Positions 1-59,851 of a stretch of DNA of 59,851 nucleotides are shown here, piece after piece. Every line of letters starts with the position of its first letter. Position 1 is the stretch's first letter. The notes under the pieces are model-generated. The model worked only from the letters and a program-made list of their open reading frames with translations, was not told the origin of the DNA and did not search any database. Origin of the DNA: an uncultured Ruminococcus sp. (GTDB taxonomy: Bacteria; Bacillota; Clostridia; Monoglobales; Monoglobaceae). Both the position numbers and the translations under genes were made by a program. Location of the stretch: the NCBI GenBank assembly GCA_902797885.1, contig CADBUP010000012.1, forward strand, positions 1 through 59,851, given 5' to 3'.

Positions 1-71
1 AAATCTAATATAATCGGGTTTTCTTTAATTGGTTTAAACGCATTTCTTCTGTATGCTTCTTCGTAATTCAT
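1..71 (-). CDS. Barstar-like immunity protein, N-terminal fragment (runs off window)
   Basis: An open frame starts with ATG at 71-69 and continues to the window edge (23 codons: MNYEEAYRRNAFKPIKENP, then IILD). A strong GGAGGG ribosome binding site lies 5 bases upstream, directly after the stop codon of the barnase-type gene, so the two genes are translated as a pair. Barnase-family toxins are usually followed by a barstar inhibitor, and the visible residues would fit the start of a short barstar-family protein. The identification rests mainly on position and reading frame, because the diagnostic part of the protein is outside the window. Confidence 0.5.
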   Translation of the reverse strand, partial: MNYEEAYRRNAFKPIKENPIILD

Positions 72-81
72 TTAATCCCTC

Positions 82-591
82 CTATTCAATCTCGATAAAT
101 GTGGCATAATGATCATAAGTTACAAATATTAATCCATCATTTGAAAACAGTATTCTCTCGGTTCCTCTGTATCCAAATTCATAATTAATGTCTGCCTCGT
201 ACCAAATCCTGTTTGGGACGGCAGGTAAATGTCTGTTTTTGTTTTGATAGATTCCGCCAAAAATCATTTTCCCGGGACACGTTAAAAATAAATTTCCCAT
301 TTTGGGATTCCACCCTTCACTTGCAGCTTCCTCCGGGGTTATGTAATAATCAGGTAATTTTCCATAATTTTTTAAATACCAATCAGCGCCATTTGTTCCA
401 TCGTCGGTGGCTGTGCCGGCGAGAAGAGTTGTTAGTCTCTCTATTACACATCTGCAATTCAGGTGCAGCGGCGGGGCAGGGTATACCAAATCATTTATGC
501 TATATATTTTACCATTTTTTTTGCGGCAATTCAAGCATGTTTTTAAATCAATCATTGCTTTCCATGCTTTCCATTTTGAACTGTATTTCAT
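82..591 (-). CDS. Barnase-family ribonuclease toxin with phage-head-type zinc knuckle
   Basis: The 169-residue protein has two parts. Residues 15-50 carry Cys19-x2-Cys22 and His43-x2-Cys46-x-Cys48 in a PPLHxNCRC context, the pattern at the C-terminus of Mu gpF/SPP1 gp7-type phage head proteins. Residues 68-169 match the barnase/microbial guanyl-RNase fold: LPDYYIT, GWNPKMGNL, PGKMIFGG, ADINYEFGYR, ERILFSNDG and DHYATF. All four catalytic positions are visible: Glu132, Arg142, Arg146 and His161 (barnase E73, R83, R87, H102). There is no signal peptide, so it is not a normally secreted RNase. It probably acts inside cells or was once the toxic tail of a longer phage head protein. A GGGGGTGA ribosome binding site precedes ATG 591. 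The next gene starts 10 bases after its stop and is a probable inhibitor. Confidence 0.85.
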   Translation of the reverse strand: MKYSSKWKAWKAMIDLKTCLNCRKKNGKIYSINDLVYPAPPLHLNCRCVIERLTTLLAGTATDDGTNGADWYLKNYGKLPDYYITPEEAASEGWNPKMGNLFLTCPGKMIFGGIYQNKNRHLPAVPNRIWYEADINYEFGYRGTERILFSNDGLIFVTYDHYATFIEIE

Positions 592-653
592 TTTATCACC
601 CCCTTAACATTTGAATAGATTATCTTTTCTATCTATATTGTATATCAAACGGG

Positions 654-669
654 GTGACATTTAGTGTCG
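654..669 (-). promoter_or_regulatory. Operator-like motif upstream of barnase gene
   Basis: The minus-strand sequence CGACACTAAATGTCAC is partly palindromic (GACA-TTTAG-TGTC) and lies about 63 bases upstream of the barnase start. It matches 14 of 16 bases, in the same orientation relative to the downstream gene, with the spacer of the tail-fibre gene promoter at 43228-43243. This suggests a shared regulator; binding is inferred. Confidence 0.4.
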
Positions 670-824
670 GGTTTTTAGCTTGTGCAGTCATTATACACAA
701 AAACCGGCAAAATTGCAAATAGTATGTGAAAATCATTTGCAGGTGCTTTTTTTGATGGAAAAATGCCATTCCCGTGTGCGGCGTCACTTTATTTCGGCGA
801 GGAGTAAAAATATCGGAAAAAATA

Positions 825-853
825 TTGACAATCACGTTATTTGGATTTATACT
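825..853 (+). promoter_or_regulatory. Sigma-A promoter for manA
   Basis: TTGACA at 825-830, a 17-base spacer, and TATACT at 848-853. The match to the housekeeping consensus is almost perfect, and the manA start lies about 50 bases downstream. Confidence 0.8.
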
Positions 854-902
854 TATAAATAGTAAAAAACGGCAGAGCGCCTGATTATAAAGGAGACCAA
901 CT

Positions 903-1868
903 ATGAAGAATGAACCTGTTTTGTTAAAACCGGCGTTTAAGGATTATATATGGGGAGGAACGCGGCTTCGCACCGAGTACGGAAAGGACTGTGATTATGA
1001 CCGCATTGCCGAAAGCTGGGAACTATCGGCGCATAAGGATGGCCAGAGCATAGTTTCAAGCGGCGAGTATTCGGGGAAGACATTAACCGAGTATATAGAT
1101 GCCTGCGGCAGCGAGATTCTCGGCACGCGCGGCGCGGCGTTTGAGATGTTTCCCATTCTGATAAAGTTTATTGATGCAAAGGATAATCTTTCGATTCAGG
1201 TTCACCCAAGCGATGAGTATGCTCTTAAAAACGAGGGTGAGTATGGAAAAACCGAGGTTTGGTATGTTCTTTCGGCCGAGCCGGGTGCGGCGCTTTATTA
1301 TGGTTTTAACCGCGAAATAACGAAGGACGAATACCGCCGGAGGATTGCCGATAACACAATAACAGAGGTTCTGAACCGTGTTGAAGCCAAGGCGGGGGAT
1401 GTGTTCTTTATTAAGCCCGGAACGGTTCACGCGATAGGAAGCGGACTTATGATTTGTGAGATTCAGCAGAATTCAAACACCACATATCGTGTATATGACT
1501 ATGACAGAAGAGGAGCGGACGGAAAGCCGCGTGAGTTACATATTGACAAGGCGGTTGACGTATCTGTGCTTACCCCGTCGGATCGGGCGGACAGCAGCGG
1601 TAAGCCTCAGCAGATGGACGGATATACCTTGAGGCTTATAGCAAAGTGCAAGTATTTTACCACAGAGAGAATCGAGGTTTCGGATAAAGCGGTATTGGAA
1701 GTCGATCGTGAAAGCTTCCGTTCAGTAATTGTGACGGACGGCTGTGCAAAAATTAAAATGAACGAAGCTGAGCTTGATGTTAAAAAGGGCGATAGTGTGT
1801 TTGTTCCTGCGCAGAGCGGAAGTATTGAAATCGACGGAAACTGTGGAATATTACTTTCGTATGTATAA
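903..1868 (+). CDS. manA: Mannose-6-phosphate isomerase, class I
   Basis: Interconverts mannose 6-phosphate and fructose 6-phosphate in the cytoplasm, linking mannose use and GDP-mannose supply to glycolysis. The 321-residue length fits the short Gram-positive type I enzymes. The N-terminal motif KPAFKDYIWGG is typical. The zinc ligands of the cupin core are visible: Gln99 and His101 (SIQVHPSD), Glu118 (GKTEVWYV) and His176 (GTVHAIG), followed by the family motif QQNSNTTYRVYDYDR. Start ATG 903 has AAGGAG at the expected distance. It lies downstream of a strong sigma-A promoter and 32 bases before the FAD oxidoreductase gene, probably co-transcribed. Confidence 0.93.
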   Translation: MKNEPVLLKPAFKDYIWGGTRLRTEYGKDCDYDRIAESWELSAHKDGQSIVSSGEYSGKTLTEYIDACGSEILGTRGAAFEMFPILIKFIDAKDNLSIQVHPSDEYALKNEGEYGKTEVWYVLSAEPGAALYYGFNREITKDEYRRRIADNTITEVLNRVEAKAGDVFFIKPGTVHAIGSGLMICEIQQNSNTTYRVYDYDRRGADGKPRELHIDKAVDVSVLTPSDRADSSGKPQQMDGYTLRLIAKCKYFTTERIEVSDKAVLEVDRESFRSVIVTDGCAKIKMNEAELDVKKGDSVFVPAQSGSIEIDGNCGILLSYV

Positions 1869-1900
1869 TAGCGGAACAAAAATAGATCAGGAGAAGGTAA

Positions 1901-3082
1901 ATGAATAATTTTGTTATGGAGCCGGAGAGACGGCTTGAAATCAAAGAAAAGTATGATGCGGTTGTTGTCGGCGGAGGTATTGCGGGGATTTCCGCCGCCA
2001 TCGCGGCGGCGAGGGGCGGAGCAAAAACGCTTTTAATCGAAAGGGAGTTTTCGCTCGGCGGACTTGCGACGCTCGGATTGGTTACTATTTACCTGCCGCT
2101 TTGCGACGGCAAGGGAAGGCAGGTCAGCTTTGGCATAGCGGAAGAGCTTTTCAGGCTTTCGATTAAATACGGAGCGGAGGCGAATTATCCCGAGATCTGG
2201 CTCTCGGACCATACGGTCGAGGAGCGTGCGAAAGGACAGCGGTTTGAAGTAAGGTATGACGCAAATGTTTTTGCTATTTTGTGTGAGCAAAGGTTAAAGG
2301 AAGAGGGCGTAGATATTTTATACGGAACCTCGGTTTGTTCCTGTGATGTTAAGAATGGCAGGATAAACGCTCTTATTGTTGAAAATAAATCGGGAAGGTA
2401 TGCGATTGAAGCGGGCGCGGTTGTTGACGCGACCGGGGATGCGGATATATGTGCTTTTTCGGGCGAGGAAACAGCTCTGTATGCGCCTAAGAATATTCTT
2501 GCCGCTTGGTATTATGCGGTTGAGGGCGGAACTAACAAGCTTCATATGCACGGCTTTGCCGAAGGCTCTAACGAGGATGTTAAGCTTCTTTCTCAAAGAC
2601 GGTTCGGCGGAATTGACGGAAATGAAATATCCGAGATGGTACAGATGGCACATAATGAAATCCTGACCGAGTTTTTAAAGAAAGGCGGAGTCAGCGAGGA
2701 ACACTCGCTTTCGTCAATCGCCGGGATTCCTCAGCTGAGAATGACAAGGCGGCTTGCCGGCTCCTGTGAGATGACGACCGAAAAAGAGGGTGAGAGCATC
2801 GGAACAAGCGTGGGTGTAATTTCAAACTGGAAGAAGCGCGGGCCTGTTTATGAGGTTCCGTTTGAGTGCTTGTACGGAAAAAAGGTAAAAAATTTGATTA
2901 CCGCTGGGCGCTGCATATCGGTATCGGACGAGATGTGGGATATTTCGAGGGTGATTCCGTGTTGTGCGGTTACCGGCGAGGCCGCAGGAACAGCGGCGGC
3001 GATGACCGACGATTTTTCGGCTTTGGAGGTTAAGTCACTTCAAAGCAGACTGTCGGCCGCCGGAGTTAAGCTTCATATATAA
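1901..3082 (+). CDS. FAD-dependent oxidoreductase (PF12831-like)
   Basis: A 393-residue flavoprotein. A Rossmann dinucleotide-binding motif is at residues 20-45 (VVVGGGIAGISAAIAAARGG, then an acidic LLIER end), followed by a GGLATLG segment that contacts FAD in this family. A second FAD-contacting region near residue 175 reads VVDATGDADICAFSG, and the C-terminal LITAGRCISVSDEMWDISR is typical of the FAD-dependent_oxidored family often found in carbohydrate gene clusters. No signal peptide or iron-sulphur motif is seen. The substrate cannot be told from sequence. GGAGAAGG supports ATG 1901. It sits between manA and the ComEC-like gene on the same strand, with gaps of 32 and 12 bases. Confidence 0.8.
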   Translation: MNNFVMEPERRLEIKEKYDAVVVGGGIAGISAAIAAARGGAKTLLIEREFSLGGLATLGLVTIYLPLCDGKGRQVSFGIAEELFRLSIKYGAEANYPEIWLSDHTVEERAKGQRFEVRYDANVFAILCEQRLKEEGVDILYGTSVCSCDVKNGRINALIVENKSGRYAIEAGAVVDATGDADICAFSGEETALYAPKNILAAWYYAVEGGTNKLHMHGFAEGSNEDVKLLSQRRFGGIDGNEISEMVQMAHNEILTEFLKKGGVSEEHSLSSIAGIPQLRMTRRLAGSCEMTTEKEGESIGTSVGVISNWKKRGPVYEVPFECLYGKKVKNLITAGRCISVSDEMWDISRVIPCCAVTGEAAGTAAAMTDDFSALEVKSLQSRLSAAGVKLHI

Positions 3083-3094
3083 AGGATGAGGGAT

Positions 3095-3949
3095 ATGAGT
3101 ACGCATGAGCGCACAGCGTTGATTGCGTTATGGATAATTGCGGCGATACTTGCCTGCTGTGCCGTGTATATTGGCTTGGTTGACTGCGGATATGATGAGG
3201 TTTCGTTTATTGATGTTGGTGAAGCGGATTCGGCGTTTATCAAGACGCGGCATCATAAGGCGGTGCTTATAGACGGAGGAAACACCGGCTCGGGTGAGTA
3301 TACCCTCACCAATTATCTGCGTTCAAGTTTTACCTCGAGGCTTGACGCAGTGTTCGTTTCGCATATGCATGATGACCATATGAACGGTGTGATTGAGCTT
3401 ATTAATGGCGGTTATCCAATATCACGCATATATGTTTCAAGGTCCTCGGGTGCGTGTGATGAATTGTCAAAACCCGCGGAGGAGCATAAGATTCCCATTT
3501 CCGAAATTCAAAAGGGCGATGTTATAGATATTGACAATACTAAGTTTACAATTTTGTCTGACGGATATTCGGCGGCGGATGATGACCAAAATGACCGGTC
3601 CTTGATTATCAGAATGGATTGCGGGAAAAATTCGTTTTTGTTCACGGGAGATGCAACCTCGAATGAAGAAAGCGAAATCTTAAATGATGATGTTGACGTT
3701 GACTTTTTAAAGGTCGGACATCACGGCTCAAAGACCTCATCTTCTCCGAAGTTTATTGAAAAGGTAAGTCCTAAGCTTGCTATAATCAGCGTGGGATTGA
3801 ATAACTCATACCACCATCCTTCGCCGCAAACACTTAAGACGTTTGAAAAACAGAGAGTTCCCATTCTCAGGACGGACTATGATGGAACTGTCACGGTGAT
3901 AATGACTGAGAATGATATACGAAATATTTGTACAAGTGAGCATAACTGA
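3095..3949 (+). CDS. ComEC/Rec2-like metallo-beta-lactamase-fold hydrolase, membrane-anchored
   Basis: About 284 residues. An N-terminal hydrophobic segment (roughly residues 8-27, LIALWIIAAILACCAVYIGL) would anchor or export it. The rest is a metallo-beta-lactamase fold as in the C-terminal domain of ComEC: DVGEADSAFI, VSHMHDDHMNGV (metal ligands), LFTGDA and KVGHHGS. The large competence membrane domain of full ComEC is absent. Start 3095 is preferred over an in-frame ATG at 3086 because AAAGGATGAGGG lies just upstream of 3095 but overlaps 3086. In Bacillus comEC precedes holA; here holA follows, so this may be a reduced descendant of that arrangement. Substrate is unknown (phosphodiester hydrolysis is likely for the fold). 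Confidence 0.75.
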   Translation: MSTHERTALIALWIIAAILACCAVYIGLVDCGYDEVSFIDVGEADSAFIKTRHHKAVLIDGGNTGSGEYTLTNYLRSSFTSRLDAVFVSHMHDDHMNGVIELINGGYPISRIYVSRSSGACDELSKPAEEHKIPISEIQKGDVIDIDNTKFTILSDGYSAADDDQNDRSLIIRMDCGKNSFLFTGDATSNEESEILNDDVDVDFLKVGHHGSKTSSSPKFIEKVSPKLAIISVGLNNSYHHPSPQTLKTFEKQRVPILRTDYDGTVTVIMTENDIRNICTSEHN

Positions 3950-4001
3950 GACGGGTAATGCGTGATTCGAGAGAAAAGCATTGCCGGGAAGGGATAAATT
4001 T

Positions 4002-5015
4002 ATGACCTATGACGAACTGACAACAAAAATAAAGGGCGGAAAGCTCGACGGGATATTTTTCTTCTATGGCGAGGAAAGGTATCTGCTTGAAAAAAGTATT
4101 GCGCTTATTAAAAAAAAGGTAATTACTCCGGGGACGGAGGTGTTTAACTTCTTTAAGTTCGAGGGAAAGAAGGTCGCTATAGATGAGATTTCCGCTGCTG
4201 TTGACAGGTTCCCTCAGATGTCGCTGATGAAGCTGATAATTGTTAAAAACAGCGGAATGTTAAACAATGCCGTACTCAAGGAATTCAAAATTATAAAAAA
4301 TATGGCTGTTCCGCCGGACACCTGTCTGATATTTGTTGAGGACAGCTTTGATAAAAAGAAACTGAAAAATCTTTCGTTTATTGAAAGCAGCGGAGGGGTT
4401 GTTTCGTTTAACTATATGCCGTTTAACAAGCTTGAAATCTGGATAGAGAAGCGATTTAAGGCGGAGGAAAAGGAAATTTTAGAAAGGGATACGCGGTATA
4501 TCCTTCAGCTTTGCGGTCAGTCGCTTGAAAAGCTGACGCGCGAATGTGAAAAGCTTAGCCTGTATACCGGAGAAAGGCGAAAAGTCACCCGTCGGGATAT
4601 AGACGCGGTGATTGAAAAAACGGTAGAATTCACCACATATAATATGGTTGATAATGTCGTGGCCGGACAGGTGGGAAAGGCGTTTGAACAGCTTAAGTAC
4701 CTGCGCGACACAGATGAAAAACCGTTTTATATATTGAATTTGGTTATGTCGCGCCTGTCAGAGCTTCTGCTCTGCAAGCTGCTTAAAGAGGACGGACTTT
4801 CAACAGCGGAAATCGGGAGCTATTTCGATTTTCCGAGACCCGCATTTGTTGTAAACAAGACTATTGAAGAAAGCCGAAGCTTCAGCGAGAAATATTTAAA
4901 ATCTATGATAAACAGGGGTCTTTATTATGACCTCGAATGTAAACAGGGACGACTTTCGCCGTGGCCGGCGTTGGAACTATACCTTGCTGAACTTACCGAC
5001 AGAAAGCGCAGGTAA
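4002..5015 (+). CDS. holA: DNA polymerase III delta subunit
   Basis: Delta is the clamp-loader subunit that opens the beta sliding clamp during replication. The 337-residue protein shows the family start GKLDGIFFFYGEERYLLEKS, where the FYGEE..LLE motif corresponds to the degenerate nucleotide-fold region. It also has the central QLCGQSLEKLTRECEKL helices and the C-terminal LRDTDEKPFYILNLVMSRL collar region. ATG 4002 is chosen because GGAAGGG lies 6-12 bases upstream; a TTG at 3981 in the same frame has no such site. It converges with the WalJ-like gene, with the two stop codons one base apart. Confidence 0.88.
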   Translation: MTYDELTTKIKGGKLDGIFFFYGEERYLLEKSIALIKKKVITPGTEVFNFFKFEGKKVAIDEISAAVDRFPQMSLMKLIIVKNSGMLNNAVLKEFKIIKNMAVPPDTCLIFVEDSFDKKKLKNLSFIESSGGVVSFNYMPFNKLEIWIEKRFKAEEKEILERDTRYILQLCGQSLEKLTRECEKLSLYTGERRKVTRRDIDAVIEKTVEFTTYNMVDNVVAGQVGKAFEQLKYLRDTDEKPFYILNLVMSRLSELLLCKLLKEDGLSTAEIGSYFDFPRPAFVVNKTIEESRSFSEKYLKSMINRGLYYDLECKQGRLSPWPALELYLAELTDRKRR

Positions 5016-5016
5016 A

Positions 5017-5778
5017 TCACGACGCCGCAACCGTTATGCTGACATCCCTGCCGCATTTTATTCCCGCTTCGCCGAGGGCGCAGACAACCGTCTGTTCGGC
5101 GAGCTTCGGATAATTATTCTCTTCGCTCAGGTGGCCGAGAATTATCTGTTCGGTTCCCATTTTTACTAAGAATTCAGCCGCCAATCCCGCTTCGTCGTTG
5201 GAAAGATGACCCAGGGTACCTCTGATGCGGCGTTTTAGTGCGGGGGGATAGCTTCCTATTTCAAGCATATTTACATCGTGATTTGATTCTAAGAGAACTG
5301 TGCGGCTTCCCTTGATTGCCGCGAACAAATCTTTTTTAAGTTCTCCTATGTCGGTAGCAACCGACATTTTTTCGCCTTTGTGCATAAAGCTATAGCCAAC
5401 AGGCTCAGCCGCATCGTGGGGAATGGGGAAAGGTTTTACACCAATCTCGCCTATCTCAAATGCCGAGTCGGTATTGAAAATGTGTGCAAGCCCGTCGTCG
5501 ATTTTGCCGAGCTGACCGCGCATTGCGTCCCATGTTCCCTCATTTGCCCATACGGGAAGCTTATATCTTCGCATCATCACGCCGACTCCGGCAATGTGGT
5601 CGATATGCTCATGAGTGACAACTATCGCCGATAGTTCCTCGGGGGCAACGTCAATGCCGCGCAGGGCGGTTTCAATGCACTTTCCGCTTACGCCGCAGTC
5701 CACCAATATTTTTGTTTTATCTGCAAAAACTAAAGCCGCGTTACCGCGGCTTCCGCTTTTGAGTGGAATAAGCTTCAT
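5017..5778 (-). CDS. WalJ/YycJ-like metallo-beta-lactamase-fold hydrolase
   Basis: A 253-residue cytoplasmic protein of the YycJ/WalJ family. The N-terminus PLKSGSRGNAALV and the metal-binding motif VVTHEHIDHIAGV are characteristic, with DCGVSGK and LLESNHDVNML further on. WalJ proteins are linked to cell-wall and DNA-replication coordination in Bacillus and usually sit next to walRK; here no walRK is present and the neighbour upstream is murA, 30 bases away. The ribosome binding site before ATG 5778 is weak (AATGGACTG), which suggests coupling to murA translation or low expression. Confidence 0.8.
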   Translation of the reverse strand: MKLIPLKSGSRGNAALVFADKTKILVDCGVSGKCIETALRGIDVAPEELSAIVVTHEHIDHIAGVGVMMRRYKLPVWANEGTWDAMRGQLGKIDDGLAHIFNTDSAFEIGEIGVKPFPIPHDAAEPVGYSFMHKGEKMSVATDIGELKKDLFAAIKGSRTVLLESNHDVNMLEIGSYPPALKRRIRGTLGHLSNDEAGLAAEFLVKMGTEQIILGHLSEENNYPKLAEQTVVCALGEAGIKCGRDVSITVAAS

Positions 5779-5808
5779 AAAAATCAGTCCATTCTGCTCT
5801 TTTATACG

Positions 5809-7095
5809 TTATACTGCATTTGTGTGCAGCTCTTTTTCGATATTTCTTCGCGCTATCTGTGCGCCGATGCTTCTAAGCTTGGCTTCAAAGGCTTCATAAC
5901 CCCTGTCGATGTACTTTAGGTTATAAATCTCGGTTACTCCGTGTGCCATAAGCCCGGCGATAACCAAAGCCGCGCCGGCACGGAGGTCGGTGGCATGAAC
6001 AGGTGAGCCCGCAAGGTGGTCACAGCCTTCGACCGCGGCAACCCTGCCGTCAACGGAGATGTGCGCCCCCATCCGATTAAGTTCGTCTACATACTTAAAG
6101 CGATTATCCCATACATTTTCGGTTACAAGGCTTGTGCCGTCGGCAATAGTCAGAAGCGTAAGCATCTGTGGCTGAAGATCAGTCGGGAAGCCGGGATACG
6201 GCTGAGTCTTGATATTTGTTCTTTTAAGGCGTCTGCCGTCGGTATATACTCGGATAGCTTCATCATATTCTTCGATTCCGACGCCCATTTCTTCAAGCTT
6301 TGCGCTTAGCGATTCCATATGAGTAGGAATGATGTTTGTTATTGTAACATCGCCGTGCGTAGCAGCGGCAGCAATCATAAACGTCCCTGCCTCGATTTGG
6401 TCGGGAATAACGCTGAATTCACCGCCGTGAAGCTCGGGCACGCCCTTAATCTTTATAACATCGGTGCCTGCGCCCTTGATGTTTGCACCCATACAGTTTA
6501 AGAAGTTTGCAACATCGACGATGTGCGGCTCTTTTGCGGCACTTTCGATAACTGTGATGCCCTCGGCAAGCGTAGCGGCAAGCATTATGTTTATTGTTGC
6601 GCCGACGGATACAACGTCGAGATAAATATTGTCACCTATAAGGCTGTCAGCGCGGAGATCTACCATTCCGTGGTCAACCTCAACCTCGGTGCCTAAAATC
6701 TTAAAACCTTTTATATGCTGGTCTATCGGCCTGACACCAAAGTCACAGCCGCCGGGCATTCCTACCCTTGCGCGGTGAAAACGGCCGAGCAGAGCGCCCA
6801 TAAGATATGATGACGCCCTTATGCGGCGAACCGTTTCATAGTCCGCTTCATATTTATTAAGATTTGTACAGTCAACCTCGACCGTGCTTTTTTCGACAAA
6901 TGCCGCACTTCCGCCAAGGCCGTTTATTATGTCAAGGAGAACATCAATGTCGCTGACATGAGGAACATTTTCAATTCTGCACTTTCCTTTTACCATAATT
7001 GACGCGGCTAAAATTGCAACGGCAGAATTCTTTGCACCGCTGATTTCAACTTCTCCGCTGAGCCGCGCCCCTCCTAAAATAACGAGTTTTTCCAT
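5809..7095 (-). CDS. murA: UDP-N-acetylglucosamine 1-carboxyvinyltransferase
   Basis: Catalyses the first committed step of peptidoglycan synthesis, transferring enolpyruvate from PEP to UDP-GlcNAc in the cytoplasm; it is the fosfomycin target. The 428-residue protein begins MEKLVILGGARLSGEVEISG, has the conserved KNSA motif, and carries the catalytic loop GMPGGCDFGVRPIDQH with the reactive Cys117, so it should be fosfomycin-sensitive in principle. Start 7095 is preferred over an in-frame upstream ATG at 7149 because GGTGGGAG lies 8 bases before 7095 and the family begins there. A promoter matching sigma-A is at 7211-7239. Confidence 0.93.
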   Translation of the reverse strand: MEKLVILGGARLSGEVEISGAKNSAVAILAASIMVKGKCRIENVPHVSDIDVLLDIINGLGGSAAFVEKSTVEVDCTNLNKYEADYETVRRIRASSYLMGALLGRFHRARVGMPGGCDFGVRPIDQHIKGFKILGTEVEVDHGMVDLRADSLIGDNIYLDVVSVGATINIMLAATLAEGITVIESAAKEPHIVDVANFLNCMGANIKGAGTDVIKIKGVPELHGGEFSVIPDQIEAGTFMIAAAATHGDVTITNIIPTHMESLSAKLEEMGVGIEEYDEAIRVYTDGRRLKRTNIKTQPYPGFPTDLQPQMLTLLTIADGTSLVTENVWDNRFKYVDELNRMGAHISVDGRVAAVEGCDHLAGSPVHATDLRAGAALVIAGLMAHGVTEIYNLKYIDRGYEAFEAKLRSIGAQIARRNIEKELHTNAV

Positions 7096-7482
7096 ATTAG
7101 ATACTCCCACCAATCGGATTTTATCTAAGGAATAAGAGTATGTCCGCAAAGCCGCGGTCTCTCCTACGCCTAACCATATATATCAGCTATATATTGTGTC
7201 AAACATTATTATTATATCAATATTTTGTTACAAATGCAATACATTTTTAAAAATTTATACATTATTTTAATTTTATACATTAAAACACCGCGATATTCGT
7301 TCTTCCGCTTTAAAAGACAGATAAAAGAAAGAATCGCGTTTTATGTCATATCTTAGTTTACTATTATAGCATAAGGATATTACAGACGCGTTACACAAGT
7401 ATTACATATTTCCAAAACATTTTGGCTTGTTTTGCATAATATATATCGAGAGCGGATTTTTCGGACAATAGGAAGTGAAAAA
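7096..7482. other. Divergent intergenic region, murA / amidase
   Basis: A 387-base AT-rich region. It holds the murA promoter (7211-7239), an imperfect direct repeat of AATTTATACATTA-like sequence at about 7250-7284, and a long AT-rich stretch before the amidase gene. No convincing promoter consensus was found on the plus strand. No coding frame with a ribosome binding site is seen. Confidence 0.5.
7211..7239 (-). promoter_or_regulatory. Sigma-A promoter for murA
   Basis: On the minus strand TTGCAT (7239-7234), a 17-base spacer, and TATAAT (7216-7211). The murA start is about 115 bases downstream. Confidence 0.65.
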
Positions 7483-8043
7483 ATGGCAGTAAAAATATTT
7501 GTAGACGCCGGTCACGGCGGAACAGATCCCGGAGCGGTAGGCAACGGGGTAATAGAACAGTATGTAAATTTAAGCGTTGCGACTCAGCTGGCCGCATTGC
7601 TTGAGGCAGGCGGATACGAGGTTAAGCAATACAGAACAACCACAACCGAGAATGTTCTTCCCGGGAAGAGCGCTGACCTTACTAATCGTGCAAGAATGGC
7701 AAACGAATGGGGCGCCGATTATTTTGTGAGTATTCATACAAACAGCTCGCCGAATCCTGCGGCGAACGGCTTTGAAGCATATATCTACAGACTCGGAAAC
7801 AAGGCTCAGCCTCTTGCCGAATCTATAGTTAAATCGTTTGTCAGCCGTCTGGGTTCTAAGGATAACGGTGTACATGCGGCAAACTTCGCGGTTCTTCGCC
7901 AGACGCGTATGCCCGCAGTGCTTCTTGAACTCGGGTACCTCAGTAACCCGACAGAGGCGCTCAACCTTAACAGTCCGGCGTGGCAAACAGCGGCGGCCGA
8001 AGCAATATACGCAGGCATATATAATTATGTTAAGCCATATTAA
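7483..8043 (+). CDS. N-acetylmuramoyl-L-alanine amidase, Amidase_3 family
   Basis: Cleaves the bond between N-acetylmuramic acid and the peptide stem of peptidoglycan using zinc. The 186-residue protein is a bare catalytic domain: His11 (DAGHGG), Glu25, His85 (SIHTNSS) and catalytic Glu149 (LLELGYLSNPTEA) are all in place. There is no signal peptide, SH3, SPOR or LysM domain, so export is not explained. It could act during spore or prophage lysis, or be exported non-classically. ATG 7483 is preferred over ATG 7432 because GGAAGTGA lies just upstream and the fold starts at residue 4. Confidence 0.88.
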   Translation: MAVKIFVDAGHGGTDPGAVGNGVIEQYVNLSVATQLAALLEAGGYEVKQYRTTTTENVLPGKSADLTNRARMANEWGADYFVSIHTNSSPNPAANGFEAYIYRLGNKAQPLAESIVKSFVSRLGSKDNGVHAANFAVLRQTRMPAVLLELGYLSNPTEALNLNSPAWQTAAAEAIYAGIYNYVKPY

Positions 8044-8076
8044 TAAAGAGTTGACGGTGTAAAAAACGTACCGACC

Positions 8077-8204
8077 GCAGTCTGCTTCGCTCAGACTGCT
8101 ATGTGCAAAGCTTACCCTTCAGCGTACCCGAATACGTTTTCGGGTAATCCAAAAGTGCGCTCATGGCGCACTTTTGGTTCGGTTTGCACATTCTGTGCGT
8201 TTTT
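8077..8204 (+). repeat. Nested inverted-repeat element (possible structured RNA)
   Basis: Four perfect hairpin arms lie in 128 bases. Hairpin A is 8077-8084 with 8092-8099 (GCAGTCTG / CAGACTGC). An outer pair is 8101-8109 with 8183-8191 (ATGTGCAAA / TTTGCACAT). Enclosed in it are hairpin B, 8125-8132 with 8139-8146 (TACCCGAA / TTCGGGTA), and hairpin C, 8151-8160 with 8166-8175 (AAAAGTGCGC / GCGCACTTTT). A competing 5-bp hairpin, 8186-8190 with 8194-8198, runs into a T7 tract. The overall form is a multi-branched RNA ending in a terminator. It is not recognised as a known riboswitch. Confidence 0.6.
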
Positions 8205-8217
8205 TTCTTGCTCCCAA

Positions 8218-8248
8218 GAGGGACTATATCTTTTATAGCCCCTTTTTT
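8218..8248 (+). terminator. Intrinsic terminator before LOG-family gene
   Basis: A stem with GGG (8220-8222) plus CTATA (8224-8228) pairing with TATAG (8234-8238) plus CCC (8239-8241), one bulged A, followed by six T. It follows the nested inverted-repeat element, so the amidase transcript has two successive stop signals. Confidence 0.65.
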
Positions 8249-8271
8249 AAATATTTAGGAGAAAGTTATTC

Positions 8272-8300
8272 TTGAAATTCGGAGAAATTTGTAGTATAAT
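8272..8300 (+). promoter_or_regulatory. Sigma-A promoter for LOG-family gene
   Basis: TTGAAA (8272-8277), a 17-base spacer, and TATAAT (8295-8300), 30 bases before the start codon. Confidence 0.75.
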
Positions 8301-8329
8301 CTATTAAAATACTTCACGGAGGTGACATT

Positions 8330-8908
8330 ATGAACATTTGTGTTTACGGCGCATCAAGTGACGCCATTGACAGAGAGTATATAACCACAGTTGAAAAAAT
8401 GGGAGAGGAGATGGCGAGCCGCGGTCATAATCTTGTTTACGGTGCAGGGGCGCAGGGGCTTATGGGAGCTGCGGCGCGCGGAGTGACAAAGGGCGGAGGG
8501 AAAATTATCGGTGTTTCGCCTTCATTCTTTAAGGTGGATGGTGTTCTCTATGATAAATGCACCGAAATGATTTTTACAGAGACAATGCGCGAGCGCAAGC
8601 AGATTATGGAGGAACGCTCTGATGCTTTTGTTATGACTCCGGGGGGAGTCGGGACTTTTGAGGAATTTTTTGAAATTCTGACTTTAAAACAGCTTAACCG
8701 CCATCAAAAAGCGATTGCCGTTTTAAACCTTAAAGGTTATTATGATGATATAGCACAGCTTATGACTCATGCCGCGGCAGGCGGATTTATGAAGGAAGAG
8801 ACTCTTAATCTTTATAAATTCTTTACCGATTACAATGAGATGCTTGATTATCTTGAAGCCTACCGGCCGCATAATATTGATATTAAAGCGATGAAGAATA
8901 TCGGGTAA
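8330..8908 (+). CDS. LOG-family protein (TIGR00730, nucleoside-monophosphate phosphoribohydrolase-like)
   Basis: The 192-residue protein has a Rossmann-like fold with an N-terminal glycine motif (VYGASS, then YGAGAQGLMGAAARGV) and the family signature PGGVGTFEEFFEILTLKQL, which holds the catalytic and ribose-binding residues. LOG proteins hydrolyse N6-modified AMP to free base and ribose 5-phosphate; in bacteria the physiological substrate is often uncertain. GGAGGTGAC precedes ATG 8330, and the gene has its own sigma-A promoter and appears monocistronic. Confidence 0.88.
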   Translation: MNICVYGASSDAIDREYITTVEKMGEEMASRGHNLVYGAGAQGLMGAAARGVTKGGGKIIGVSPSFFKVDGVLYDKCTEMIFTETMRERKQIMEERSDAFVMTPGGVGTFEEFFEILTLKQLNRHQKAIAVLNLKGYYDDIAQLMTHAAAGGFMKEETLNLYKFFTDYNEMLDYLEAYRPHNIDIKAMKNIG

Positions 8909-9014
8909 TTAAATTTATCTTACAATATCATAACGGCTATTGACGGATTGACAAAATAATGATATGATTAAATAAGTATTCTGCGTATTTTACGCATTAA
9001 TTTGGAGGTTTACT

Positions 9015-9524
9015 ATGTCTGATTTCGATTCTAACAAAAAGAGTGAAAAGGTTTTGGCGCTTTTGCATGACGACTGTCGCAGATCGCTTGAGCAGATGGC
9101 AACTATGCTTGATATGCCCATGACGGAGGTCGCTGAAATTATTGATAATATGGAGGCCGATGGCATCATATTGGGCTATGGCGCGCACATAAATTGGGAT
9201 AAGGCATACGGCTCCGACGCGGTCGCGGCTTATATTGAGCTTCGCGTTACACCGCAGAGAAACCGCGGCTTTGACAGAATTGCGGAGAGAATATACCAGT
9301 TCCCTGAGGTTAAAGCCGTAAACCTGATGAGCGGAAGCTATGACTTTGGTATAACCGTCCAGGGCAAGGACATCCGCGAAATATCTTTGTTTGTATCAGA
9401 GCATCTTGCGCCGATGGAATCTGTTGTCGGAACGGCGACGCATTTCGTTTTAAAGCGCTATAAATATGATGGTATTGTGTGCTGTAAGCCAAGCAAGGAC
9501 GAAAGAGAGGTTATGTCCTTATGA
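9015..9524 (+). CDS. Lrp/AsnC-family transcriptional regulator
   Basis: A 169-residue regulator: an N-terminal winged helix-turn-helix (residues about 10-62, DCRRSLEQMATMLDMPMTEV then GIILGYGAHINW) and a C-terminal RAM/AsnC ligand domain (residues 75-155, with VKAVNLMSGSYDFGITV). Such proteins sense amino acids and control their metabolism. Its stop codon overlaps the start of the aminotransferase (ATGA), so the two are translationally coupled and the regulator probably controls or responds to the same amino acid. A possible promoter TTGACA-17-AATAAG lies at 8948-8976; GGAGG precedes the ATG. Confidence 0.88.
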   Translation: MSDFDSNKKSEKVLALLHDDCRRSLEQMATMLDMPMTEVAEIIDNMEADGIILGYGAHINWDKAYGSDAVAAYIELRVTPQRNRGFDRIAERIYQFPEVKAVNLMSGSYDFGITVQGKDIREISLFVSEHLAPMESVVGTATHFVLKRYKYDGIVCCKPSKDEREVMSL

Positions 9525-10693
9525 GTTTGGATTTTAAAAAGTTGATGAATAACACCGCGAGCTCTATTCCGCCCTCGGGCATACGAAAGTTTTTCGATAT
9601 TGCCGCTGAGATGGAGGATGCGATTTCTCTCGGTGTGGGCGAGCCGGATTTTGTTACGCCCTGGCATATACGTGATGAGGGTATTTATTCCCTTGAAAAG
9701 GGAATGACATATTATACCTCGAACTCAGGACTGAAGGAGCTTCGCGAAGAAATCTGTAACTATTTAAACCGAAGGTTCAGCCTTAAATATGAGGCGAAGT
9801 CTCAGGTTCTTGTAACGGTCGGCGGAAGTGAGGCGATTGACCTTTGTATACGTTCTCTCGTTCAGCCGGGCGATGAGGTTATTATCCCCGAACCGAGCTT
9901 TGTCTGCTATAAGCCTATTGCTCAGCTGGCGGGCGGCGTGCCGGTGACTATTGAAACTAAGGCGGAAAATAACTTCCGCCTGACTGCGGACGAGCTGAAG
10001 GCGGCGATTACGCCTAAGACCAAGCTTCTTGTCTTGCCTTTTCCAAACAACCCGACCGGCGGAGTTATGGACAAGCAGGATTTAGAGGAAATTGCCGAGG
10101 TGTTAAAGGATACCAATGTACTTGTGCTTTCGGATGAAATTTATGCCGAACTGACATATGGTGATAAGAGGCATTTTTCGATTGCTCAGATACCCGATAT
10201 GTATGAGAGAACAATTCTGGTAAGCGGCTTTTCAAAGGCGTTTGCTATGACGGGCTGGAGACTCGGCTATGCCTGCGCTCATCCCGAGCTTATAAAGATA
10301 ATGACGAAGGTTCACCAGTTTGCCATTATGTCTGCGCCTACAACGGCTCAGTTTGCCGCAATCGAGGCGATGAGAAACGGTGATGAAGATATCGAGATGA
10401 TGCGAAGCGAGTATGATATGCGCAGACACGTTATGGTTAAGGGGTTTAACGATATGGGTCTTGACTGCTTCGAGCCTCTCGGTGCGTTCTATACATTCCC
10501 ATCGATTAAGAGCACAGGTCTTTCGTCTGACGAGTTCTGTGAGAGATGTTTGCGTGAGAAGAAGGTCGCGGTCATTCCGGGTACCGCTTTCGGCGAATGC
10601 GGCGAAGGCTTTATTCGCTGTTCTTATGCATATTCAATCGATAGCATTAATGAGGCGCTAAACCGCATAGAAGCTTTTGTAAAGCATAGATAA
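9521..10693 (+). CDS. PLP-dependent aminotransferase, class I/II (PatA/aromatic-type)
   Basis: A 390-residue fold-type I aminotransferase. Visible motifs are ISLGVGEPDF at the N-terminus, YTSNSGLKELR, VGGSEAIDL, the PLP-contacting NNPTGGVM and LSDEIYAELTY, the Schiff-base lysine Lys239 in SGFSKAFAMTGWRLGY, and a C-terminal IRCSYAYS arginine that binds the substrate carboxylate. It transfers amino groups to 2-oxoglutarate; the side-chain preference cannot be fixed. It overlaps the Lrp-family gene by 4 bases, and a strong terminator follows at 10716-10749. Confidence 0.88.
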   Translation: MSLDFKKLMNNTASSIPPSGIRKFFDIAAEMEDAISLGVGEPDFVTPWHIRDEGIYSLEKGMTYYTSNSGLKELREEICNYLNRRFSLKYEAKSQVLVTVGGSEAIDLCIRSLVQPGDEVIIPEPSFVCYKPIAQLAGGVPVTIETKAENNFRLTADELKAAITPKTKLLVLPFPNNPTGGVMDKQDLEEIAEVLKDTNVLVLSDEIYAELTYGDKRHFSIAQIPDMYERTILVSGFSKAFAMTGWRLGYACAHPELIKIMTKVHQFAIMSAPTTAQFAAIEAMRNGDEDIEMMRSEYDMRRHVMVKGFNDMGLDCFEPLGAFYTFPSIKSTGLSSDEFCERCLREKKVAVIPGTAFGECGEGFIRCSYAYSIDSINEALNRIEAFVKHR

Positions 10694-11168
10694 TGCGACG
10701 AAGTTTCAACATTACAAAGACCTCGTGCATTCTGCACGGGGTCTTTTTTGATGGACTAAATCGTTATTTTATTAAAGCGGCGGAAATATATAGGTCTCTG
10801 TTGCTGTTATGCATTCCCTTTTTGAAGGGTTTTAAATTCGTTACGTTAAAAGTTAGTCTTACTCCGTTAACCGGTACAAGACGCTGTATGGCGTGTATTT
10901 AATCGTGTGGGTTTTCTTTATGGTTGCCTGTTCGCGCGATATTCATTCAAATTTTTTATCAGTTGTTTCATTCGTAAATTGTGTATAGTGGGAAAATTAG
11001 GGTTGTATTTATACGTTTTTTGGTTATTTTAGCTATTTTGAATTGATTTTTCATAATTTGTGTTGATATTCAACTTTATTTTTAAATGAATCTCAATTAT
11101 AATTTTAGCATAGATAAACGCCGCGGTGCTGCGGCGGGGCGAACAAGAATTTATATAGGGGTGAAACA
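10694..11168. other. Intergenic region before the carbohydrate locus
   Basis: A 475-base region. After the terminator at 10716-10749 it holds two small hairpins (CCCTT/AAGGG near 10817-10830 and ACGC/GCGT near 10882-10895), then very AT-rich sequence. A TATAAT box lies at 11095-11100 with a weak -35, then a GC-rich hairpin CGCCGC (11119-11124) with GCGGCG (11131-11136) in the presumed leader of the permease gene. A 69-codon frame at 10693-10902 crosses the terminator and is not believed. Confidence 0.5.
10716..10749 (+). terminator. Intrinsic terminator after aminotransferase
   Basis: AAAGACC-CGTGCA pairs with TGCACG-GGTCTTT around a TTC loop, with one bulge, and runs into a T6 tract. It separates the Lrp/aminotransferase operon from the carbohydrate locus. 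Confidence 0.85.
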
Positions 11169-12137
11169 ATGAAATCTATCGAAAAAGGTAAAGACAGTAT
11201 TAAGGAAAGAAAAAAATTCTGTTTGGGAAACAAGTCTAAAACACAGCTTAGTTTACAGTCCATGGTTGTGCCGGGGGTTATATATATGTTTATCTTCAGC
11301 TACATACCGCTCTTCGGGATTATCATAGCGTTTAAGGATTATGATATAGTTACCGGTATTTTGAACAGTCCATGGGTAGGTTTTAAGTATTTTAAGGAAT
11401 TTTTAACAAGCCCGAATTTCGGAATGGTGATGAGAAACACCTTGCTTATAAGCACGCTTAAGCTGGTAGTCGGATTTCCGTTCCCGATTATATTCGCGCT
11501 TATGTTAAACGAAATAAAGTGCATGGGGGCAAGAAAGGCGTTTCAGACGATTACATACCTTCCGCACTTTATGTCATGGGTAGTTATATCGGGTATGGTT
11601 ATGTCCCTCTTATCTATTGACGGCGGTCAGGTTAATGAAGCGCTTATGAAGCTTGGTGTGATAAAAGAGCCTGTAAACTGGATTTCCACGCCGAAGTATT
11701 TTCTTCCTATACTCATAGGTACGGGTATTTGGAAGGAATTTGGATTTTGCGCCATTATATACATTGCCGCGATTTCGGGCGTTAATCCCGAGTTATATGA
11801 GGCGTGTTCGATTGACGGAGCAAGCAGACTGAAACAGATGCTGGTTGTTACTCTGCCGGCTATCATACCGCAGATTGCCATTACTTTAATTATGAAACTT
11901 GCTTCAATATTAAATGCTGGATTCAGCGATATTTTGCTTCTTACAAATGAGGGTCAAAACACTATTATGCGAAATGTGTCGGACGTAATCGAAACATATG
12001 TATACAGAATGGGTCTTAAATCACAGCGTTATTCGTATGCGACCGCGGTCGGTCTGTTTAAATCGGTTGTAAGTATAACAATGTTGGTTTTGTCCAACAA
12101 GCTGTCGGCTAAGCTGACAGATACAACTCTTTGGTAA
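11169..12137 (+). CDS. Carbohydrate ABC transporter permease, LplB-type (CUT1)
   Basis: One of two inner-membrane permeases of an oligosaccharide importer. The 322-residue protein has a cytoplasmic N-terminus, about six membrane segments starting at VPGVIYMFIFSYIPLFGII, and the EAA loop that contacts the ATPase (EACSIDGASRLKQMLVVTLP). It is of the LplB/YtcP type found with polysaccharide-degrading genes. GGGGTG precedes ATG 11169. It is the first gene of a 17-kb co-directional locus. As usual for this type, no ATPase gene is nearby, so a shared MsmX-like ATPase elsewhere is expected. Confidence 0.9.
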   Translation: MKSIEKGKDSIKERKKFCLGNKSKTQLSLQSMVVPGVIYMFIFSYIPLFGIIIAFKDYDIVTGILNSPWVGFKYFKEFLTSPNFGMVMRNTLLISTLKLVVGFPFPIIFALMLNEIKCMGARKAFQTITYLPHFMSWVVISGMVMSLLSIDGGQVNEALMKLGVIKEPVNWISTPKYFLPILIGTGIWKEFGFCAIIYIAAISGVNPELYEACSIDGASRLKQMLVVTLPAIIPQIAITLIMKLASILNAGFSDILLLTNEGQNTIMRNVSDVIETYVYRMGLKSQRYSYATAVGLFKSVVSITMLVLSNKLSAKLTDTTLW

Positions 12138-12164
12138 TGATAATATATATGGAGGATTTACATA

Positions 12165-13055
12165 ATGAAGAAAATCGATTCTGACAAGGCGTTGAGGTTG
12201 GTAATATATGCGGTGCTGACGCTCGTGTGCCTTACAATAATATATCCGTTCTGGAATCTTATTGTTATTTCGCTTAACACCGGTACAGATACCGCCAGAG
12301 GCGGAATTATGATGTGGCCGAGAGAGTTTACGTGGGAAAATTATAAGCTTGTTTTTAAGGATACAAGATTGGTGACGGCCGCTAAAATAAGTGTACTCAA
12401 AACTGTTATCGGAACGGGTGCACAAATATTATTTACCTCGATATTTGCGTATGGTGTTTCAAGGCGTGAATTAAAATTCAAAAACTTTTATATGAAGTAT
12501 GCATTGCTTACCATGTATGTAAGCGGAGGACTTATTCCATCGTATATATTGATACGTACTCTGCATCTTATAAATACTTTTTGGGTGTATGTCGTTCCTG
12601 CTATGTTTAGTGCATGGAATATGGTCATATTCAAATCGTTTTTTGAAAACTTGCCTGAGGGTCTCTTAGAATCCGCTAAGATTGACGGTGCGGGTGAGTA
12701 TATGACGTTTTTCAAAATAGTTGTTCCGATTTCAGGCCCGGTATTTGCCTCACTGATATTGTTTACCGCTGTCGATCAGTGGAACGGGTGGTTTGAAGGT
12801 GCAATTTATATTACAAACCAGAAGCTGATTCCACTGCAAACACTGCTTAAGCAGATTATAAGCGCCAATACTGCCGGTCAGCTGATGGATCAGGTTTCGG
12901 GTACGGCGGCAGAGAAGCTGGCGGAGGAGACTCTGACATCGAAGTCGTTGTCTACCGCCGCAATGTTTGTAACGACAATACCCATTATTATGGTATATCC
13001 GTTCCTTCAGAAATACTTTGTCGGCGGAATGATGGTCGGCTCTATAAAAGAATAG
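12165..13055 (+). CDS. Carbohydrate ABC transporter permease, LplC/YtcP-type (CUT1)
   Basis: The second permease subunit, 296 residues with six predicted membrane segments (first at LVIYAVLTLVCLTIIYPFWN). The EAA-loop motif is LLESAKIDGAGEYMTFFKIV followed by VPIS. The segment NTGTDTARGGIMMWPREFTW is the conserved periplasm-facing loop of this subfamily. GGAGG lies ahead of the ATG, 27 bases after the first permease gene. It forms a heterodimer with the upstream permease. Confidence 0.9.
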   Translation: MKKIDSDKALRLVIYAVLTLVCLTIIYPFWNLIVISLNTGTDTARGGIMMWPREFTWENYKLVFKDTRLVTAAKISVLKTVIGTGAQILFTSIFAYGVSRRELKFKNFYMKYALLTMYVSGGLIPSYILIRTLHLINTFWVYVVPAMFSAWNMVIFKSFFENLPEGLLESAKIDGAGEYMTFFKIVVPISGPVFASLILFTAVDQWNGWFEGAIYITNQKLIPLQTLLKQIISANTAGQLMDQVSGTAAEKLAEETLTSKSLSTAAMFVTTIPIIMVYPFLQKYFVGGMMVGSIKE

Positions 13056-13161
13056 CCGGCGCCTTTTTACCTTGATTTAAATAAGTTACCGGAAAATATA
13101 TGCGGAGTTTTTCGGTGATTAATCTAATCCGCAAAAATTATTAAAAAAGAGGGGATAGTAT

Positions 13162-14790
13162 ATGAAACGAAGTAAATTTAGAGGATTGATAAGCACGGCG
13201 CTTGCGGTAATCATGGCGTCGGTGGTTTTGTCCGGCTGTGCAGGTTCGGGAAAATCGGGCGGCGGAAAACAGACGGCCGAAAACAGTAATTTTGAATTCA
13301 AGAAGGACCACCTTGAGTTTTCGTGGTATTCGGACTACAATGATGTGCTTGCAAATCCGTGGGCGGTTGACAGTCCGACCGAGGAATGGATTAAAGAAAA
13401 CTTTAATGTAGACATAAACTATATTCCGGCATCGGGCGCGGCGGGTCAAAAGCTTTCGATTATGCTGGCGTCGAACGAGCTTCCCGACGTGATTCAGGTT
13501 GGCGACAGTCAGACGATAAAGAAGATGGAGGATTCTAAGCTTCTTCAACCCTTAGACGACTATATGAATAAGTATACGAATCTGAGAGATACTCTCGGTG
13601 AAAGCATTTTAAATATGCTTCGCGCTTCGGACGGGCATATATACCGCATACCCAACTGGGGTAACTATGCGGGAAAGCCTAACGGAAACACCTGTTGGCT
13701 GGTAAACGAAAAGGTATACAAGGATTTGGGCGAGCCGGCTCTTGAAACCTTTGACGATTTGTATAATTTCCTTAAAAAGGTTAAGGCAACTTATCCCGAT
13801 ATGGTTCCCTTAGAGTGTAAGGGGCAGCTTGAAAAGTATATGTACTGTGGATTTAAGGAAGAGGCAAATGTAGATGATATTGTGAGATTTACTACCCGTA
13901 AGGGCAACGAGCTGGAATCCTTGTTCAAGCAGGATGAATACAAAAAGGGAATGCTTCTTATCAACAAATTTTACAGAGAGGGCCTTTTGGCAAAGGATAT
14001 TATGGCGCGAACCTCTGATCAGCTTGAGGAAAGAATAAGAGCAGGAAGGATTGCCGTTTTGGCTGCCGATACTACTTTTGGCGAGAAGACCAGAGGTGAT
14101 ATGAAAAAGCAGGCAAACAGCGATTGGAAGGTGATATGGCCTATTCACGAAAAAGGTCTGGACGGAAAGAAGATTATGCTTAACGAGTTCGCATCGCTTG
14201 GTTTTAACAGTATTATGATTACCAAAAATGCTAAAAACCCGGAGGGAATATTTGCATATCTCGACTGGCTCTGGAGCCCCGAAGGTCAGGCTGTATACAA
14301 CTACGGACCAAAGGGTCTGTATTGGGATGAGCTGAACGAGAATACATATCCCGTGTTAAAGCCTGAATATTTCGAAAAGTCAGCGGCTGAGATATCAAAG
14401 GAAATCAGGGGAAGCGGCTCGGGCTGCAGACTGGGTAACACATCATGGGTAGATGGCTGTGCTAAATATGTGTATGACCTGACCCCTGAGAACAAAAGAA
14501 GCTGGACAAAAACTCAGCAGTTTAATATAGTATGGAATACAAGTAAGAAGGCTGATGAGTACACAGATGTTATACCGAACTCCAACAGTGATGAGGGCGT
14601 GACATATCAGTCCATTGCCGATGCTAAATCAGAGGCGGTGGCAAAGATTATGTATGCGGAAAGCGAAGCGGAGGCAAGTGCGAATTTCGATGCTTTGGTT
14701 GCGGAGTCCGACCGTCTCGGTATGGATAATCTAAGAAAATATATGGCTGATAAGATGAATGAGAATCTAAAGAAGCTCGGAGAGAAATAG
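13162..14790 (+). CDS. Extracellular solute-binding lipoprotein, LplA/YtcQ-type
   Basis: Captures oligosaccharide outside the cell and delivers it to the two upstream permeases. The 542-residue protein starts with a lipoprotein signal peptide with lipobox LSGC (Cys26), then a short Gly/Lys-rich linker. The mature fold is a large family-1 binding protein (VDSPTEEWIKENFNVDINY, SNELPDVIQVGD, DWLWSPEGQAVYNYG). The length of about 540 residues is typical of LplA-type proteins that bind large glycans. AGGGGAT precedes ATG 13162. A stem-loop at 14808-14846 follows the gene. Confidence 0.92.
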   Translation: MKRSKFRGLISTALAVIMASVVLSGCAGSGKSGGGKQTAENSNFEFKKDHLEFSWYSDYNDVLANPWAVDSPTEEWIKENFNVDINYIPASGAAGQKLSIMLASNELPDVIQVGDSQTIKKMEDSKLLQPLDDYMNKYTNLRDTLGESILNMLRASDGHIYRIPNWGNYAGKPNGNTCWLVNEKVYKDLGEPALETFDDLYNFLKKVKATYPDMVPLECKGQLEKYMYCGFKEEANVDDIVRFTTRKGNELESLFKQDEYKKGMLLINKFYREGLLAKDIMARTSDQLEERIRAGRIAVLAADTTFGEKTRGDMKKQANSDWKVIWPIHEKGLDGKKIMLNEFASLGFNSIMITKNAKNPEGIFAYLDWLWSPEGQAVYNYGPKGLYWDELNENTYPVLKPEYFEKSAAEISKEIRGSGSGCRLGNTSWVDGCAKYVYDLTPENKRSWTKTQQFNIVWNTSKKADEYTDVIPNSNSDEGVTYQSIADAKSEAVAKIMYAESEAEASANFDALVAESDRLGMDNLRKYMADKMNENLKKLGEK

Positions 14791-14807
14791 AACAAGGCGG
14801 ACAAAGA

Positions 14808-14846
14808 TACAGACAGCTCCCCCGGATTAAAGCGGGGAGCGTCTGT
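14808..14846 (+). terminator. Stem-loop after binding-protein gene
   Basis: ACAGAC plus GCTCCCC pairs with GGGGAGC plus GTCTGT, with one bulged A. No T-run follows, so it may stabilise the 3' end of the transporter mRNA or partly stop transcription rather than act as a full terminator. Confidence 0.55.
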
Positions 14847-15026
14847 TCACTGTTACAACGGCAGAAAAACAGATACATGGGTTTATTTTTTAATTTTATC
14901 CTTTGTATGCATGATATTTTAGATATGTTACAATAAATTACATTGTATAACGGCATAACTTGTGCTAAAATGTTAAAGCGGCAAGTAATAAAGCTGATTA
15001 ATACACAATGCAAAGGGATGAAGACT

Positions 15027-16721
15027 ATGTTTAAAAAGTTAAGGGAAAATTTCAGTTTAAGGCTGTTGGTTTCTTACGTTGTAATTTTCATGTTAAGTAT
15101 CGCAGCCATGGGCGGCATCTATTATTATATGACGACAAATGTTTTACATAAAAATACCATGGCAAATCTAAAGCTCATACTCCAGCAGATAGAAAGCGGC
15201 TGTGACAGGAAGATGGCGGAGGTGAGAAACATCGGTGAGAATTTTGTATATGATACAAGGCTTTATTATTACTTAAATAAGGAACAAAATGCTTTAGGGT
15301 CTCACGGTATTATAAATGATTATCTTATGCCTAAAGCCTCCACGATGCTTACTGTTGCAAACAACGACATCTCTATAAAGCTATATATACAAAATGACAG
15401 TATACCCGAGGTATATTATACATCAGACCGCGTATACAGACGCCTTGAGATTCTTCATATGTCAAGAATTGAAAACAGTGAGTTCTATCGGGACTATAAG
15501 GCTCAGGGAAAGCTGTTCATGTGGCAGCAGGTTGAAAATGATGCCGAAAATAACAATATATCGCTGCTTATGAATATGATTGACGATAATGCACATCAAA
15601 GCGGTCTTTTACGTGTTGTTGTCAATATAGATGACCTATTCGGAAACGTTAAATCTGAGAATCTCAACAATCAGATTTATGCTTGCCTTTATGATTCAAG
15701 CGGAAAAGTTATTTATAAAAACCATGATATAAAAGAGTCGGAAATGTCAAATTATCTTCAAAGCTCTCAGACGCTTGAACAGGGAGACCTCAAGCTTGTA
15801 CTGTATGTTCCGAGAAGCGTTGTGTTTGATGATGTAAACAACACATTTAAAAATATAATACTGGTCGGGTTTTTGATTTTGTGTTTGATTTTAACAGCCG
15901 GATTATTTATTCTTAAAAATATGTACAGAAATTTCAATAATATTATGACCGGCATAGAGCAATTTCAAAACGGTAATTTAGACTATAACATACCGGTTGA
16001 ACGTAATGACGAATTCGGCAGAATCAGTATACAGCTTAACCGTTTTTCCAGCAGCATTTCTCAGCTTATAGATGATGTGACAAACGCAATGATACAGACT
16101 CGGGATATGGAGTATCAGACTCTCAGGGCAAAGGTGAATCCGCACTTTCTGTATAATATCCTGTCAATCATCGGAAGGCAGGCGAAGGCGGGAAAAACGC
16201 AGGAGCTTGAAAAAATGATTAAAAAGACGGCGCTCTTTTATCGAATGGCTCTTTCTGATAAGGGCGAGGATAAGAATACGCTTGCCGGTGAAGTGAACTT
16301 TGTAAAATCATATGTCGATATTCTAAATATTCAATATAAAAATAATATTAAGGTCAGCTATGACATTAATGATATCCTGTTAAACTGTGTTGTACCTCCG
16401 TTTATAATTCAGCCGTTTGTCGAAAACGCCGTAAAGCACGCAATGGTTGACGGTAAAATCAGTATTATCATAAAGGCGTATATCAATGACGATATGCTTT
16501 TCATTAATATCGTCGATGACGGAATCGGTATGACCGAGGAAACGCTGAAGAAGCTGACAACCTCAAAAGAATGCGGGTATGGCGTATATAATGTCAATAT
16601 GAGACTTAGACTTCGCTATGACAATCCGAAATACGCGGTTGGGGTTGAGAGCCGGTATAATGAGGGTACTAAAATTATAATTTCACTTCCGTATGAACAA
16701 AAGGAGGATGCTGATGTATAA
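15027..16721 (+). CDS. Sensor histidine kinase, YesM-type
   Basis: A membrane sensor that phosphorylates the YesN-type regulator encoded next to it, typically in response to extracellular oligosaccharide or the ligand-bound binding protein. Of 564 residues, a first membrane segment lies near residues 13-40, an extracellular sensor domain to about 275, a second membrane segment (VGFLILCLILTAGLFIL) and a HAMP linker follow, then the His_kinase domain with phospho-acceptor His373 in KVNPHFLYN. The ATP-binding N-box is FVENAVKHAM and the G-box DDGIGM. ATG 15027 is chosen because AAAGGG lies 9 bases upstream; earlier in-frame starts at 14943 (TTG) and 15018 lack usable spacing. It overlaps the regulator gene by 8 bases. 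Confidence 0.9.
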   Translation: MFKKLRENFSLRLLVSYVVIFMLSIAAMGGIYYYMTTNVLHKNTMANLKLILQQIESGCDRKMAEVRNIGENFVYDTRLYYYLNKEQNALGSHGIINDYLMPKASTMLTVANNDISIKLYIQNDSIPEVYYTSDRVYRRLEILHMSRIENSEFYRDYKAQGKLFMWQQVENDAENNNISLLMNMIDDNAHQSGLLRVVVNIDDLFGNVKSENLNNQIYACLYDSSGKVIYKNHDIKESEMSNYLQSSQTLEQGDLKLVLYVPRSVVFDDVNNTFKNIILVGFLILCLILTAGLFILKNMYRNFNNIMTGIEQFQNGNLDYNIPVERNDEFGRISIQLNRFSSSISQLIDDVTNAMIQTRDMEYQTLRAKVNPHFLYNILSIIGRQAKAGKTQELEKMIKKTALFYRMALSDKGEDKNTLAGEVNFVKSYVDILNIQYKNNIKVSYDINDILLNCVVPPFIIQPFVENAVKHAMVDGKISIIIKAYINDDMLFINIVDDGIGMTEETLKKLTTSKECGYGVYNVNMRLRLRYDNPKYAVGVESRYNEGTKIIISLPYEQKEDADV

Positions 16722-17487
16722 CGTGCTGCTTGTAGAGGATGAAGCATATGCCATTGATTTATTATTGGAAACCGTGGATTGGGAAAAGCTTGGGCTGTGC
16801 ATCAAGGAAACCGCTCTTAACGGATATCAGGGGTATAACAAGTTTGTTATGGGAGATTTTGACCTTGTTATAACCGACATAAAAATGCCGATTATGAATG
16901 GAATAGAAATGATACAAAAGATACGGGATATCGACAAGGATGTGGAACTGATTTTAATCAGCAGCTATGAGGAATTCGAATATGCGAAAAAGGCGATTGA
17001 CGCGAATGTAGCGGGATATATAGTAAAGCCTCTGGATGATGATGAGCTAATCGGAACATTAAAAAAAGTTGTAGAAAAATTGAAAAACAAGGCGAAAGAG
17101 GAAGAAAAAAGAGAAGAGGCCGCGGAAACGGCCGACGACGGCAACCTTTTGGTTCGGGAGATAAAAAACTATATTGACTTAAATATCAGCAAGAAAATAA
17201 CAATAAAGGACGTGGCAAGTCATTTTGTATATTCGCCGAATTATGTCGGAAAGCTGTTTAAAACGGAAACCGGTACGTCGATTAATGAATACATTACCTA
17301 TGTAAAAATGAATAAGGCTGTTCGGATGTTAAAGGTAACGCATAATCAGATAGCGGATATTGCCTATGGGCTGGGGTATGATGATGTTGCATATTTCACG
17401 AAGAAGTTTAAGGACTATTTTAAAATTACGCCAACCGCATATCGGAACAGACTTATGGACAAAAAAAGCGGTGACGATACAAAGTAA
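16714..17487 (+). CDS. Response regulator with AraC-type DNA-binding domain, YesN-type
   Basis: A 257-residue transcription factor: receiver domain residues 1-120 with phospho-acceptor Asp55 (VITDIKMP), the acidic pair in LLVEDE, and Lys in YIVKPLDDDE. A short charged linker is followed by an AraC-type double helix-turn-helix (residues 150-250, with DVASHFVYSPNYVGKLFK and IADIAYGLGYDDVAYFTKKF). It is expected to activate the surrounding carbohydrate locus. ATG 16714 is chosen because AAAGGAGG lies 7 bases before it, within the 3' end of the kinase gene. The two are translationally coupled. Confidence 0.92.
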   Translation: MYNVLLVEDEAYAIDLLLETVDWEKLGLCIKETALNGYQGYNKFVMGDFDLVITDIKMPIMNGIEMIQKIRDIDKDVELILISSYEEFEYAKKAIDANVAGYIVKPLDDDELIGTLKKVVEKLKNKAKEEEKREEAAETADDGNLLVREIKNYIDLNISKKITIKDVASHFVYSPNYVGKLFKTETGTSINEYITYVKMNKAVRMLKVTHNQIADIAYGLGYDDVAYFTKKFKDYFKITPTAYRNRLMDKKSGDDTK

Positions 17488-17513
17488 ATATTATTATGAA
17501 GGAGAAGAAACAT

Positions 17514-19376
17514 ATGTTCAAAGGACATAGCGGAATAACGAGGGCATTTACTGTTGTTTCTGCGGCGGCAATTCTTATCTGCGGCGGCACGGGACTGCCT
17601 CGGAAAACGTTTGCGGAGGAAAATTTAACGGCGGGGACAAATACGGGCAAGGTAGATATATCACAGGATACAATGTCGATACCCTTTAAAAATCAGGGCT
17701 TTGAAAACGGCGATATATCCTCGTGGCAGAAAACGGCGGGTGAGGTTACGGTATGTGAAGACGCGTATGCGGGAGAGTATGCGGCGAAATTTACAGGGGG
17801 CGGAGCCGCGGCTATTCAGTACACTTTCGGCGGCCTTACTCCAAATACAACATATAAAATTTCGGCGTATATGAAAGTGGCGCAAAAGGGAAAGGGTAAC
17901 GACATTTCGCTTTGCGTAAAGGACTATGGCGGAGGTCAGATGGGCTCAGCCGTATATGACGATGTCTATACACAAAAGAGCATTACATTCACCACGGGTG
18001 AGAATAAGACTAAAGCGGTTATATTCTTTTGGAAGAACGGCGCAGGCGACGCATATGCCGACAGCTTGATACTTATGGGGCCCGCTCCGCTTCCGACTGT
18101 TGTACATGACCACAATAACGACAGCGGCGGTGATACTCCTCCTCCGATAGGAAGCGGTGAGCTTATCGACACAAGCACGGTATGGAATTCGGACAATAAC
18201 AAGGTCACCATATCCGGAAAGCATACCGGCGGAGCGGGCAGATATGTAACGGTCAGAGTCTTAAAGCCGACAAAAGAGGTTTTCTATGAAAACGATATGA
18301 AGGTGACCGAGGCGGACGGCTCATTTAAGTTTGAGTTTACAATGGATATGAACTCGGATGCTACCGGAACCTATACGGTTGATATATGCGGCACCGATGC
18401 AGAGCCAAAACAGGAAAGCTTTTATTATGAAGACTTTGAAGCGCAAAAGAAATCGGGGATAAAGTATATAAACGAAATGAACTCATCGAATAAGGATGAG
18501 CTCTCCGAGAGGCTGAATGTATTTAAAGAGAAGGGCTTTTTAGCATATGATTTGACGAAGTACAATGCGCTTGACGAGTATGAGCTTCCGACCGTAAACA
18601 AATACATTCTGGATAAAAAGCCGTTTGCGGATTTTAAGGCGCTTGAATCGGCAATAGATTATGCAATGAATAAGCTGAATAATCCTACAGATTCAAATAA
18701 ACCGAGCGGCGGAAAGGGCACCGGCGGTGGCGGTGGCGGTGGCGGAGGCGGCGGCCGAGTTACTTCCGGTGTTAAGATTGCCGTGCCGGCGGCCACGGAT
18801 AACGGAAACAATATAAGCACGGCGGATGATACTCCGTTTGACGACATTGCGGGGGTTGAATGGGCAAGAGAAGGAATAATCAGTCTTTTTAAAAAGGGAA
18901 TTATCAACGGAACGGGAAACAGAACATTTGAACCGGACAGAGTGGTTAAAAGAGAAGAGTTTGTTAAGATGATGGTTAATACCTTTGATATACCAAAGGG
19001 AGGAACGGACGCCGCATTTTCGGATGTGAATAAAGATGAGTGGTATTATGATTACATCTCGGCGGCAAAGGCGGCAGGTATTGTGTCGGGCATCGGAGAA
19101 GACGAGTTCGGAGTCGGAACGGAGCTTACCAGAGAAGATATGGTTACCATGCTTTACCGTGCGATAAAAAACCGCGGAACGGTACTTTCGAAAATAAGGA
19201 ACGCTCCTGAGTTCAGAGATGACGGGGATATATCGGATTATGCCAAAGAGGGCATAGAAAAGCTCTATATGGCGGGTATGGTTGACGGAACGGAAATCGG
19301 ACTCTTTGCACCAAAGGATATGTGCACAAGAGCCATGGCGGCAAAGCTGCTTTACACGATTCTGCAAAATCAGTAA
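17514..19376 (+). CDS. S-layer-anchored carbohydrate-binding protein (CBM-like, Ig-like, 3 SLH)
   Basis: An exported, wall-attached protein of about 620 residues with no catalytic domain seen. After a signal peptide (residues 1-33) comes a CBM4/9-like beta-sandwich near residues 58-190 (GFENGDISSW, then YTFGGLTPNTTYKISAYMKV). An Ig-like domain follows at about 210-300, a helical region, a Gly-rich linker near 400-415 containing eleven consecutive Gly, and three SLH domains (about 441-615; FDDIAGVEWAREGI, FSDVNKDEWYYDYI and a more divergent third). SLH domains bind pyruvylated secondary wall polymers. ATG 17514 is chosen over 17496 because AAGGAGAAG is its ribosome binding site. It probably holds substrate near the membrane for the transporter. 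Confidence 0.85.
   Translation: MFKGHSGITRAFTVVSAAAILICGGTGLPRKTFAEENLTAGTNTGKVDISQDTMSIPFKNQGFENGDISSWQKTAGEVTVCEDAYAGEYAAKFTGGGAAAIQYTFGGLTPNTTYKISAYMKVAQKGKGNDISLCVKDYGGGQMGSAVYDDVYTQKSITFTTGENKTKAVIFFWKNGAGDAYADSLILMGPAPLPTVVHDHNNDSGGDTPPPIGSGELIDTSTVWNSDNNKVTISGKHTGGAGRYVTVRVLKPTKEVFYENDMKVTEADGSFKFEFTMDMNSDATGTYTVDICGTDAEPKQESFYYEDFEAQKKSGIKYINEMNSSNKDELSERLNVFKEKGFLAYDLTKYNALDEYELPTVNKYILDKKPFADFKALESAIDYAMNKLNNPTDSNKPSGGKGTGGGGGGGGGGGRVTSGVKIAVPAATDNGNNISTADDTPFDDIAGVEWAREGIISLFKKGIINGTGNRTFEPDRVVKREEFVKMMVNTFDIPKGGTDAAFSDVNKDEWYYDYISAAKAAGIVSGIGEDEFGVGTELTREDMVTMLYRAIKNRGTVLSKIRNAPEFRDDGDISDYAKEGIEKLYMAGMVDGTEIGLFAPKDMCTRAMAAKLLYTILQNQ
18717..18756 (+). repeat. Poly-glycine codon tract
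   Basis: A run of GGN codons within the linker before the SLH domains of the upstream surface protein. It is low-complexity and a likely place for length variation between strains. Confidence 0.7.
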
Positions 19377-19445
19377 CAGCTGACCGCAGTAAGCGGGTAA
19401 GCGATAAAAGAAAAGTGTGTAATATTTTAAAAGGATGGTGCGACA

Positions 19446-20642
19446 TTGAAAAAATTATATAACTTTATGAAAAAAATAGGGTCAGCCCTGATGATTACGT
19501 CCATTGCCGCGGTTACTATAGCTTCACCCTTGTCGGTATCGGCGGATGAGGCGGAGGTAAGCTATCTTTTAAGAGCCGAGAATTTCAGACTCGAGACGGA
19601 GGAAAGCGGCTGGACGATAGAAAATGAAACGGGTATGCCTGAAATACCGACATACTATAATACGCAAAACGAGAAAGACAGCAAGATTTATGCTGATGTC
19701 TTTTTCCCGGAGGACGGAAATTATCTTGTTTGGGCATATGTTAAGGGATTTCCGTTGGACTTTGCGTCGAAGCGAACCTTTAAGATGGATATAGGCGACT
19801 TCTGTGACGATTCGCCGATATATGCGAACTGGCATCCCGACACATGGTATTGGCAAGCAGGAGATATTGCAAAAATCAAAAAGGGGTGGCGCAGGGTGAT
19901 GATAGAGCCGCTCGGTGCGGATGTCAGCGTCGGAGCAGTGTATATAACCAACAACCTTAAAAAGGATGTAAAGAAGCTGTCGGACTACAGCACCCTTGCA
20001 AGCGAGGCGGATACTGAACCGCCGGTATTTGAGAGCGGTACATTGAGTATTGCCGAGGGCGAGGGAAAGATGCTTAATCTGAAATGGCCGAAGGCGGCCG
20101 ACAGCGGCTCGGGCCTGGCCGGGTACATAGTTGATGTAAACGGCTACGAAACCTTTTATGATAAGAATACTACCTCGGCCATCGTTTCAAATTTATGGAG
20201 CTTAGATAAAGCGAATATTAAAGTCCATGCGGTGGACAGCCTCGGAAATCGGGCGACGGTTTCGGCGGCGAATCAAGTGATTTCGTCATTCAGCGATGTT
20301 AAGCTTGAGATAACGGATGCAAGCGGAAATACGCTGACAGGCCCAGGCGGACTTTCGGCCGGCGATAAGGTGAGAGCGTCAGTCAGCCTGAAGAACTCGG
20401 CCGATAAGGGAGAGGACATCTCACTCGGTATCTCGGTATACAGCACCGATACAGGCAAGATGATTGCGAATCAGAGAAAGACCGTATCCGTTAATGCAGA
20501 GAGTGCAATTTTGGGCGAATTTGTCGAGATAACTCTTCCGAGCGGATTTGACAAGACAAGGTGTAAGATAAAAGCGTCCCTGTGGTCGGTTGATGATATG
20601 CCGCATCCTGTATGGGAAAGCACTGTGATAGAAAATAATTAG
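19446..20642 (+). CDS. Exported protein of unknown function with beta-sandwich domains
   Basis: A 398-residue secreted protein starting with TTG at 19446 (AAGGATGG lies 8-14 bases upstream). A signal peptide covers about residues 1-36 (SALMITSIAAVTIASPLSVSA). Residues 40-175 form an aromatic-rich module (YLLRAENFRL, WHPDTWYWQAG, WRRVMIEPLG) that looks like a glycan-binding beta-sandwich. Residues 190-280 resemble a fibronectin-type/Ig-like domain with a SGSGLAGYIVDVNGY segment, and the last 110 residues resemble a second Ig-like domain. No SLH domain, lipobox or sortase signal is seen, so attachment must be by partner proteins or release. It sits between two SLH proteins in the carbohydrate locus. 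The family is not recognised. Confidence 0.7.
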   Translation: MKKLYNFMKKIGSALMITSIAAVTIASPLSVSADEAEVSYLLRAENFRLETEESGWTIENETGMPEIPTYYNTQNEKDSKIYADVFFPEDGNYLVWAYVKGFPLDFASKRTFKMDIGDFCDDSPIYANWHPDTWYWQAGDIAKIKKGWRRVMIEPLGADVSVGAVYITNNLKKDVKKLSDYSTLASEADTEPPVFESGTLSIAEGEGKMLNLKWPKAADSGSGLAGYIVDVNGYETFYDKNTTSAIVSNLWSLDKANIKVHAVDSLGNRATVSAANQVISSFSDVKLEITDASGNTLTGPGGLSAGDKVRASVSLKNSADKGEDISLGISVYSTDTGKMIANQRKTVSVNAESAILGEFVEITLPSGFDKTRCKIKASLWSVDDMPHPVWESTVIENN

Positions 20643-20656
20643 GTGGGGTTAAAATA

Positions 20657-23431
20657 ATGAGAAAAGTTTTTTTGCGATATATTTCATTCCTTGTTGCATT
20701 TATTTTTATATTAAGCAGCGTTTCCGCGGCGTATGCGGCAGAGCCGGGAGTAAGAAATACAGAAAAGTATTCGGATATTTACGGAAGCGAATATAAAAGC
20801 TCTATAGCATTGGTTACCGATTTGGAAATCTTCCCCGATGCGTCGGGCGATAAGTTTAAGCCGTTTGATACCGTTACACGCGGTGATATTGCGTATGCCC
20901 TTGCAAAATGTATGGGTATAGGCGAGGCTGCGCCGGTTGAAACCAAGTTCAGCGACGTGGGAAAGGGCGTTAAGACATCGGGATATATTAATGCGGTGTC
21001 CGAATATTTAAACGGCCTTGAGGACGGAACATTCAAGCCGGGCGAGGCGGCTACCTATAATCAGGTTCTTCAGATTTTTATAAGGGCGATAGGTTATAAC
21101 TATCTTGTCGAGGAAAAGGGCGGATACCCTTCGGGGCTTTATATTGCGGCATCACGCATAGGTCTCTCTAAGGGAACCTATCCCCAGGATGAACAGCCGA
21201 TTTCAAGAGAAAATGCGGCAAAAATCATAGATAATGCGCTTCATATCGACATCCTGCAGCCGGAAAGTATAGGAGAGTATATCGAGTATAGAGCTGTCGA
21301 GGGCGAAAATATGATGACGAAGTTCATGGGACTCAAGGAGATCAAAGGACAGATTACGGCGGACTCGGTCACAGCAATTCGCGGACGGATTGATGTTTCG
21401 GAAGGCAATGTTATGATAGGAAGCCTTATGTGCGAGGTCGGCGAGACAAATGCGGAGGATTTACTCGGGTATTACGTAAGAGCAATAGTGACAGATGATA
21501 GCCGAACGGAACGCCGACCTGTTATAAAATCCGTTTGCGTGGACGAGACGAGGTGCAGTGAGGTATTTGTAAGCTCAGAGGACGTTTCCGATTCGACGAC
21601 TATTAACAGCTTTGTATACTATGATGAAACGCGGGACAAAGAAAACATCCGTATTTCGATTAAGGATAATGCCGATTTGATTTATAATGGAGCGGCAATG
21701 CCTTCGTGGACGGCGGAGGATTTAAAGCCCAAAAACGGCTGGGTAAAGCTGATTGATACAGACGGCGACAAAAATTATGACACAATTTTCGTCCGCGACT
21801 ATATAAACTTGGTTGTGGGAAGCACCAGCAAGGTAAACAATACAATTTTTACTGTTTATGAGGACGGAACGTCCGAATATAAAAGCGTTGATATTGACCC
21901 AAAGGACAAAAACAAAAAGGTTGTTGTCCGCGATATGGACGGTAATGACGTAGGTATAGAAAAAATAGAAAAGTGGATGATACTGTCGCTTGCCGAGAGC
22001 AAGGACAAGACGGTCACACAGATTATAGTAAGCTCTAAGCCTGTGAACGGAAAAATCGAGCAGATTTCAGAGGACAAAATTAAAATAGGCGATAAGTGGT
22101 ATCGTGCCGACAACAGATTTTTTGACAAGGTTGATAAGGGTGTCTTTTCAAATGTCAAGGCAGGGCAGACAGGCACTGTATATTTGGATGCACAAGAGCG
22201 CATAGCGGCGTTTGATACAAGCAGTAACCGCGAAAAGCAGTATGGGTATCTTATAGAGAGTTGTTGTGTGGGTGCTTTGTCACAGATACCGAAGTTTAAG
22301 ATATTTACCGAACAGTCTGAGGTTAAGGTGTTTGAAGCAAAGGATAAAATCGTTTTTAATGATACTTCCACTCCTGCCGAGGATGTGCAGAAGGCTCTCG
22401 GCAACAATAATCAGCTGATTGAGTATAAGATAAACGAGGATGAGAAGATTACACTAATTAATACCGCTATGCCTGCGCCGACGGTTCAGGAACAGTGGGC
22501 GATAACCGACCCCAATGACGAATACGGCGAGCGCGACAGCAAGTTCTCGCTTGATATAGATGTTAAAAGCGGTGCGGAAAACGGTTATCCCGAATCGCTT
22601 ACCTACCGCGCGGGAAGCAAGCGTATGTTCGGCGGAAAGATTCGCGTGGGAGATTCGACAAAGACGTTTGTTATTCCGTCGGATTTGTCGAGGTATGATC
22701 TGTATGATATAAAGGATGTTACATACTGGGAGGATTATGGCTCGTATACAGATATTAAGTTTTATGATATTTCAAAAGAAAAGGTACCGGCCGCGATTGT
22801 TCTGACCGATAACGGAAGATATTCTATGGCAGAAAATATCGGCGTGGTGGATCAGGTTGTTGAAGCAGTTAACGGCGAGGGCACTGCATCGCTCGGCATA
22901 AGTATGATTGTTAAGAACACCAAGGCGACATATTTAGTGTCGGATGACGAAAATGTAAAAGCGCTGTTAACGGACACGAGAGGCGTAAGGTGTGCCCTGA
23001 GTACAGAGAAAGAGGACAGAATAGAGGTGACGGACTTAAAACGCGGCGATGTTATTCAGTATATGCTGAGCCCGAAGTCTGAAATAATCGGAATACGCGT
23101 GCTTTTCAGGTGCAATACCCCCGAGGAGTCGGAGAAGGAGTATTGGGGAAACTACGGAAGCGCATTTGACTGTTACAGCGGTCTTTATTATTCATACGGC
23201 GAGGTAACCGGCGTTTATGAATACGGCTTGTTAATAAGAACCAAAAACACAAACAGTCCGCGCGAGGATAAGTATGTTGAGCGCGTAATACCATACACCT
23301 CTTTGGTTATTCTATACGACAGCAACAGACAAAGGGTTGATGTGACCGATGCAACCGACATCTTAAGGGGCGATAAAATTCTGGTCAACGCGTCGAACCT
23401 GAATACTACACTTTTTGTTGTTTACAGATAA
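20657..23431 (+). CDS. Large SLH-domain surface protein of unknown function
   Basis: A 924-residue exported protein. The signal peptide is residues 1-28. Three SLH-like repeats lie near residues 40-205 (FKPFDTVTRGDIAYALAKC; FSDVGKGVKTSGYINAVSEY; SGLYIAASRIGLSKG). About 700 residues follow with no recognised catalytic domain; they look like repeated small beta domains with KGDVIQY/RGDKILV-type ends. SLH domains at the N-terminus with a long C-terminal extension suggest a structural or binding protein standing out from the wall. GGTGGGG precedes the ATG, 14 bases after the previous gene. Function is inferred only from location in the carbohydrate locus. Confidence 0.72.
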   Translation: MRKVFLRYISFLVAFIFILSSVSAAYAAEPGVRNTEKYSDIYGSEYKSSIALVTDLEIFPDASGDKFKPFDTVTRGDIAYALAKCMGIGEAAPVETKFSDVGKGVKTSGYINAVSEYLNGLEDGTFKPGEAATYNQVLQIFIRAIGYNYLVEEKGGYPSGLYIAASRIGLSKGTYPQDEQPISRENAAKIIDNALHIDILQPESIGEYIEYRAVEGENMMTKFMGLKEIKGQITADSVTAIRGRIDVSEGNVMIGSLMCEVGETNAEDLLGYYVRAIVTDDSRTERRPVIKSVCVDETRCSEVFVSSEDVSDSTTINSFVYYDETRDKENIRISIKDNADLIYNGAAMPSWTAEDLKPKNGWVKLIDTDGDKNYDTIFVRDYINLVVGSTSKVNNTIFTVYEDGTSEYKSVDIDPKDKNKKVVVRDMDGNDVGIEKIEKWMILSLAESKDKTVTQIIVSSKPVNGKIEQISEDKIKIGDKWYRADNRFFDKVDKGVFSNVKAGQTGTVYLDAQERIAAFDTSSNREKQYGYLIESCCVGALSQIPKFKIFTEQSEVKVFEAKDKIVFNDTSTPAEDVQKALGNNNQLIEYKINEDEKITLINTAMPAPTVQEQWAITDPNDEYGERDSKFSLDIDVKSGAENGYPESLTYRAGSKRMFGGKIRVGDSTKTFVIPSDLSRYDLYDIKDVTYWEDYGSYTDIKFYDISKEKVPAAIVLTDNGRYSMAENIGVVDQVVEAVNGEGTASLGISMIVKNTKATYLVSDDENVKALLTDTRGVRCALSTEKEDRIEVTDLKRGDVIQYMLSPKSEIIGIRVLFRCNTPEESEKEYWGNYGSAFDCYSGLYYSYGEVTGVYEYGLLIRTKNTNSPREDKYVERVIPYTSLVILYDSNRQRVDVTDATDILRGDKILVNASNLNTTLFVVYR

Positions 23432-23463
23432 GAATAAAATTAAATATAAAGGAGTGTCAATTT

Positions 23464-24837
23464 ATGAAAAAAATGTTTAGTATGGTTATGTCGCTTATAA
23501 TGCTGATCGGTATCGTGAGTATAATGCCCGCGGCCGCCTATGCCGATACGGCGAGAGAGCTTCCGATTAAAGACCCCGGTTTTGAAAGTACAAGTGACGG
23601 GGCCGGTCTTATAGCAAACGGCTGGCAGTCTTGGCCGGAGAATAATGCAATCAATAATGGCAATGTGAGCATTGAAAAAAATTCGGATAACCCGGTCAAT
23701 GTATATAACGGATGTCACTCTCTTAAGGTAACCTCTCCGAATGACACAAATGGCAGCGTGTCTGCATATTATACGCTGCAGAATTTAAAGCCAAACACAA
23801 GTTATACAGTAGGAGCATGGACGAAGTCAAGCGGTTGGGACCACGCTTCGCTTATAGTAAAGGATTATAATGGTGATGGTCAGAATGCCGGAAGTCAGAC
23901 AGAAACAAAAATAGTAAATACTGAATTCGCGTACAAAACAGTCGAGTTTACCACGGGAGAAAATAACACAACTGCAAATATTTTGTGTCAGGCAAACTGG
24001 GATGGTTATACGGGATGGTTTGATGATTTCAGCGTGGCGGAAACATCAACGCTTAAAACAAAAAACCTTATCAAGAACCCGGGCTTTGAATGGGGCAATG
24101 AGGGGTCATGGCAAAAACGTTCCGCGAAAGAAGGAGTTGTTATAAAAAGAAATGCAGAAAAAAATATATATTCGCACAGCGGTGAATATTGTTTAAAATA
24201 TGGGGTGGGAAATGTGCCATATGAACAGGATATTACGGGCTTAAAGCCAAACACAATGTATACCTTAAGCTTTTGGGTAAAGGCGGATACAACAGAATTC
24301 GGTGCGGGTGTAAAGAATTTTGCGATTGGTGAGGATGGCAAAGATATTTCACTATCGGCCAGCACAACTAATACCAATGAGTATGAGAAAAAGACTATAA
24401 ACTTCAAGACCGGAGCGAATAAGACCTCGGCGGTTGTATATGTATATTCATGGGATCAAACAGGCTGGGCAGATGATTTTGAGCTGTATGAGACGACATA
24501 CTTAAATAATGTTGCTTTAACAGACAGCGAAAAAGAGGAAAAATCCGTTCCGACAGAAGGGACAAACAAAATAACCGCAACGGTTGCAAATCCCGGAAGT
24601 GCAGAGTTGAAGGCGAGGGTTATAGCCGCATATTATAATAGTAATAATGTGCTTGAACAGGTGAAGGCTTCAGAAGAGATAACCGTCGCAGAAGGGGGCG
24701 AGCCGATGAACGTAGAGCTGACGCTTGAAAACCTCCCTAATGATGCGGCACAGGGAAGGATAAGGGTATTTCTGTTTGACGGCTTCGACTCGCTTAAGCC
24801 GCTTGACAACAGCGTTGTATTCGGAACTCAAAATTAA
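23464..24837 (+). CDS. Secreted protein with two carbohydrate-binding-module-like domains
   Basis: A 457-residue exported protein with a signal peptide (residues 1-28, ending PAAAYA). Two CBM4/9-like beta-sandwich domains follow at about 35-195 and 200-350, each with a DPGFE/NPGFE start, a LKPNTSYTVGAW or LKPNTMYTLSFW strand, a TGENNT/TGANKT turn and a W-x-DDF end. The last 100 residues form an Ig-like domain similar to those in secreted Clostridia enzymes. No SLH or catalytic domain is present. The modules are clearly related to those in the proteins before and after it, pointing to expansion of one module family within the locus. GGAG precedes ATG 23464. Confidence 0.8.
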   Translation: MKKMFSMVMSLIMLIGIVSIMPAAAYADTARELPIKDPGFESTSDGAGLIANGWQSWPENNAINNGNVSIEKNSDNPVNVYNGCHSLKVTSPNDTNGSVSAYYTLQNLKPNTSYTVGAWTKSSGWDHASLIVKDYNGDGQNAGSQTETKIVNTEFAYKTVEFTTGENNTTANILCQANWDGYTGWFDDFSVAETSTLKTKNLIKNPGFEWGNEGSWQKRSAKEGVVIKRNAEKNIYSHSGEYCLKYGVGNVPYEQDITGLKPNTMYTLSFWVKADTTEFGAGVKNFAIGEDGKDISLSASTTNTNEYEKKTINFKTGANKTSAVVYVYSWDQTGWADDFELYETTYLNNVALTDSEKEEKSVPTEGTNKITATVANPGSAELKARVIAAYYNSNNVLEQVKASEEITVAEGGEPMNVELTLENLPNDAAQGRIRVFLFDGFDSLKPLDNSVVFGTQN

Positions 24838-24869
24838 TTTTAGCCGTATGGCCGTATGGAGGAGATAAG

Positions 24870-27800
24870 ATGTTAAAACTGAGAGTGTCGAAATGGCTGT
24901 GCATTTTGCTTACGATTTCGGTTCTTGCCGCTGTTCCCGTTATGCCGATTTTTTCCGACGAGGTTAATACCTCGCCGGAAATTCTGAAGAATGCGGACTT
25001 TGAGGCCGAAGGCTTAGACCCGTGGACAGGCTTTGGAGATTACAGCCTGTCTGAGACAAACGCATATTCCGGCGCACGCTGTATTGCGCTGAGCGGAAAT
25101 GGGGAGAGCGGTATAGAACAGTTTGTGACCGGACTTAACCCCGATACCACATATGTTTTGACGGCATGGGGAAAGGTATCGGGAAAGACGAACAATATCT
25201 ATATAGGCGTCAGGGATTTCGGCGGCGAAGATAAGATTGAGTATAAGATTGGCTCATCGGCATATGTTAAGAGAGCCGTTCAGTTTAAAACCGGGGCGGA
25301 CAGCACCTCTGCCGCGGTATATGTGCGGCGTGCGGCGTTTGCGGGCGGCGTGGGTTATGTCGATAAAATGTCTCTTGAAACATTAGATGAATTTCGTAAG
25401 AATGAAGAAGAGGCCGACACTACGGAAGATGATAATGCGAATGTGGGAACCCCCGCAGGAAGCGTGGATTCAGGCCCGATAAAAAATAACGGCTTTGAAG
25501 CGGGAAAGCTTACCTCATGGAATTGTTACGGAAATTTTGAGCTTTCCGAGGAGTCTCCGCATTCGGGTAAGTATAGCGTTAAGTTTGGCGGTGACGGAAA
25601 AACCAGCGGCGTACAACAGGTAATAAAGGGGCTTTATCCCAATACTACCTATACGCTGTCGGCGTACTGTAAGGTCGAAAATCGCGGCGACAAGATCATG
25701 CTCGGCGTTACCGACCACGGTGCGGCACAGAAGGGCTATGACATAGAGGCAACAACATATACCCCGATGTCGTTTAAGTTTACCACAGGTCCGTCAAGCG
25801 ACAGCGCGAAGATATTTGTTTATCGGGGCGAGGATATGGGCGACGGCGCCGCGTATGCGGATGATTTTTCGATTACCGGTCCATTCCAAGAGGTTGATGA
25901 TGTGCCTAATGATTCAATTGAGGATGCAAATAAGACCCCCGAGGAAAAGCTTGACGAAAATGACAGGCTTGAATATATTCTCAATAAATTAGACGAAAAA
26001 GGAATAATAACAAAGACGGGGTTTGATTCCGATAAACAGATAACCAGAGCAGAGGTTCTTGCTATGATTATCAGGACAATAAATATGGAGGAAGCCGCCA
26101 AGGCTCTTGCGGGAAAGACGAGGTTTGACGATGTTCCCGAGGACTACTGGGCGTCGGGGTACATAAACCTTGCGGTCAGAGACGGAATAGCGAACGGAAC
26201 CGGCGAGACTGTCTTTGAACCCGAAGAAAATGTTACACAGGAGCAGATGATAAAGATGATGCTTTGTGCCTTCGGTCATAATGAGGAGGCGGAGGCTGAC
26301 GGAGGATATCCCGACGGATATATGAAGCTTGCACGCGACAGGGGATATGTATACGGCATTGCCGCCGCGCAGGCTGCGCCCATTACAAAGGCGCAGGCGG
26401 CGAGCATCTGTCACTATGCAATTCTGTCGGACGGCGATAGAATTGACAGCCCGAAGCCCGGGGAAATATTCGATATTTTTGACAGCAATAAGATCGAAAA
26501 ATACAAATACCTCGAGGGAACAAGCAACAAGGTTCGGGTTGTGGAAAAGGACGGAGCGAAGGCGCTTAAGATGAACTTCGGAACAGAGATGTATCCATGT
26601 GTAAAGTTTAATATGGGCGATCTCGGTCTTGATACCGACTGGTCTGAATATTCATACCTTGCGTTTGATATTACCAACACATCGACAAAGACGATTCACT
26701 TCGGCATCAGAGTCGATTCCATGGTGACTCAGGAGGACGGAACCGATAAGCTTTCGGTGAGACAGGGAATGCACGGACTCGGTACAGCAGAAAGAATTCT
26801 TTTCTGTATTCCGCTCAAAACTCCGCCTGAGGGGGTTAATTCCGTTCCGATAGGTCAGTCGATTGTGGACTTGTGCGCAAATAACAAGGTGTACCTTGCT
26901 AAAAACGCAACACAGACCATCAATCCTGAAAAGATAGTTGAGTTCCAGATTTTTGAGGCCGGACCGATACAGGAAAACGAGATATATATTCATTCAATAT
27001 CTCTGATTAAGGATGACAAGGCGATGGATGAGCCATATGTTGACCGATTCGGCCAATACACAAATTCGGACTGGAGAGGAAAGCTTTATACTCACTCTGA
27101 GTTTGAAATCCGTAAGAATGAGGAGGAGGCTGAGCTTTCGGCTAACCCAAACCCTTCGGATTGGGATGAATACGGCGGCTATGCCGACGGGCCTCAGCTT
27201 GATGCAACGGGGCATTTCAGAGTTGAGAGATATGGCGGAAAGTGGTGGCTGGTTGATCCTAACGGCAAGCTGTTTTGGTCAAACGGAATAACCTGTCTGA
27301 CAGCTGAACAGGTCGGTACGATAGGCGGCAAGGAAAAGTTTTATGAGTACATACCGACAGACAGCGAGTATATGTCAAAATTCAACTATCTTTGGAGTGA
27401 CGTTAAAAAATACAGTTATTACACCGCGAATCTTTATCGAAAGTACGGTGATGACTATTTAAACCAACACGTAGAGAATACACTTAAACGCTTAAGGTCA
27501 TGGGGTATAAACACGGCGGGGGCGTGGAGCACGGACGAATTTACCAATAGCGGACGTGTGCCCTATACCGCAATATGCGGATTTTCCGATCCGCCGAGAT
27601 TCGGGAAGATAGGAGGCAGCGGATTCGTAGATGTGTTCGACCCGAGAAGCGAAAAGGCGATTGAAAAGGGCGTGAAAACGATTGCTGATAAAAAGAACGA
27701 CCCGATGCTGGTCGGCGTGTTTATCGATAACGAGCTGGGCTTTGCAAGCGAGGAGTCTGACAACGATGGTATGACGCATACTACCTCAATAAAGTTTACA

Positions 27801-28553
27801 AAATCCGCGCTTGGAGTGGACGGCGAGGAGTATGCAATAAAGCAGAAGCTTGTTGAATATTATACCGAGAAGTACGGAACGATTGAAAAACTCAACGGCG
27901 CATGGGGAACCGAGTTTGGAAGCTTTGAAGAGCTTTCCGCGCCCGTTGAGCTGACAAAGGAGCAGGCGGAAAAGGGCAGAGAAGATTTAGAGGAATTTGA
28001 GTTGATGATATATGAGAAGTACTTTGAGATATGCAGAAATGCAGTCAAAAAGGTGATGCCCGATACGCTTTATTTAGGGTCGAGATTTGCGGGATATAAT
28101 GACCTGGCGGTCAGGGCGGCGGCTAAATACTGTGATGTTGTAAGCTTTAACCTCTATACTATAAGACCTGATGATAAGACGGCGGCAGAGCTTGCTCTGA
28201 CGTATGATTTTCCGGTTATAATCGGCGAGTTCCATTTCGGTACGCTTGACAGCGGTATGAGACAGACCGGACTCGGATCGGGCGGAAATCAGCAGGATCG
28301 CGCCGACAGGTATAAGGAATATATGAACAGGGCGATAGCGTCGTCATGGTGCGTCGGTGCGCATTGGTTCCAGTATATCGAACAGCCGTATTTGGGAAGA
28401 GATGACGGAGAGTCCTATAGCATTGGCTTTGTCACCACGACAGATACGCCTGTGCCGCAGCTGGTCAAAGCGGCGAGAGAGGTAGGAGAAGGTATGTATA
28501 AGCGCCGCATAACAACGAAGTGCATCAAAAAAGAGAATGAACAGAAGGAATAG
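24870..28553 (+). CDS. SLH-anchored multidomain glycoside hydrolase, GH50/agarase-like (clan GH-A)
   Basis: The only evident catalytic protein of the locus, 1227 residues. Order: signal peptide (1-30); two CBM4/9-like domains (about 35-170 and 205-335); three SLH-like repeats (about 365-530); a jelly-roll-like region (545-770); and a TIM-barrel hydrolase (about 780-1215). The barrel begins FRVERYGGKWWLVDPNGKLF, as in GH50 beta-agarases. The probable acid/base is Glu955 (FIDNELGF) and the probable nucleophile Glu1120 (IIGEFHFG). Agarose is an unlikely substrate for a gut anaerobe, so another beta-galactoside-type glycan is possible. SLH domains in the middle rather than at an end is unusual. 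The gene ends the locus and is followed by a strong terminator. Confidence 0.82.
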   Translation: MLKLRVSKWLCILLTISVLAAVPVMPIFSDEVNTSPEILKNADFEAEGLDPWTGFGDYSLSETNAYSGARCIALSGNGESGIEQFVTGLNPDTTYVLTAWGKVSGKTNNIYIGVRDFGGEDKIEYKIGSSAYVKRAVQFKTGADSTSAAVYVRRAAFAGGVGYVDKMSLETLDEFRKNEEEADTTEDDNANVGTPAGSVDSGPIKNNGFEAGKLTSWNCYGNFELSEESPHSGKYSVKFGGDGKTSGVQQVIKGLYPNTTYTLSAYCKVENRGDKIMLGVTDHGAAQKGYDIEATTYTPMSFKFTTGPSSDSAKIFVYRGEDMGDGAAYADDFSITGPFQEVDDVPNDSIEDANKTPEEKLDENDRLEYILNKLDEKGIITKTGFDSDKQITRAEVLAMIIRTINMEEAAKALAGKTRFDDVPEDYWASGYINLAVRDGIANGTGETVFEPEENVTQEQMIKMMLCAFGHNEEAEADGGYPDGYMKLARDRGYVYGIAAAQAAPITKAQAASICHYAILSDGDRIDSPKPGEIFDIFDSNKIEKYKYLEGTSNKVRVVEKDGAKALKMNFGTEMYPCVKFNMGDLGLDTDWSEYSYLAFDITNTSTKTIHFGIRVDSMVTQEDGTDKLSVRQGMHGLGTAERILFCIPLKTPPEGVNSVPIGQSIVDLCANNKVYLAKNATQTINPEKIVEFQIFEAGPIQENEIYIHSISLIKDDKAMDEPYVDRFGQYTNSDWRGKLYTHSEFEIRKNEEEAELSANPNPSDWDEYGGYADGPQLDATGHFRVERYGGKWWLVDPNGKLFWSNGITCLTAEQVGTIGGKEKFYEYIPTDSEYMSKFNYLWSDVKKYSYYTANLYRKYGDDYLNQHVENTLKRLRSWGINTAGAWSTDEFTNSGRVPYTAICGFSDPPRFGKIGGSGFVDVFDPRSEKAIEKGVKTIADKKNDPMLVGVFIDNELGFASEESDNDGMTHTTSIKFTKSALGVDGEEYAIKQKLVEYYTEKYGTIEKLNGAWGTEFGSFEELSAPVELTKEQAEKGREDLEEFELMIYEKYFEICRNAVKKVMPDTLYLGSRFAGYNDLAVRAAAKYCDVVSFNLYTIRPDDKTAAELALTYDFPVIIGEFHFGTLDSGMRQTGLGSGGNQQDRADRYKEYMNRAIASSWCVGAHWFQYIEQPYLGRDDGESYSIGFVTTTDTPVPQLVKAAREVGEGMYKRRITTKCIKKENEQKE

Positions 28554-28596
28554 AGAAGGCTGAACCTTATACATCCGCATATCGGATAAAATATAT

Positions 28597-28639
28597 AATA
28601 TCAGCCCCTGCAAATCATTTGATTGCAGGGGCTGATATT
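28597..28639. terminator. Bidirectional terminator between the glycoside hydrolase gene and mutS2
   Basis: AATATCAGCCCCTGCA pairs with TGCAGGGGCTGATATT, extended by ATCA/TGAT around a two-base loop with one bulge. The stem is about 20 bp with A/T-rich flanks on both sides, as expected for a terminator serving two convergent genes. Confidence 0.85.
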
Positions 28640-28681
28640 TATTTAATAACGGTTTCATCCCGGTATGCATATAAGACGCAG

Positions 28682-31054
28682 CTATTTTAATTCCGCGATA
28701 GTTACGCCGTTTTCACCCTCGCCGTATTTGCCGAGGCGAAAGCTTTTTACGTGGGGGTGACGGCGAAGCATAGTCTGTATGCCAGCGCGAAGCGTTCCCG
28801 TACCCTTTCCGTGAATTATGCTGACGGTGTTAAGCCCGGCCATCGCACATTCGTCAAGGAACTTATCCGTTTCCATTTCGGCTTCTTCAAGCGTCATTCC
28901 TCTGAGATCTATCTCGGATTTGACCGAGTCCCGGCGAAGTCCGCCGCCATAGGTTGAAGCTTTTTTATAGCGTTCGGGTTTCTTTCCCTCTTCCTCGGCG
29001 ACAAGAGTCATATTATCCGCCTTAGCGGTAATCTTCATTATTCCGACCTGAATCACGGCCGTACCGTCTTTTTTGTTAATAGATAAGACGCTTCCCTTGT
29101 CGCCTAAATCATTAATCATTACCTCAGCGCCGAGCTTAAGTGAATTCAGGTTTACGCCTGCCCCTCTCGGAGCGCTTGCCTTTTTTATCTTAGGCGATTT
29201 ATTGTTTTTAAGTTTAAGACCCAATTCGCGCTTTAATTCCTGAATTTGTCTGAGCGCCTCTTTTTCGTCGTGAGCCTTTTGTGCGGCCTGAATCTCTTCA
29301 AGCATTTTATCAACGTCGGTTTGGGTTTTTAAGATAATTTTTTCGGCTTTTTCTCTTGCGCGGTCATAAATTTTATCCTTTTGCTTTTCTATTTTGTCGC
29401 GTTCAGCCGCGAGCTCAGCCTTAAGGCGTTCGGTTTCGGCACGGAGCCGTGCTGTTTCCTCTGAGTTCTTTTCCGCCGAAATTCGGTTATCCTCTATCTT
29501 TGACAGTACGTCTTCAAAGCGGATACTCTCATCGGAAAGCATATTACGCGAGTTTTCTATAATTCGTTTCGGAAGACCGAGCTTTTCGGAAATAGCAAAC
29601 GCGTTGCTTCGACCCGGAACGCCTATAAGCAAGCGGTATGTCGGACTGAGTGTGGTCACGTCAAACTCACACGAGGCGTTCTCGATTCCCGGTGTGGTGA
29701 GTGCGTAAAGCTTTAGCTCGCTGTAATGCGTTGTCGCCGCTATTTTCGCGCCGGCATTTCTGAAATCCTCAATTATTGCGGTCGCAAGGGCCGCGCCCTC
29801 GGTCGGGTCGGTTCCCGCTCCAAGCTCGTCAAAAAGTACAAGACAGCCGTCGGTTACCTTTTCGGAGATTTCAACAATATTTTTCATATGCGATGAGAAA
29901 GTTGAAAGGCTTTGTTCTATACTCTGTTCATCGCCGATGTCGGCAAATATATCGACGCAGACCGACAGCTCTGTCTCATCCGCCGCAGGCACGTGAAGCC
30001 CCGCCTGTGCCATAAGGCAGAAAAGACCGAGCGTTTTCAGGACAACCGTTTTACCGCCGGTGTTTGGACCGGTAATTATCAGCGTGTCGAAAGTTGTTCC
30101 CAGTTCAATGTCTACGGGAACAACCTTTGACTTATCTATAAGCGGATGTCTGCCTTTATGAATCTTAAAGACTCCGCCGCGGTTCATCTTCGGCATAACT
30201 GCCTTCATATCAAGTGAAAGCCGCGCCTTTGCCACCACAAAATCAAGATGAATCAATGTTTCAAAGTTAAGACGTATCTCTTCGATGAACTCAGAGACAT
30301 CATTTGAAATATCGAGCAGGACCTTTTCAATTTCTGCACGCTCTTTTACGGTGAGTTCGTTTAAGTCATTGTTTGCGTTTACTACGCCCTCGGGTTCGAT
30401 AAACACAGTAGACCCCGAAGCCGACATATCGTGGGCGATACCGCGCACCTCGCCGCGAAACTCGGATTTAACGGGAACAACATAGCGGTTGTTACGGACG
30501 GTGACAATTGCATCCTGCAAAAACTTTCTGTAATACTGTGAATGTATCATAGAATCAAGCGTGTCGCGGATTTTTGAAGATGTATTTTTAATTTTCCTGC
30601 GGATTCCCGCAAGCTCGGCGCTTGCGCCGTCCGCCATTTCGTCCTCGGATATAATAGAGGTTGTTATTCTTTCTTCAAGTCTCTTGTTAGGTTCAAGCTC
30701 TGTGATATATCCCGACAGGACGCCTGCCTGTTCGGGCGTGTACTGTTTCATCACCCTTGCCCCTTTTAAAATTCGGGAAACGTTCAAAAGCTCTGGCATA
30801 GAAAGCCCGCCGCCTGCGTTCAGGCGCTTGACAGACTCGGATATATCAGAGATTCTGACAATTTCGGGTGAACCGAATTTCAACAGAAGCTGAACCGCCG
30901 CGTCCGTTTCGTCAAGGGTTTGCTCCACCGCGCGGATATTGTTTGTCGGAACAAGCTTTAAAGCGAGTTCCTTTGCCGCGTCGTTTTTCGCGAGTGCGGC
31001 AAGCCTTTCGAGTATTTTATCAAATTCAAGAGTTTTCAGAGATTTATGCTCCAT
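28682..31054 (-). CDS. mutS2: MutS2 endonuclease / ribosome-collision ATPase
   Basis: A 790-residue MutS-family ATPase lacking the mismatch-recognition domain. The core and lever helices precede the ATPase with Walker A ITGPNTGGKTVVLKT, Walker B CLVLFDELGAGTDPTEGAAL, and TTHYSELK. A long coiled coil (about residues 520-630, rich in Glu/Lys/Arg) leads to a KOW-like segment and a C-terminal Smr domain with LRGMTLEEAE and IIHGKGTGTLR. MutS2 was first linked to suppression of recombination; work in Bacillus showed that it splits collided ribosomes. Both roles are known for the family and cannot be told apart here. Confidence 0.93.
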   Translation of the reverse strand: MEHKSLKTLEFDKILERLAALAKNDAAKELALKLVPTNNIRAVEQTLDETDAAVQLLLKFGSPEIVRISDISESVKRLNAGGGLSMPELLNVSRILKGARVMKQYTPEQAGVLSGYITELEPNKRLEERITTSIISEDEMADGASAELAGIRRKIKNTSSKIRDTLDSMIHSQYYRKFLQDAIVTVRNNRYVVPVKSEFRGEVRGIAHDMSASGSTVFIEPEGVVNANNDLNELTVKERAEIEKVLLDISNDVSEFIEEIRLNFETLIHLDFVVAKARLSLDMKAVMPKMNRGGVFKIHKGRHPLIDKSKVVPVDIELGTTFDTLIITGPNTGGKTVVLKTLGLFCLMAQAGLHVPAADETELSVCVDIFADIGDEQSIEQSLSTFSSHMKNIVEISEKVTDGCLVLFDELGAGTDPTEGAALATAIIEDFRNAGAKIAATTHYSELKLYALTTPGIENASCEFDVTTLSPTYRLLIGVPGRSNAFAISEKLGLPKRIIENSRNMLSDESIRFEDVLSKIEDNRISAEKNSEETARLRAETERLKAELAAERDKIEKQKDKIYDRAREKAEKIILKTQTDVDKMLEEIQAAQKAHDEKEALRQIQELKRELGLKLKNNKSPKIKKASAPRGAGVNLNSLKLGAEVMINDLGDKGSVLSINKKDGTAVIQVGIMKITAKADNMTLVAEEEGKKPERYKKASTYGGGLRRDSVKSEIDLRGMTLEEAEMETDKFLDECAMAGLNTVSIIHGKGTGTLRAGIQTMLRRHPHVKSFRLGKYGEGENGVTIAELK

Positions 31055-31135
31055 AGTTTAAACTGCCTTTCTGTGTCTGTGAAGTAGCCACAGCTTTCCG
31101 CTTTTCTTTTGATTTAACCGTTTAAGTTCTGAAAG

Positions 31136-31672
31136 CTAATTGTTATTCACAAACTTTGTATTATAGTTTTCGATACAATGCCGAATTATTTCAACCGCGG
31201 CATCGCGGCCCTGAACCTCATCAACGGCGGTTGCCTTGCCCTCGAGCTGTTTGTATACCGAGAAGAAATGCCGCATCTCTTCAAATATGTGCGGCGGCAG
31301 GTCGGATATGTCGGCATATGCGTTATAGGAGGGGTCTTCAAACGGAATGGCAATAATTTTTTCGTCGTTCTTTCCGTTGTCAATCATCTTTATAACACCT
31401 ATCGGATAACAATGAACCAAAACAAGCGGGTCAATCTCTTCCGAAGTCAAAACCAGCACGTCGAGGGGGTCTCCGTCGTCGGCATAGGTTCTCGGGATAA
31501 AGCCATAGTTGGCGGGATAGTGAGTCGAGGTGTATAAAATTCTGTCAAGAATAATAAATCCTGTTTCTTTATCAAGCTCATACTTTTTCTTGCTGCCCTT
31601 TTTGATTTCTATGACCGCAAGAAAGTCCTCGGGTGAGATTCTTTCGGGTCTGACGTTATGCCAGATATTCAT
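31136..31672 (-). CDS. ppa: Inorganic pyrophosphatase, family I
   Basis: Hydrolyses pyrophosphate to phosphate in the cytoplasm, pulling biosynthetic reactions forward. The 178-residue length fits soluble family I enzymes. Visible active-site elements are EIKKGSKKKYELDKETG, the YPANYGFIPRTYADDGDPLD signature with three metal-binding Asp, and the K-x-x-D region VIKMIDNGKNDEKIIAIP. AAGGAGGAG precedes ATG 31672. It sits on the minus strand between mutS2 and feoAB. Confidence 0.93.
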   Translation of the reverse strand: MNIWHNVRPERISPEDFLAVIEIKKGSKKKYELDKETGFIILDRILYTSTHYPANYGFIPRTYADDGDPLDVLVLTSEEIDPLVLVHCYPIGVIKMIDNGKNDEKIIAIPFEDPSYNAYADISDLPPHIFEEMRHFFSVYKQLEGKATAVDEVQGRDAAVEIIRHCIENYNTKFVNNN

Positions 31673-31742
31673 ATAAAACTCCTCCTTATATTCTTCTTAA
31701 TTTGTTATATTATTGATTGTTTCCATATTGTAAATAGGTTAA

Positions 31743-34103
31743 TCAGGCTATTCCGATAAGAATGCAGATTGTATGCACGGCAAAGGCGCAAATCCACGCA
31801 ATCAAGCATTGAAGTATCACGATTCCCATTGCCCAGCGGCCGCCAAGCTCGCGCTTGATTGAGGCGATTGCGGCAACACATGGAGTATAGAGCAGACAGA
31901 ACACCAAAAGCGACAGAACCCCCGATGTTGAGAGAATCGTGTAAAGCTCGCCTACACTTCCGATTAAGACGGAAAGTGTTGACACAACGCTTTCCTTTGC
32001 CATAAATCCGGCGATAAGCGAGGTTGAAATCCGCCAGTCTCCAAAGCCGAGGGGCTTGAATACAGGCGAAATAAATCCTGCTATCCCCGCAAGAATACTG
32101 TCCTGAGAGTTTTCAACTATATTTAATCTGAGGTCAAATTTTTGCAGAAACCACACAATGACAGACGCCACGAATATTACAGTAAAGGCACGTTCAACGA
32201 AATCCCTCGCCTTGTCCCATAAAAGCATCATTACGTTTTTTGCGCCCGGCATACGATAGTTGGGAAGTTCCATAACAAACGGTATGGCTTCGCCTTTAAA
32301 AATAGTCTGCTTCGAGATAAGCGCAGTAAGGATTCCCATTGCTATTCCGAATATGTAAAGACAGACCATAACGAGGCCGCCGTGCCGCGGAAAGAATGCC
32401 GCGGTAAAGAACGCATAAATCGGAAGCTTAGCGGTACAGCTCATAAACGGGGTCAGCATTACCGTCATTTTTCGGTCGCGGGCGGACGGAAGGGTGCGGC
32501 TTGCCATAACCCCGGGAACGGTACACCCGAAGCCAATCAGCATGGGAACAATACTCCTTCCCGAAAGTCCTATCTTTCGGAGAAGCTTATCTGTCACAAA
32601 GGCAACACGCGCCATATATCCGCTGTCCTCAAGCATTGACAGAAAGAAGAACAGCGTGACGATAATCGGAACAAAGCTGAGGATACTTCCGACACCGCTG
32701 AATATTCCGTCTACAATCAGCGAATGCAGAACAGGGTTTATATTCCATGCCGAAAGAAGCATATCAACCGATTCGCACACCCAGTCTATGCCTGATTCAA
32801 GAAGCCCTTGAAGCCATGAGCCGATTACGTTAAACGTCAGGTAAAATACGAGCGCCATTATTCCGATAAATGTAGGAATGGCAGTATATTTTCCGGTCAG
32901 GACAGCGTCAATTTTTCGGCTTCTTATATGCTCCTTGCTTTCCGATGGCTTGACCACGGTCTTTTCACACAGCCTTGTGATGAAAGAAAATCTCATATCG
33001 GCTATTGCGGCGGAGCGGTCAAGGCCGCGTTCCGTCTCCATCTGACAGATGATATGCTCAATCATTTCCTTTTCGTTTTGACTTAGCTTTAGTGCGTCCT
33101 CTACAATAGAGTCGCCTTCTATCAGCTTGCTTGCCGCAAATCGGAGGGGAATCCCGGCGGCCTTTGCATGATCCTCTATCAGGTGCATTATACCGTGAAG
33201 ACAACGGTGAACGGCGCCGCCAGCCTCGTCTTCGGAACAGAAGTCTAAACGCATAGGCCTTTCGCGATACTTGGCTATATGAAGAGCGTGGCGAATAAGT
33301 TCGTCCACACCTTCGCCCTTTGCGGCGGAAATCGGAACGACAGGTATGCCCAAAAGCCGTTCCATCTCGTTTATTCGTATTGTTCCGCCGTTATTTCTCA
33401 CTTCATCCATCATATTAAGCGCGAGAACGGTCGGAACGTTTAATTCGATAAGCTGCATCGTGAGATACAGATTTCGTTCGATGTTTGTGGCGTCAACTAT
33501 GTTTATGATTCCGGTCGGCTTTTCGTCCAAAATAAATTGGCGTGAAACTATTTCCTCGCTTGTGTACGGCGAAAGCGAGTAGATTCCCGGAAGGTCGGTG
33601 ACACGCGTGTCGGGATGGCCGACAATTCGTCCGCTTTTTTGGTCAACGGTGACCCCGGGGAAGTTTCCGACGTGCTGGTTTGAACCTGTCAGACAGTTAA
33701 ACAGGGTTGTCTTGCCGCAGTTCTGGTTTCCGGCAAGGGCAAAGGTCAAAACCGTACCCTTGGGTAGTGGATTTTCGTTTTCCTTGACGTGATACCTTCC
33801 GTCCTCACCCAAACCCGGATGCTCAGATACCGCGGCGGTACCGATGGGCCTTGCGCAGGGCTTTTGACAATCTGCCCGCGACAGCTCTTCAACAGTAATT
33901 TTCTCGGCGTCGGCGAGACGAAGCGTCAGTTCATAGCCGTGAATTCTAAGCTCCATAGGGTCGCCCATAGGGGCATATTTCATAACGGTTACCTCGACGC
34001 CGGGAATAACGCCCATGTCCAAAAAGTGTCGGCGCAGTGAGCCTTCGCCGCCGACAGCGCAAATCCGCGCAGGAATACCTATTTTTAAATCTTTAAGAGT
34101 CAT
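31743..34103 (-). CDS. feoB: FeoA-FeoB fusion, ferrous iron transporter
   Basis: A 786-residue protein joining two normally separate genes. Residues 1-75 are a FeoA SH3-like domain (LRRHFLDMGVIPGVEVTV, MELRIHGYELTLR). After a linker with Cys79 and Cys83 the FeoB G domain starts: G1 AGNQNCGKTTLF, a GNFPGVTVDQKSG switch, G3 DLPGIYSLSPY and G4 LNMMDE. Residues 370-786 hold the Gate membrane segments, including MLIGFGCTVPGVMASRTL and LLYTPCVAAIA, whose cysteines are conserved iron-path residues. It imports Fe(II) under anaerobic conditions. Fusion guarantees equal FeoA and FeoB. GGAG precedes ATG 34103; a sigma-A promoter and a palindrome lie upstream. Confidence 0.92.
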   Translation of the reverse strand: MTLKDLKIGIPARICAVGGEGSLRRHFLDMGVIPGVEVTVMKYAPMGDPMELRIHGYELTLRLADAEKITVEELSRADCQKPCARPIGTAAVSEHPGLGEDGRYHVKENENPLPKGTVLTFALAGNQNCGKTTLFNCLTGSNQHVGNFPGVTVDQKSGRIVGHPDTRVTDLPGIYSLSPYTSEEIVSRQFILDEKPTGIINIVDATNIERNLYLTMQLIELNVPTVLALNMMDEVRNNGGTIRINEMERLLGIPVVPISAAKGEGVDELIRHALHIAKYRERPMRLDFCSEDEAGGAVHRCLHGIMHLIEDHAKAAGIPLRFAASKLIEGDSIVEDALKLSQNEKEMIEHIICQMETERGLDRSAAIADMRFSFITRLCEKTVVKPSESKEHIRSRKIDAVLTGKYTAIPTFIGIMALVFYLTFNVIGSWLQGLLESGIDWVCESVDMLLSAWNINPVLHSLIVDGIFSGVGSILSFVPIIVTLFFFLSMLEDSGYMARVAFVTDKLLRKIGLSGRSIVPMLIGFGCTVPGVMASRTLPSARDRKMTVMLTPFMSCTAKLPIYAFFTAAFFPRHGGLVMVCLYIFGIAMGILTALISKQTIFKGEAIPFVMELPNYRMPGAKNVMMLLWDKARDFVERAFTVIFVASVIVWFLQKFDLRLNIVENSQDSILAGIAGFISPVFKPLGFGDWRISTSLIAGFMAKESVVSTLSVLIGSVGELYTILSTSGVLSLLVFCLLYTPCVAAIASIKRELGGRWAMGIVILQCLIAWICAFAVHTICILIGIA

Positions 34104-34133
34104 TTGGTTTTCTCCTGATTGCTTGTACTTATT

Positions 34134-34148
34134 ATATACTATGTATAT
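34134..34148. promoter_or_regulatory. Palindrome in feoAB leader (candidate operator)
   Basis: ATATAC-TAT-GTATAT is a perfect 6-3-6 inverted repeat just downstream of the feoAB promoter. A metal-responsive repressor would fit the position, but the sequence does not match the standard Fur or DtxR/IdeR boxes. Confidence 0.4.
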
Positions 34149-34166
34149 GAAATTTAACTTATTATA

Positions 34167-34195
34167 ATTTTATCGCATATTGACAAAAGTGTCAA
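34167..34195 (-). promoter_or_regulatory. Sigma-A promoter for feoAB
   Basis: On the minus strand TTGACA (34195-34190), a 17-base spacer, and TAAAAT (34172-34167). The -35 hexamer is part of a TTGACA-CTTT-TGTCAA inverted repeat, a second possible regulator site. Confidence 0.75.
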
Positions 34196-34253
34196 GTATG
34201 TTTGATGTTTCGATAACGTTAAAAAAATAAAAATAAAATTTTGAAAATTTCTC

Positions 34254-34282
34254 TTTACATTTGTCATAATGTGTGGTATACT
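34254..34282 (+). promoter_or_regulatory. Sigma-A promoter for uraA
   Basis: TTTACA (34254-34259), a 17-base spacer, and TATACT (34277-34282). Transcription from here would make a leader of about 150 bases before uraA. Confidence 0.75.
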
Positions 34283-34301
34283 GTCTTTAATTGAATAGCT
34301 T

Positions 34302-34411
34302 GTCTTTAAAGAGCGATGCGGGACATCGGCAAGACGACATTTTTATCGGTTCGGAAATTTCTGTGACTATGCCTTATTATGCCTTGTCTGCGTGCGCGGA
34401 CAAGGCTTTTT
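34302..34411 (+). promoter_or_regulatory. uraA leader with attenuator-type terminator
   Basis: The leader holds a hairpin CGATG-CGGGA-CATCG (34314-34328) enclosed by GTCTT (34302-34306) and AAGAC (34331-34335). It ends in an intrinsic terminator, GCCTTGTC (34381-34388) pairing with GACAAGGC (34399-34406) and a T5 tract, all upstream of the uraA start. Early GCTTGTC (34298-34304) could pair with the terminator's 3' arm, offering an alternative fold. Because uraA and pyrR are adjacent, PyrR-controlled attenuation is likely, but the usual PyrR-binding loop consensus is not obvious. Confidence 0.6.
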
Positions 34412-34439
34412 AAATTTTAATTAACAGGGAGAGTTGAAA

Positions 34440-35786
34440 ATGTCAAACAAAAACGAAGGCATCTTTGATGCCAGAAAACTCGGCTCGGGCAAGATGCTGG
34501 TTCTCGGACTTCAGCATATGTTCGCTATGTTCGGTGCAACGGTGCTGGTTCCGATTATTACCGGACTCAGTGTATCGTCCACACTTCTTTTCGCGGGTAT
34601 AGGAACCCTTTTGTTCCATATCTTGACCAAGGGTAAGGTTCCTGCCTTCCTCGGTTCGTCATTCGCATTCCTCGGCGGATATGCGGCGGTTTCTTTGCTT
34701 TGCGAGCAGAACGCAATAGACAACTTTTCGGCCTATGCCGGCGTCGGTGTCGCTGTTGCGGGTCTGATTTATGTTGTTCTCGCGGTTCTGTTTAAGATTT
34801 TCGGTGCGCAAAAGGTAATGAGATTCTTCCCGCCGATTGTAACGGGTCCTATAATTATCGCGATAGGCCTTACACTTTCGTCATCGGCTATCACGAACTG
34901 CTCGGCTAACTGGTGGCTTGCTATGGTTGCGGTTGCGGTTATCATCGTATGCAATATCTGGGGCAAGGGAATGGTTAAGATTATACCGATTCTCATAGGT
35001 GTTATCGTATCTTATCTTGTTGCGGCCGTTACCGGAAACGTAGATTTCACTTCTGTTAAAGAAGCGGCATGGATTGGCCTTCCTGTTGTTTGGCATAACA
35101 CAGCTCTTTCGCTTATCGGTGATTCAAGCACAAACTCGTCAGTCGTGATTACCTCAATCATAACGATTGCTCCTATCGCTATCGCTACTATTATCGAACA
35201 TATCGGTGATGTTTGCGCTATATCATCAACGGTTGAAAGAAATTACATTCAAGACCCCGGTCTTCACAGAACTCTCCTCGGCGACGGTCTTGCAACCTCG
35301 CTTGCGGCGCTGTTCGGCGCTCCGGCAAACACAACCTACGGCGAAAACACCGGTGTTTTGGCTCTTACAAAGGTTTATGACCCGAGAGTTATCAGAATCG
35401 CGGCGTACTTTGCAATCCTGCTTTCGTTCTCGCCTAAGTTTGCGGCATTCATAAACTCTCTGCCGACTGCGGTTATCGGCGGCGTTTCTATGGTTCTCTA
35501 TGGTATGATTTCGGCGGTCGGCGTCAGAAACGTGGTTGAGAACAAGGTTGACTTTACAAAGTCAAGAAATGTTATTATCGCGGCTCTTATAATGGTTCTT
35601 TCAATCGGTATCAATTACAGTAAAGCGGGTGCGATAAGCTTTACTATAGGCTCTGCAACAATCAGCCTCACCGGCCTCGCTGTTGCCGCTCTTGTCGGAA
35701 TTATTCTCAATGCAGTCCTCCCCGGTAAGGACTATGAGTTCGGCAAGGATCTTCAAGGTGACACTTCGGTGAACTTTGAAGTATAA
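34440..35786 (+). CDS. uraA: Uracil permease, NCS2 family
   Basis: Proton-coupled uracil uptake. The 448-residue membrane protein shows family motifs LGLQHMFAMFGATVLVPIITGL (TM1), PAFLGSSFAF (TM3), the substrate-site region IATIIEHIGDVCAIS in TM8 with its Glu-His, and TTYGENTGVLALTKVYDPRV in TM10. About 14 membrane segments are expected. Start ATG 34440 has CAGGGAGAG upstream; a TTG at 34434 lies inside that site. An attenuator-type leader precedes it and pyrR follows, which supports pyrimidine rather than purine specificity. Confidence 0.9.
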   Translation: MSNKNEGIFDARKLGSGKMLVLGLQHMFAMFGATVLVPIITGLSVSSTLLFAGIGTLLFHILTKGKVPAFLGSSFAFLGGYAAVSLLCEQNAIDNFSAYAGVGVAVAGLIYVVLAVLFKIFGAQKVMRFFPPIVTGPIIIAIGLTLSSSAITNCSANWWLAMVAVAVIIVCNIWGKGMVKIIPILIGVIVSYLVAAVTGNVDFTSVKEAAWIGLPVVWHNTALSLIGDSSTNSSVVITSIITIAPIAIATIIEHIGDVCAISSTVERNYIQDPGLHRTLLGDGLATSLAALFGAPANTTYGENTGVLALTKVYDPRVIRIAAYFAILLSFSPKFAAFINSLPTAVIGGVSMVLYGMISAVGVRNVVENKVDFTKSRNVIIAALIMVLSIGINYSKAGAISFTIGSATISLTGLAVAALVGIILNAVLPGKDYEFGKDLQGDTSVNFEV

Positions 35787-35813
35787 TTTATAAGAACTTT
35801 ATCAGAATATTTA

Positions 35814-35843
35814 AAGGACTGGCGGCTGAAGCCACCGGTCCTT
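35814..35843 (+). terminator. Terminator between uraA and pyrR
   Basis: AAGGACTGGCGGC pairs with GCCACCGGTCCTT around a TGAA loop, with one G-T wobble and one mismatch, then a T-rich stretch. It lies 40 bases before pyrR, so it could also act as an attenuator for pyrR. Confidence 0.7.
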
Positions 35844-35882
35844 GATTCTTTATAATACTGAATTTTAATGTTGGTGATGTGT

Positions 35883-36422
35883 ATGAAGTTTAAAGCAGAG
35901 TTATATGATGAAAAGGTCCTCAGAAGGGTGATAACAAGGATTGCTCATGAGATTTCGGAACGAAACGAGTCTCTTGATGACGTGGTTCTGGTCGGAGTGA
36001 AAACTCGCGGCGTGCCGTTTGGACAAAGACTTGCGAGGTGCATACATGATAAGATTGATGAATCGGTTAACGTCCCGGTAGGGGCGCTTGATATAACCAC
36101 CTTCCGTGATGATATAGATAACGGAGCCAGAAAAAGACAGCTCAATAACAGCGAGATGCCGTGTGACATTAACGGAAAGACAGTTATTATTACAGATGAC
36201 GTAATATGCACAGGCAGGACGGCGAGGGCCGCCATTGACGCTCTGATTACTTTCGGAAGACCGGCGAAGATACAGCTTGCCGTGCTTGTGGACAGAGGAC
36301 ACCGTGAGGTGCCGATTCGTGCGGATTATGTGGGAAAGAACATTCCCACATCGCATCTTGAGACGATAAAGGTTGGCTTTGCCGAAACAGACGGCAGGGA
36401 TTTCGTTGAAATCTATGAGTGA
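35883..36422 (+). CDS. pyrR: Pyrimidine operon regulator / uracil phosphoribosyltransferase
   Basis: PyrR binds UMP and then the leader RNA of pyrimidine genes to promote termination; it also makes UMP from uracil and PRPP. The 179 residues match Bacillus PyrR in length. The N-terminal helix MKFKAELYDEKVLRRVITRI, VGVKTRGVPFGQRLA, the basic segment DDIDNGARKRQLNN and the PRPP loop VIITDDVICTGRTARAA are all present, as is VLVDRGHREVPIRADYVGKN. ATG 35883 starts the family alignment; in-frame ATGs at 35868 and 35877 add unrelated residues. The RBS GGTGATG is weak. Confidence 0.93.
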   Translation: MKFKAELYDEKVLRRVITRIAHEISERNESLDDVVLVGVKTRGVPFGQRLARCIHDKIDESVNVPVGALDITTFRDDIDNGARKRQLNNSEMPCDINGKTVIITDDVICTGRTARAAIDALITFGRPAKIQLAVLVDRGHREVPIRADYVGKNIPTSHLETIKVGFAETDGRDFVEIYE

Positions 36423-36440
36423 TATATAAGGAGACCGGAT

Positions 36441-36881
36441 ATGAAGAAATTTTTTCAGGAATTTAAAGATTTTGCTATGCGCGGAAGCGTAATAGATTTA
36501 GCGGTCGGTGTTATTGTCGGCGGCGCGTTTCAAAAAATAGTCAATTCTCTTGTGACAGACATTATTTCGCCGATACTCGGGTTGTTTGCGAAAGAGAATT
36601 TTAACGGACTTTCGCTTAACGTAATGGGTGTTTCAATTCAGTACGGTTCATTTATAACCGAGGTTATAAACTTTATAATCATGGCATTCGTGATTTTTGT
36701 AATGGTAAAAACACTCAACAAAATAGCGTCGTTTCACAAAAAACCGGAGGAAGAGGAACAGACCGAGAAAAAGTGTCCGTATTGTATGTCAAAGATTGAT
36801 ATAAATGCAATCCGTTGTCCTTATTGCACCTCGATTCTTGAAGAAGAACCCGATGAAGAACCAACCGAAAGCGCCCTGTGA
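36441..36881 (+). CDS. mscL: Large-conductance mechanosensitive channel with C-terminal zinc ribbon
   Basis: Opens under membrane tension to release solutes in hypo-osmotic shock. Residues 1-100 are a standard MscL: FFQEFKDFAMRGSVIDLAVG, VIVGGAFQKIVNSLVTDII (TM1), a short loop and ITEVINFIIMAFVIFVMVK (TM2). Where other MscL proteins end in a short helical bundle, this one continues KKPEEEEQTEKK and then a zinc ribbon, CPYCMSKIDINAIRCPYC (Cys-x2-Cys pairs, residues about 112-129), and an acidic tail. The ribbon is of the type used in small rubredoxin-like knuckles and would be cytoplasmic. GGAG precedes ATG 36441. The 3' end overlaps a hairpin shared with the convergent GTPase gene. Confidence 0.9.
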   Translation: MKKFFQEFKDFAMRGSVIDLAVGVIVGGAFQKIVNSLVTDIISPILGLFAKENFNGLSLNVMGVSIQYGSFITEVINFIIMAFVIFVMVKTLNKIASFHKKPEEEEQTEKKCPYCMSKIDINAIRCPYCTSILEEEPDEEPTESAL

Positions 36882-36900
36882 TTATCATAGGGCGCTTTCG
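36866..36900. terminator. Shared hairpin covering the 3' ends of both convergent genes
   Basis: CGAAAGCGCCCT (36866-36877) pairs perfectly with AGGGCGCTTTCG (36889-36900), and the stem can continue inward. Both stop codons lie within the loop side. There is no long T-run on either strand, so it may be a processing or stability hairpin as well as a terminator. Because the arms are coding, both proteins end in the same residues, ESAL. Confidence 0.75.
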
Positions 36901-39437
36901 CTTAAATATTCACGAAGCTCGGCCTCGGCGGCTTCGACCTCGCCGAGAAATTCTCTCGCAGATACCCGATATGCACCGTTACCGAGAATTATGAGCTGTT
37001 CCATATAGTCAGAGGTGGCGACTTTTACATTGTAGTTTTTTCCGAGCGTATGTGTTGCTTTTTCTATATAAGAATCTGCGGTTTCGGCTTCCTTTGTATA
37101 GACGACGGTTATGTTCCCGACTTTTTCTATGCTGCCGTGGTTTCCTTTTACTTTATATGCGTCAAAAACGAGAATTACCTCGGTTTTTCGCATTGCGCAA
37201 TACGCACAAAGACGATTGGCAAGCGTTGTCCTTGCGAGGTCTAAATCATCTTCGGCGAGTTTTTTCAATGAATCCCATGCAAATATAATGTTATATCCAT
37301 CCACAAGGACATAATTCCCCTCCTTTGGTTTTCGGCGTGCTCCCGTCCGAACTGGCGGAGAATCATTCTTCGGCGTATGCAGGGCGTGATGTGCCCCGCG
37401 CCTGACTTTTCCATAGGTTTTTTCAAATATTTTTAATAACTCTTTGTCATCGTAAAAACCGACGCGGCTCTGCCTTATAGGCGGTTCGCTCTGCCGAACA
37501 ACGGGCGTCTCAAATCGGGCCGCGGGGAGGTGCATATGTTGGAAGACCTCATCCCACTTAACCGTATATCCCGCCCCGTGTGAACAAAACACAGAGTCCG
37601 CGGTGTTTTCGATGTCGGCTTCGGCGTTATATCCGATTTCATCTATCACCTTTTGGGGGTCGGAGCACGGCTCATAGCCGCTGACTTCAAGCGACATTCT
37701 GCCCTTGCCTTTTGTATAAGCGATAAGTTCCGAGTTGTAATCGCTCATCGCCGAAACAGGTGCGCTTCCGCGGATAACGGAGGTGCCACCAAATGTTTCG
37801 GGTGAGGTAAATCGGCCGCCCATGCGGTTTATATCCGTCATTGCCCGTCCGACAGAGTCGGTGGGAAGTTCAATCGTAAACTTGTACCATGGTTCGAGAA
37901 GGATACTTTCGGCCTGCATCAAACCCTGCCTCAATGCACGGTAGGTTGCCTGACGAAAGTCTCCGCCCTCGGTATGTTTTAGGTGTGCCTTGCCCGAAAT
38001 CAGAGTGATTTTCATATCGGTTATCGGTGAGCCTGTCAGCACACCAATATGCTCTTTCTCTTCAAGGTGGGTAAGAACAAGCCGCTGAAAGTTTCGGTCA
38101 AGTTCGTCATCACTGCATTTAGCGGAAAATTTAAGTCCGCTTCCGCGTTCAAGCGGTTCAAGTAAGAGGTGAACCTCGGCATAGTGCCTGAGCGGTTCAT
38201 AATGGCCGACACCCTCTACGCGGTTTTTAATTGTTTCCTTATAAATAACGCCGCTTTTTTCGAGTTCTATGTCCATCCCGAAACGTTCGCACGCAATTCT
38301 TTTCACTATTTCAAGCTGAACTTCACCCATGAGCTGAATATTAATACGATTGAGCCGGCTGTCCTTTATAACATGAAGCTGTGTCTCTTCTTCCTCAAGC
38401 TGACGAAGGTTGGCAACGGCGATATGCTCATCGAATCCGGGCGGAAGCTTGACAGTATAAGTGAAGACCGGTTCAAGGGTCAGCGGCTCTGAGTCCGTTT
38501 CGGTTCCGAGTCCCTGACCGGGATATGTACCGGTGAGACCTGTTACCGCACACACGGTTCCGGCAGGTGCTTTTTGAACACTCTTATATTTTATTCCGGA
38601 ATAGATGCGTATTTCGTTTGCCTTTTCCGATAAGCGTGTATCCAATACATCTTTAACACTCAGACTTCCGCCCGTTATCTTCATATAGGTCAGGCGCTTG
38701 CCCTTTTCGTCCTCGGATACCTTAAAAACCTTTGCTCCGAACTCCGCGGTTCGCTTCGGCTCGATTGTATAAATTTCAATAGCGGAGAGAAGTTCGGAAA
38801 TTCCGTTTAATTTAAGCGCAGAACCGAAAAAGCACGGAAAAATCCGCCGCTTTGAAATTGCGGCGGTAAGGGATGCATCCGATACGGCTCCGCTTTCTAA
38901 AAATTCGTCTAACAATTCTTCGCTGCACATTGCCGCCGATTCGGCGAATTCGTGCGATTTTGTATCGGTATTAAAATTGATACAGCCGTCACCGAATTTT
39001 TCACAAAGCTCGCATAAAAGCTTCTCTTGGCTTGTGTCGGGTAAGTCCATCTTGTTTATAAAGATAAAGACGGGGATTCCATGACGATTGAGAAGCTTCC
39101 AGAGCGTTTCGGTGTGCGGCTGTATGCCGTCTGACGCACTAATGACAAGTATGGCATAGTCCAGAACCCTCAGGGTTCTTTCCGCTTCGGCGGAAAAATC
39201 AATATGCCCGGGCGTATCAAGCAGAGAGATATACGTCCTGTCGGTTTCGATTATTGCCTGCTTTGAAAAAATGGTGATTCCGCGTTCGCGTTCTATGCTG
39301 TCGGTGTCAAGAAAGGCATCGCCGTGGTCAACCCTTCCGAGCTTTTTAATTTGACCGCTCAGATATAAAAGCCCCTCTGAAAGAGTGGTCTTTCCGCTGT
39401 CAACGTGCGCAAGTATTCCTATCGCTAATCTTTTCAT
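36885..39437 (-). CDS. TetM-like translational GTPase fused to Rae1/YacP NYN endonuclease domain
   Basis: An 850-residue fusion. Residues 1-665 follow the EF-G/TetM plan: G1 GILAHVDSGKTTLSEGLLY, switch DTDSIERERGITIFSKQA, G3 LLDTPGHIDF, G4 FINKMDL, then domains II-V. The loop that dislodges tetracycline in TetM (YSPVSTPADFR) reads LKHTEGGDFR here, so drug resistance is doubtful. After a basic linker (residues 670-705), residues 707-850 are a YacP/Rae1 NYN domain: VLVDGYNII, VILVFDAYKVKG, YTKEAETADSYIEK, VATSDYMEQLIILGNGAYRVSAREF, with acidic residues Asp713, Asp759, Asp788 and Asp810. Rae1 of Bacillus cuts mRNA in the ribosomal A site. A GTPase that docks there could deliver the nuclease. GGAG lies 13 bases before ATG 39437. 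Confidence 0.88.
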   Translation of the reverse strand: MKRLAIGILAHVDSGKTTLSEGLLYLSGQIKKLGRVDHGDAFLDTDSIERERGITIFSKQAIIETDRTYISLLDTPGHIDFSAEAERTLRVLDYAILVISASDGIQPHTETLWKLLNRHGIPVFIFINKMDLPDTSQEKLLCELCEKFGDGCINFNTDTKSHEFAESAAMCSEELLDEFLESGAVSDASLTAAISKRRIFPCFFGSALKLNGISELLSAIEIYTIEPKRTAEFGAKVFKVSEDEKGKRLTYMKITGGSLSVKDVLDTRLSEKANEIRIYSGIKYKSVQKAPAGTVCAVTGLTGTYPGQGLGTETDSEPLTLEPVFTYTVKLPPGFDEHIAVANLRQLEEEETQLHVIKDSRLNRINIQLMGEVQLEIVKRIACERFGMDIELEKSGVIYKETIKNRVEGVGHYEPLRHYAEVHLLLEPLERGSGLKFSAKCSDDELDRNFQRLVLTHLEEKEHIGVLTGSPITDMKITLISGKAHLKHTEGGDFRQATYRALRQGLMQAESILLEPWYKFTIELPTDSVGRAMTDINRMGGRFTSPETFGGTSVIRGSAPVSAMSDYNSELIAYTKGKGRMSLEVSGYEPCSDPQKVIDEIGYNAEADIENTADSVFCSHGAGYTVKWDEVFQHMHLPAARFETPVVRQSEPPIRQSRVGFYDDKELLKIFEKTYGKVRRGAHHALHTPKNDSPPVRTGARRKPKEGNYVLVDGYNIIFAWDSLKKLAEDDLDLARTTLANRLCAYCAMRKTEVILVFDAYKVKGNHGSIEKVGNITVVYTKEAETADSYIEKATHTLGKNYNVKVATSDYMEQLIILGNGAYRVSAREFLGEVEAAEAELREYLSESAL

Positions 39438-39456
39438 AATAATCTACAATCTCCAT

Positions 39457-39476
39457 TCCGCCGCCCTGCGTCGGCA
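39457..39476 (-). repeat. 20-base leader repeat, copy upstream of the GTPase-NYN gene
   Basis: On the minus strand TGCCGACGCAGGGCGGCGGA, followed by ATGGAGATT as the ribosome binding region. It is identical over 20 bases to 44398-44417 upstream of the portal gene, in inverted orientation relative to it. Confidence 0.8.
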
Positions 39477-39496
39477 CAAACGGTTTATCCGCCCTT

Positions 39497-41278
39497 TTAT
39501 TCGGCAGAGCCGAGCTGGCTGTTATAAAGCTCTGCATAGAATCCGTTAAGCTTCATCAGTTCACTATGTGAACCCTGTTCTATAATATGCCCGTCACGCA
39601 TTACGAGTATTACGTCTGCGTTACAGATTGTGGATAGACGGTGTGCGACGATAAAGCTTGTCCTGCCGCGCATCATTTCTTCAAATGCCTTTTGAATACG
39701 AATTTCGGTTCGCGTATCAATAGAGCTTGTTGCTTCGTCAAGAATCAGCATAGGCGGAAGAGAAAGCATAACGCGGGCAATACACAGAAGCTGTTTTTGC
39801 CCCTGTGAGATATTCTCTCCGTTTTCTGAGATAACCGTATCATATCCGTCGGGCAGGCGTTTTATAAAGCTGTGTGCGTGCGCCGCCTTTGCCGCGGCAA
39901 TGATTTCTTCGTCTGTTGCGTCGGGTTTTGAATAAGCGATGTTATTTCGTATTGTGTCGGATTTCAGCCATGTATCCTGAAGAACCATGCCAAAGCTTCC
40001 GCGGAGGCTGTCGCGCGTTATATCTCTTATATCCGTACCGCTGACCTTTATGCTTCCGCCGGTCACGTCATAGAACCGCATCAAAAGGTTAATAAAGGTG
40101 GTTTTCCCACAGCCCGTCGGACCTACAATTGCTATTCGCTGACCCGGGCGTACATTTAAGTTAAAGCCTTCAATCAGCGGAACATCAGGGCGGTATGAAA
40201 AGCTGACATCCTCGATATCCACACTTCCGTCAGCATCGTTTAAAACACGTGCATCAGGCTTGTCGGGGAGTTGAGGCGGTTCCTCTATCAGGTCAAACAG
40301 ATGCTTTGCGGAAGCAAATGCGTTTTGGAGCTCGGTTACTACACCCGAGATTTCGTTGAATGGTTTTGTGTATTGGTTTGCATATGTCAGAAAGCAGGTA
40401 AGCTCGCCGACGGTTAGAGCGAGACCGGCACCGAAGCTTCCGAGAACGGCAAAGGCACCGGCAACGCCGACTGTTGCATATACCATATTATTGACAAATC
40501 TCGTTGAAGGATTTGTAAGCGATGAGAAAAACACAGCCCTCATCCCGACGTGCTGAAGCTTGCCGTTTATGCTGTCAAAACGCCGCTGTGCTTCGTTTTC
40601 ATAGCCAAAGGCACGAACCGGCTTTTGGTTTCCGATAATTTCTTCGGTGAGAGAGGTAATTTGGCTCCTTATTTCGGTTTGCTGTCTGAAAAGCTCATAC
40701 GTGTGGCTCGAAACAAATCTCGCAACAAAGAATGACAGCGGGGTCATAACAACTACTGCCGCCGTTATTATCGGGTTGATTTTAAACATAAATATGAGTG
40801 TTCCGAGAATGGTAGCAACACCGGTGAAAAATTGTGAAAAGCCCAGAATAAGTCCGTCGGACAACTGATCGGCATCGGTTGTTATACGGCTGATTATGTC
40901 ACCGTAGCCAACCGAATCGATGAATTTAAGCGGAAGCTTCTGCATCTTTGAGAACGCCTTATAACGCACGTCGTTTACAACACCATAGGCAATTCGGTTA
41001 TTAAAAATACCCATAAGCCACTGTGCGGCGGCGGTCAGAGCGGTCACAATCCCGAGACGTATAAGTATAGGAAGAAGCGCGTCAAAATCAACCTTTCCGC
41101 TTCCGATAATCAAATCGACGCCGCGGCCGATTACTATAGGCGCATAAAGGGTAAGCGCCACGCTTACCGCCGCAAATATAAGTGACATAATAAATGAATA
41201 CTTATAGGCGCTTATCAGATTTAGTACTTTAATAAGCGTGTTTTTTTCAATAGAGATTGATTTCGGGTTTTTACTCAT
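39497..41278 (-). CDS. ABC exporter half, canonical-site subunit (heterodimer partner)
   Basis: A 593-residue half-transporter with six membrane segments (residues about 20-320) and an ATPase domain. Walker A is VGPTGCGKTTFI, the signature is degenerate (ENISQGQKQLLCIA), and Walker B with catalytic Glu is MLILDEATSSIDTRTE. In heterodimeric exporters such as TM287/288 and LmrCD, a subunit with this pattern pairs with one having Asp in Walker B, which is exactly the upstream gene. ATG 41278 is chosen because AAAGGAT lies before it and it overlaps the partner's stop (ATGA). Substrate is unknown (drug or lipid export). Confidence 0.9.
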   Translation of the reverse strand: MSKNPKSISIEKNTLIKVLNLISAYKYSFIMSLIFAAVSVALTLYAPIVIGRGVDLIIGSGKVDFDALLPILIRLGIVTALTAAAQWLMGIFNNRIAYGVVNDVRYKAFSKMQKLPLKFIDSVGYGDIISRITTDADQLSDGLILGFSQFFTGVATILGTLIFMFKINPIITAAVVVMTPLSFFVARFVSSHTYELFRQQTEIRSQITSLTEEIIGNQKPVRAFGYENEAQRRFDSINGKLQHVGMRAVFFSSLTNPSTRFVNNMVYATVGVAGAFAVLGSFGAGLALTVGELTCFLTYANQYTKPFNEISGVVTELQNAFASAKHLFDLIEEPPQLPDKPDARVLNDADGSVDIEDVSFSYRPDVPLIEGFNLNVRPGQRIAIVGPTGCGKTTFINLLMRFYDVTGGSIKVSGTDIRDITRDSLRGSFGMVLQDTWLKSDTIRNNIAYSKPDATDEEIIAAAKAAHAHSFIKRLPDGYDTVISENGENISQGQKQLLCIARVMLSLPPMLILDEATSSIDTRTEIRIQKAFEEMMRGRTSFIVAHRLSTICNADVILVMRDGHIIEQGSHSELMKLNGFYAELYNSQLGSAE

Positions 41279-43026
41279 TTCGATATCCTTTCTGCGGCTG
41301 TGCCGGTTAACTCTTCGGGAATCTGCGTTGCGCATATCTCGCGGTATATTTCACAATTTTCAAGAAGCTCTTTATGCGTTCCGATTCCTACGGCTGAGCC
41401 ATCGTCCAGAACAAGAATCAAATCCGCGTCGCGAATAGTCGAAATTCTTTGTGAAACGATTACCTGCGTCATATTGGGATTTGCCGTTGAAAGAGCACGG
41501 CGAAGCCTTGCCTCGGTCATAAGGTCAAGGGCGGATGAACTGTCATCGAGTATCAGAATCTCGGGGCTTGAAACCAGAGCTCTTGCAATCGTAAGCCTTT
41601 GGCGTTGTCCGCCGGAAAAATTCTTGCCTTCCTGAGAGACGGAGGTGTCAAGACCGTCTTTTTCAAAGATAAAGTCATACGCCTGAGCGGTTTTAAGAGC
41701 CTCGATTATTTCGCTGTCGTCTGCGGCTTCATTGCGCCAGCGCATATTTTCCCGGATTGTTCCCGTTAAAAGCGACGCTTTTTGAGGAACATATCCGATT
41801 TTATCACGGAGCTGTTTAAAACTCATATTTCTGACATCCGTACCGTCAATTTTGACGCTTCCCGAGGTGACATCATAAAACCTCGGTATAAGGTTGACAA
41901 GCGTACTCTTGCCTGAGCCTGTTCCGCCTATTATACCTATATTTTGACCGCGATTTAGCTTGAAGCTGATGCCGGACAGCGCGTCCTCTTTAGAACCCGA
42001 ATATTCAAAGCTGACATTATCAAATTCCAATACGGTGTTACAGCTGTCTGCGGCTTCCGCGTCCGCGACATTGTCCGGCATATCGGGCTGAAGCTCTAAT
42101 ACCTCGGCAATACGCGTCCCCGATGCCATTGCTTTAGTAAGCGTAACTATAAGCTGGGCAAGCACAAGCATAGCGACAAGAATCTGGGTGAGATAGTTTA
42201 CCATTGCGACAACCTCGCCCTGCTGCATACCGCCTACGTTTACGCGGATGCCGCCGACCCATAGCACAGCGGCAATAGCGAGGTTTACGACTATATAAGT
42301 CAGCGGATTCATCAATGCCGATATGCTTCCGACCTTCTCATTTATGCTCATAAGTTCGGCGTTTGCGTCAGAGAAATTTTCTATTTCTGCACCCTGACGT
42401 GAGAATGCCCTGATTACACGGACGCCGGTCATGTTCTCGCGGGTGATTTGGGACACCCGGTCAAGGCTTGTTTGAGCCTTTTTATAAAAAGGAACGGAAA
42501 TATGCATCAGAATATAGATTAAAAGCCCCATAACGGGAACGGCAACCAAAAATACAACGGCCGCCCTTGCGTCAAGCATAAGAGCCGCCGCCATTGCGCC
42601 GATAACAATAAAGGGCGAACGCAAAAACAAACGAAGAAACATATTAACACCCGATTCGGCACGGTTGATGTCCCCCGTGATTCTTGTGATGAGTGAGGAA
42701 GCGCCGAACTTGTCAAGCTGTGACATAGACAGCGAGTTAATTTTTTTGAACATATCGCGGCGAACCGCTGTTCCGAAGCCGTATGCAGCCTTTGCGGCAA
42801 AGAATTGCGCCGTTAAGGCACTACAAAGACCTAAAATTCCCATAAGCACAAGAAGCCCGCACATTTTAAGAATATATTCCCTGTCAGAGCCGGCAATGCC
42901 GGTATCGATTATATGCGCCATAATGACGGGAACGGTCAATTCGAAGCAGGCTTCCAAAAATTTAAACAGCGGAGCCATTATACATTCTTTTATATATCCT
43001 CTGAGATATTTTATCAATTTAAACAT
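41275..43026 (-). CDS. ABC exporter half, degenerate-site subunit
   Basis: A 583-residue half-transporter with six membrane segments (first near VPVIMAHIIDTGIAG) and an ATPase domain. Walker A is IGGTGSGKSTLVN, the signature is intact (KNFSGGQRQRLTIARAL), and Walker B carries Asp instead of the catalytic Glu (ILILDDSSSALDLMTE). It is therefore the inactive-site subunit of a heterodimer with the overlapping downstream gene. Start 43026 (MFKLIKYLRG) matches family starts; the GGAG lies 12 bases upstream, the same spacing as in the GTPase-NYN gene. An ATG at 43044 is possible but has no good ribosome binding site. Confidence 0.88.
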   Translation of the reverse strand: MFKLIKYLRGYIKECIMAPLFKFLEACFELTVPVIMAHIIDTGIAGSDREYILKMCGLLVLMGILGLCSALTAQFFAAKAAYGFGTAVRRDMFKKINSLSMSQLDKFGASSLITRITGDINRAESGVNMFLRLFLRSPFIVIGAMAAALMLDARAAVVFLVAVPVMGLLIYILMHISVPFYKKAQTSLDRVSQITRENMTGVRVIRAFSRQGAEIENFSDANAELMSINEKVGSISALMNPLTYIVVNLAIAAVLWVGGIRVNVGGMQQGEVVAMVNYLTQILVAMLVLAQLIVTLTKAMASGTRIAEVLELQPDMPDNVADAEAADSCNTVLEFDNVSFEYSGSKEDALSGISFKLNRGQNIGIIGGTGSGKSTLVNLIPRFYDVTSGSVKIDGTDVRNMSFKQLRDKIGYVPQKASLLTGTIRENMRWRNEAADDSEIIEALKTAQAYDFIFEKDGLDTSVSQEGKNFSGGQRQRLTIARALVSSPEILILDDSSSALDLMTEARLRRALSTANPNMTQVIVSQRISTIRDADLILVLDDGSAVGIGTHKELLENCEIYREICATQIPEELTGTAAERISK

Positions 43027-43114
43027 AATGTAGAAAATCTCCATTCCGCCGCAGAGGGGAAAACTCTGCCGCTTATACCATTCGTATTATAAAATTATTC
43101 GGACAATTTATATT

Positions 43115-43144
43115 ATTCTATCATATTTTATTCTATCATATTTT
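43115..43144. repeat. Tandem 15-bp duplication
   Basis: ATTCTATCATATTTT occurs twice in a row. On the minus strand each unit contains TATGAT, a possible -10 box for the ABC exporter genes, so the duplication may double a promoter element. Confidence 0.7.
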
Positions 43145-43220
43145 TCGGAAAATAACAACAAGTTAAACAATAATTATTATACATAAATTCTGTCTTTGCG
43201 GAACAACAGGTGTGTAAAAT

Positions 43221-43249
43221 TTGACAACGGCACTAAATGACACTTTATT
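43221..43249 (+). promoter_or_regulatory. Promoter of tail-fibre-like gene with operator-like spacer
   Basis: TTGACA (43221-43226), a 17-base spacer and TTTATT (43244-43249). The spacer contains CGGCACTAAATGACAC (43228-43243), which matches 14 of 16 bases with the motif upstream of the barnase gene. A repressor bound there would block RNA polymerase. Confidence 0.5.
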
Positions 43250-43343
43250 TTGTGTAAGAATATGAATGTGAGCGGCGGAGATATATATTGTTAAACGGCT
43301 CCGGCTGCCCAATGAGAAAATTTTTTGAAGGGAGTGGCATATA

Positions 43344-44246
43344 ATGCCGAATTTTACTACACCGATTCCGCCGAAGCTGACGGGAAACTCAGCGGAGGAT
43401 ATCGGTAAAATTAAACAGTGGGGAACGGCGCTTGTGGATGAGCTGACCTATTTGTTTAACAATTTGGACAGCGGAAATGTAACGGAGGCAGCCTCGGTTA
43501 AGGCAGAGAACATTGACGCGAGCAACGCGCGGATAAGCAATGCGCAGATTGGAGAGCTTTCGGCCGATAAGTTAAAGGCAGGAAGCATAGACACAGGGGT
43601 TGTTAATGTGCAGGATAAGAACGGAAAGCTGAGTATAAGCGGTTCAAGCATAGTGATAAGCGACGGAAAGAGTGATAGGTTTGTTGCTGAATATGATAAA
43701 CGCAGTAATGCTTTTAGGTTTGTTCTATATAATAAGGATGGCAAACCTACGGTTGGAATAGGGAGTGGCGGCGATGCGGTTTTTAACGGTACGGTAGAGA
43801 GCAGCACAATATATGCGTCTACAATCATAGGAACAGACAGCGCGTCATACCAGAATGAGAACGGCGGAGTCTTTGCGGATATCAACCAAACGGGTATTAA
43901 GATAATGCAGGATAAAAACGGGCGGCAGCAGAAGCTTGGCATGACGGTGGCGAACGACGGAACAGCGTATCTGATTCTCGGGGCGGGCGATGGAAGCGGA
44001 AGGATGACCTTTAACGATGTGACGTATACCAACGGGTCGTTTGTGGTTGAAAAATGCGATAAGTATACAAATATGGGCATAATCGGAGGAAAACCGTTTA
44101 TAACTTTTTGGGACGAAAACGGAGATTTATGGCTGAATGGAACCAAGGTTTATGTAAACGGCAAAAATGTGAACCTTGAACTGTCAAATATCGAAAGTGA
44201 AATTAGCAGGCTTCAAAGCCGCGTAAGCGCGCTTGAGAGCAAATAA
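43344..44246 (+). CDS. Phage tail-fibre / tip-like structural protein
   Basis: A 300-residue protein with an N-terminal PNFTTPIPPKLTGNSAEDI region as found in siphophage tail-tip and fibre proteins. A helical SASNARISNAQIGEL-like triplet region and a beta-rich central part follow (NGTVESSTIYASTIIGTDS, GVFADINQTGIKIM), ending in a coiled coil (LSNIESEISRLQSRVSALES) typical of trimeric fibres. It would recognise a host-cell surface. No chaperone domain or catalytic site is seen. AAGGGAGTG precedes ATG 43344. It is the first gene of the phage-derived segment, which is odd because fibre genes normally lie at the end of the structural region. Confidence 0.7.
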   Translation: MPNFTTPIPPKLTGNSAEDIGKIKQWGTALVDELTYLFNNLDSGNVTEAASVKAENIDASNARISNAQIGELSADKLKAGSIDTGVVNVQDKNGKLSISGSSIVISDGKSDRFVAEYDKRSNAFRFVLYNKDGKPTVGIGSGGDAVFNGTVESSTIYASTIIGTDSASYQNENGGVFADINQTGIKIMQDKNGRQQKLGMTVANDGTAYLILGAGDGSGRMTFNDVTYTNGSFVVEKCDKYTNMGIIGGKPFITFWDENGDLWLNGTKVYVNGKNVNLELSNIESEISRLQSRVSALESK

Positions 44247-44344
44247 AATAACGCGAAAGCTTCTTTCACGTGAGCCTTCGGCGATAAAAAAGCCCGTGCG
44301 AAATTTTCCTTGCTTTGTTTGGAAACGCACATGGACACAATAAA

Positions 44345-44430
44345 CTCTTATCATTTCTTACCCTGCGGATAAGAGAATTTCATTACTATATTATTTATGC
44401 CGACGCAGGGCGGCGGATAAGGAGATTACT
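44345..44430 (+). promoter_or_regulatory. Structured leader of portal gene with 20-base repeat
   Basis: A hairpin CTCTTATC (44345-44352) / GATAAGAG (44368-44375) has a loop containing CCCTGCG (44361-44367). This is complementary to CGCAGGG (44404-44410) inside the repeat TGCCGACGCAGGGCGGCGGA (44398-44417), next to the ribosome binding site GGAG (44421-44424). A loop-leader pseudoknot could control portal translation. Structure is inferred. Confidence 0.5.
44398..44417 (+). repeat. 20-base leader repeat, copy upstream of portal gene
   Basis: TGCCGACGCAGGGCGGCGGA, identical to the minus-strand copy at 39457-39476. It ends a few bases before the portal ribosome binding site. Confidence 0.8.
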
Positions 44431-46062
44431 ATGTTAAATCAATCATATAACGGAAAAATAAAACAGGAGTTTTTTTCAAAGGTAGTCGAGTCTTTTAATA
44501 TGTACAAGGAGCATAAAAAGACTCTTGACAGACGTATAATCGAGAATAATCGCTGGTTTAAAGCGAGGTATAACAACAATAAAATCGAAATTGACGAGCC
44601 GGTGACACCGTACTTATTTAATATTATTGCGAATAAGCACGCCGATGCGATGGATAATTATCCCGAGCCTAACGTGCTTGAACGTGAAGAGAGTGACCGC
44701 GAAACAGCGGAGATGTTTACAAAAATCCTGCCGCTTCAGCTTGAATTGTGCGGATTTAAAAGAACATACAGCCGTGCGTGGTGGTACAAGCTCAAAAACG
44801 GAGCTTCCTGTTATGGGGTATTTTATAACCCGGCTCTGTGCGGAAGCATGGGCGAGATTGATATTAAAAAAATTGATTTGCTCAATATCTTTTGGGAACC
44901 GGGAGTTACCGATATACAGGACAGTAAGTTTTTGTTCATAACGGCTCTGTGCGATAATGATGCACTAAAGGCAAAATATCCGCAGTACGCAGACCGTTTC
45001 AGTGGCTCTGCCGCCCTGGATACAAGAACATATGACGACATGGAAAGCGGAACAAACACAGATATATTAAAGGATAAAAGCCTTGTGGTGGATTGTTACT
45101 ATAAAAAACAGCGCGGTGATACGCATACGGTAGAGCTTGTAAAGTTTTTTGACGATACGATTCTCGATGCGTCAGAGGACCGCGGCGACTGCGGATTGTA
45201 TGATCACGGTATGTATCCGTTTGTTTTTGACGTGCTATATCCCGATGAGGACAGTCCTGTAGGATTCGGAATGGTTGACATAATTAAAAATCCGCAGATG
45301 TATATAGATAAGCTTGACGCGATTATAAGCAAAAATGCAATGATTTCGGGAAAGACAAGATTTATGATAAAAGACAACGGAGGTCTTAATGAATATGAGC
45401 TGACGGATTTGTCAAAAGATATAATTCATTCGGCCGGCTCAGTCGGGGATGACAATATCAGAGAGCTTCAGGCAAAGCCGCTTCATCCGTTCATTATTCA
45501 GCACCGCTCAAACAAGATAAATGAAATCAAAGAGGTGTCGGGAAATCTTGACTTTCAGCAGGGGGACGTTACCGGCGGCGTGACGGCGTATTCCGCTATT
45601 GTGGCGCTTCAGCAGGCAGGCGAAAAGCTGTCGCGCGATATGATAGGCGAGGGGTATGAGGCATACAAGAGAATCATCTACTTCTGTATTGAGCTTATTC
45701 GTCAATTTTATGATGAGCCGCGGTATTACCGCATAGCGGGCGATGACGGCGGATGCGAGTATGTTACTTTTTCAAACGAGAGTCTTAGGGGAGGAGGAAC
45801 ACGGCTTCCGGCTGAATTTGATATTGCGGTCAGCGCGGAAAAAAATAATCCGTACAGCAGGGTGACACAAAATCAAACGCTTACGGATTTATGGAAGATG
45901 GGACTTTTCCATAAGGATACAATACGAGAATCAATCCTTATGCTTGAATGTATGCACTTAGACGGAAAAGAAAAACTGATTGAGGGTCTGCGAAAAATTG
46001 CATCAGAGCAGGACCCTGCCGATAATAACAAGGTTGTCACGGAAGGAAATTCTGAGCGATGA
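44431..46062 (+). CDS. Phage portal protein (P22-like)
   Basis: The dodecameric ring through which DNA enters the phage head. The 543-residue protein shows the portal fold: an N-terminal helical region with NNRWFKARYNNN and PVTPYLFNIIANKHADAM, a wing with LNIFWEPGVTDIQDSKFLF, then YPFVFDVLYPDEDSPVGFGM (stem/clip) and the long crown helices from GVTAYSAIVALQQAGEKLSR. The length and order fit P22/podophage-like portals of Clostridia prophages. Its 3' end overlaps the convergent repressor gene by 60 bases, an arrangement not expected in an intact phage. No capsid or protease gene follows. Confidence 0.82.
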   Translation: MLNQSYNGKIKQEFFSKVVESFNMYKEHKKTLDRRIIENNRWFKARYNNNKIEIDEPVTPYLFNIIANKHADAMDNYPEPNVLEREESDRETAEMFTKILPLQLELCGFKRTYSRAWWYKLKNGASCYGVFYNPALCGSMGEIDIKKIDLLNIFWEPGVTDIQDSKFLFITALCDNDALKAKYPQYADRFSGSAALDTRTYDDMESGTNTDILKDKSLVVDCYYKKQRGDTHTVELVKFFDDTILDASEDRGDCGLYDHGMYPFVFDVLYPDEDSPVGFGMVDIIKNPQMYIDKLDAIISKNAMISGKTRFMIKDNGGLNEYELTDLSKDIIHSAGSVGDDNIRELQAKPLHPFIIQHRSNKINEIKEVSGNLDFQQGDVTGGVTAYSAIVALQQAGEKLSRDMIGEGYEAYKRIIYFCIELIRQFYDEPRYYRIAGDDGGCEYVTFSNESLRGGGTRLPAEFDIAVSAEKNNPYSRVTQNQTLTDLWKMGLFHKDTIRESILMLECMHLDGKEKLIEGLRKIASEQDPADNNKVVTEGNSER

Positions 46063-46701
46063 ATAGTCTGTGTTGACAGCCGTCAGAAGAATATCGGTGC
46101 CGCGATAGTCAAGCCGGCGGCAGTATATCATGCCGTTTAGAATAAACAGACCGATTTCATCTCCTAAGAGCTGAGGAGTGTATTTGATAAATTTAACCTC
46201 GCCTTTGCGAAGCACAGGTTCCATACTGGTATCGGTAATACATACGGCGGCGTCGGCGTTATCGGGGGCATCGATTTCAATTTCAAAGCAGTCCGAGGCA
46301 AGGAAAGGGCTGTCGAAAGCTATCGGTGACAGATGTGTATAAATGGGGAGTCTGCGCCGCGACGAACCTTGACGAAGACGCATTGCGTCATACTCATAGT
46401 TAAGGCAGTTATATACCGCGGCGCGACCGGCATCGTCAAGACTGATTAACTTGCTGATTGCACAGCGGTCAAGAACACGGCGGTTATTGATGCTTTCCGA
46501 CGCAAAGTATTCAGAGATATTGTCAATCCCGTATTTTGCACAGATGCGCAAAAAGGTGTCAATAGATGGCTCTGACTTGCCGGTCTCCCATGAACTGAAG
46601 GTGGACTGGCTTACGCCGAGCCAGCCGTATACGTCACGTTGTGACAATCCTGCGGCTTTACGTGCTTGCTGAAGCTTCTGACATATGTTTTTATTTGCCA
46701 T
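46003..46701 (-). CDS. Phage repressor, XRE helix-turn-helix with S24/LexA-like domain
   Basis: A 232-residue CI-type repressor. An N-terminal XRE domain lies at residues 5-65 (AGLSQRDVYGWLGVSQSTFSSWE), then a linker and a C-terminal S24-like domain (about 140-232) with the serine motif TDTSMEPVL (Ser159). The position of the catalytic lysine reads YCRRL (Arg195), so self-cleavage under DNA damage is probably lost, as in some dimerising repressors. It is divergent from the small zinc-protein gene and has its own promoter at 46829-46857. A palindromic operator candidate at 46883-46899 overlaps the opposing promoter. The gene's 3' end runs 60 bases into the portal gene. Confidence 0.85.
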   Translation of the reverse strand: MANKNICQKLQQARKAAGLSQRDVYGWLGVSQSTFSSWETGKSEPSIDTFLRICAKYGIDNISEYFASESINNRRVLDRCAISKLISLDDAGRAAVYNCLNYEYDAMRLRQGSSRRRLPIYTHLSPIAFDSPFLASDCFEIEIDAPDNADAAVCITDTSMEPVLRKGEVKFIKYTPQLLGDEIGLFILNGMIYCRRLDYRGTDILLTAVNTDYSSLRISFRDNLVIIGRVLL

Positions 46702-46828
46702 AATTTATTCATTCCGTTTCACTATGTGAAGTCGGTATCATATGCCATAAGCCTTACTATAAAAATCAGAGAAATTTGCATACAGATTTCAGTCAAATAA
46801 GATTAATGGCTCTAATAACCGCGATTAT

Positions 46829-46857
46829 ATAATATCATAGTTATAGATATTTGTCAA
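46829..46857 (-). promoter_or_regulatory. Promoter of phage repressor gene
   Basis: On the minus strand TTGACA (46857-46852), a 17-base spacer and TATTAT (46834-46829). The repressor start is about 128 bases downstream. Confidence 0.65.
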
Positions 46858-46882
46858 TACAATATGATATTTTTCGATAAAA

Positions 46883-46915
46883 TGTCATTGACTATGACAT
46901 AATTCGATATATAAT
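46883..46915 (+). promoter_or_regulatory. Rightward phage promoter with palindromic operator
   Basis: TTGACT (46888-46893), a 16-base spacer and TATAAT (46910-46915). The inverted repeat TGTCAT-TGACT-ATGACA at 46883-46899 covers the -35 box, so a bound repressor dimer would block transcription of the downstream phage genes. Confidence 0.65.
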
Positions 46916-46983
46916 ATTAAATATAACCGATATTTCGATATTACTGTCAGGAAAATACAAAAAATGAAAGGAGATGATATAAT

Positions 46984-47181
46984 ATGACACATCCCGACAT
47001 AATTACAGCTGAGATATTCGGTAGTTATCCACCGCAGGACGCAGAAGAACGTTTGGGGGAGTGTATATACTGTGAACAGCCTGTTTATGACGATGGTGAA
47101 GCAGTACAAAGTACGGACGGTTTGTTCTGCAATATGGATTGTTGCTGTGAATACTATGAAATTACAAATATAAATAGATAA
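46984..47181 (+). CDS. Small zinc-ribbon-like phage protein
   Basis: A 65-residue protein with two cysteine clusters, CIYC at about 27-30 and CNMDCCC at about 49-55, flanked by acidic residues. The pattern suggests a small zinc-binding knuckle, as in many early phage proteins. It is preceded by AAAGGAGATG and the rightward phage promoter, and is followed 26 bases later by the ArpU-like gene. Function is unknown. Confidence 0.65.
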   Translation: MTHPDIITAEIFGSYPPQDAEERLGECIYCEQPVYDDGEAVQSTDGLFCNMDCCCEYYEITNINR

Positions 47182-47207
47182 GAGTTAAAACAGAAAGGAT
47201 GTTTAAA

Positions 47208-47591
47208 ATGGTATTAAATACAGTAAAGGAAGTAAAAGAATGGCTCAGGAATATTCCGATTGTTAAGGCTGAACTTGCCTTAAAAATAAAGTTTTATCAA
47301 GAGCTTGAGGAAGAATTCAATAAGGTAGAGAATTTTGAAAAGTCGCTTAAATATTACCGCGGCCAGATAGAGAGTCTTCAGGATAAGATGGAGACGCTTA
47401 TGGAGGATGTCGACAGACTTTTCGGAATCTTGGATGAGAATGAAAGGCTTGTTATGGTGGCGAGATACATAAATCTGATTCGGTGGGACTATATAGAGTT
47501 TCATGTATTCTATAGCAGAAGACAGGCAATCAGGGTTCACGACCATGCCCTTTTGAAGCTTGTGGGTCAGGCGGTAGGTGAACGGGAATGA
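47208..47591 (+). CDS. ArpU/RinA-like phage late transcription regulator (probable)
   Basis: A 127-residue, highly helical protein. The first 85 residues look like a coiled coil (ELEEEFNKVENFEKSLKYY, QDKMETLMEDVDRLFGIL). The C-terminal part LDENERLVMVARYINLIRWD and YSRRQAIRVHDHALLKL resembles sigma-factor region 4 (a helix-turn-helix), as in the DUF1492/ArpU-type late regulators that sit just before terminase genes. ATG 47208 is preferred over 47199 because GAAAGGATG is its ribosome binding site. It overlaps the next gene by 4 bases. Identification rests on pattern and gene order. Confidence 0.65.
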   Translation: MVLNTVKEVKEWLRNIPIVKAELALKIKFYQELEEEFNKVENFEKSLKYYRGQIESLQDKMETLMEDVDRLFGILDENERLVMVARYINLIRWDYIEFHVFYSRRQAIRVHDHALLKLVGQAVGERE

Positions 47592-47809
47592 CGGATAATA
47601 CAGAACTTTTTGACGGCGTATTGACCGAGAACGAAGGGACAGAACCTAAAATCTCGGATAAGGCGTACGACAAGCTTGTTCAGCTTATGTCGTGCGATAA
47701 CGAAAGAGTTGCGCTGGCGGCGGCTAAAGAGATTATGTCAATCTATGAAAAGGAAGATGCGGCCGCAGACGGCGACATAAGTTTAGAGGTTACCATTAAG
47801 GTTATCTGA
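47588..47809 (+). CDS. Small phage protein, probable small terminase subunit
   Basis: A 73-residue acidic protein that starts within the stop of the ArpU-like gene (ATGA) and ends 13 bases before the large terminase gene. It is helical (ISDKAYDKLVQLMSCDNERV, ALAAAKEIMSIYEKE). Position fits a small terminase subunit, but no DNA-binding helix-turn-helix can be recognised, and at 73 residues it is short for that role. Confidence 0.55.
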   Translation: MTDNTELFDGVLTENEGTEPKISDKAYDKLVQLMSCDNERVALAAAKEIMSIYEKEDAAADGDISLEVTIKVI

Positions 47810-47822
47810 CGGAGGGGTAAAA

Positions 47823-49232
47823 ATGAAGAAATTGGGAAAAGAGAAGCTGTACTTAGAGCTTACCAAGACGCAGAAACAGTTTATAGATGCAGAGGCTGAC
47901 GAGGTTTTGTTCGGCGGAGCCGCGGGCGGGGGAAAGTCATACGGACAGCTTGCGGACGCTCTGATTTACGCACTAAAATACCCCAAAAGCCGTCAGCTTA
48001 TACTTAGAAAGACATATCCCGAGCTTGAACATTCGTTGATTCTGGTCTCGCTCGGGTTCTATCCGAGAGCTGTTTGTACGTACAATGCAAGCAGCAGAAA
48101 ATGGAACTTTTTAAACGGTTCTATAATTGAATTCGGCTATTGTGCCGCAAAAACCGATGTACTTAGGTATCAGGGTGCGGAATATGATGTGGTGAGGTTT
48201 GATGAGCTTACTCATTTCACCGAGGACCAATATACATACTTGATTTCGAGAGTGAGGGGCGTAAATCCTTACCCGAAGATGGTTAAGTCAAGCACGAATC
48301 CGGGCGGAGTGGGACATAACTGGGTCAAACACAGGTTTATTGATGGCTTTGAGCCGAATAAGGTTCATACGGATAAAGAGACCGGCGCACGCCGGCTCTT
48401 CATACCGTCATATGTAAATGATAATGTTTTCCTTATGCGTGCCGATGCGGATTATATAAACAGGCTTAAACAGCTTCCAGAGAAGGAGCGAAAGGCGCTT
48501 CTTTGCGGCGAATGGGATATATTTGACGGTCAGGTTTTTGCCGAATGGCGGAATTCGGCATTGGGAAGAAAGACACGAAGATGGTCACATGTGATTGAGC
48601 CGTTTGAGATTCCTAAGGAATGGCGAAGGTACCGCGCCTTTGACTTTGGTTATTCAAAGCCCTTTGCCGTGTCTTGGTATGCAGTTGACGGTGACGGCAG
48701 GGCGTATAATTATCGTGAGCTTTATGGCTGTACGGGTGAGCCGGATGTGGGAATCCGATGGACGGCTCAGAAGATTGCAGATGAGATACGAAAAATAGAA
48801 GAAACCGAGGATTCGGGATTGCACATAACCGGGGTGGCGGACCCTGCCATATGGAATAACACAGGAACCGAGGACGGAAGTATTGCTGATATGATGGAAC
48901 GGAGGGGAGTTTATTTTGATAAGGGAAATCACAACCGCCTTGCCGGAAAGATGCAGGTTCATTATCGGCTCGCATTTGATGAAGAAGGCCTTCCTATGAT
49001 ATATTTTTTTGAAAATTGCAGGAATATTATAAGAACGCTTCCGCAATTGGGCTATGATTCCACCCGGCCGGAGGATGTCGATACCTCTCAGGAGGATCAT
49101 CTCTATGACGCTTTGAAATATTTTCTGATGATGAATCCTATTGGAATGAGACCGTGCAGTAAACCGAAAAAGAAGGAGTTTAATCCTCTTGATACCGAAG
49201 AAATAAATTTGTATCCGAGATTTATAGTCTGA
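47823..49232 (+). CDS. Phage terminase large subunit
   Basis: The DNA-packaging motor. The 469-residue protein has an N-terminal ATPase: Q-motif TKTQKQFIDA, Walker A GGAAGGGKSYG (Lys38), and Walker B YDVVRFDELTHF with Asp127/Glu128. The C-terminal RNase-H-like nuclease starts with FDFGYSKPFAVSWYAVDGDG (Asp274) and has further acidic residues in ITGVADPAIWN and SQEDHLYDALKY. All key residues are in place, so it is not a pseudogene by inspection. GGAGGGG precedes ATG 47823. It is the last gene of the phage segment; a portal gene normally follows, but here host-type sequence follows. Confidence 0.92.
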   Translation: MKKLGKEKLYLELTKTQKQFIDAEADEVLFGGAAGGGKSYGQLADALIYALKYPKSRQLILRKTYPELEHSLILVSLGFYPRAVCTYNASSRKWNFLNGSIIEFGYCAAKTDVLRYQGAEYDVVRFDELTHFTEDQYTYLISRVRGVNPYPKMVKSSTNPGGVGHNWVKHRFIDGFEPNKVHTDKETGARRLFIPSYVNDNVFLMRADADYINRLKQLPEKERKALLCGEWDIFDGQVFAEWRNSALGRKTRRWSHVIEPFEIPKEWRRYRAFDFGYSKPFAVSWYAVDGDGRAYNYRELYGCTGEPDVGIRWTAQKIADEIRKIEETEDSGLHITGVADPAIWNNTGTEDGSIADMMERRGVYFDKGNHNRLAGKMQVHYRLAFDEEGLPMIYFFENCRNIIRTLPQLGYDSTRPEDVDTSQEDHLYDALKYFLMMNPIGMRPCSKPKKKEFNPLDTEEINLYPRFIV

Positions 49233-49238
49233 AGCTTT

Positions 49239-49302
49239 CGCTTGATAAGCACCTACAAAAGTATTCGGCTTTTTAGGCGTTTATCAAGCGGCGGCTTTTT
49301 TT
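49239..49302 (+). terminator. Long-loop inverted repeat after terminase gene
   Basis: CGCTTGATAA (49239-49248) pairs with TTATCAAGCG (49281-49290), extended by AGC/GCT, and is followed by a T7 run. The 32-base loop is long for a terminator. It marks the right end of the phage segment. Confidence 0.55.
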
Positions 49303-49330
49303 AATTCTGTTATAAATTTTATAAATTGAG

Positions 49331-49359
49331 GGAACTTTTTCTAATTTACTTCGGTCTAA
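49331..49359 (+). promoter_or_regulatory. ECF-sigma-type promoter for the SLH-serpin gene
   Basis: GGAACTT (49331-49337), a 16-base spacer, and GTCTAA (49354-49359). This matches the GGAACTT / TCTAA pattern used by extracytoplasmic-function (envelope-stress) sigma factors, and there is no TTGACA/TATAAT pair in the gap. The gene starts about 40 bases downstream. Confidence 0.55.
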
Positions 49360-49401
49360 AAAGTATAAACAACCGGGAGATTAAAATAGGAGGATGAAAC
49401 A

Positions 49402-51144
49402 ATGAAAAAATTTTTATCGGGATTAATGGCGGCGGCTATGATAGCTTCAGCAACGCCCTTTGCGTTCGCGGACGGAGTTAAGGAGAGAGTCGCGGTTGGC
49501 TGCGGAACATTGGCCGCGGCATCGGATTGGGCAAGAGAAGAGATAAATGAAGCGGAAGAGTTGGGAATCACAGAAGGTTTAAAGCCGGTTTGGACGGGCG
49601 GAATAACCCGTTCGGATTTCGGCGAGATGGCGTATAATACACTCAGCAGGATTAAAGAAATTCCGTTTATGAAGGTGTCGGAGAATCCTTTCACCGATGT
49701 TATTAACGCAAAGATATTTGCACTTGCCAATATTGGAATTTTAAAAGGTGTGGGCGACCGTATTTATGAGCCCGACGGTATTCTGACCCGTGAAGAGGCG
49801 GCAGAGATTTTAATTCGTATGGCGAAGTATGCGGAGGGTGAAAATTACACACCGCTGAAAGAGGACACAAAGTATGCCGATGACTCGGAAATATCGGATT
49901 GGGCGAGAAATTCGGTCTATGAGATTACCGCACTCGATATTATGCGTGGTACGGGCGAAAACTTTGAACCGAAGAAATGTTATACGTCAGAGCAGTCGGC
50001 GGTGAGTCTTCTTAGGCTATACAACAAGCTGAAAGGCGGTGATAAAGCAGAGGAGACAGAGACATTCGCTGATAAGATGAACGAACAGATGCCGCAGGAC
50101 AAAAACTATATGTTCTCGCCGTTTTCAATCAAAATGGCTCTTGCTATGGCGGCAAACGGCGCAGACGGTGACACTCAAGCCGAAATTTTAAAGGCGATTG
50201 ATATAGACAACCTGGATAAGTATAACGAGAATACGAAGAACACGCTTAAAAATTATTCAAAGTCGGATTTATTGAAGCTTAATGTTTCAAATTCGATTTG
50301 GCTGAATACGGATAATACAAATCAAAAGTTTTCAAAGAAGTTTGAGGACAAGGCGGCCGATGTTTTCGGCGCGGAAGCGGGAAGCGTTACTAACAAGACC
50401 GCGGTAAAAAAAATCAACGGCTGGGTAAACGAAAAGACGTCGGGAAAAATTCCGGAAATTATCACCGAAAAAAACACGGACTTTGCCGCAATGCTGATTA
50501 ACGCTGTATACTTCAAGGGAAGATGGAGAAATCAGTTTGACCCTTCAGAGACAAAGAATGACACCTTTACAGACAGAAATGGAAAGAAGTCTGAAATTCC
50601 GTTTATGAATAAAACACTATGGGCAAAAAGCGGAATCAAAGACGGCGTTCGGGTGGTTGAGCTTCCGTATCAGAATTATGACTATAAATCAGATGACGGA
50701 CAGGCCGAAAAACTTGGTTTTGACATAAGTATGTATCTTATGCAGTCGGATGAGAAGTTTAATGCCGAAACGGTTCTTAAATCAGCAAAGCTCAACTCTG
50801 AATACATTGCGCTGTCGATGCCGAAATTTAAGGTTGAATACAGCACGGGACTGAACGAAATGCTTAAAAAGCTTGGTATAGACAAAGCTTTTGATGAAAG
50901 AGCTGAGTTTAAAAATATGTTTGACAGCGGGAATGCGGCGATTACCGATACGATTCACAAGACTTATATAAATGTTGATGAGGAGGGAACCGAGGCCGCG
51001 GCAGTAACGGCGATTTCAGTAGGAACGACGGCTCTTCCACCCGAGCCGGTTTCGGTTAAGTTTGACAAGCCGTTTACGTTTGTGATAAGGGATAACACGA
51101 GCGGTGATATCCTGTTTATGGGTGAGTACGTGTTTGCGGAATAA
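49402..51144 (+). CDS. S-layer-anchored serpin (SLH domains plus protease inhibitor)
   Basis: A 580-residue exported protein. The signal peptide is residues 1-23 (ATPFAFA), then three SLH repeats at about 35-205 (ITRSDFGEMAYNTLSRI, FTDVINAKIFALANIGILKG, DWARNSVYEITALDIMRG). A full serpin domain follows at about 215-580: NYMFSPFSIKMALAMAANGA, LLKLNVSNSIWLN, AMLINAVYFKGRWRNQF and C-terminal FTFVIRDNTSGDILFMGEY. The reactive-centre hinge is intact (EEGTEAAAVTA, Gly529 at P15), so inhibition by loop insertion is possible. Aligned to antitrypsin, P1-P1' is Thr543-Ala544 before LPPE. Serpins trap serine or cysteine proteases; at the cell surface it could guard wall enzymes. GGAGGATG precedes ATG 49402. 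Confidence 0.88.
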   Translation: MKKFLSGLMAAAMIASATPFAFADGVKERVAVGCGTLAAASDWAREEINEAEELGITEGLKPVWTGGITRSDFGEMAYNTLSRIKEIPFMKVSENPFTDVINAKIFALANIGILKGVGDRIYEPDGILTREEAAEILIRMAKYAEGENYTPLKEDTKYADDSEISDWARNSVYEITALDIMRGTGENFEPKKCYTSEQSAVSLLRLYNKLKGGDKAEETETFADKMNEQMPQDKNYMFSPFSIKMALAMAANGADGDTQAEILKAIDIDNLDKYNENTKNTLKNYSKSDLLKLNVSNSIWLNTDNTNQKFSKKFEDKAADVFGAEAGSVTNKTAVKKINGWVNEKTSGKIPEIITEKNTDFAAMLINAVYFKGRWRNQFDPSETKNDTFTDRNGKKSEIPFMNKTLWAKSGIKDGVRVVELPYQNYDYKSDDGQAEKLGFDISMYLMQSDEKFNAETVLKSAKLNSEYIALSMPKFKVEYSTGLNEMLKKLGIDKAFDERAEFKNMFDSGNAAITDTIHKTYINVDEEGTEAAAVTAISVGTTALPPEPVSVKFDKPFTFVIRDNTSGDILFMGEYVFAE

Positions 51145-51147
51145 ACT

Positions 51148-51180
51148 AAATGAGAGTGACGTATTCTGTCACTCTCATTT
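51148..51180. terminator. Bidirectional terminator
   Basis: AAATGAGAGTGAC pairs perfectly with GTCACTCTCATTT around a 7-base loop. A- and T-rich flanks serve both the serpin gene and the convergent DUF2156 gene, whose stop codon lies inside the hairpin. Confidence 0.85.
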
Positions 51181-52086
51181 TAATGTTGCTACATATTTTT
51201 TAATCATAAAAACGGGATGATAGGACTCCTTTGCCTTTCGCATTCCGGGAATTCCCATATCCTCCTCGCGGTTTACATAGGTATAGTCCTGCCATTCGTG
51301 TTCTAAAAACTGTTGATTTATCATAGTGAATGCCCCCTCACACTCAGGGTCAACGTGTTCAAAATGAATAACAACGGTATCACCGCACAGCGGTTCTCCA
51401 AAGGTAAAGGCAACGAGTTTTCCGCCTACGCGGAGACCTCCGCCGATATAGCCGAGGGATGACCAGCTGTTTAAGAATTCACAGATTGCCTCGCGCTCTT
51501 CGCTAATGCTTTCGGCTTCCCAGCCTTTACCGACCTGCCATTCGTCAAACAGCTTCATACATTCGGCGTTGTTTTCGGGTGTCAGCCGGCAATATTCCCA
51601 GTCGGGATATAGCTTTTTAAATCTGTTTATATGGTTCTTTTTAGAGTGAAACTTCTTTCCGGCGAGGTTTGTGAGCTCGTCAATTCTATAAACATAGTCA
51701 AAGTTGTTTCTGTCCTCGGTTATGATAAAATTATCCGGGAATTCTTCAACAAGCATGTTCATCGTATTTTCGTCATACAGATGAATGAGCGGCTCGTTAC
51801 CGCTCTCTTTAAAGAAATCCAAAAGTTCATCTATAAAATGCTTTATACTTCGGGTTGTTCCGTCGGGGTTTTCAAATCCGATAGGAAAGCTCGCGCTTCG
51901 CGGTCCGTCGGTGTGTTTCGGCAGGATGCAAAGCATATCGTTGATGATGGCATACTTCATATCATAACTCTTTCGCCACATATAGAGATAAGAAAACGAG
52001 AATTCCGAGTTCCTGCTCTTTCTTCGGCGCAGAAATTCGTTGATGAACTCCTTTTTATCGAGAGTAATATCGTTTAATTCCAGCAT
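51175..52086 (-). CDS. DUF2156 / acyltransferase-like (GNAT) protein
   Basis: A 303-residue cytoplasmic protein of the DUF2156 family, related to the catalytic domain of lysylphosphatidylglycerol synthase and to FemX-like GNAT folds. Visible segments are FSFSYLYMWRKSY, LAGKKFHSKKNHINRFKKLY and the acceptor-domain GYIGGGLRVGGKLVAFTFGE with the C-terminal WQDYTYVNREEDMGIPGMRKAK. The lipid-flipping membrane part of MprF is missing. It may modify a lipid, peptide or RNA end with an amino acid, but no substrate is known from sequence. It lies 8 bases downstream of the radical SAM gene in the same minus-strand unit. Confidence 0.75.
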   Translation of the reverse strand: MLELNDITLDKKEFINEFLRRRKSRNSEFSFSYLYMWRKSYDMKYAIINDMLCILPKHTDGPRSASFPIGFENPDGTTRSIKHFIDELLDFFKESGNEPLIHLYDENTMNMLVEEFPDNFIITEDRNNFDYVYRIDELTNLAGKKFHSKKNHINRFKKLYPDWEYCRLTPENNAECMKLFDEWQVGKGWEAESISEEREAICEFLNSWSSLGYIGGGLRVGGKLVAFTFGEPLCGDTVVIHFEHVDPECEGAFTMINQQFLEHEWQDYTYVNREEDMGIPGMRKAKESYHPVFMIKKYVATLK

Positions 52087-52094
52087 AAATCCTC

Positions 52095-52697
52095 CTATTT
52101 AATAAATTCGCGGACGCGGAAGGTAACACCGCAGTCCTCCGCAATTTTGCGGCATTGCTCAATTTCCTCGGGTTTCATTATATCCACAACGGAGAGCACT
52201 ACCTCCGGTACGTGCCGCTTCGCGAGTCTTGCAAATTCCAAAAGACCGGTATATGCTTCTTCGCCGAACTCGCTTTTACAGAGCTTCTGATATTTTTCGG
52301 CGTTTTCGGCGTTAAGACTGATTGAAACACAATCTATTATCCCTTCAAGCTGCGGCGTTATATCCTTCTTATATATCATATTCGCCTGACCGTTTGTGTT
52401 AATGCGGATTTTAATATCCGGATGATTTTTCTTGAGCCATTTTGCGATTTCTATAACAACATCGGCTCTCATCATCGGTTCGCCATAGCCGCAAAAAACA
52501 ACAGCGTCATATTCCGAAAGGTCACGCCTTTTAAAATCGGTTTTGATTTCATCAATGGTCGGTTCGCGGTCAAGCCAAAGGTTGTCCTTTCCGTTTACAG
52601 TATCATGTTTGTTTCTCACACAGAAAGTACAAGCGTTGCTGCAGCGGTTTGTGATGTTTACATATAATGAGCTTCCGAGTTCATATGTTATCGTCAT
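52095..52697 (-). CDS. TatD-associated radical SAM protein
   Basis: A 200-residue radical SAM enzyme of the short TatD-associated type. The 4Fe-4S cluster motif is CSNACTFC, followed by VRNKHDTVNG. The SAM-binding GGE-like motif is YGEPMMRADV, and later strands are IRINTNGQ and CVSISLNAE. The partner in the family name, tatD, lies 2.5 kb away at 55209, on the other strand. The reaction is unknown. The family is small and has no SPASM or other accessory domain. GGTGAC precedes ATG 52697. Confidence 0.82.
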   Translation of the reverse strand: MTITYELGSSLYVNITNRCSNACTFCVRNKHDTVNGKDNLWLDREPTIDEIKTDFKRRDLSEYDAVVFCGYGEPMMRADVVIEIAKWLKKNHPDIKIRINTNGQANMIYKKDITPQLEGIIDCVSISLNAENAEKYQKLCKSEFGEEAYTGLLEFARLAKRHVPEVVLSVVDIMKPEEIEQCRKIAEDCGVTFRVREFIK

Positions 52698-52763
52698 TTA
52701 TGTCACCTCTTAATAATATTTTAACATATTATATCCAAATTGTCAAAAAACAGACCGAAATAT

Positions 52764-53204
52764 CTACAGACTTTCGATTTCCATAATCTTTTCGACACGG
52801 CGTGAATGCCTGCCGCCGAGATGCGTCTGGCCGAGATATGCCTTGACTATTTCGAGCGCGAGGTCAGGACCGGTGATTCGTTCGCCAAGGCAGATAATCT
52901 GTGCGTCGTTATGCTGCTTCGCCATTTTTGCGCTATATGTATCGGTGACGTGTGCCGCACGGATTCCGCGTACCTTGTTTGCGGCTATACTCATTCCTAT
53001 GCCTGTTCCGCAAATCAGGATTCCGCAGTCAAAATCCTCGTCTCTTACCGCAAGGCTGACGGTTTTGGCAATATCGGGATAGTCCACCGATTCGGGGGTG
53101 TCTGTTCCGAAATCCTTGACTTCAAAACCGTTTTCGGTCAGATATTCCTTGATATACGCCTTGTGATTGATGCCGCCGTGGTCGCTTCCTATTGCTATTC
53201 TCAT
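52764..53204 (-). CDS. rpiB: Ribose-5-phosphate isomerase B
   Basis: Interconverts ribose 5-phosphate and ribulose 5-phosphate. The 146-residue length is normal. The N-terminus GSDHGGINHKAYIKEYL and the catalytic region DCGILICGTGIGMSIAANKV (catalytic Cys) are typical, as are the conserved HNDAQIICLGER and GRHSRRV near the C-terminus. GGAG precedes ATG 53204. Some relatives act on allose or galactose 6-phosphate, which cannot be excluded. Confidence 0.9.
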   Translation of the reverse strand: MRIAIGSDHGGINHKAYIKEYLTENGFEVKDFGTDTPESVDYPDIAKTVSLAVRDEDFDCGILICGTGIGMSIAANKVRGIRAAHVTDTYSAKMAKQHNDAQIICLGERITGPDLALEIVKAYLGQTHLGGRHSRRVEKIMEIESL

Positions 53205-53317
53205 AATTTATCGCTCCTTTGGGCGTGGCGCCCTAAATTCTTCTCTTGTTACATAATATATCAAACATTAACAAAAAAATCAACCCAAACAGAGCCAAAA
53301 ATTCTTTAATATTATAG

Positions 53318-53346
53318 TTGTATTTGGACAAGTTTAATAGTATAAT
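53318..53346 (+). promoter_or_regulatory. Sigma-A promoter for pgcA
   Basis: TTGTAT (53318-53323), a 17-base spacer and TATAAT (53341-53346), about 95 bases before the pgcA start. Confidence 0.65.
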
Positions 53347-53439
53347 ATAAGTGCAATAATAAAAAGCAATATTACAGCCTGAAAAAAGGACTGTGTTTAC
53401 CGAAAACAAATTTACTTGACTTTATTGGAGGTATTAATA

Positions 53440-55161
53440 ATGGATTATAAGAAGGAATATCAGAGATGGCTTGATAATGCCGATGCGGAGACCGTAGCTG
53501 AGCTTAACGGAATTAAAGATGATGAGAAGGAAATCGAAGAACGTTTTTATAAGAACCTTGAATTCGGAACGGCCGGTCTGCGCGGAATAATCGGCGCGGG
53601 TCCCAATCGTATGAACTCATATGTGGTGGGCCAGGCGACTCAGGGACTTGCAAACCAGCTTATTAAGACGAACCCCGCGGGAACGGAGCTTAGCGTTGCT
53701 ATCGCATATGACAGCCGTATTAAGTCTGACGAATTCGCAAAGACATCAGCCGCGATACTTGCGGCAAACGGAATTAAGGTATATCTGTTCGAAGAATTAA
53801 AACCGGTGCCTGAGCTTTCGTTTACCGTTCGTTATAAAAAGGCGACGGCGGGAATTGTTATAACGGCAAGTCATAACCCGGCGAAGTATAACGGATATAA
53901 GGTTTATGGCGCTGACGGTGCACAGCTGAACCCTGAGCTTGCGGCGGTTGTGCTTGAAGAAATCGAGAAGACAGATATTTTCACGGGGGTTAAGACCTGT
54001 GACTTTGATAAGGCTGTTGCCGAAGGCACTATTGTAATGATTGGCGATGAGGTAGAGGAGGCATATCTCGATTGCGTTCAGGCACAGTGTATAAATCCCG
54101 AGCTTGTCAGAGAAAAGGGCGACACACTTAAATTTGTATACACACCGTTTCACGGAACAGGAAACAAGCCCGTCCGCAAGATTTTAAAGAGGATTGGCTT
54201 TGATAACGTCGTCGTGGTAAAGGAACAGGAAATGCCTGACGGAAGATTTCCGACCGTTAAGTCGCCTAACCCCGAGAATAAAGAGGGCTTTAAGCTTGCC
54301 ATCGGCTACGCTAAGGAATGCGGCGCGGATTTGATTATAGGAACGGATCCGGATGCGGACCGCGTCGGAATCATAGTTAAAAATAAAGAGGGCGAGTATG
54401 TAAACTTTACCGGAAACCAGGTAGGCGCTCTGCTTTCCGAATACATTCTGTCATCTCTTAAAGAGCGGGGAGAGCTTCCGAAGGACGGATATATAGTAAA
54501 GACTATAGTTACCACCAACCTTGTTAAGGCAATCTGTTCCGCTTACGGCGTTGAGATGAAGGAGGTTCTGACCGGCTTTAAGTTTATAGGCGAGAAGATT
54601 AAAGAGTCAGAGCAAACAGGTGTCGGAACATATCTTTTCGGATTTGAAGAGAGCTACGGTTATCTTAAGGGAACATATGCACGCGATAAGGATGCGGTTG
54701 TTGCGACAATGCTTATCGCAGAGATGACGCTTTATTATCGCGAAAAGGGAATCACCCTTTCGGAACAGATGGAGAATATCTATAAAAAATACGGCTATTA
54801 CGTTGAGTATGTTGAATCCGTTGTTATGGAGGGTATGGACGGAAGTGCAAAAATTTCCGGAATTATGGATAACCTTCGCGAGAATACGCCGCAGAGTGTT
54901 GCGGGAAAGAAGGTTGTGGCTGTGCGTGATTATGAGACATCGGTTCGTACCGAACTTGAAAGCGGCAAGAAGGAGGAAATTCTCCTTCCTAAGTCAAATG
55001 TGATTTACCTTGAGCTTGAAGATGGCAATAACTTTGTTGTCCGCCCTTCGGGAACCGAGCCTAAAATTAAGCTTTATTGTCTGATGCGCGGAGACAGCAA
55101 GACCGAGGCAGAGGCTCTTGTTGAGGCTGTCAAGGCGGATATTAAAAATATTGTAAAATAG
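53440..55161 (+). CDS. pgcA: Phosphoglucomutase/phosphomannomutase, PgcA-type
   Basis: Interconverts hexose 1- and 6-phosphates, feeding UDP-glucose or GDP-mannose synthesis and helping enter monosaccharides from the carbohydrate locus. The 573-residue protein has the four domains of the alpha-D-phosphohexomutase family: GTAGLRGIIGAGPNRMN, the phosphoserine loop ITASHNPAKYNGYKVYG, the metal loop GTDPDADRVGIIV, the sugar loop GFEESYGYLKG and the C-terminal phosphate-binding RPSGTEPKIKLY. ATG 53440 is preferred over a TTG at 53416 because GGAGG lies 8 bases before it. Confidence 0.93.
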   Translation: MDYKKEYQRWLDNADAETVAELNGIKDDEKEIEERFYKNLEFGTAGLRGIIGAGPNRMNSYVVGQATQGLANQLIKTNPAGTELSVAIAYDSRIKSDEFAKTSAAILAANGIKVYLFEELKPVPELSFTVRYKKATAGIVITASHNPAKYNGYKVYGADGAQLNPELAAVVLEEIEKTDIFTGVKTCDFDKAVAEGTIVMIGDEVEEAYLDCVQAQCINPELVREKGDTLKFVYTPFHGTGNKPVRKILKRIGFDNVVVVKEQEMPDGRFPTVKSPNPENKEGFKLAIGYAKECGADLIIGTDPDADRVGIIVKNKEGEYVNFTGNQVGALLSEYILSSLKERGELPKDGYIVKTIVTTNLVKAICSAYGVEMKEVLTGFKFIGEKIKESEQTGVGTYLFGFEESYGYLKGTYARDKDAVVATMLIAEMTLYYREKGITLSEQMENIYKKYGYYVEYVESVVMEGMDGSAKISGIMDNLRENTPQSVAGKKVVAVRDYETSVRTELESGKKEEILLPKSNVIYLELEDGNNFVVRPSGTEPKIKLYCLMRGDSKTEAEALVEAVKADIKNIVK

Positions 55162-55208
55162 ACGGTGTACTTTATTTATAGAAGAGATAAGAAAAGGACA
55201 GAAGGATT

Positions 55209-55973
55209 ATGCTATTTGACACACACGCTCATTTTGACGATGAGCAGTTTGATAAAGACCGCGACGAGGTTTTAAAAAGCCTGAAAAACTATGGCGTAAC
55301 AAATATAACAAACATAGGTTCAAGTATGCAGACGTCAAGAAGTTCGGCGGAACTTGCCGATAAATATGATTTTGTGTATGCTTCGGTTGGGGTTCACCCG
55401 AGTGAGACGGGCGGTCTGACAGAATCGGATATTGAAGAGATTAAGGCTCTCGCACAAAAGCCAAAGGTTCGTGCAATCGGCGAGATTGGACTTGATTATC
55501 ACTATCCGGATGATGTTCCGCCGGAGATACAAAAGAAATGGTTTATACGTCAGCTTGAACTTGCACAGGAGATAAATATGCCGGTCGTTATTCACGATAG
55601 GGATTCAAAGGGCGAGTGCCTTGAAATCCTAAAAGAAAAGAAGATTTCAAACGGTGTTGTACACTGCTTTTCGGGCAGCGCGGAAACCGCAAAGGAAATA
55701 TTAAGGTTGGGTATGATGATTTCTTTCACCGGGGTTTTGACTTTTAAAAATGCAAGGCGCGCCGTTCAGGCATGCGAGGTGATTCCGCTTGACAGGCTGA
55801 TGATAGAGACTGACTGTCCTTATATGGCGCCCGAACCGCATCGCGGAGAACGGAATTTCAGCGGTTATGTGGAATTTGTTGCACGGAAGATGGCGGAGAT
55901 AAAAGGCGTTTCTTATGAAGAAATATGCGAAATAACGACGAGAAACGCCAAAAGGTTTTACGGAGTTAAATAA
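55209..55973 (+). CDS. tatD: TatD-family deoxyribonuclease
   Basis: A metal-dependent nuclease of the amidohydrolase fold, 254 residues, with DTHAHFDDEQFD at the N-terminus, the family motifs IGEIGLDYHY and FIRQLELAQEINMPVVIHDRD, VVHCFSG, and the C-terminal ETDCPYMAPEPHRGERN. TatD enzymes degrade DNA and are also linked to twin-arginine-secretion quality control. AGGACAGAAGG precedes ATG 55209, 47 bases after pgcA. A strong terminator follows. Confidence 0.9.
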   Translation: MLFDTHAHFDDEQFDKDRDEVLKSLKNYGVTNITNIGSSMQTSRSSAELADKYDFVYASVGVHPSETGGLTESDIEEIKALAQKPKVRAIGEIGLDYHYPDDVPPEIQKKWFIRQLELAQEINMPVVIHDRDSKGECLEILKEKKISNGVVHCFSGSAETAKEILRLGMMISFTGVLTFKNARRAVQACEVIPLDRLMIETDCPYMAPEPHRGERNFSGYVEFVARKMAEIKGVSYEEICEITTRNAKRFYGVK

Positions 55974-56025
55974 CGAATGGCTCAAGAGGGGGGACTCTCT
56001 TGAGCCATTCGTGAAATTTTTTGAG
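55974..56025 (+). terminator. Intrinsic terminator after tatD
   Basis: CGAATGGCTCAAGAG pairs perfectly with CTCTTGAGCCATTCG (stem 15 bp, loop GGGGGACT), followed by a short A-tract and a T-rich run. Confidence 0.88.
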
Positions 56026-56032
56026 AAAACAC

Positions 56033-56061
56033 TTGACAAGCAGCTAAAAACCTGTTATAAT
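56033..56061 (+). promoter_or_regulatory. Sigma-A promoter for rpmG-secE-nusG
   Basis: TTGACA (56033-56038), exactly 17 bases, TATAAT (56056-56061): a perfect consensus promoter as expected for ribosomal genes. Confidence 0.88.
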
Positions 56062-56168
56062 AATCTTACCTCTGTAAAAGGGGTTTTATTTGTGTTGACG
56101 AAAGCCCTGCTTTTGAAATCAACTTGAATAAGGTTGAAATTAAATTGAAATAATGAGGTGAACATAAG

Positions 56169-56318
56169 ATGCAGACTAAGATCACATTGGCATGCACAGA
56201 GTGCAAGCAGAGAAATTATGATACAACAAAGAACAAGCAGAACTGCCCCGACAGATTGGAACTTAAAAAGTACTGCCGTTTCTGCAAAAAGCACACACTG
56301 CATAAGGAAACGAAATAA
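56169..56318 (+). CDS. rpmG: 50S ribosomal protein L33
   Basis: A 49-residue ribosomal protein that was found by reading the region directly. It starts [17 protein letters not shown], with zinc-ligand pairs Cys9/Cys12 and Cys36/Cys39 (the zinc-containing C+ form), and ends [17 protein letters not shown] precedes ATG 56169. It opens the rpmG-secE-nusG operon, 13 bases before secE. C+ paralogues are zinc-rich and are replaced by C-minus forms under zinc limitation in some Bacillota. Confidence 0.92.
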
Positions 56319-56331
56319 GGAGTGTAGGATT

Positions 56332-56541
56332 ATGGATCAGGCAAAGCCTAAGTTTTTTGCAAGAATAGCAAATTATTTTAAAGATGTAAAAGCCGAGATG
56401 AAAAAGGTTGTATGGCCTTCCCTCGAAAAGGTAAAACAGAACACTATTACCGTTCTTGTTTACGTTTTGATTGTAGGTGTTGTTATTTGCGGCCTTGATT
56501 GGCTGTTTACGTGGCTCATGTCACTGTTTCTTAACAGATAA
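56332..56541 (+). CDS. secE: Preprotein translocase subunit SecE
   Basis: A 69-residue membrane protein that clamps SecY in the SecYEG channel. It shows the conserved amphipathic segment DVKAEMKKVVWPSLEKVKQN and one membrane helix (TVLVYVLIVGVVICGLDWLF). GGAGTG precedes ATG 56332. The position between rpmG and nusG is the standard one. The longer open frame that extends upstream is not a gene; it overlaps rpmG. Confidence 0.92.
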   Translation: MDQAKPKFFARIANYFKDVKAEMKKVVWPSLEKVKQNTITVLVYVLIVGVVICGLDWLFTWLMSLFLNR

Positions 56542-56573
56542 TTACAGGAGGGAAGGGATTTTTCCCGATTTAT

Positions 56574-57098
56574 ATGGCTTCAAAAGACGCGAAATGGTAT
56601 GTTGCACATACTTATTCCGGCTATGAAAATAAAGTAATGGCCGATATAATGAAAACCGTCGAGAACAGAAATATGTCTGACGTTATACAAGAGATTAAAG
56701 TTCCGATGGAAGAGGTTGTCGAAGTTAAGGACAACAAAAAGAAAACGGTTGAGCGCAAGATATTCCCCAGCTATGTCATGATTAAGATGATTATGACTGA
56801 CGAGAGTTGGTATGTTGTCAGAAACTGTCGTGGCGTTACGGGTTTTGTCGGCCCGGGTTCAAAGCCGGTGCCGCTTACTGACGCTGAGGTTGAGTCTATG
56901 GGGCTTGAACATAAGTCCGTACAGCTTGACTTTAAAGAAGGCGATAATATCAGAGTTAAATATGGACCTCTTGAAGGCTTCGTAGGGGTCATCACCGAAA
57001 TCCTGATGGATAAGAAAAAGGTTCACGCAAAGGTTTCGATGTTCGGCCGTGATACCGATGTTGAGCTTGAGTTCAACCAGGTAGGAACTTTGGTTTAA
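56574..57098 (+). CDS. nusG: Transcription termination/antitermination protein NusG
   Basis: A 174-residue RNA-polymerase factor: an NGN domain (KWYVAHTYSGYENKVMADIM, MTDESWYVVRNCRGVTGFVG) and a C-terminal KOW domain (FKEGDNIRVKYGPLEGFVG). The ribosome binding site GGAGGGAAGGGA is separated from ATG 56574 by about 17 bases, too far for normal initiation. The intervening GGGA-TTTT-TCCC can fold as a small hairpin that would bring the site to normal distance. Confidence 0.92.
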   Translation: MASKDAKWYVAHTYSGYENKVMADIMKTVENRNMSDVIQEIKVPMEEVVEVKDNKKKTVERKIFPSYVMIKMIMTDESWYVVRNCRGVTGFVGPGSKPVPLTDAEVESMGLEHKSVQLDFKEGDNIRVKYGPLEGFVGVITEILMDKKKVHAKVSMFGRDTDVELEFNQVGTLV

Positions 57099-57161
57099 TC
57101 GCATAAAATTGTTACCCACACGGCTGAGTCCGTTTATATATTCCGTCGCTCTGCGGCGGTT

Positions 57162-57200
57162 GTGGGAGGGATGTGCATAAGTATATCCCGATATTACCAC
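57162..57200 (+). promoter_or_regulatory. Probable L1-type leader motif before rplK
   Basis: GTGGGAGGG begins at 57162 and ACCAC ends at 57200, forming the outer strands of a short structure; the same pair recurs before rplA (57674-57706). Such GTGGGAGG / CCAC leaders upstream of rplK and rplA are candidate autogenous L1-binding sites in Bacillota. Confidence 0.5.
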
Positions 57201-57228
57201 GTTTGTGAAATGAGGAGGTGTATTCATA

Positions 57229-57654
57229 ATGGCACAGAAAATTACCGGTTACATTAAACTGCAGATTCCCGCAGGTAAGGCTACTCCGGCTCCCCCGGTT
57301 GGTCCTGCTCTCGGTCAGCATGGTGTTAACATCATGGACTTTACAAAGCAGTTTAACGAGAAAACTCAAAAGGATGCAGGTCTGATTATCCCGGTTGTTA
57401 TTACCGTATATCAGGATCGTTCCTTTACCTTTGTTACAAAAACTCCGCCGGCTCCTGTTCTTATCAAGAAAGCTTGTAAGATTCAGAGCGGTTCGGGCGT
57501 ACCTAACAAGACAAAGGTTGCACAGCTCAGCAAAGCTGATCTTAAGGCTATCGCTGAACAGAAGATGCCCGATCTTAACGCTGCTTCAATCGAAGCCGCA
57601 ATGTCAATGATCGCCGGCACAGCCCGTTCAATGGGTGTTACTGTTGAGGAATAA
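57229..57654 (+). CDS. rplK: 50S ribosomal protein L11
   Basis: A 141-residue protein of the GTPase-associated centre, with conserved [20 protein letters not shown], the linker [16 protein letters not shown] and C-terminal [11 protein letters not shown]. It begins [27 protein letters not shown] precedes ATG 57229. It heads the rplK-rplA unit. Confidence 0.94.
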
Positions 57655-57673
57655 TTCGACAGTTCTTAAAATA

Positions 57674-57706
57674 GTGGGAGGGGCGCAAGACGTCCTGCTG
57701 AACCAC
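57674..57706 (+). promoter_or_regulatory. Probable L1-type leader motif before rplA
   Basis: GTGGGAGGGG (57674-57683) with ACCAC (57702-57706), the same arrangement as before rplK, in the 69-base gap between rplK and rplA. Confidence 0.5.
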
Positions 57707-57723
57707 CATAGGAGGATTTTAAA

Positions 57724-58416
57724 TTGAAGAAAGGTAAAAAGTATCAGGACAGCGTAAAGCTGCTTGAAAAGGGTAAGTTATACGACACCGCTGACGCTTT
57801 GGATTTGGTTTGCAAAACTGCAACGGCAAAGTTTGACGAAACCGTTGAACTCCACGTTAAGCTCGGTGTTGATTCAAGACACGCTGACCAGCAGGTTAGA
57901 GGTGCGGTTGTACTTCCTAACGGAACGGGTAAAAATGTTCGTGTTTTGGTTTTCGCACGTGAGGGCAAGGCTGATGAGGCTAAGGCTGCAGGTGCGGATT
58001 ATGTAGGTGCGGAAGAGCTCGCACAGAAGATTCAGTCAGAGAACTGGTTCGATTTTGATGTTGTTGTTGCAACCCCGGATATGATGGGTGTTGTAGGTAG
58101 AATAGGTAGAATATTGGGCCCAAAGGGACTTATGCCTAACCCGAAAGCCGGTACGGTTACACCTGATGTTACCCGTGCAATCAACGAGATTAAATCAGGT
58201 AAGATTGAGTACCGTCTCGACAAGAGCAATATTATCCACTGCCCCATCGGAAAGGCTTCCTTCGGAGCAGAGAAGCTTGCGGCAAACTTTGAGGCGCTTA
58301 TGGGCGCAATCATCAAGGCAAAGCCCGCGGCGGCAAAGGGTCAGTATTTGAGATCGGTTACCATTGCTTCTACAATGGGTCCCGGTATCAAGTTGAATCC
58401 GAACAAGCTTGTATAA
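57724..58416 (+). CDS. rplA: 50S ribosomal protein L1
   Basis: A 230-residue L1-stalk protein and autogenous regulator. Key segments are [40 protein letters not shown] (the RNA-binding loop) and [17 protein letters not shown]. It starts with TTG 57724 ([10 protein letters not shown]), preceded by GGAGG 8-12 bases upstream. It lies 69 bases after rplK. Confidence 0.94.
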
Positions 58417-58435
58417 GATAAAAATTAAATTAATA

Positions 58436-58545
58436 TAGGTTCCGCAGACAGCAGGTGGCATTGCCGTAAATCCTGCCGAGGATAAAATGCAAATTTATTG
58501 CAATTTCTCCCTGTGCGTCTGCTTGGCGCACAGGGCTTTTCATTG
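58436..58545 (+). promoter_or_regulatory. Ribosomal protein L10 leader (L10/L12 operon attenuator)
   Basis: The region holds the L10-binding core, with GCAGACAGCAGGTGG followed by GTAAATCCTGCCGAGG. Next comes an intrinsic terminator, CCCTGTGCG (58509-58517) pairing with CGCACAGGG (58527-58535) and CTTTT. L10 binding lets the cell stop transcription of rplJ-rplL when protein is in excess, which is known for this leader class. Confidence 0.85.
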
Positions 58546-58600
58546 GCTCTGCTGATGATATTCCATAGCGGAATTAAAAGGCAGAAAGGAGGAAATTATA

Positions 58601-59179
58601 TTGCCAAGTCAGAAGGTTTTAGAAAGTAAAAAGGCGATAGTTGAACAACTCAAGGAAAGATTTCAGAACGCTCAGGCAGGTGTTCTTGCCGATTACAGAG
58701 GTTTGACAGTTGCTCAGGATACTGAGCTTCGTGTTAAGCTGAGAGAGGCGGGCGTAGAATACGCTGTTGTTAAGAATAACCTTACTCGTTTCGCTGTAAA
58801 CGAGCTCGGTATGAATGAGCTTGATGAGGTTCTTCACGGACCTACTGCCATTGCTACAAGTGAAACAGATGTTGTGGCTCCGGCTAAGGTTCTGGTCGAT
58901 TTTGCAAAAGATAACGAGGCTCTTGAAATCAAGGGTGGTTTTATAGACGGTAAGGTTGTTTCTCTTGATGAAATCAAGGTATACGCATCAATCCCGTCAA
59001 AGGAAGTTCTTATTTCAAAGATGCTTGGTTCGCTGCAGTCACCTATCAGCAAACTTGCAAGAACATTGCAGGCTATTGTTGACGAGGAGGCTACACCCGG
59101 AAAGGCTGCTGAAGCGGCTCCTGCTGAAGAAACAGCTCCTGCTGAAGAAGCTTCTTCAGATACAGCAACCGAAGAATAA
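58601..59179 (+). CDS. rplJ: 50S ribosomal protein L10
   Basis: A 192-residue stalk-base protein. The L10 domain covers residues about 1-165 (VLESKKAIVEQLKERFQNAQ, YAVVKNNLTRFAVNE, LLGSLQSPISKLARTLQAI-like end). It is followed by an extra Ala/Glu-rich tail (residues about 167-192, PAEETAPAEEAS) not found in the common 165-175-residue proteins. It starts with TTG 58601; GGAGG lies 8 bases upstream. Translation follows the L10 leader. Confidence 0.93.
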   Translation: MPSQKVLESKKAIVEQLKERFQNAQAGVLADYRGLTVAQDTELRVKLREAGVEYAVVKNNLTRFAVNELGMNELDEVLHGPTAIATSETDVVAPAKVLVDFAKDNEALEIKGGFIDGKVVSLDEIKVYASIPSKEVLISKMLGSLQSPISKLARTLQAIVDEEATPGKAAEAAPAEETAPAEEASSDTATEE

Positions 59180-59243
59180 TTCTCGGTTTGTGATTATTTA
59201 TTAAAAAACTTAAAGAAATTTTATAATATGGAGGAAATTTAAA

Positions 59244-59612
59244 ATGGCTGATGTAACAAAGATTCTTGATGAAATAAAAGAATTAACATTACTTGAAGTA
59301 AATGATTTGGTAAAAGCTTTGGAAGAGGAGTTCGGCGTATCTGCTGCTGCTCCGGTTATGGTTGCAGGTGCTGCAGGTGCCGGCGACGCTGCTGAAGAAA
59401 AGACTGAATTCGATGTTATCCTTGCTGCTGCAGGTGACCAGAAGATTAAGGTTATCAAGGTTGTAAGAGAAATCACCGGGCTTGGTCTTGCTGACGCAAA
59501 GGGTCTTGTTGACGGTGCTCCTAAGCCCGTTAAGGAAGGCGCTTCTAAGGACGAAGCTGAAGAAATCAAGACTAAGCTTGAAGAAGTTGGCGCAACAGTT
59601 GAACTTAAATAA
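59244..59612 (+). CDS. rplL: 50S ribosomal protein L7/L12
   Basis: A 122-residue stalk protein with an N-terminal dimerisation domain ([20 protein letters not shown]), an Ala/Gly hinge, and the C-terminal factor-binding domain ([21 protein letters not shown]). GGAGG precedes ATG 59244. It is the last gene of the ribosomal unit. Confidence 0.94.
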
Positions 59613-59624
59613 GCTTAGAATATT

Positions 59625-59655
59625 AAAAAAGTCCGGAATTTTTCCGGACTTTTTT
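59625..59655 (+). terminator. Intrinsic terminator after rplL
   Basis: AAAAAAGTCCGGAA pairs with TTCCGGACTTTTTT around a TTT loop. It has T-runs in both directions, so it also suits the convergent gene. Confidence 0.88.
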
Positions 59656-59682
59656 GTTGTATGAAAAATATAATTCCGACTC

Positions 59683-59851
59683 TTAACTTTTGTTAATTAA
59701 AGCGAGCAACTCGGTTTTGAGAGCCGCGACAGAATCATCAACATACTTTTTTGTCGCCGGATGGTAATCCGTTTTCGGTGTAAACGGTTGGTTGGGGACA
59801 GTAGTCCGAAGAACGGAAGTGTTTGTTGCCTTTCCGGCAAGATTTGAGTTA
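59683..59851 (-). CDS. Phage-tail-like protein, C-terminal fragment (runs off window)
   Basis: On the minus strand a frame of 56 codons runs from the window edge to TAA at 59683-59685, ending with the peptide YVDDSVAALKTELLALINKS. Upstream of that the residues PFTPKTDYHPATKKYVDDSV match the repeat used in phage tail and collar-type structural proteins (PxTPxxDYxPATKKYVDD). The N-terminal part is outside the window. It shows that a second phage-derived structural gene lies next to the ribosomal operon. Confidence 0.7.
   Translation of the reverse strand, partial: NSNLAGKATNTSVLRTTVPNQPFTPKTDYHPATKKYVDDSVAALKTELLALINKS

Follow-up and report, generated by a model that had tools for sequence, protein, structure and literature searches.

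What serpins do in prokaryotes is still described as enigmatic (PMC8233489). Surface-tethered members are already known in a dockerin-bearing, cellulosomal form, for which two papers cite PinA of Clostridium thermocellum as a reported inhibitor of subtilisin-like proteases and give the proposal that cellulosomal serpins protect surface complexes by inhibiting such enzymes (PMC5301203, PMC12484212). Eubacterium siraeum makes siropins 1 and 2, which inhibit human neutrophil elastase and proteinase 3; they are stand-alone proteins of 44-48 kDa, and SLH is not mentioned in the report describing them (PMC5127057). SLH domains with solved structures include those of Sap (6bt4, 3pyw) and SpaA (6cwc series), which are S-layer proteins and not inhibitors. 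In the literature searched, which leaves most subscription journals outside its coverage, no paper describing SLH-serpins was found; combining SLH or S-layer with serpin led only to papers on cellulosomes or on unrelated subjects, and combining Monoglobus with SLH led to none.

The window analyzed here, the whole 59,851-nucleotide stretch of DNA from a member of the Monoglobaceae, encodes a protein in which a Sec-type signal peptide is followed by three N-terminal SLH modules and a C-terminal serpin (Table 1). Like PinA and the Doc-Serpin of Ruminococcus flavefaciens, it would combine a secreted serpin with a module that places it on a surface complex; those two, however, are held by a dockerin through cohesin scaffoldins, whereas the window protein carries SLH. 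The SLH-serpin is the direct-anchor counterpart of the cellulosomal dockerin-serpins and, though little described, extends the known theme of surface-tethered serpins.

The open reading frame has exactly the coordinates given in the preliminary description. Its signal peptide ends in AFA and is probably cut after A23. An intact frame, a ribosome-binding site and a conserved hinge rule out a pseudogene, and comparison of one close pair of relatives indicates purifying selection (dN 0.044, dS 0.22). The hairpin that separates the gene from its convergent neighbor scored in a scan as terminator-like on the minus strand, for the gene at 51175-52086; on the plus strand a T-run, ATTTTAA, lies 3' of the stem (by eye only).

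Table 1. Features of the SLH-serpin gene and its product (window coordinates; aa, amino acids)
Feature	Position	Strand	Basis or remark
SLH-serpin gene, 580 aa	49402..51144	+	ORF list and Pfam
Ribosome-binding site AGGAGG	49388..49393	+	8 nt 5' of ATG; read in sequence
Sec signal peptide MKKFLSGLMAAAMIASATPFAFA	49402..49470	+	read from sequence; helix 2-16 in model
SLH module 1, ~aa 41-85	49522..49656	+	helices 42-53 and 70-84 in model; weak local HMM match
SLH module 2, ~aa 97-148	49690..49845	+	model and local HMM
SLH module 3, ~aa 160-211	49879..50034	+	Pfam best stretch 158-192; model and local HMM
Serpin domain, aa 220-578	50059..51135	+	Pfam; VIA-align Z 42.3 over model residues 219-579
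Reactive-center loop, aa 527-549	50980..51048	+	low pLDDT at 538-549
Inhibitory hinge P17-P8 EEGTEAAAVT, aa 527-536	50980..51009	+	sequence and relatives' alignment
Canonical P1-P1' codons, Thr543-Ala544	51028..51033	+	sequence
13-bp hairpin between convergent genes	51148..51180	.	scan, and sequence by eye

Three SLH repeats had been claimed for this protein from its sequence, and that number is borne out. Pfam (PF00395, E 3.6e-10, 40.1 bits against a cut-off of 20.8) resolves two of them and misses the first in order, while AlphaFold models (mean pLDDT 83.9 for the full protein, 81.6 for residues 1-220) contain three two-helix modules, the first resembling the other two. Residues 39-216 of a model of the SLH region alone align with the SLH trimers of Sap and SpaA (6bt4, 3pyw and the SpaA series; Z 16-19), reaching Z 19.4 and an rmsd of 2.6 over 158 residues with 6bt4, the Sap domain whose structure includes a pyruvylated wall-polymer unit; below these the ranking drops to one S-layer cytochrome at Z 10.2 and then to Z 2.2. 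The Pfam score and the model matches to 6bt4 and 3pyw agree with a three-pronged trimer. In SLH proteins, entry into the S-layer depends on the cationic residue of the ITRAE motif (PMC3297441), and against Sap and SpaA the window protein keeps two of three: the arginine is present in the first module (ITRSD, aa 68-72) and the second (LTREE, aa 128-132) but absent from the degenerate third (YTSEQ, aa 194-198). What the window protein shares with Sap and SpaA is the three-module fold, here joined to a serpin and with ligand binding predicted.

The serpin domain is full length, with a match to PF00079 (E 2.4e-85) that spans residues 222-577 and profile positions 6-368 of 370. Its model superimposes on the solved serpin 3nda at Z 42.3 and an rmsd of 2.0 over 333 residues, and Foldseek matches it to conserpin at E 6.8e-29. 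Conserpin and tengpin are among the closest solved serpins, at approximately 29-34% identity, and unlike the window protein their solved constructs have no SLH anchor. The hinge of inhibitory serpins has the consensus ExGTEAAAA at P17-P9 (quoted in PMC8233489); the corresponding EEGTEAAAV departs from it only at P9, by a conservative substitution that many relatives also have, and the siropins, which are gut Clostridium serpins, have the same kind of Gly/Ala-rich hinge (PMC5127057). The early reading of an intact serpin with an inhibitory hinge is thereby confirmed.

Read from the hinge, the loop is EEGTEAAAVTAISVGTT followed by ALPPE. Because the hinge glutamate E527 occupies P17, the canonical P1-P1' pair is Thr543-Ala544, so the Thr-Ala site proposed earlier is right as a canonical position; the bond that is cut need not be this one, since in the siropins elastase and proteinase 3 cut after Val at P3 or P6 (PMC5127057). 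The window serpin has Val at P4 and P9. P1 is a small residue (S, T, G or A) in 31 of the 34 scorable SLH-serpins and P1' is small in 33, but stand-alone, SLH, CuAO and dockerin serpins all usually have a small P1; it is therefore not special to the clade and does not identify a target, although it would point to elastase-like or subtilisin-like proteases generally. A loop that diverges beyond the hinge could also be read as that of a non-inhibitory serpin or a substrate bait, the domain then having a structural or binding role at the cell surface. We consider this improbable, given that P17-P8 is conserved in nearly all relatives, which is unexpected of a non-inhibitory serpin, and that the siropins inhibit elastase and proteinase 3 with a stoichiometry near 1 (PMC5127057).

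Anchoring of such a protein is plausible because the host genome (2.58 Mb, 98% complete) has 129 SLH matches in approximately 60 open frames (frames counted by hand from the match list) and one gene for a CsaB-type pyruvyl transferase (PS_pyruv_trans, E 2.5e-43). This transferase is joined to a GT4 glycosyltransferase in one protein of 763 aa (L016:265-2556). The SLH score of the serpin, at 40 bits, is low beside the 100 bits of a neighboring SLH protein. Wall anchoring is nonetheless likely, and the predicted fixing of an inhibitory serpin to the cell surface has good support from the sequence, the modeled structure and the genome context together. Elsewhere in the window, at 17496-28553, lie three more SLH proteins, two with CBM4_9 and one of those with a GH42-type domain; surface proteins of this kind are ones that such a serpin could shield.

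The combination of SLH and serpin is not confined to this contig. An alignment query retrieved 590 relatives, where a single-sequence query in a first scan of named genomes had given no match. Serpins are present in 168 of 393 sampled Clostridia genomes, and domain scans of long frames place SLH-serpins in at least 24 of the 393, under 12 family codes. Together with the E-values, the same architecture in so many genomes excludes chance, and with the folds it rules out an annotation artifact; recurrence across at least 12 related bacterial families marks the design as real. The preliminary description had suggested a search for SLH plus serpin architectures, and the outcome corrects the rarity that it implied, which was wrong in degree: the SLH form is common in Clostridia and the dockerin form was already known. 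Among the matches listed are carriers named as Candidatus Monoglobus merdigallinarum, Oscillospiraceae bacteria and animal-gut MAGs, CuAO_N1-serpins from other genomes, and dockerin-serpins from one family (f54). In the window's own family (code f1), the protein encoded at L007 is identical to that of L033, and the protein of L097 to that of L021, a Candidatus Monoglobus record, which links the code to Monoglobaceae. RefSeq, which assigns Monoglobus to the Monoglobales within Clostridia, labels an entry from Monoglobus pectinilyticus (WP_320690919.1) as 'serpin family protein'. Several individual architectures were also recorded. A sheep duodenum MAG has a tandem of three SLH-serpins with differing reactive loops (L032:2037-7813), and one chain elsewhere consists of leucine-rich repeats, a dockerin and a serpin (L142:993-3698). 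At least three proteins have a solute-binding domain of the periplasmic-binding type (PBP_like_2 or SBP_bac_3), SLH and a serpin in one chain (L147:139-2961, L153:139-2457 and L163:798-3668), which may tie the binding of a ligand to the trapping of a protease.

In a quick serpin-domain tree, built without bootstrap, all SLH and CuAO serpins and a few relatives in which no anchor was recognized fall together on one side of a branch (support 99, 47 rows), a side made up of Clostridia alone. Dockerin-bearing and stand-alone serpins are placed elsewhere, apart from this clade; with its serpin domain in another clade than theirs and no dockerin in the Pfam scan, the window protein was rejected as a dockerin serpin. 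Some clade members have a Cu-amine-oxidase-N1 module in place of SLH, or an added solute-binding domain. The SLH character changes six times on the tree, which indicates several rounds of gain, loss or replacement of the anchor, unless degenerate SLH modules were missed, as in Agathobaculum. A tentative reading of this pattern, and one that we hold to be less probable than otherwise, is that the Clostridia possess a dedicated serpin lineage, tethered to the envelope and partly passed on by horizontal transfer between gut species, that would act as a general shield of SLH-type surfaces against proteolysis; the exchangeable anchors of this lineage would, just as tentatively, be the three-module SLH, CuAO_N1, or a solute-binding domain with SLH.

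The window protein itself falls in a four-member group (support 96) with copies from another family (f16), at 64% identity to L011, and apart from the copies of its own family; a tree that holds the Monoglobaceae copies together was rejected (AU p 9.7e-5). Three congeners have the flank at 51175-55973 in the same order with no serpin at the site, and a search of four congeners, of which three are approximately 80% complete, likewise turned up no serpin, from which the function would appear to be dispensable in the genus. Given the grouping with copies of another family and the failure to find the gene in congeners, horizontal acquisition would be the simplest account. No conserved gene neighborhood was seen, the neighbors differing in the nearest relatives.

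Upstream of the serpin, at 43344-49232, the window contains a prophage remnant with genes for a tail-like protein, a P22-type portal, a phrog_36 regulator and a terminase large subunit, the portal preceding the terminase in an unusual order, and with a CI-like S24 repressor on the other strand; no integrase was recognized among its scanned genes. The serpin could accordingly be seen as a lysogenic conversion gene that arrived with this prophage and serves it, as its position directly downstream of portal, terminase and repressor-like genes, its absence from the matching site in three congeners and a tree position that implies transfer would allow. A viral contig (L175) likewise has a serpin of the anchored type adjoining an integrase-like gene. 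The closest relatives (L173, L174), however, lie among chromosomal genes with no phage domain in the scanned neighbors, 50,697 phage records yielded only two distant serpins (30-32% identity), and the phage block is not bounded by any long direct repeat. With chromosomal nearest relatives and almost no serpins in phage records, phage cargo is a minor rival, and a very improbable one. On the viral contig, the N-terminal region of the serpin (L175:1-3489) resembles CuAO-type modules by eye, and XRE-like and ImmA-like genes lie beyond the serpin and the integrase-like gene.

Taken as a whole, we regard as reasonably probable a model in which the protein is a Sec-exported, SLH-anchored suicide inhibitor that traps proteases at the wall and shields surface enzymes. 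After export by Sec, the three SLH modules would bind pyruvylated secondary cell wall polymer non-covalently and hold the inhibitor outside the cell. An elastase-like or subtilisin-like serine protease would cut the loop near Thr543-Ala544 or at Val540-Gly541, and the cut loop would insert into sheet A, leaving the protease trapped at the wall as a covalent complex. The likely benefit would be to spare approximately 60 surface proteins with SLH anchors, some of which act on glycans, from host, competitor or stray own proteases. Protection of wall or surface enzymes, as the preliminary description had it, is plausible by analogy, the shield proposed for cellulosomal serpins providing the precedent.

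As to which protease is trapped, an outside enzyme is the better guess, and the main rival is the cell's own surface subtilase. A search of the host genome matched one S8 subtilase (L098, 966 aa) and one HtrA-like protease, and the former could be the main target, the serpin being a housekeeping brake that confines its activity. The subtilase (L098:682-3582), the sole such match in the genome, has an N-terminal Cu-amine-oxidase-N1 domain in addition to its S8 domain. Cu-amine-oxidase-N1 also takes the place of SLH in some sister serpins, so that the subtilase and its putative inhibitor may be located together in the envelope. S8 proteases occur in 22 of the 26 genomes that carry SLH or CuAO serpins and in 239 of the remaining 367, a borderline association (Fisher p 0.052) uncorrected for relatedness. 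The four anchored-serpin genomes with no S8 match indicate that an own subtilase is not required, and it was rejected as an obligate partner; moreover, serpin-free relatives in the family have two to six S8 matches each. Regulation of the cell's own subtilase therefore seems rather unlikely as the main function, and trapping of an outside protease is preferred.

A clade of wall-fixed inhibitors narrows the question of serpin function in prokaryotes to proteases with access to the cell surface, and it offers a contrast with the stand-alone and cellulosomal serpins. If the envelope-tethered lineage is as outlined above, chains that combine a solute-binding domain with SLH and a serpin might connect the sensing of ligands with the trapping of proteases. 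Since many of the hosts are gut Clostridia, and since siropins act on human elastase and proteinase 3, it can be hypothesized that surface-bound inhibitors of this kind could aid survival in the inflamed gut.
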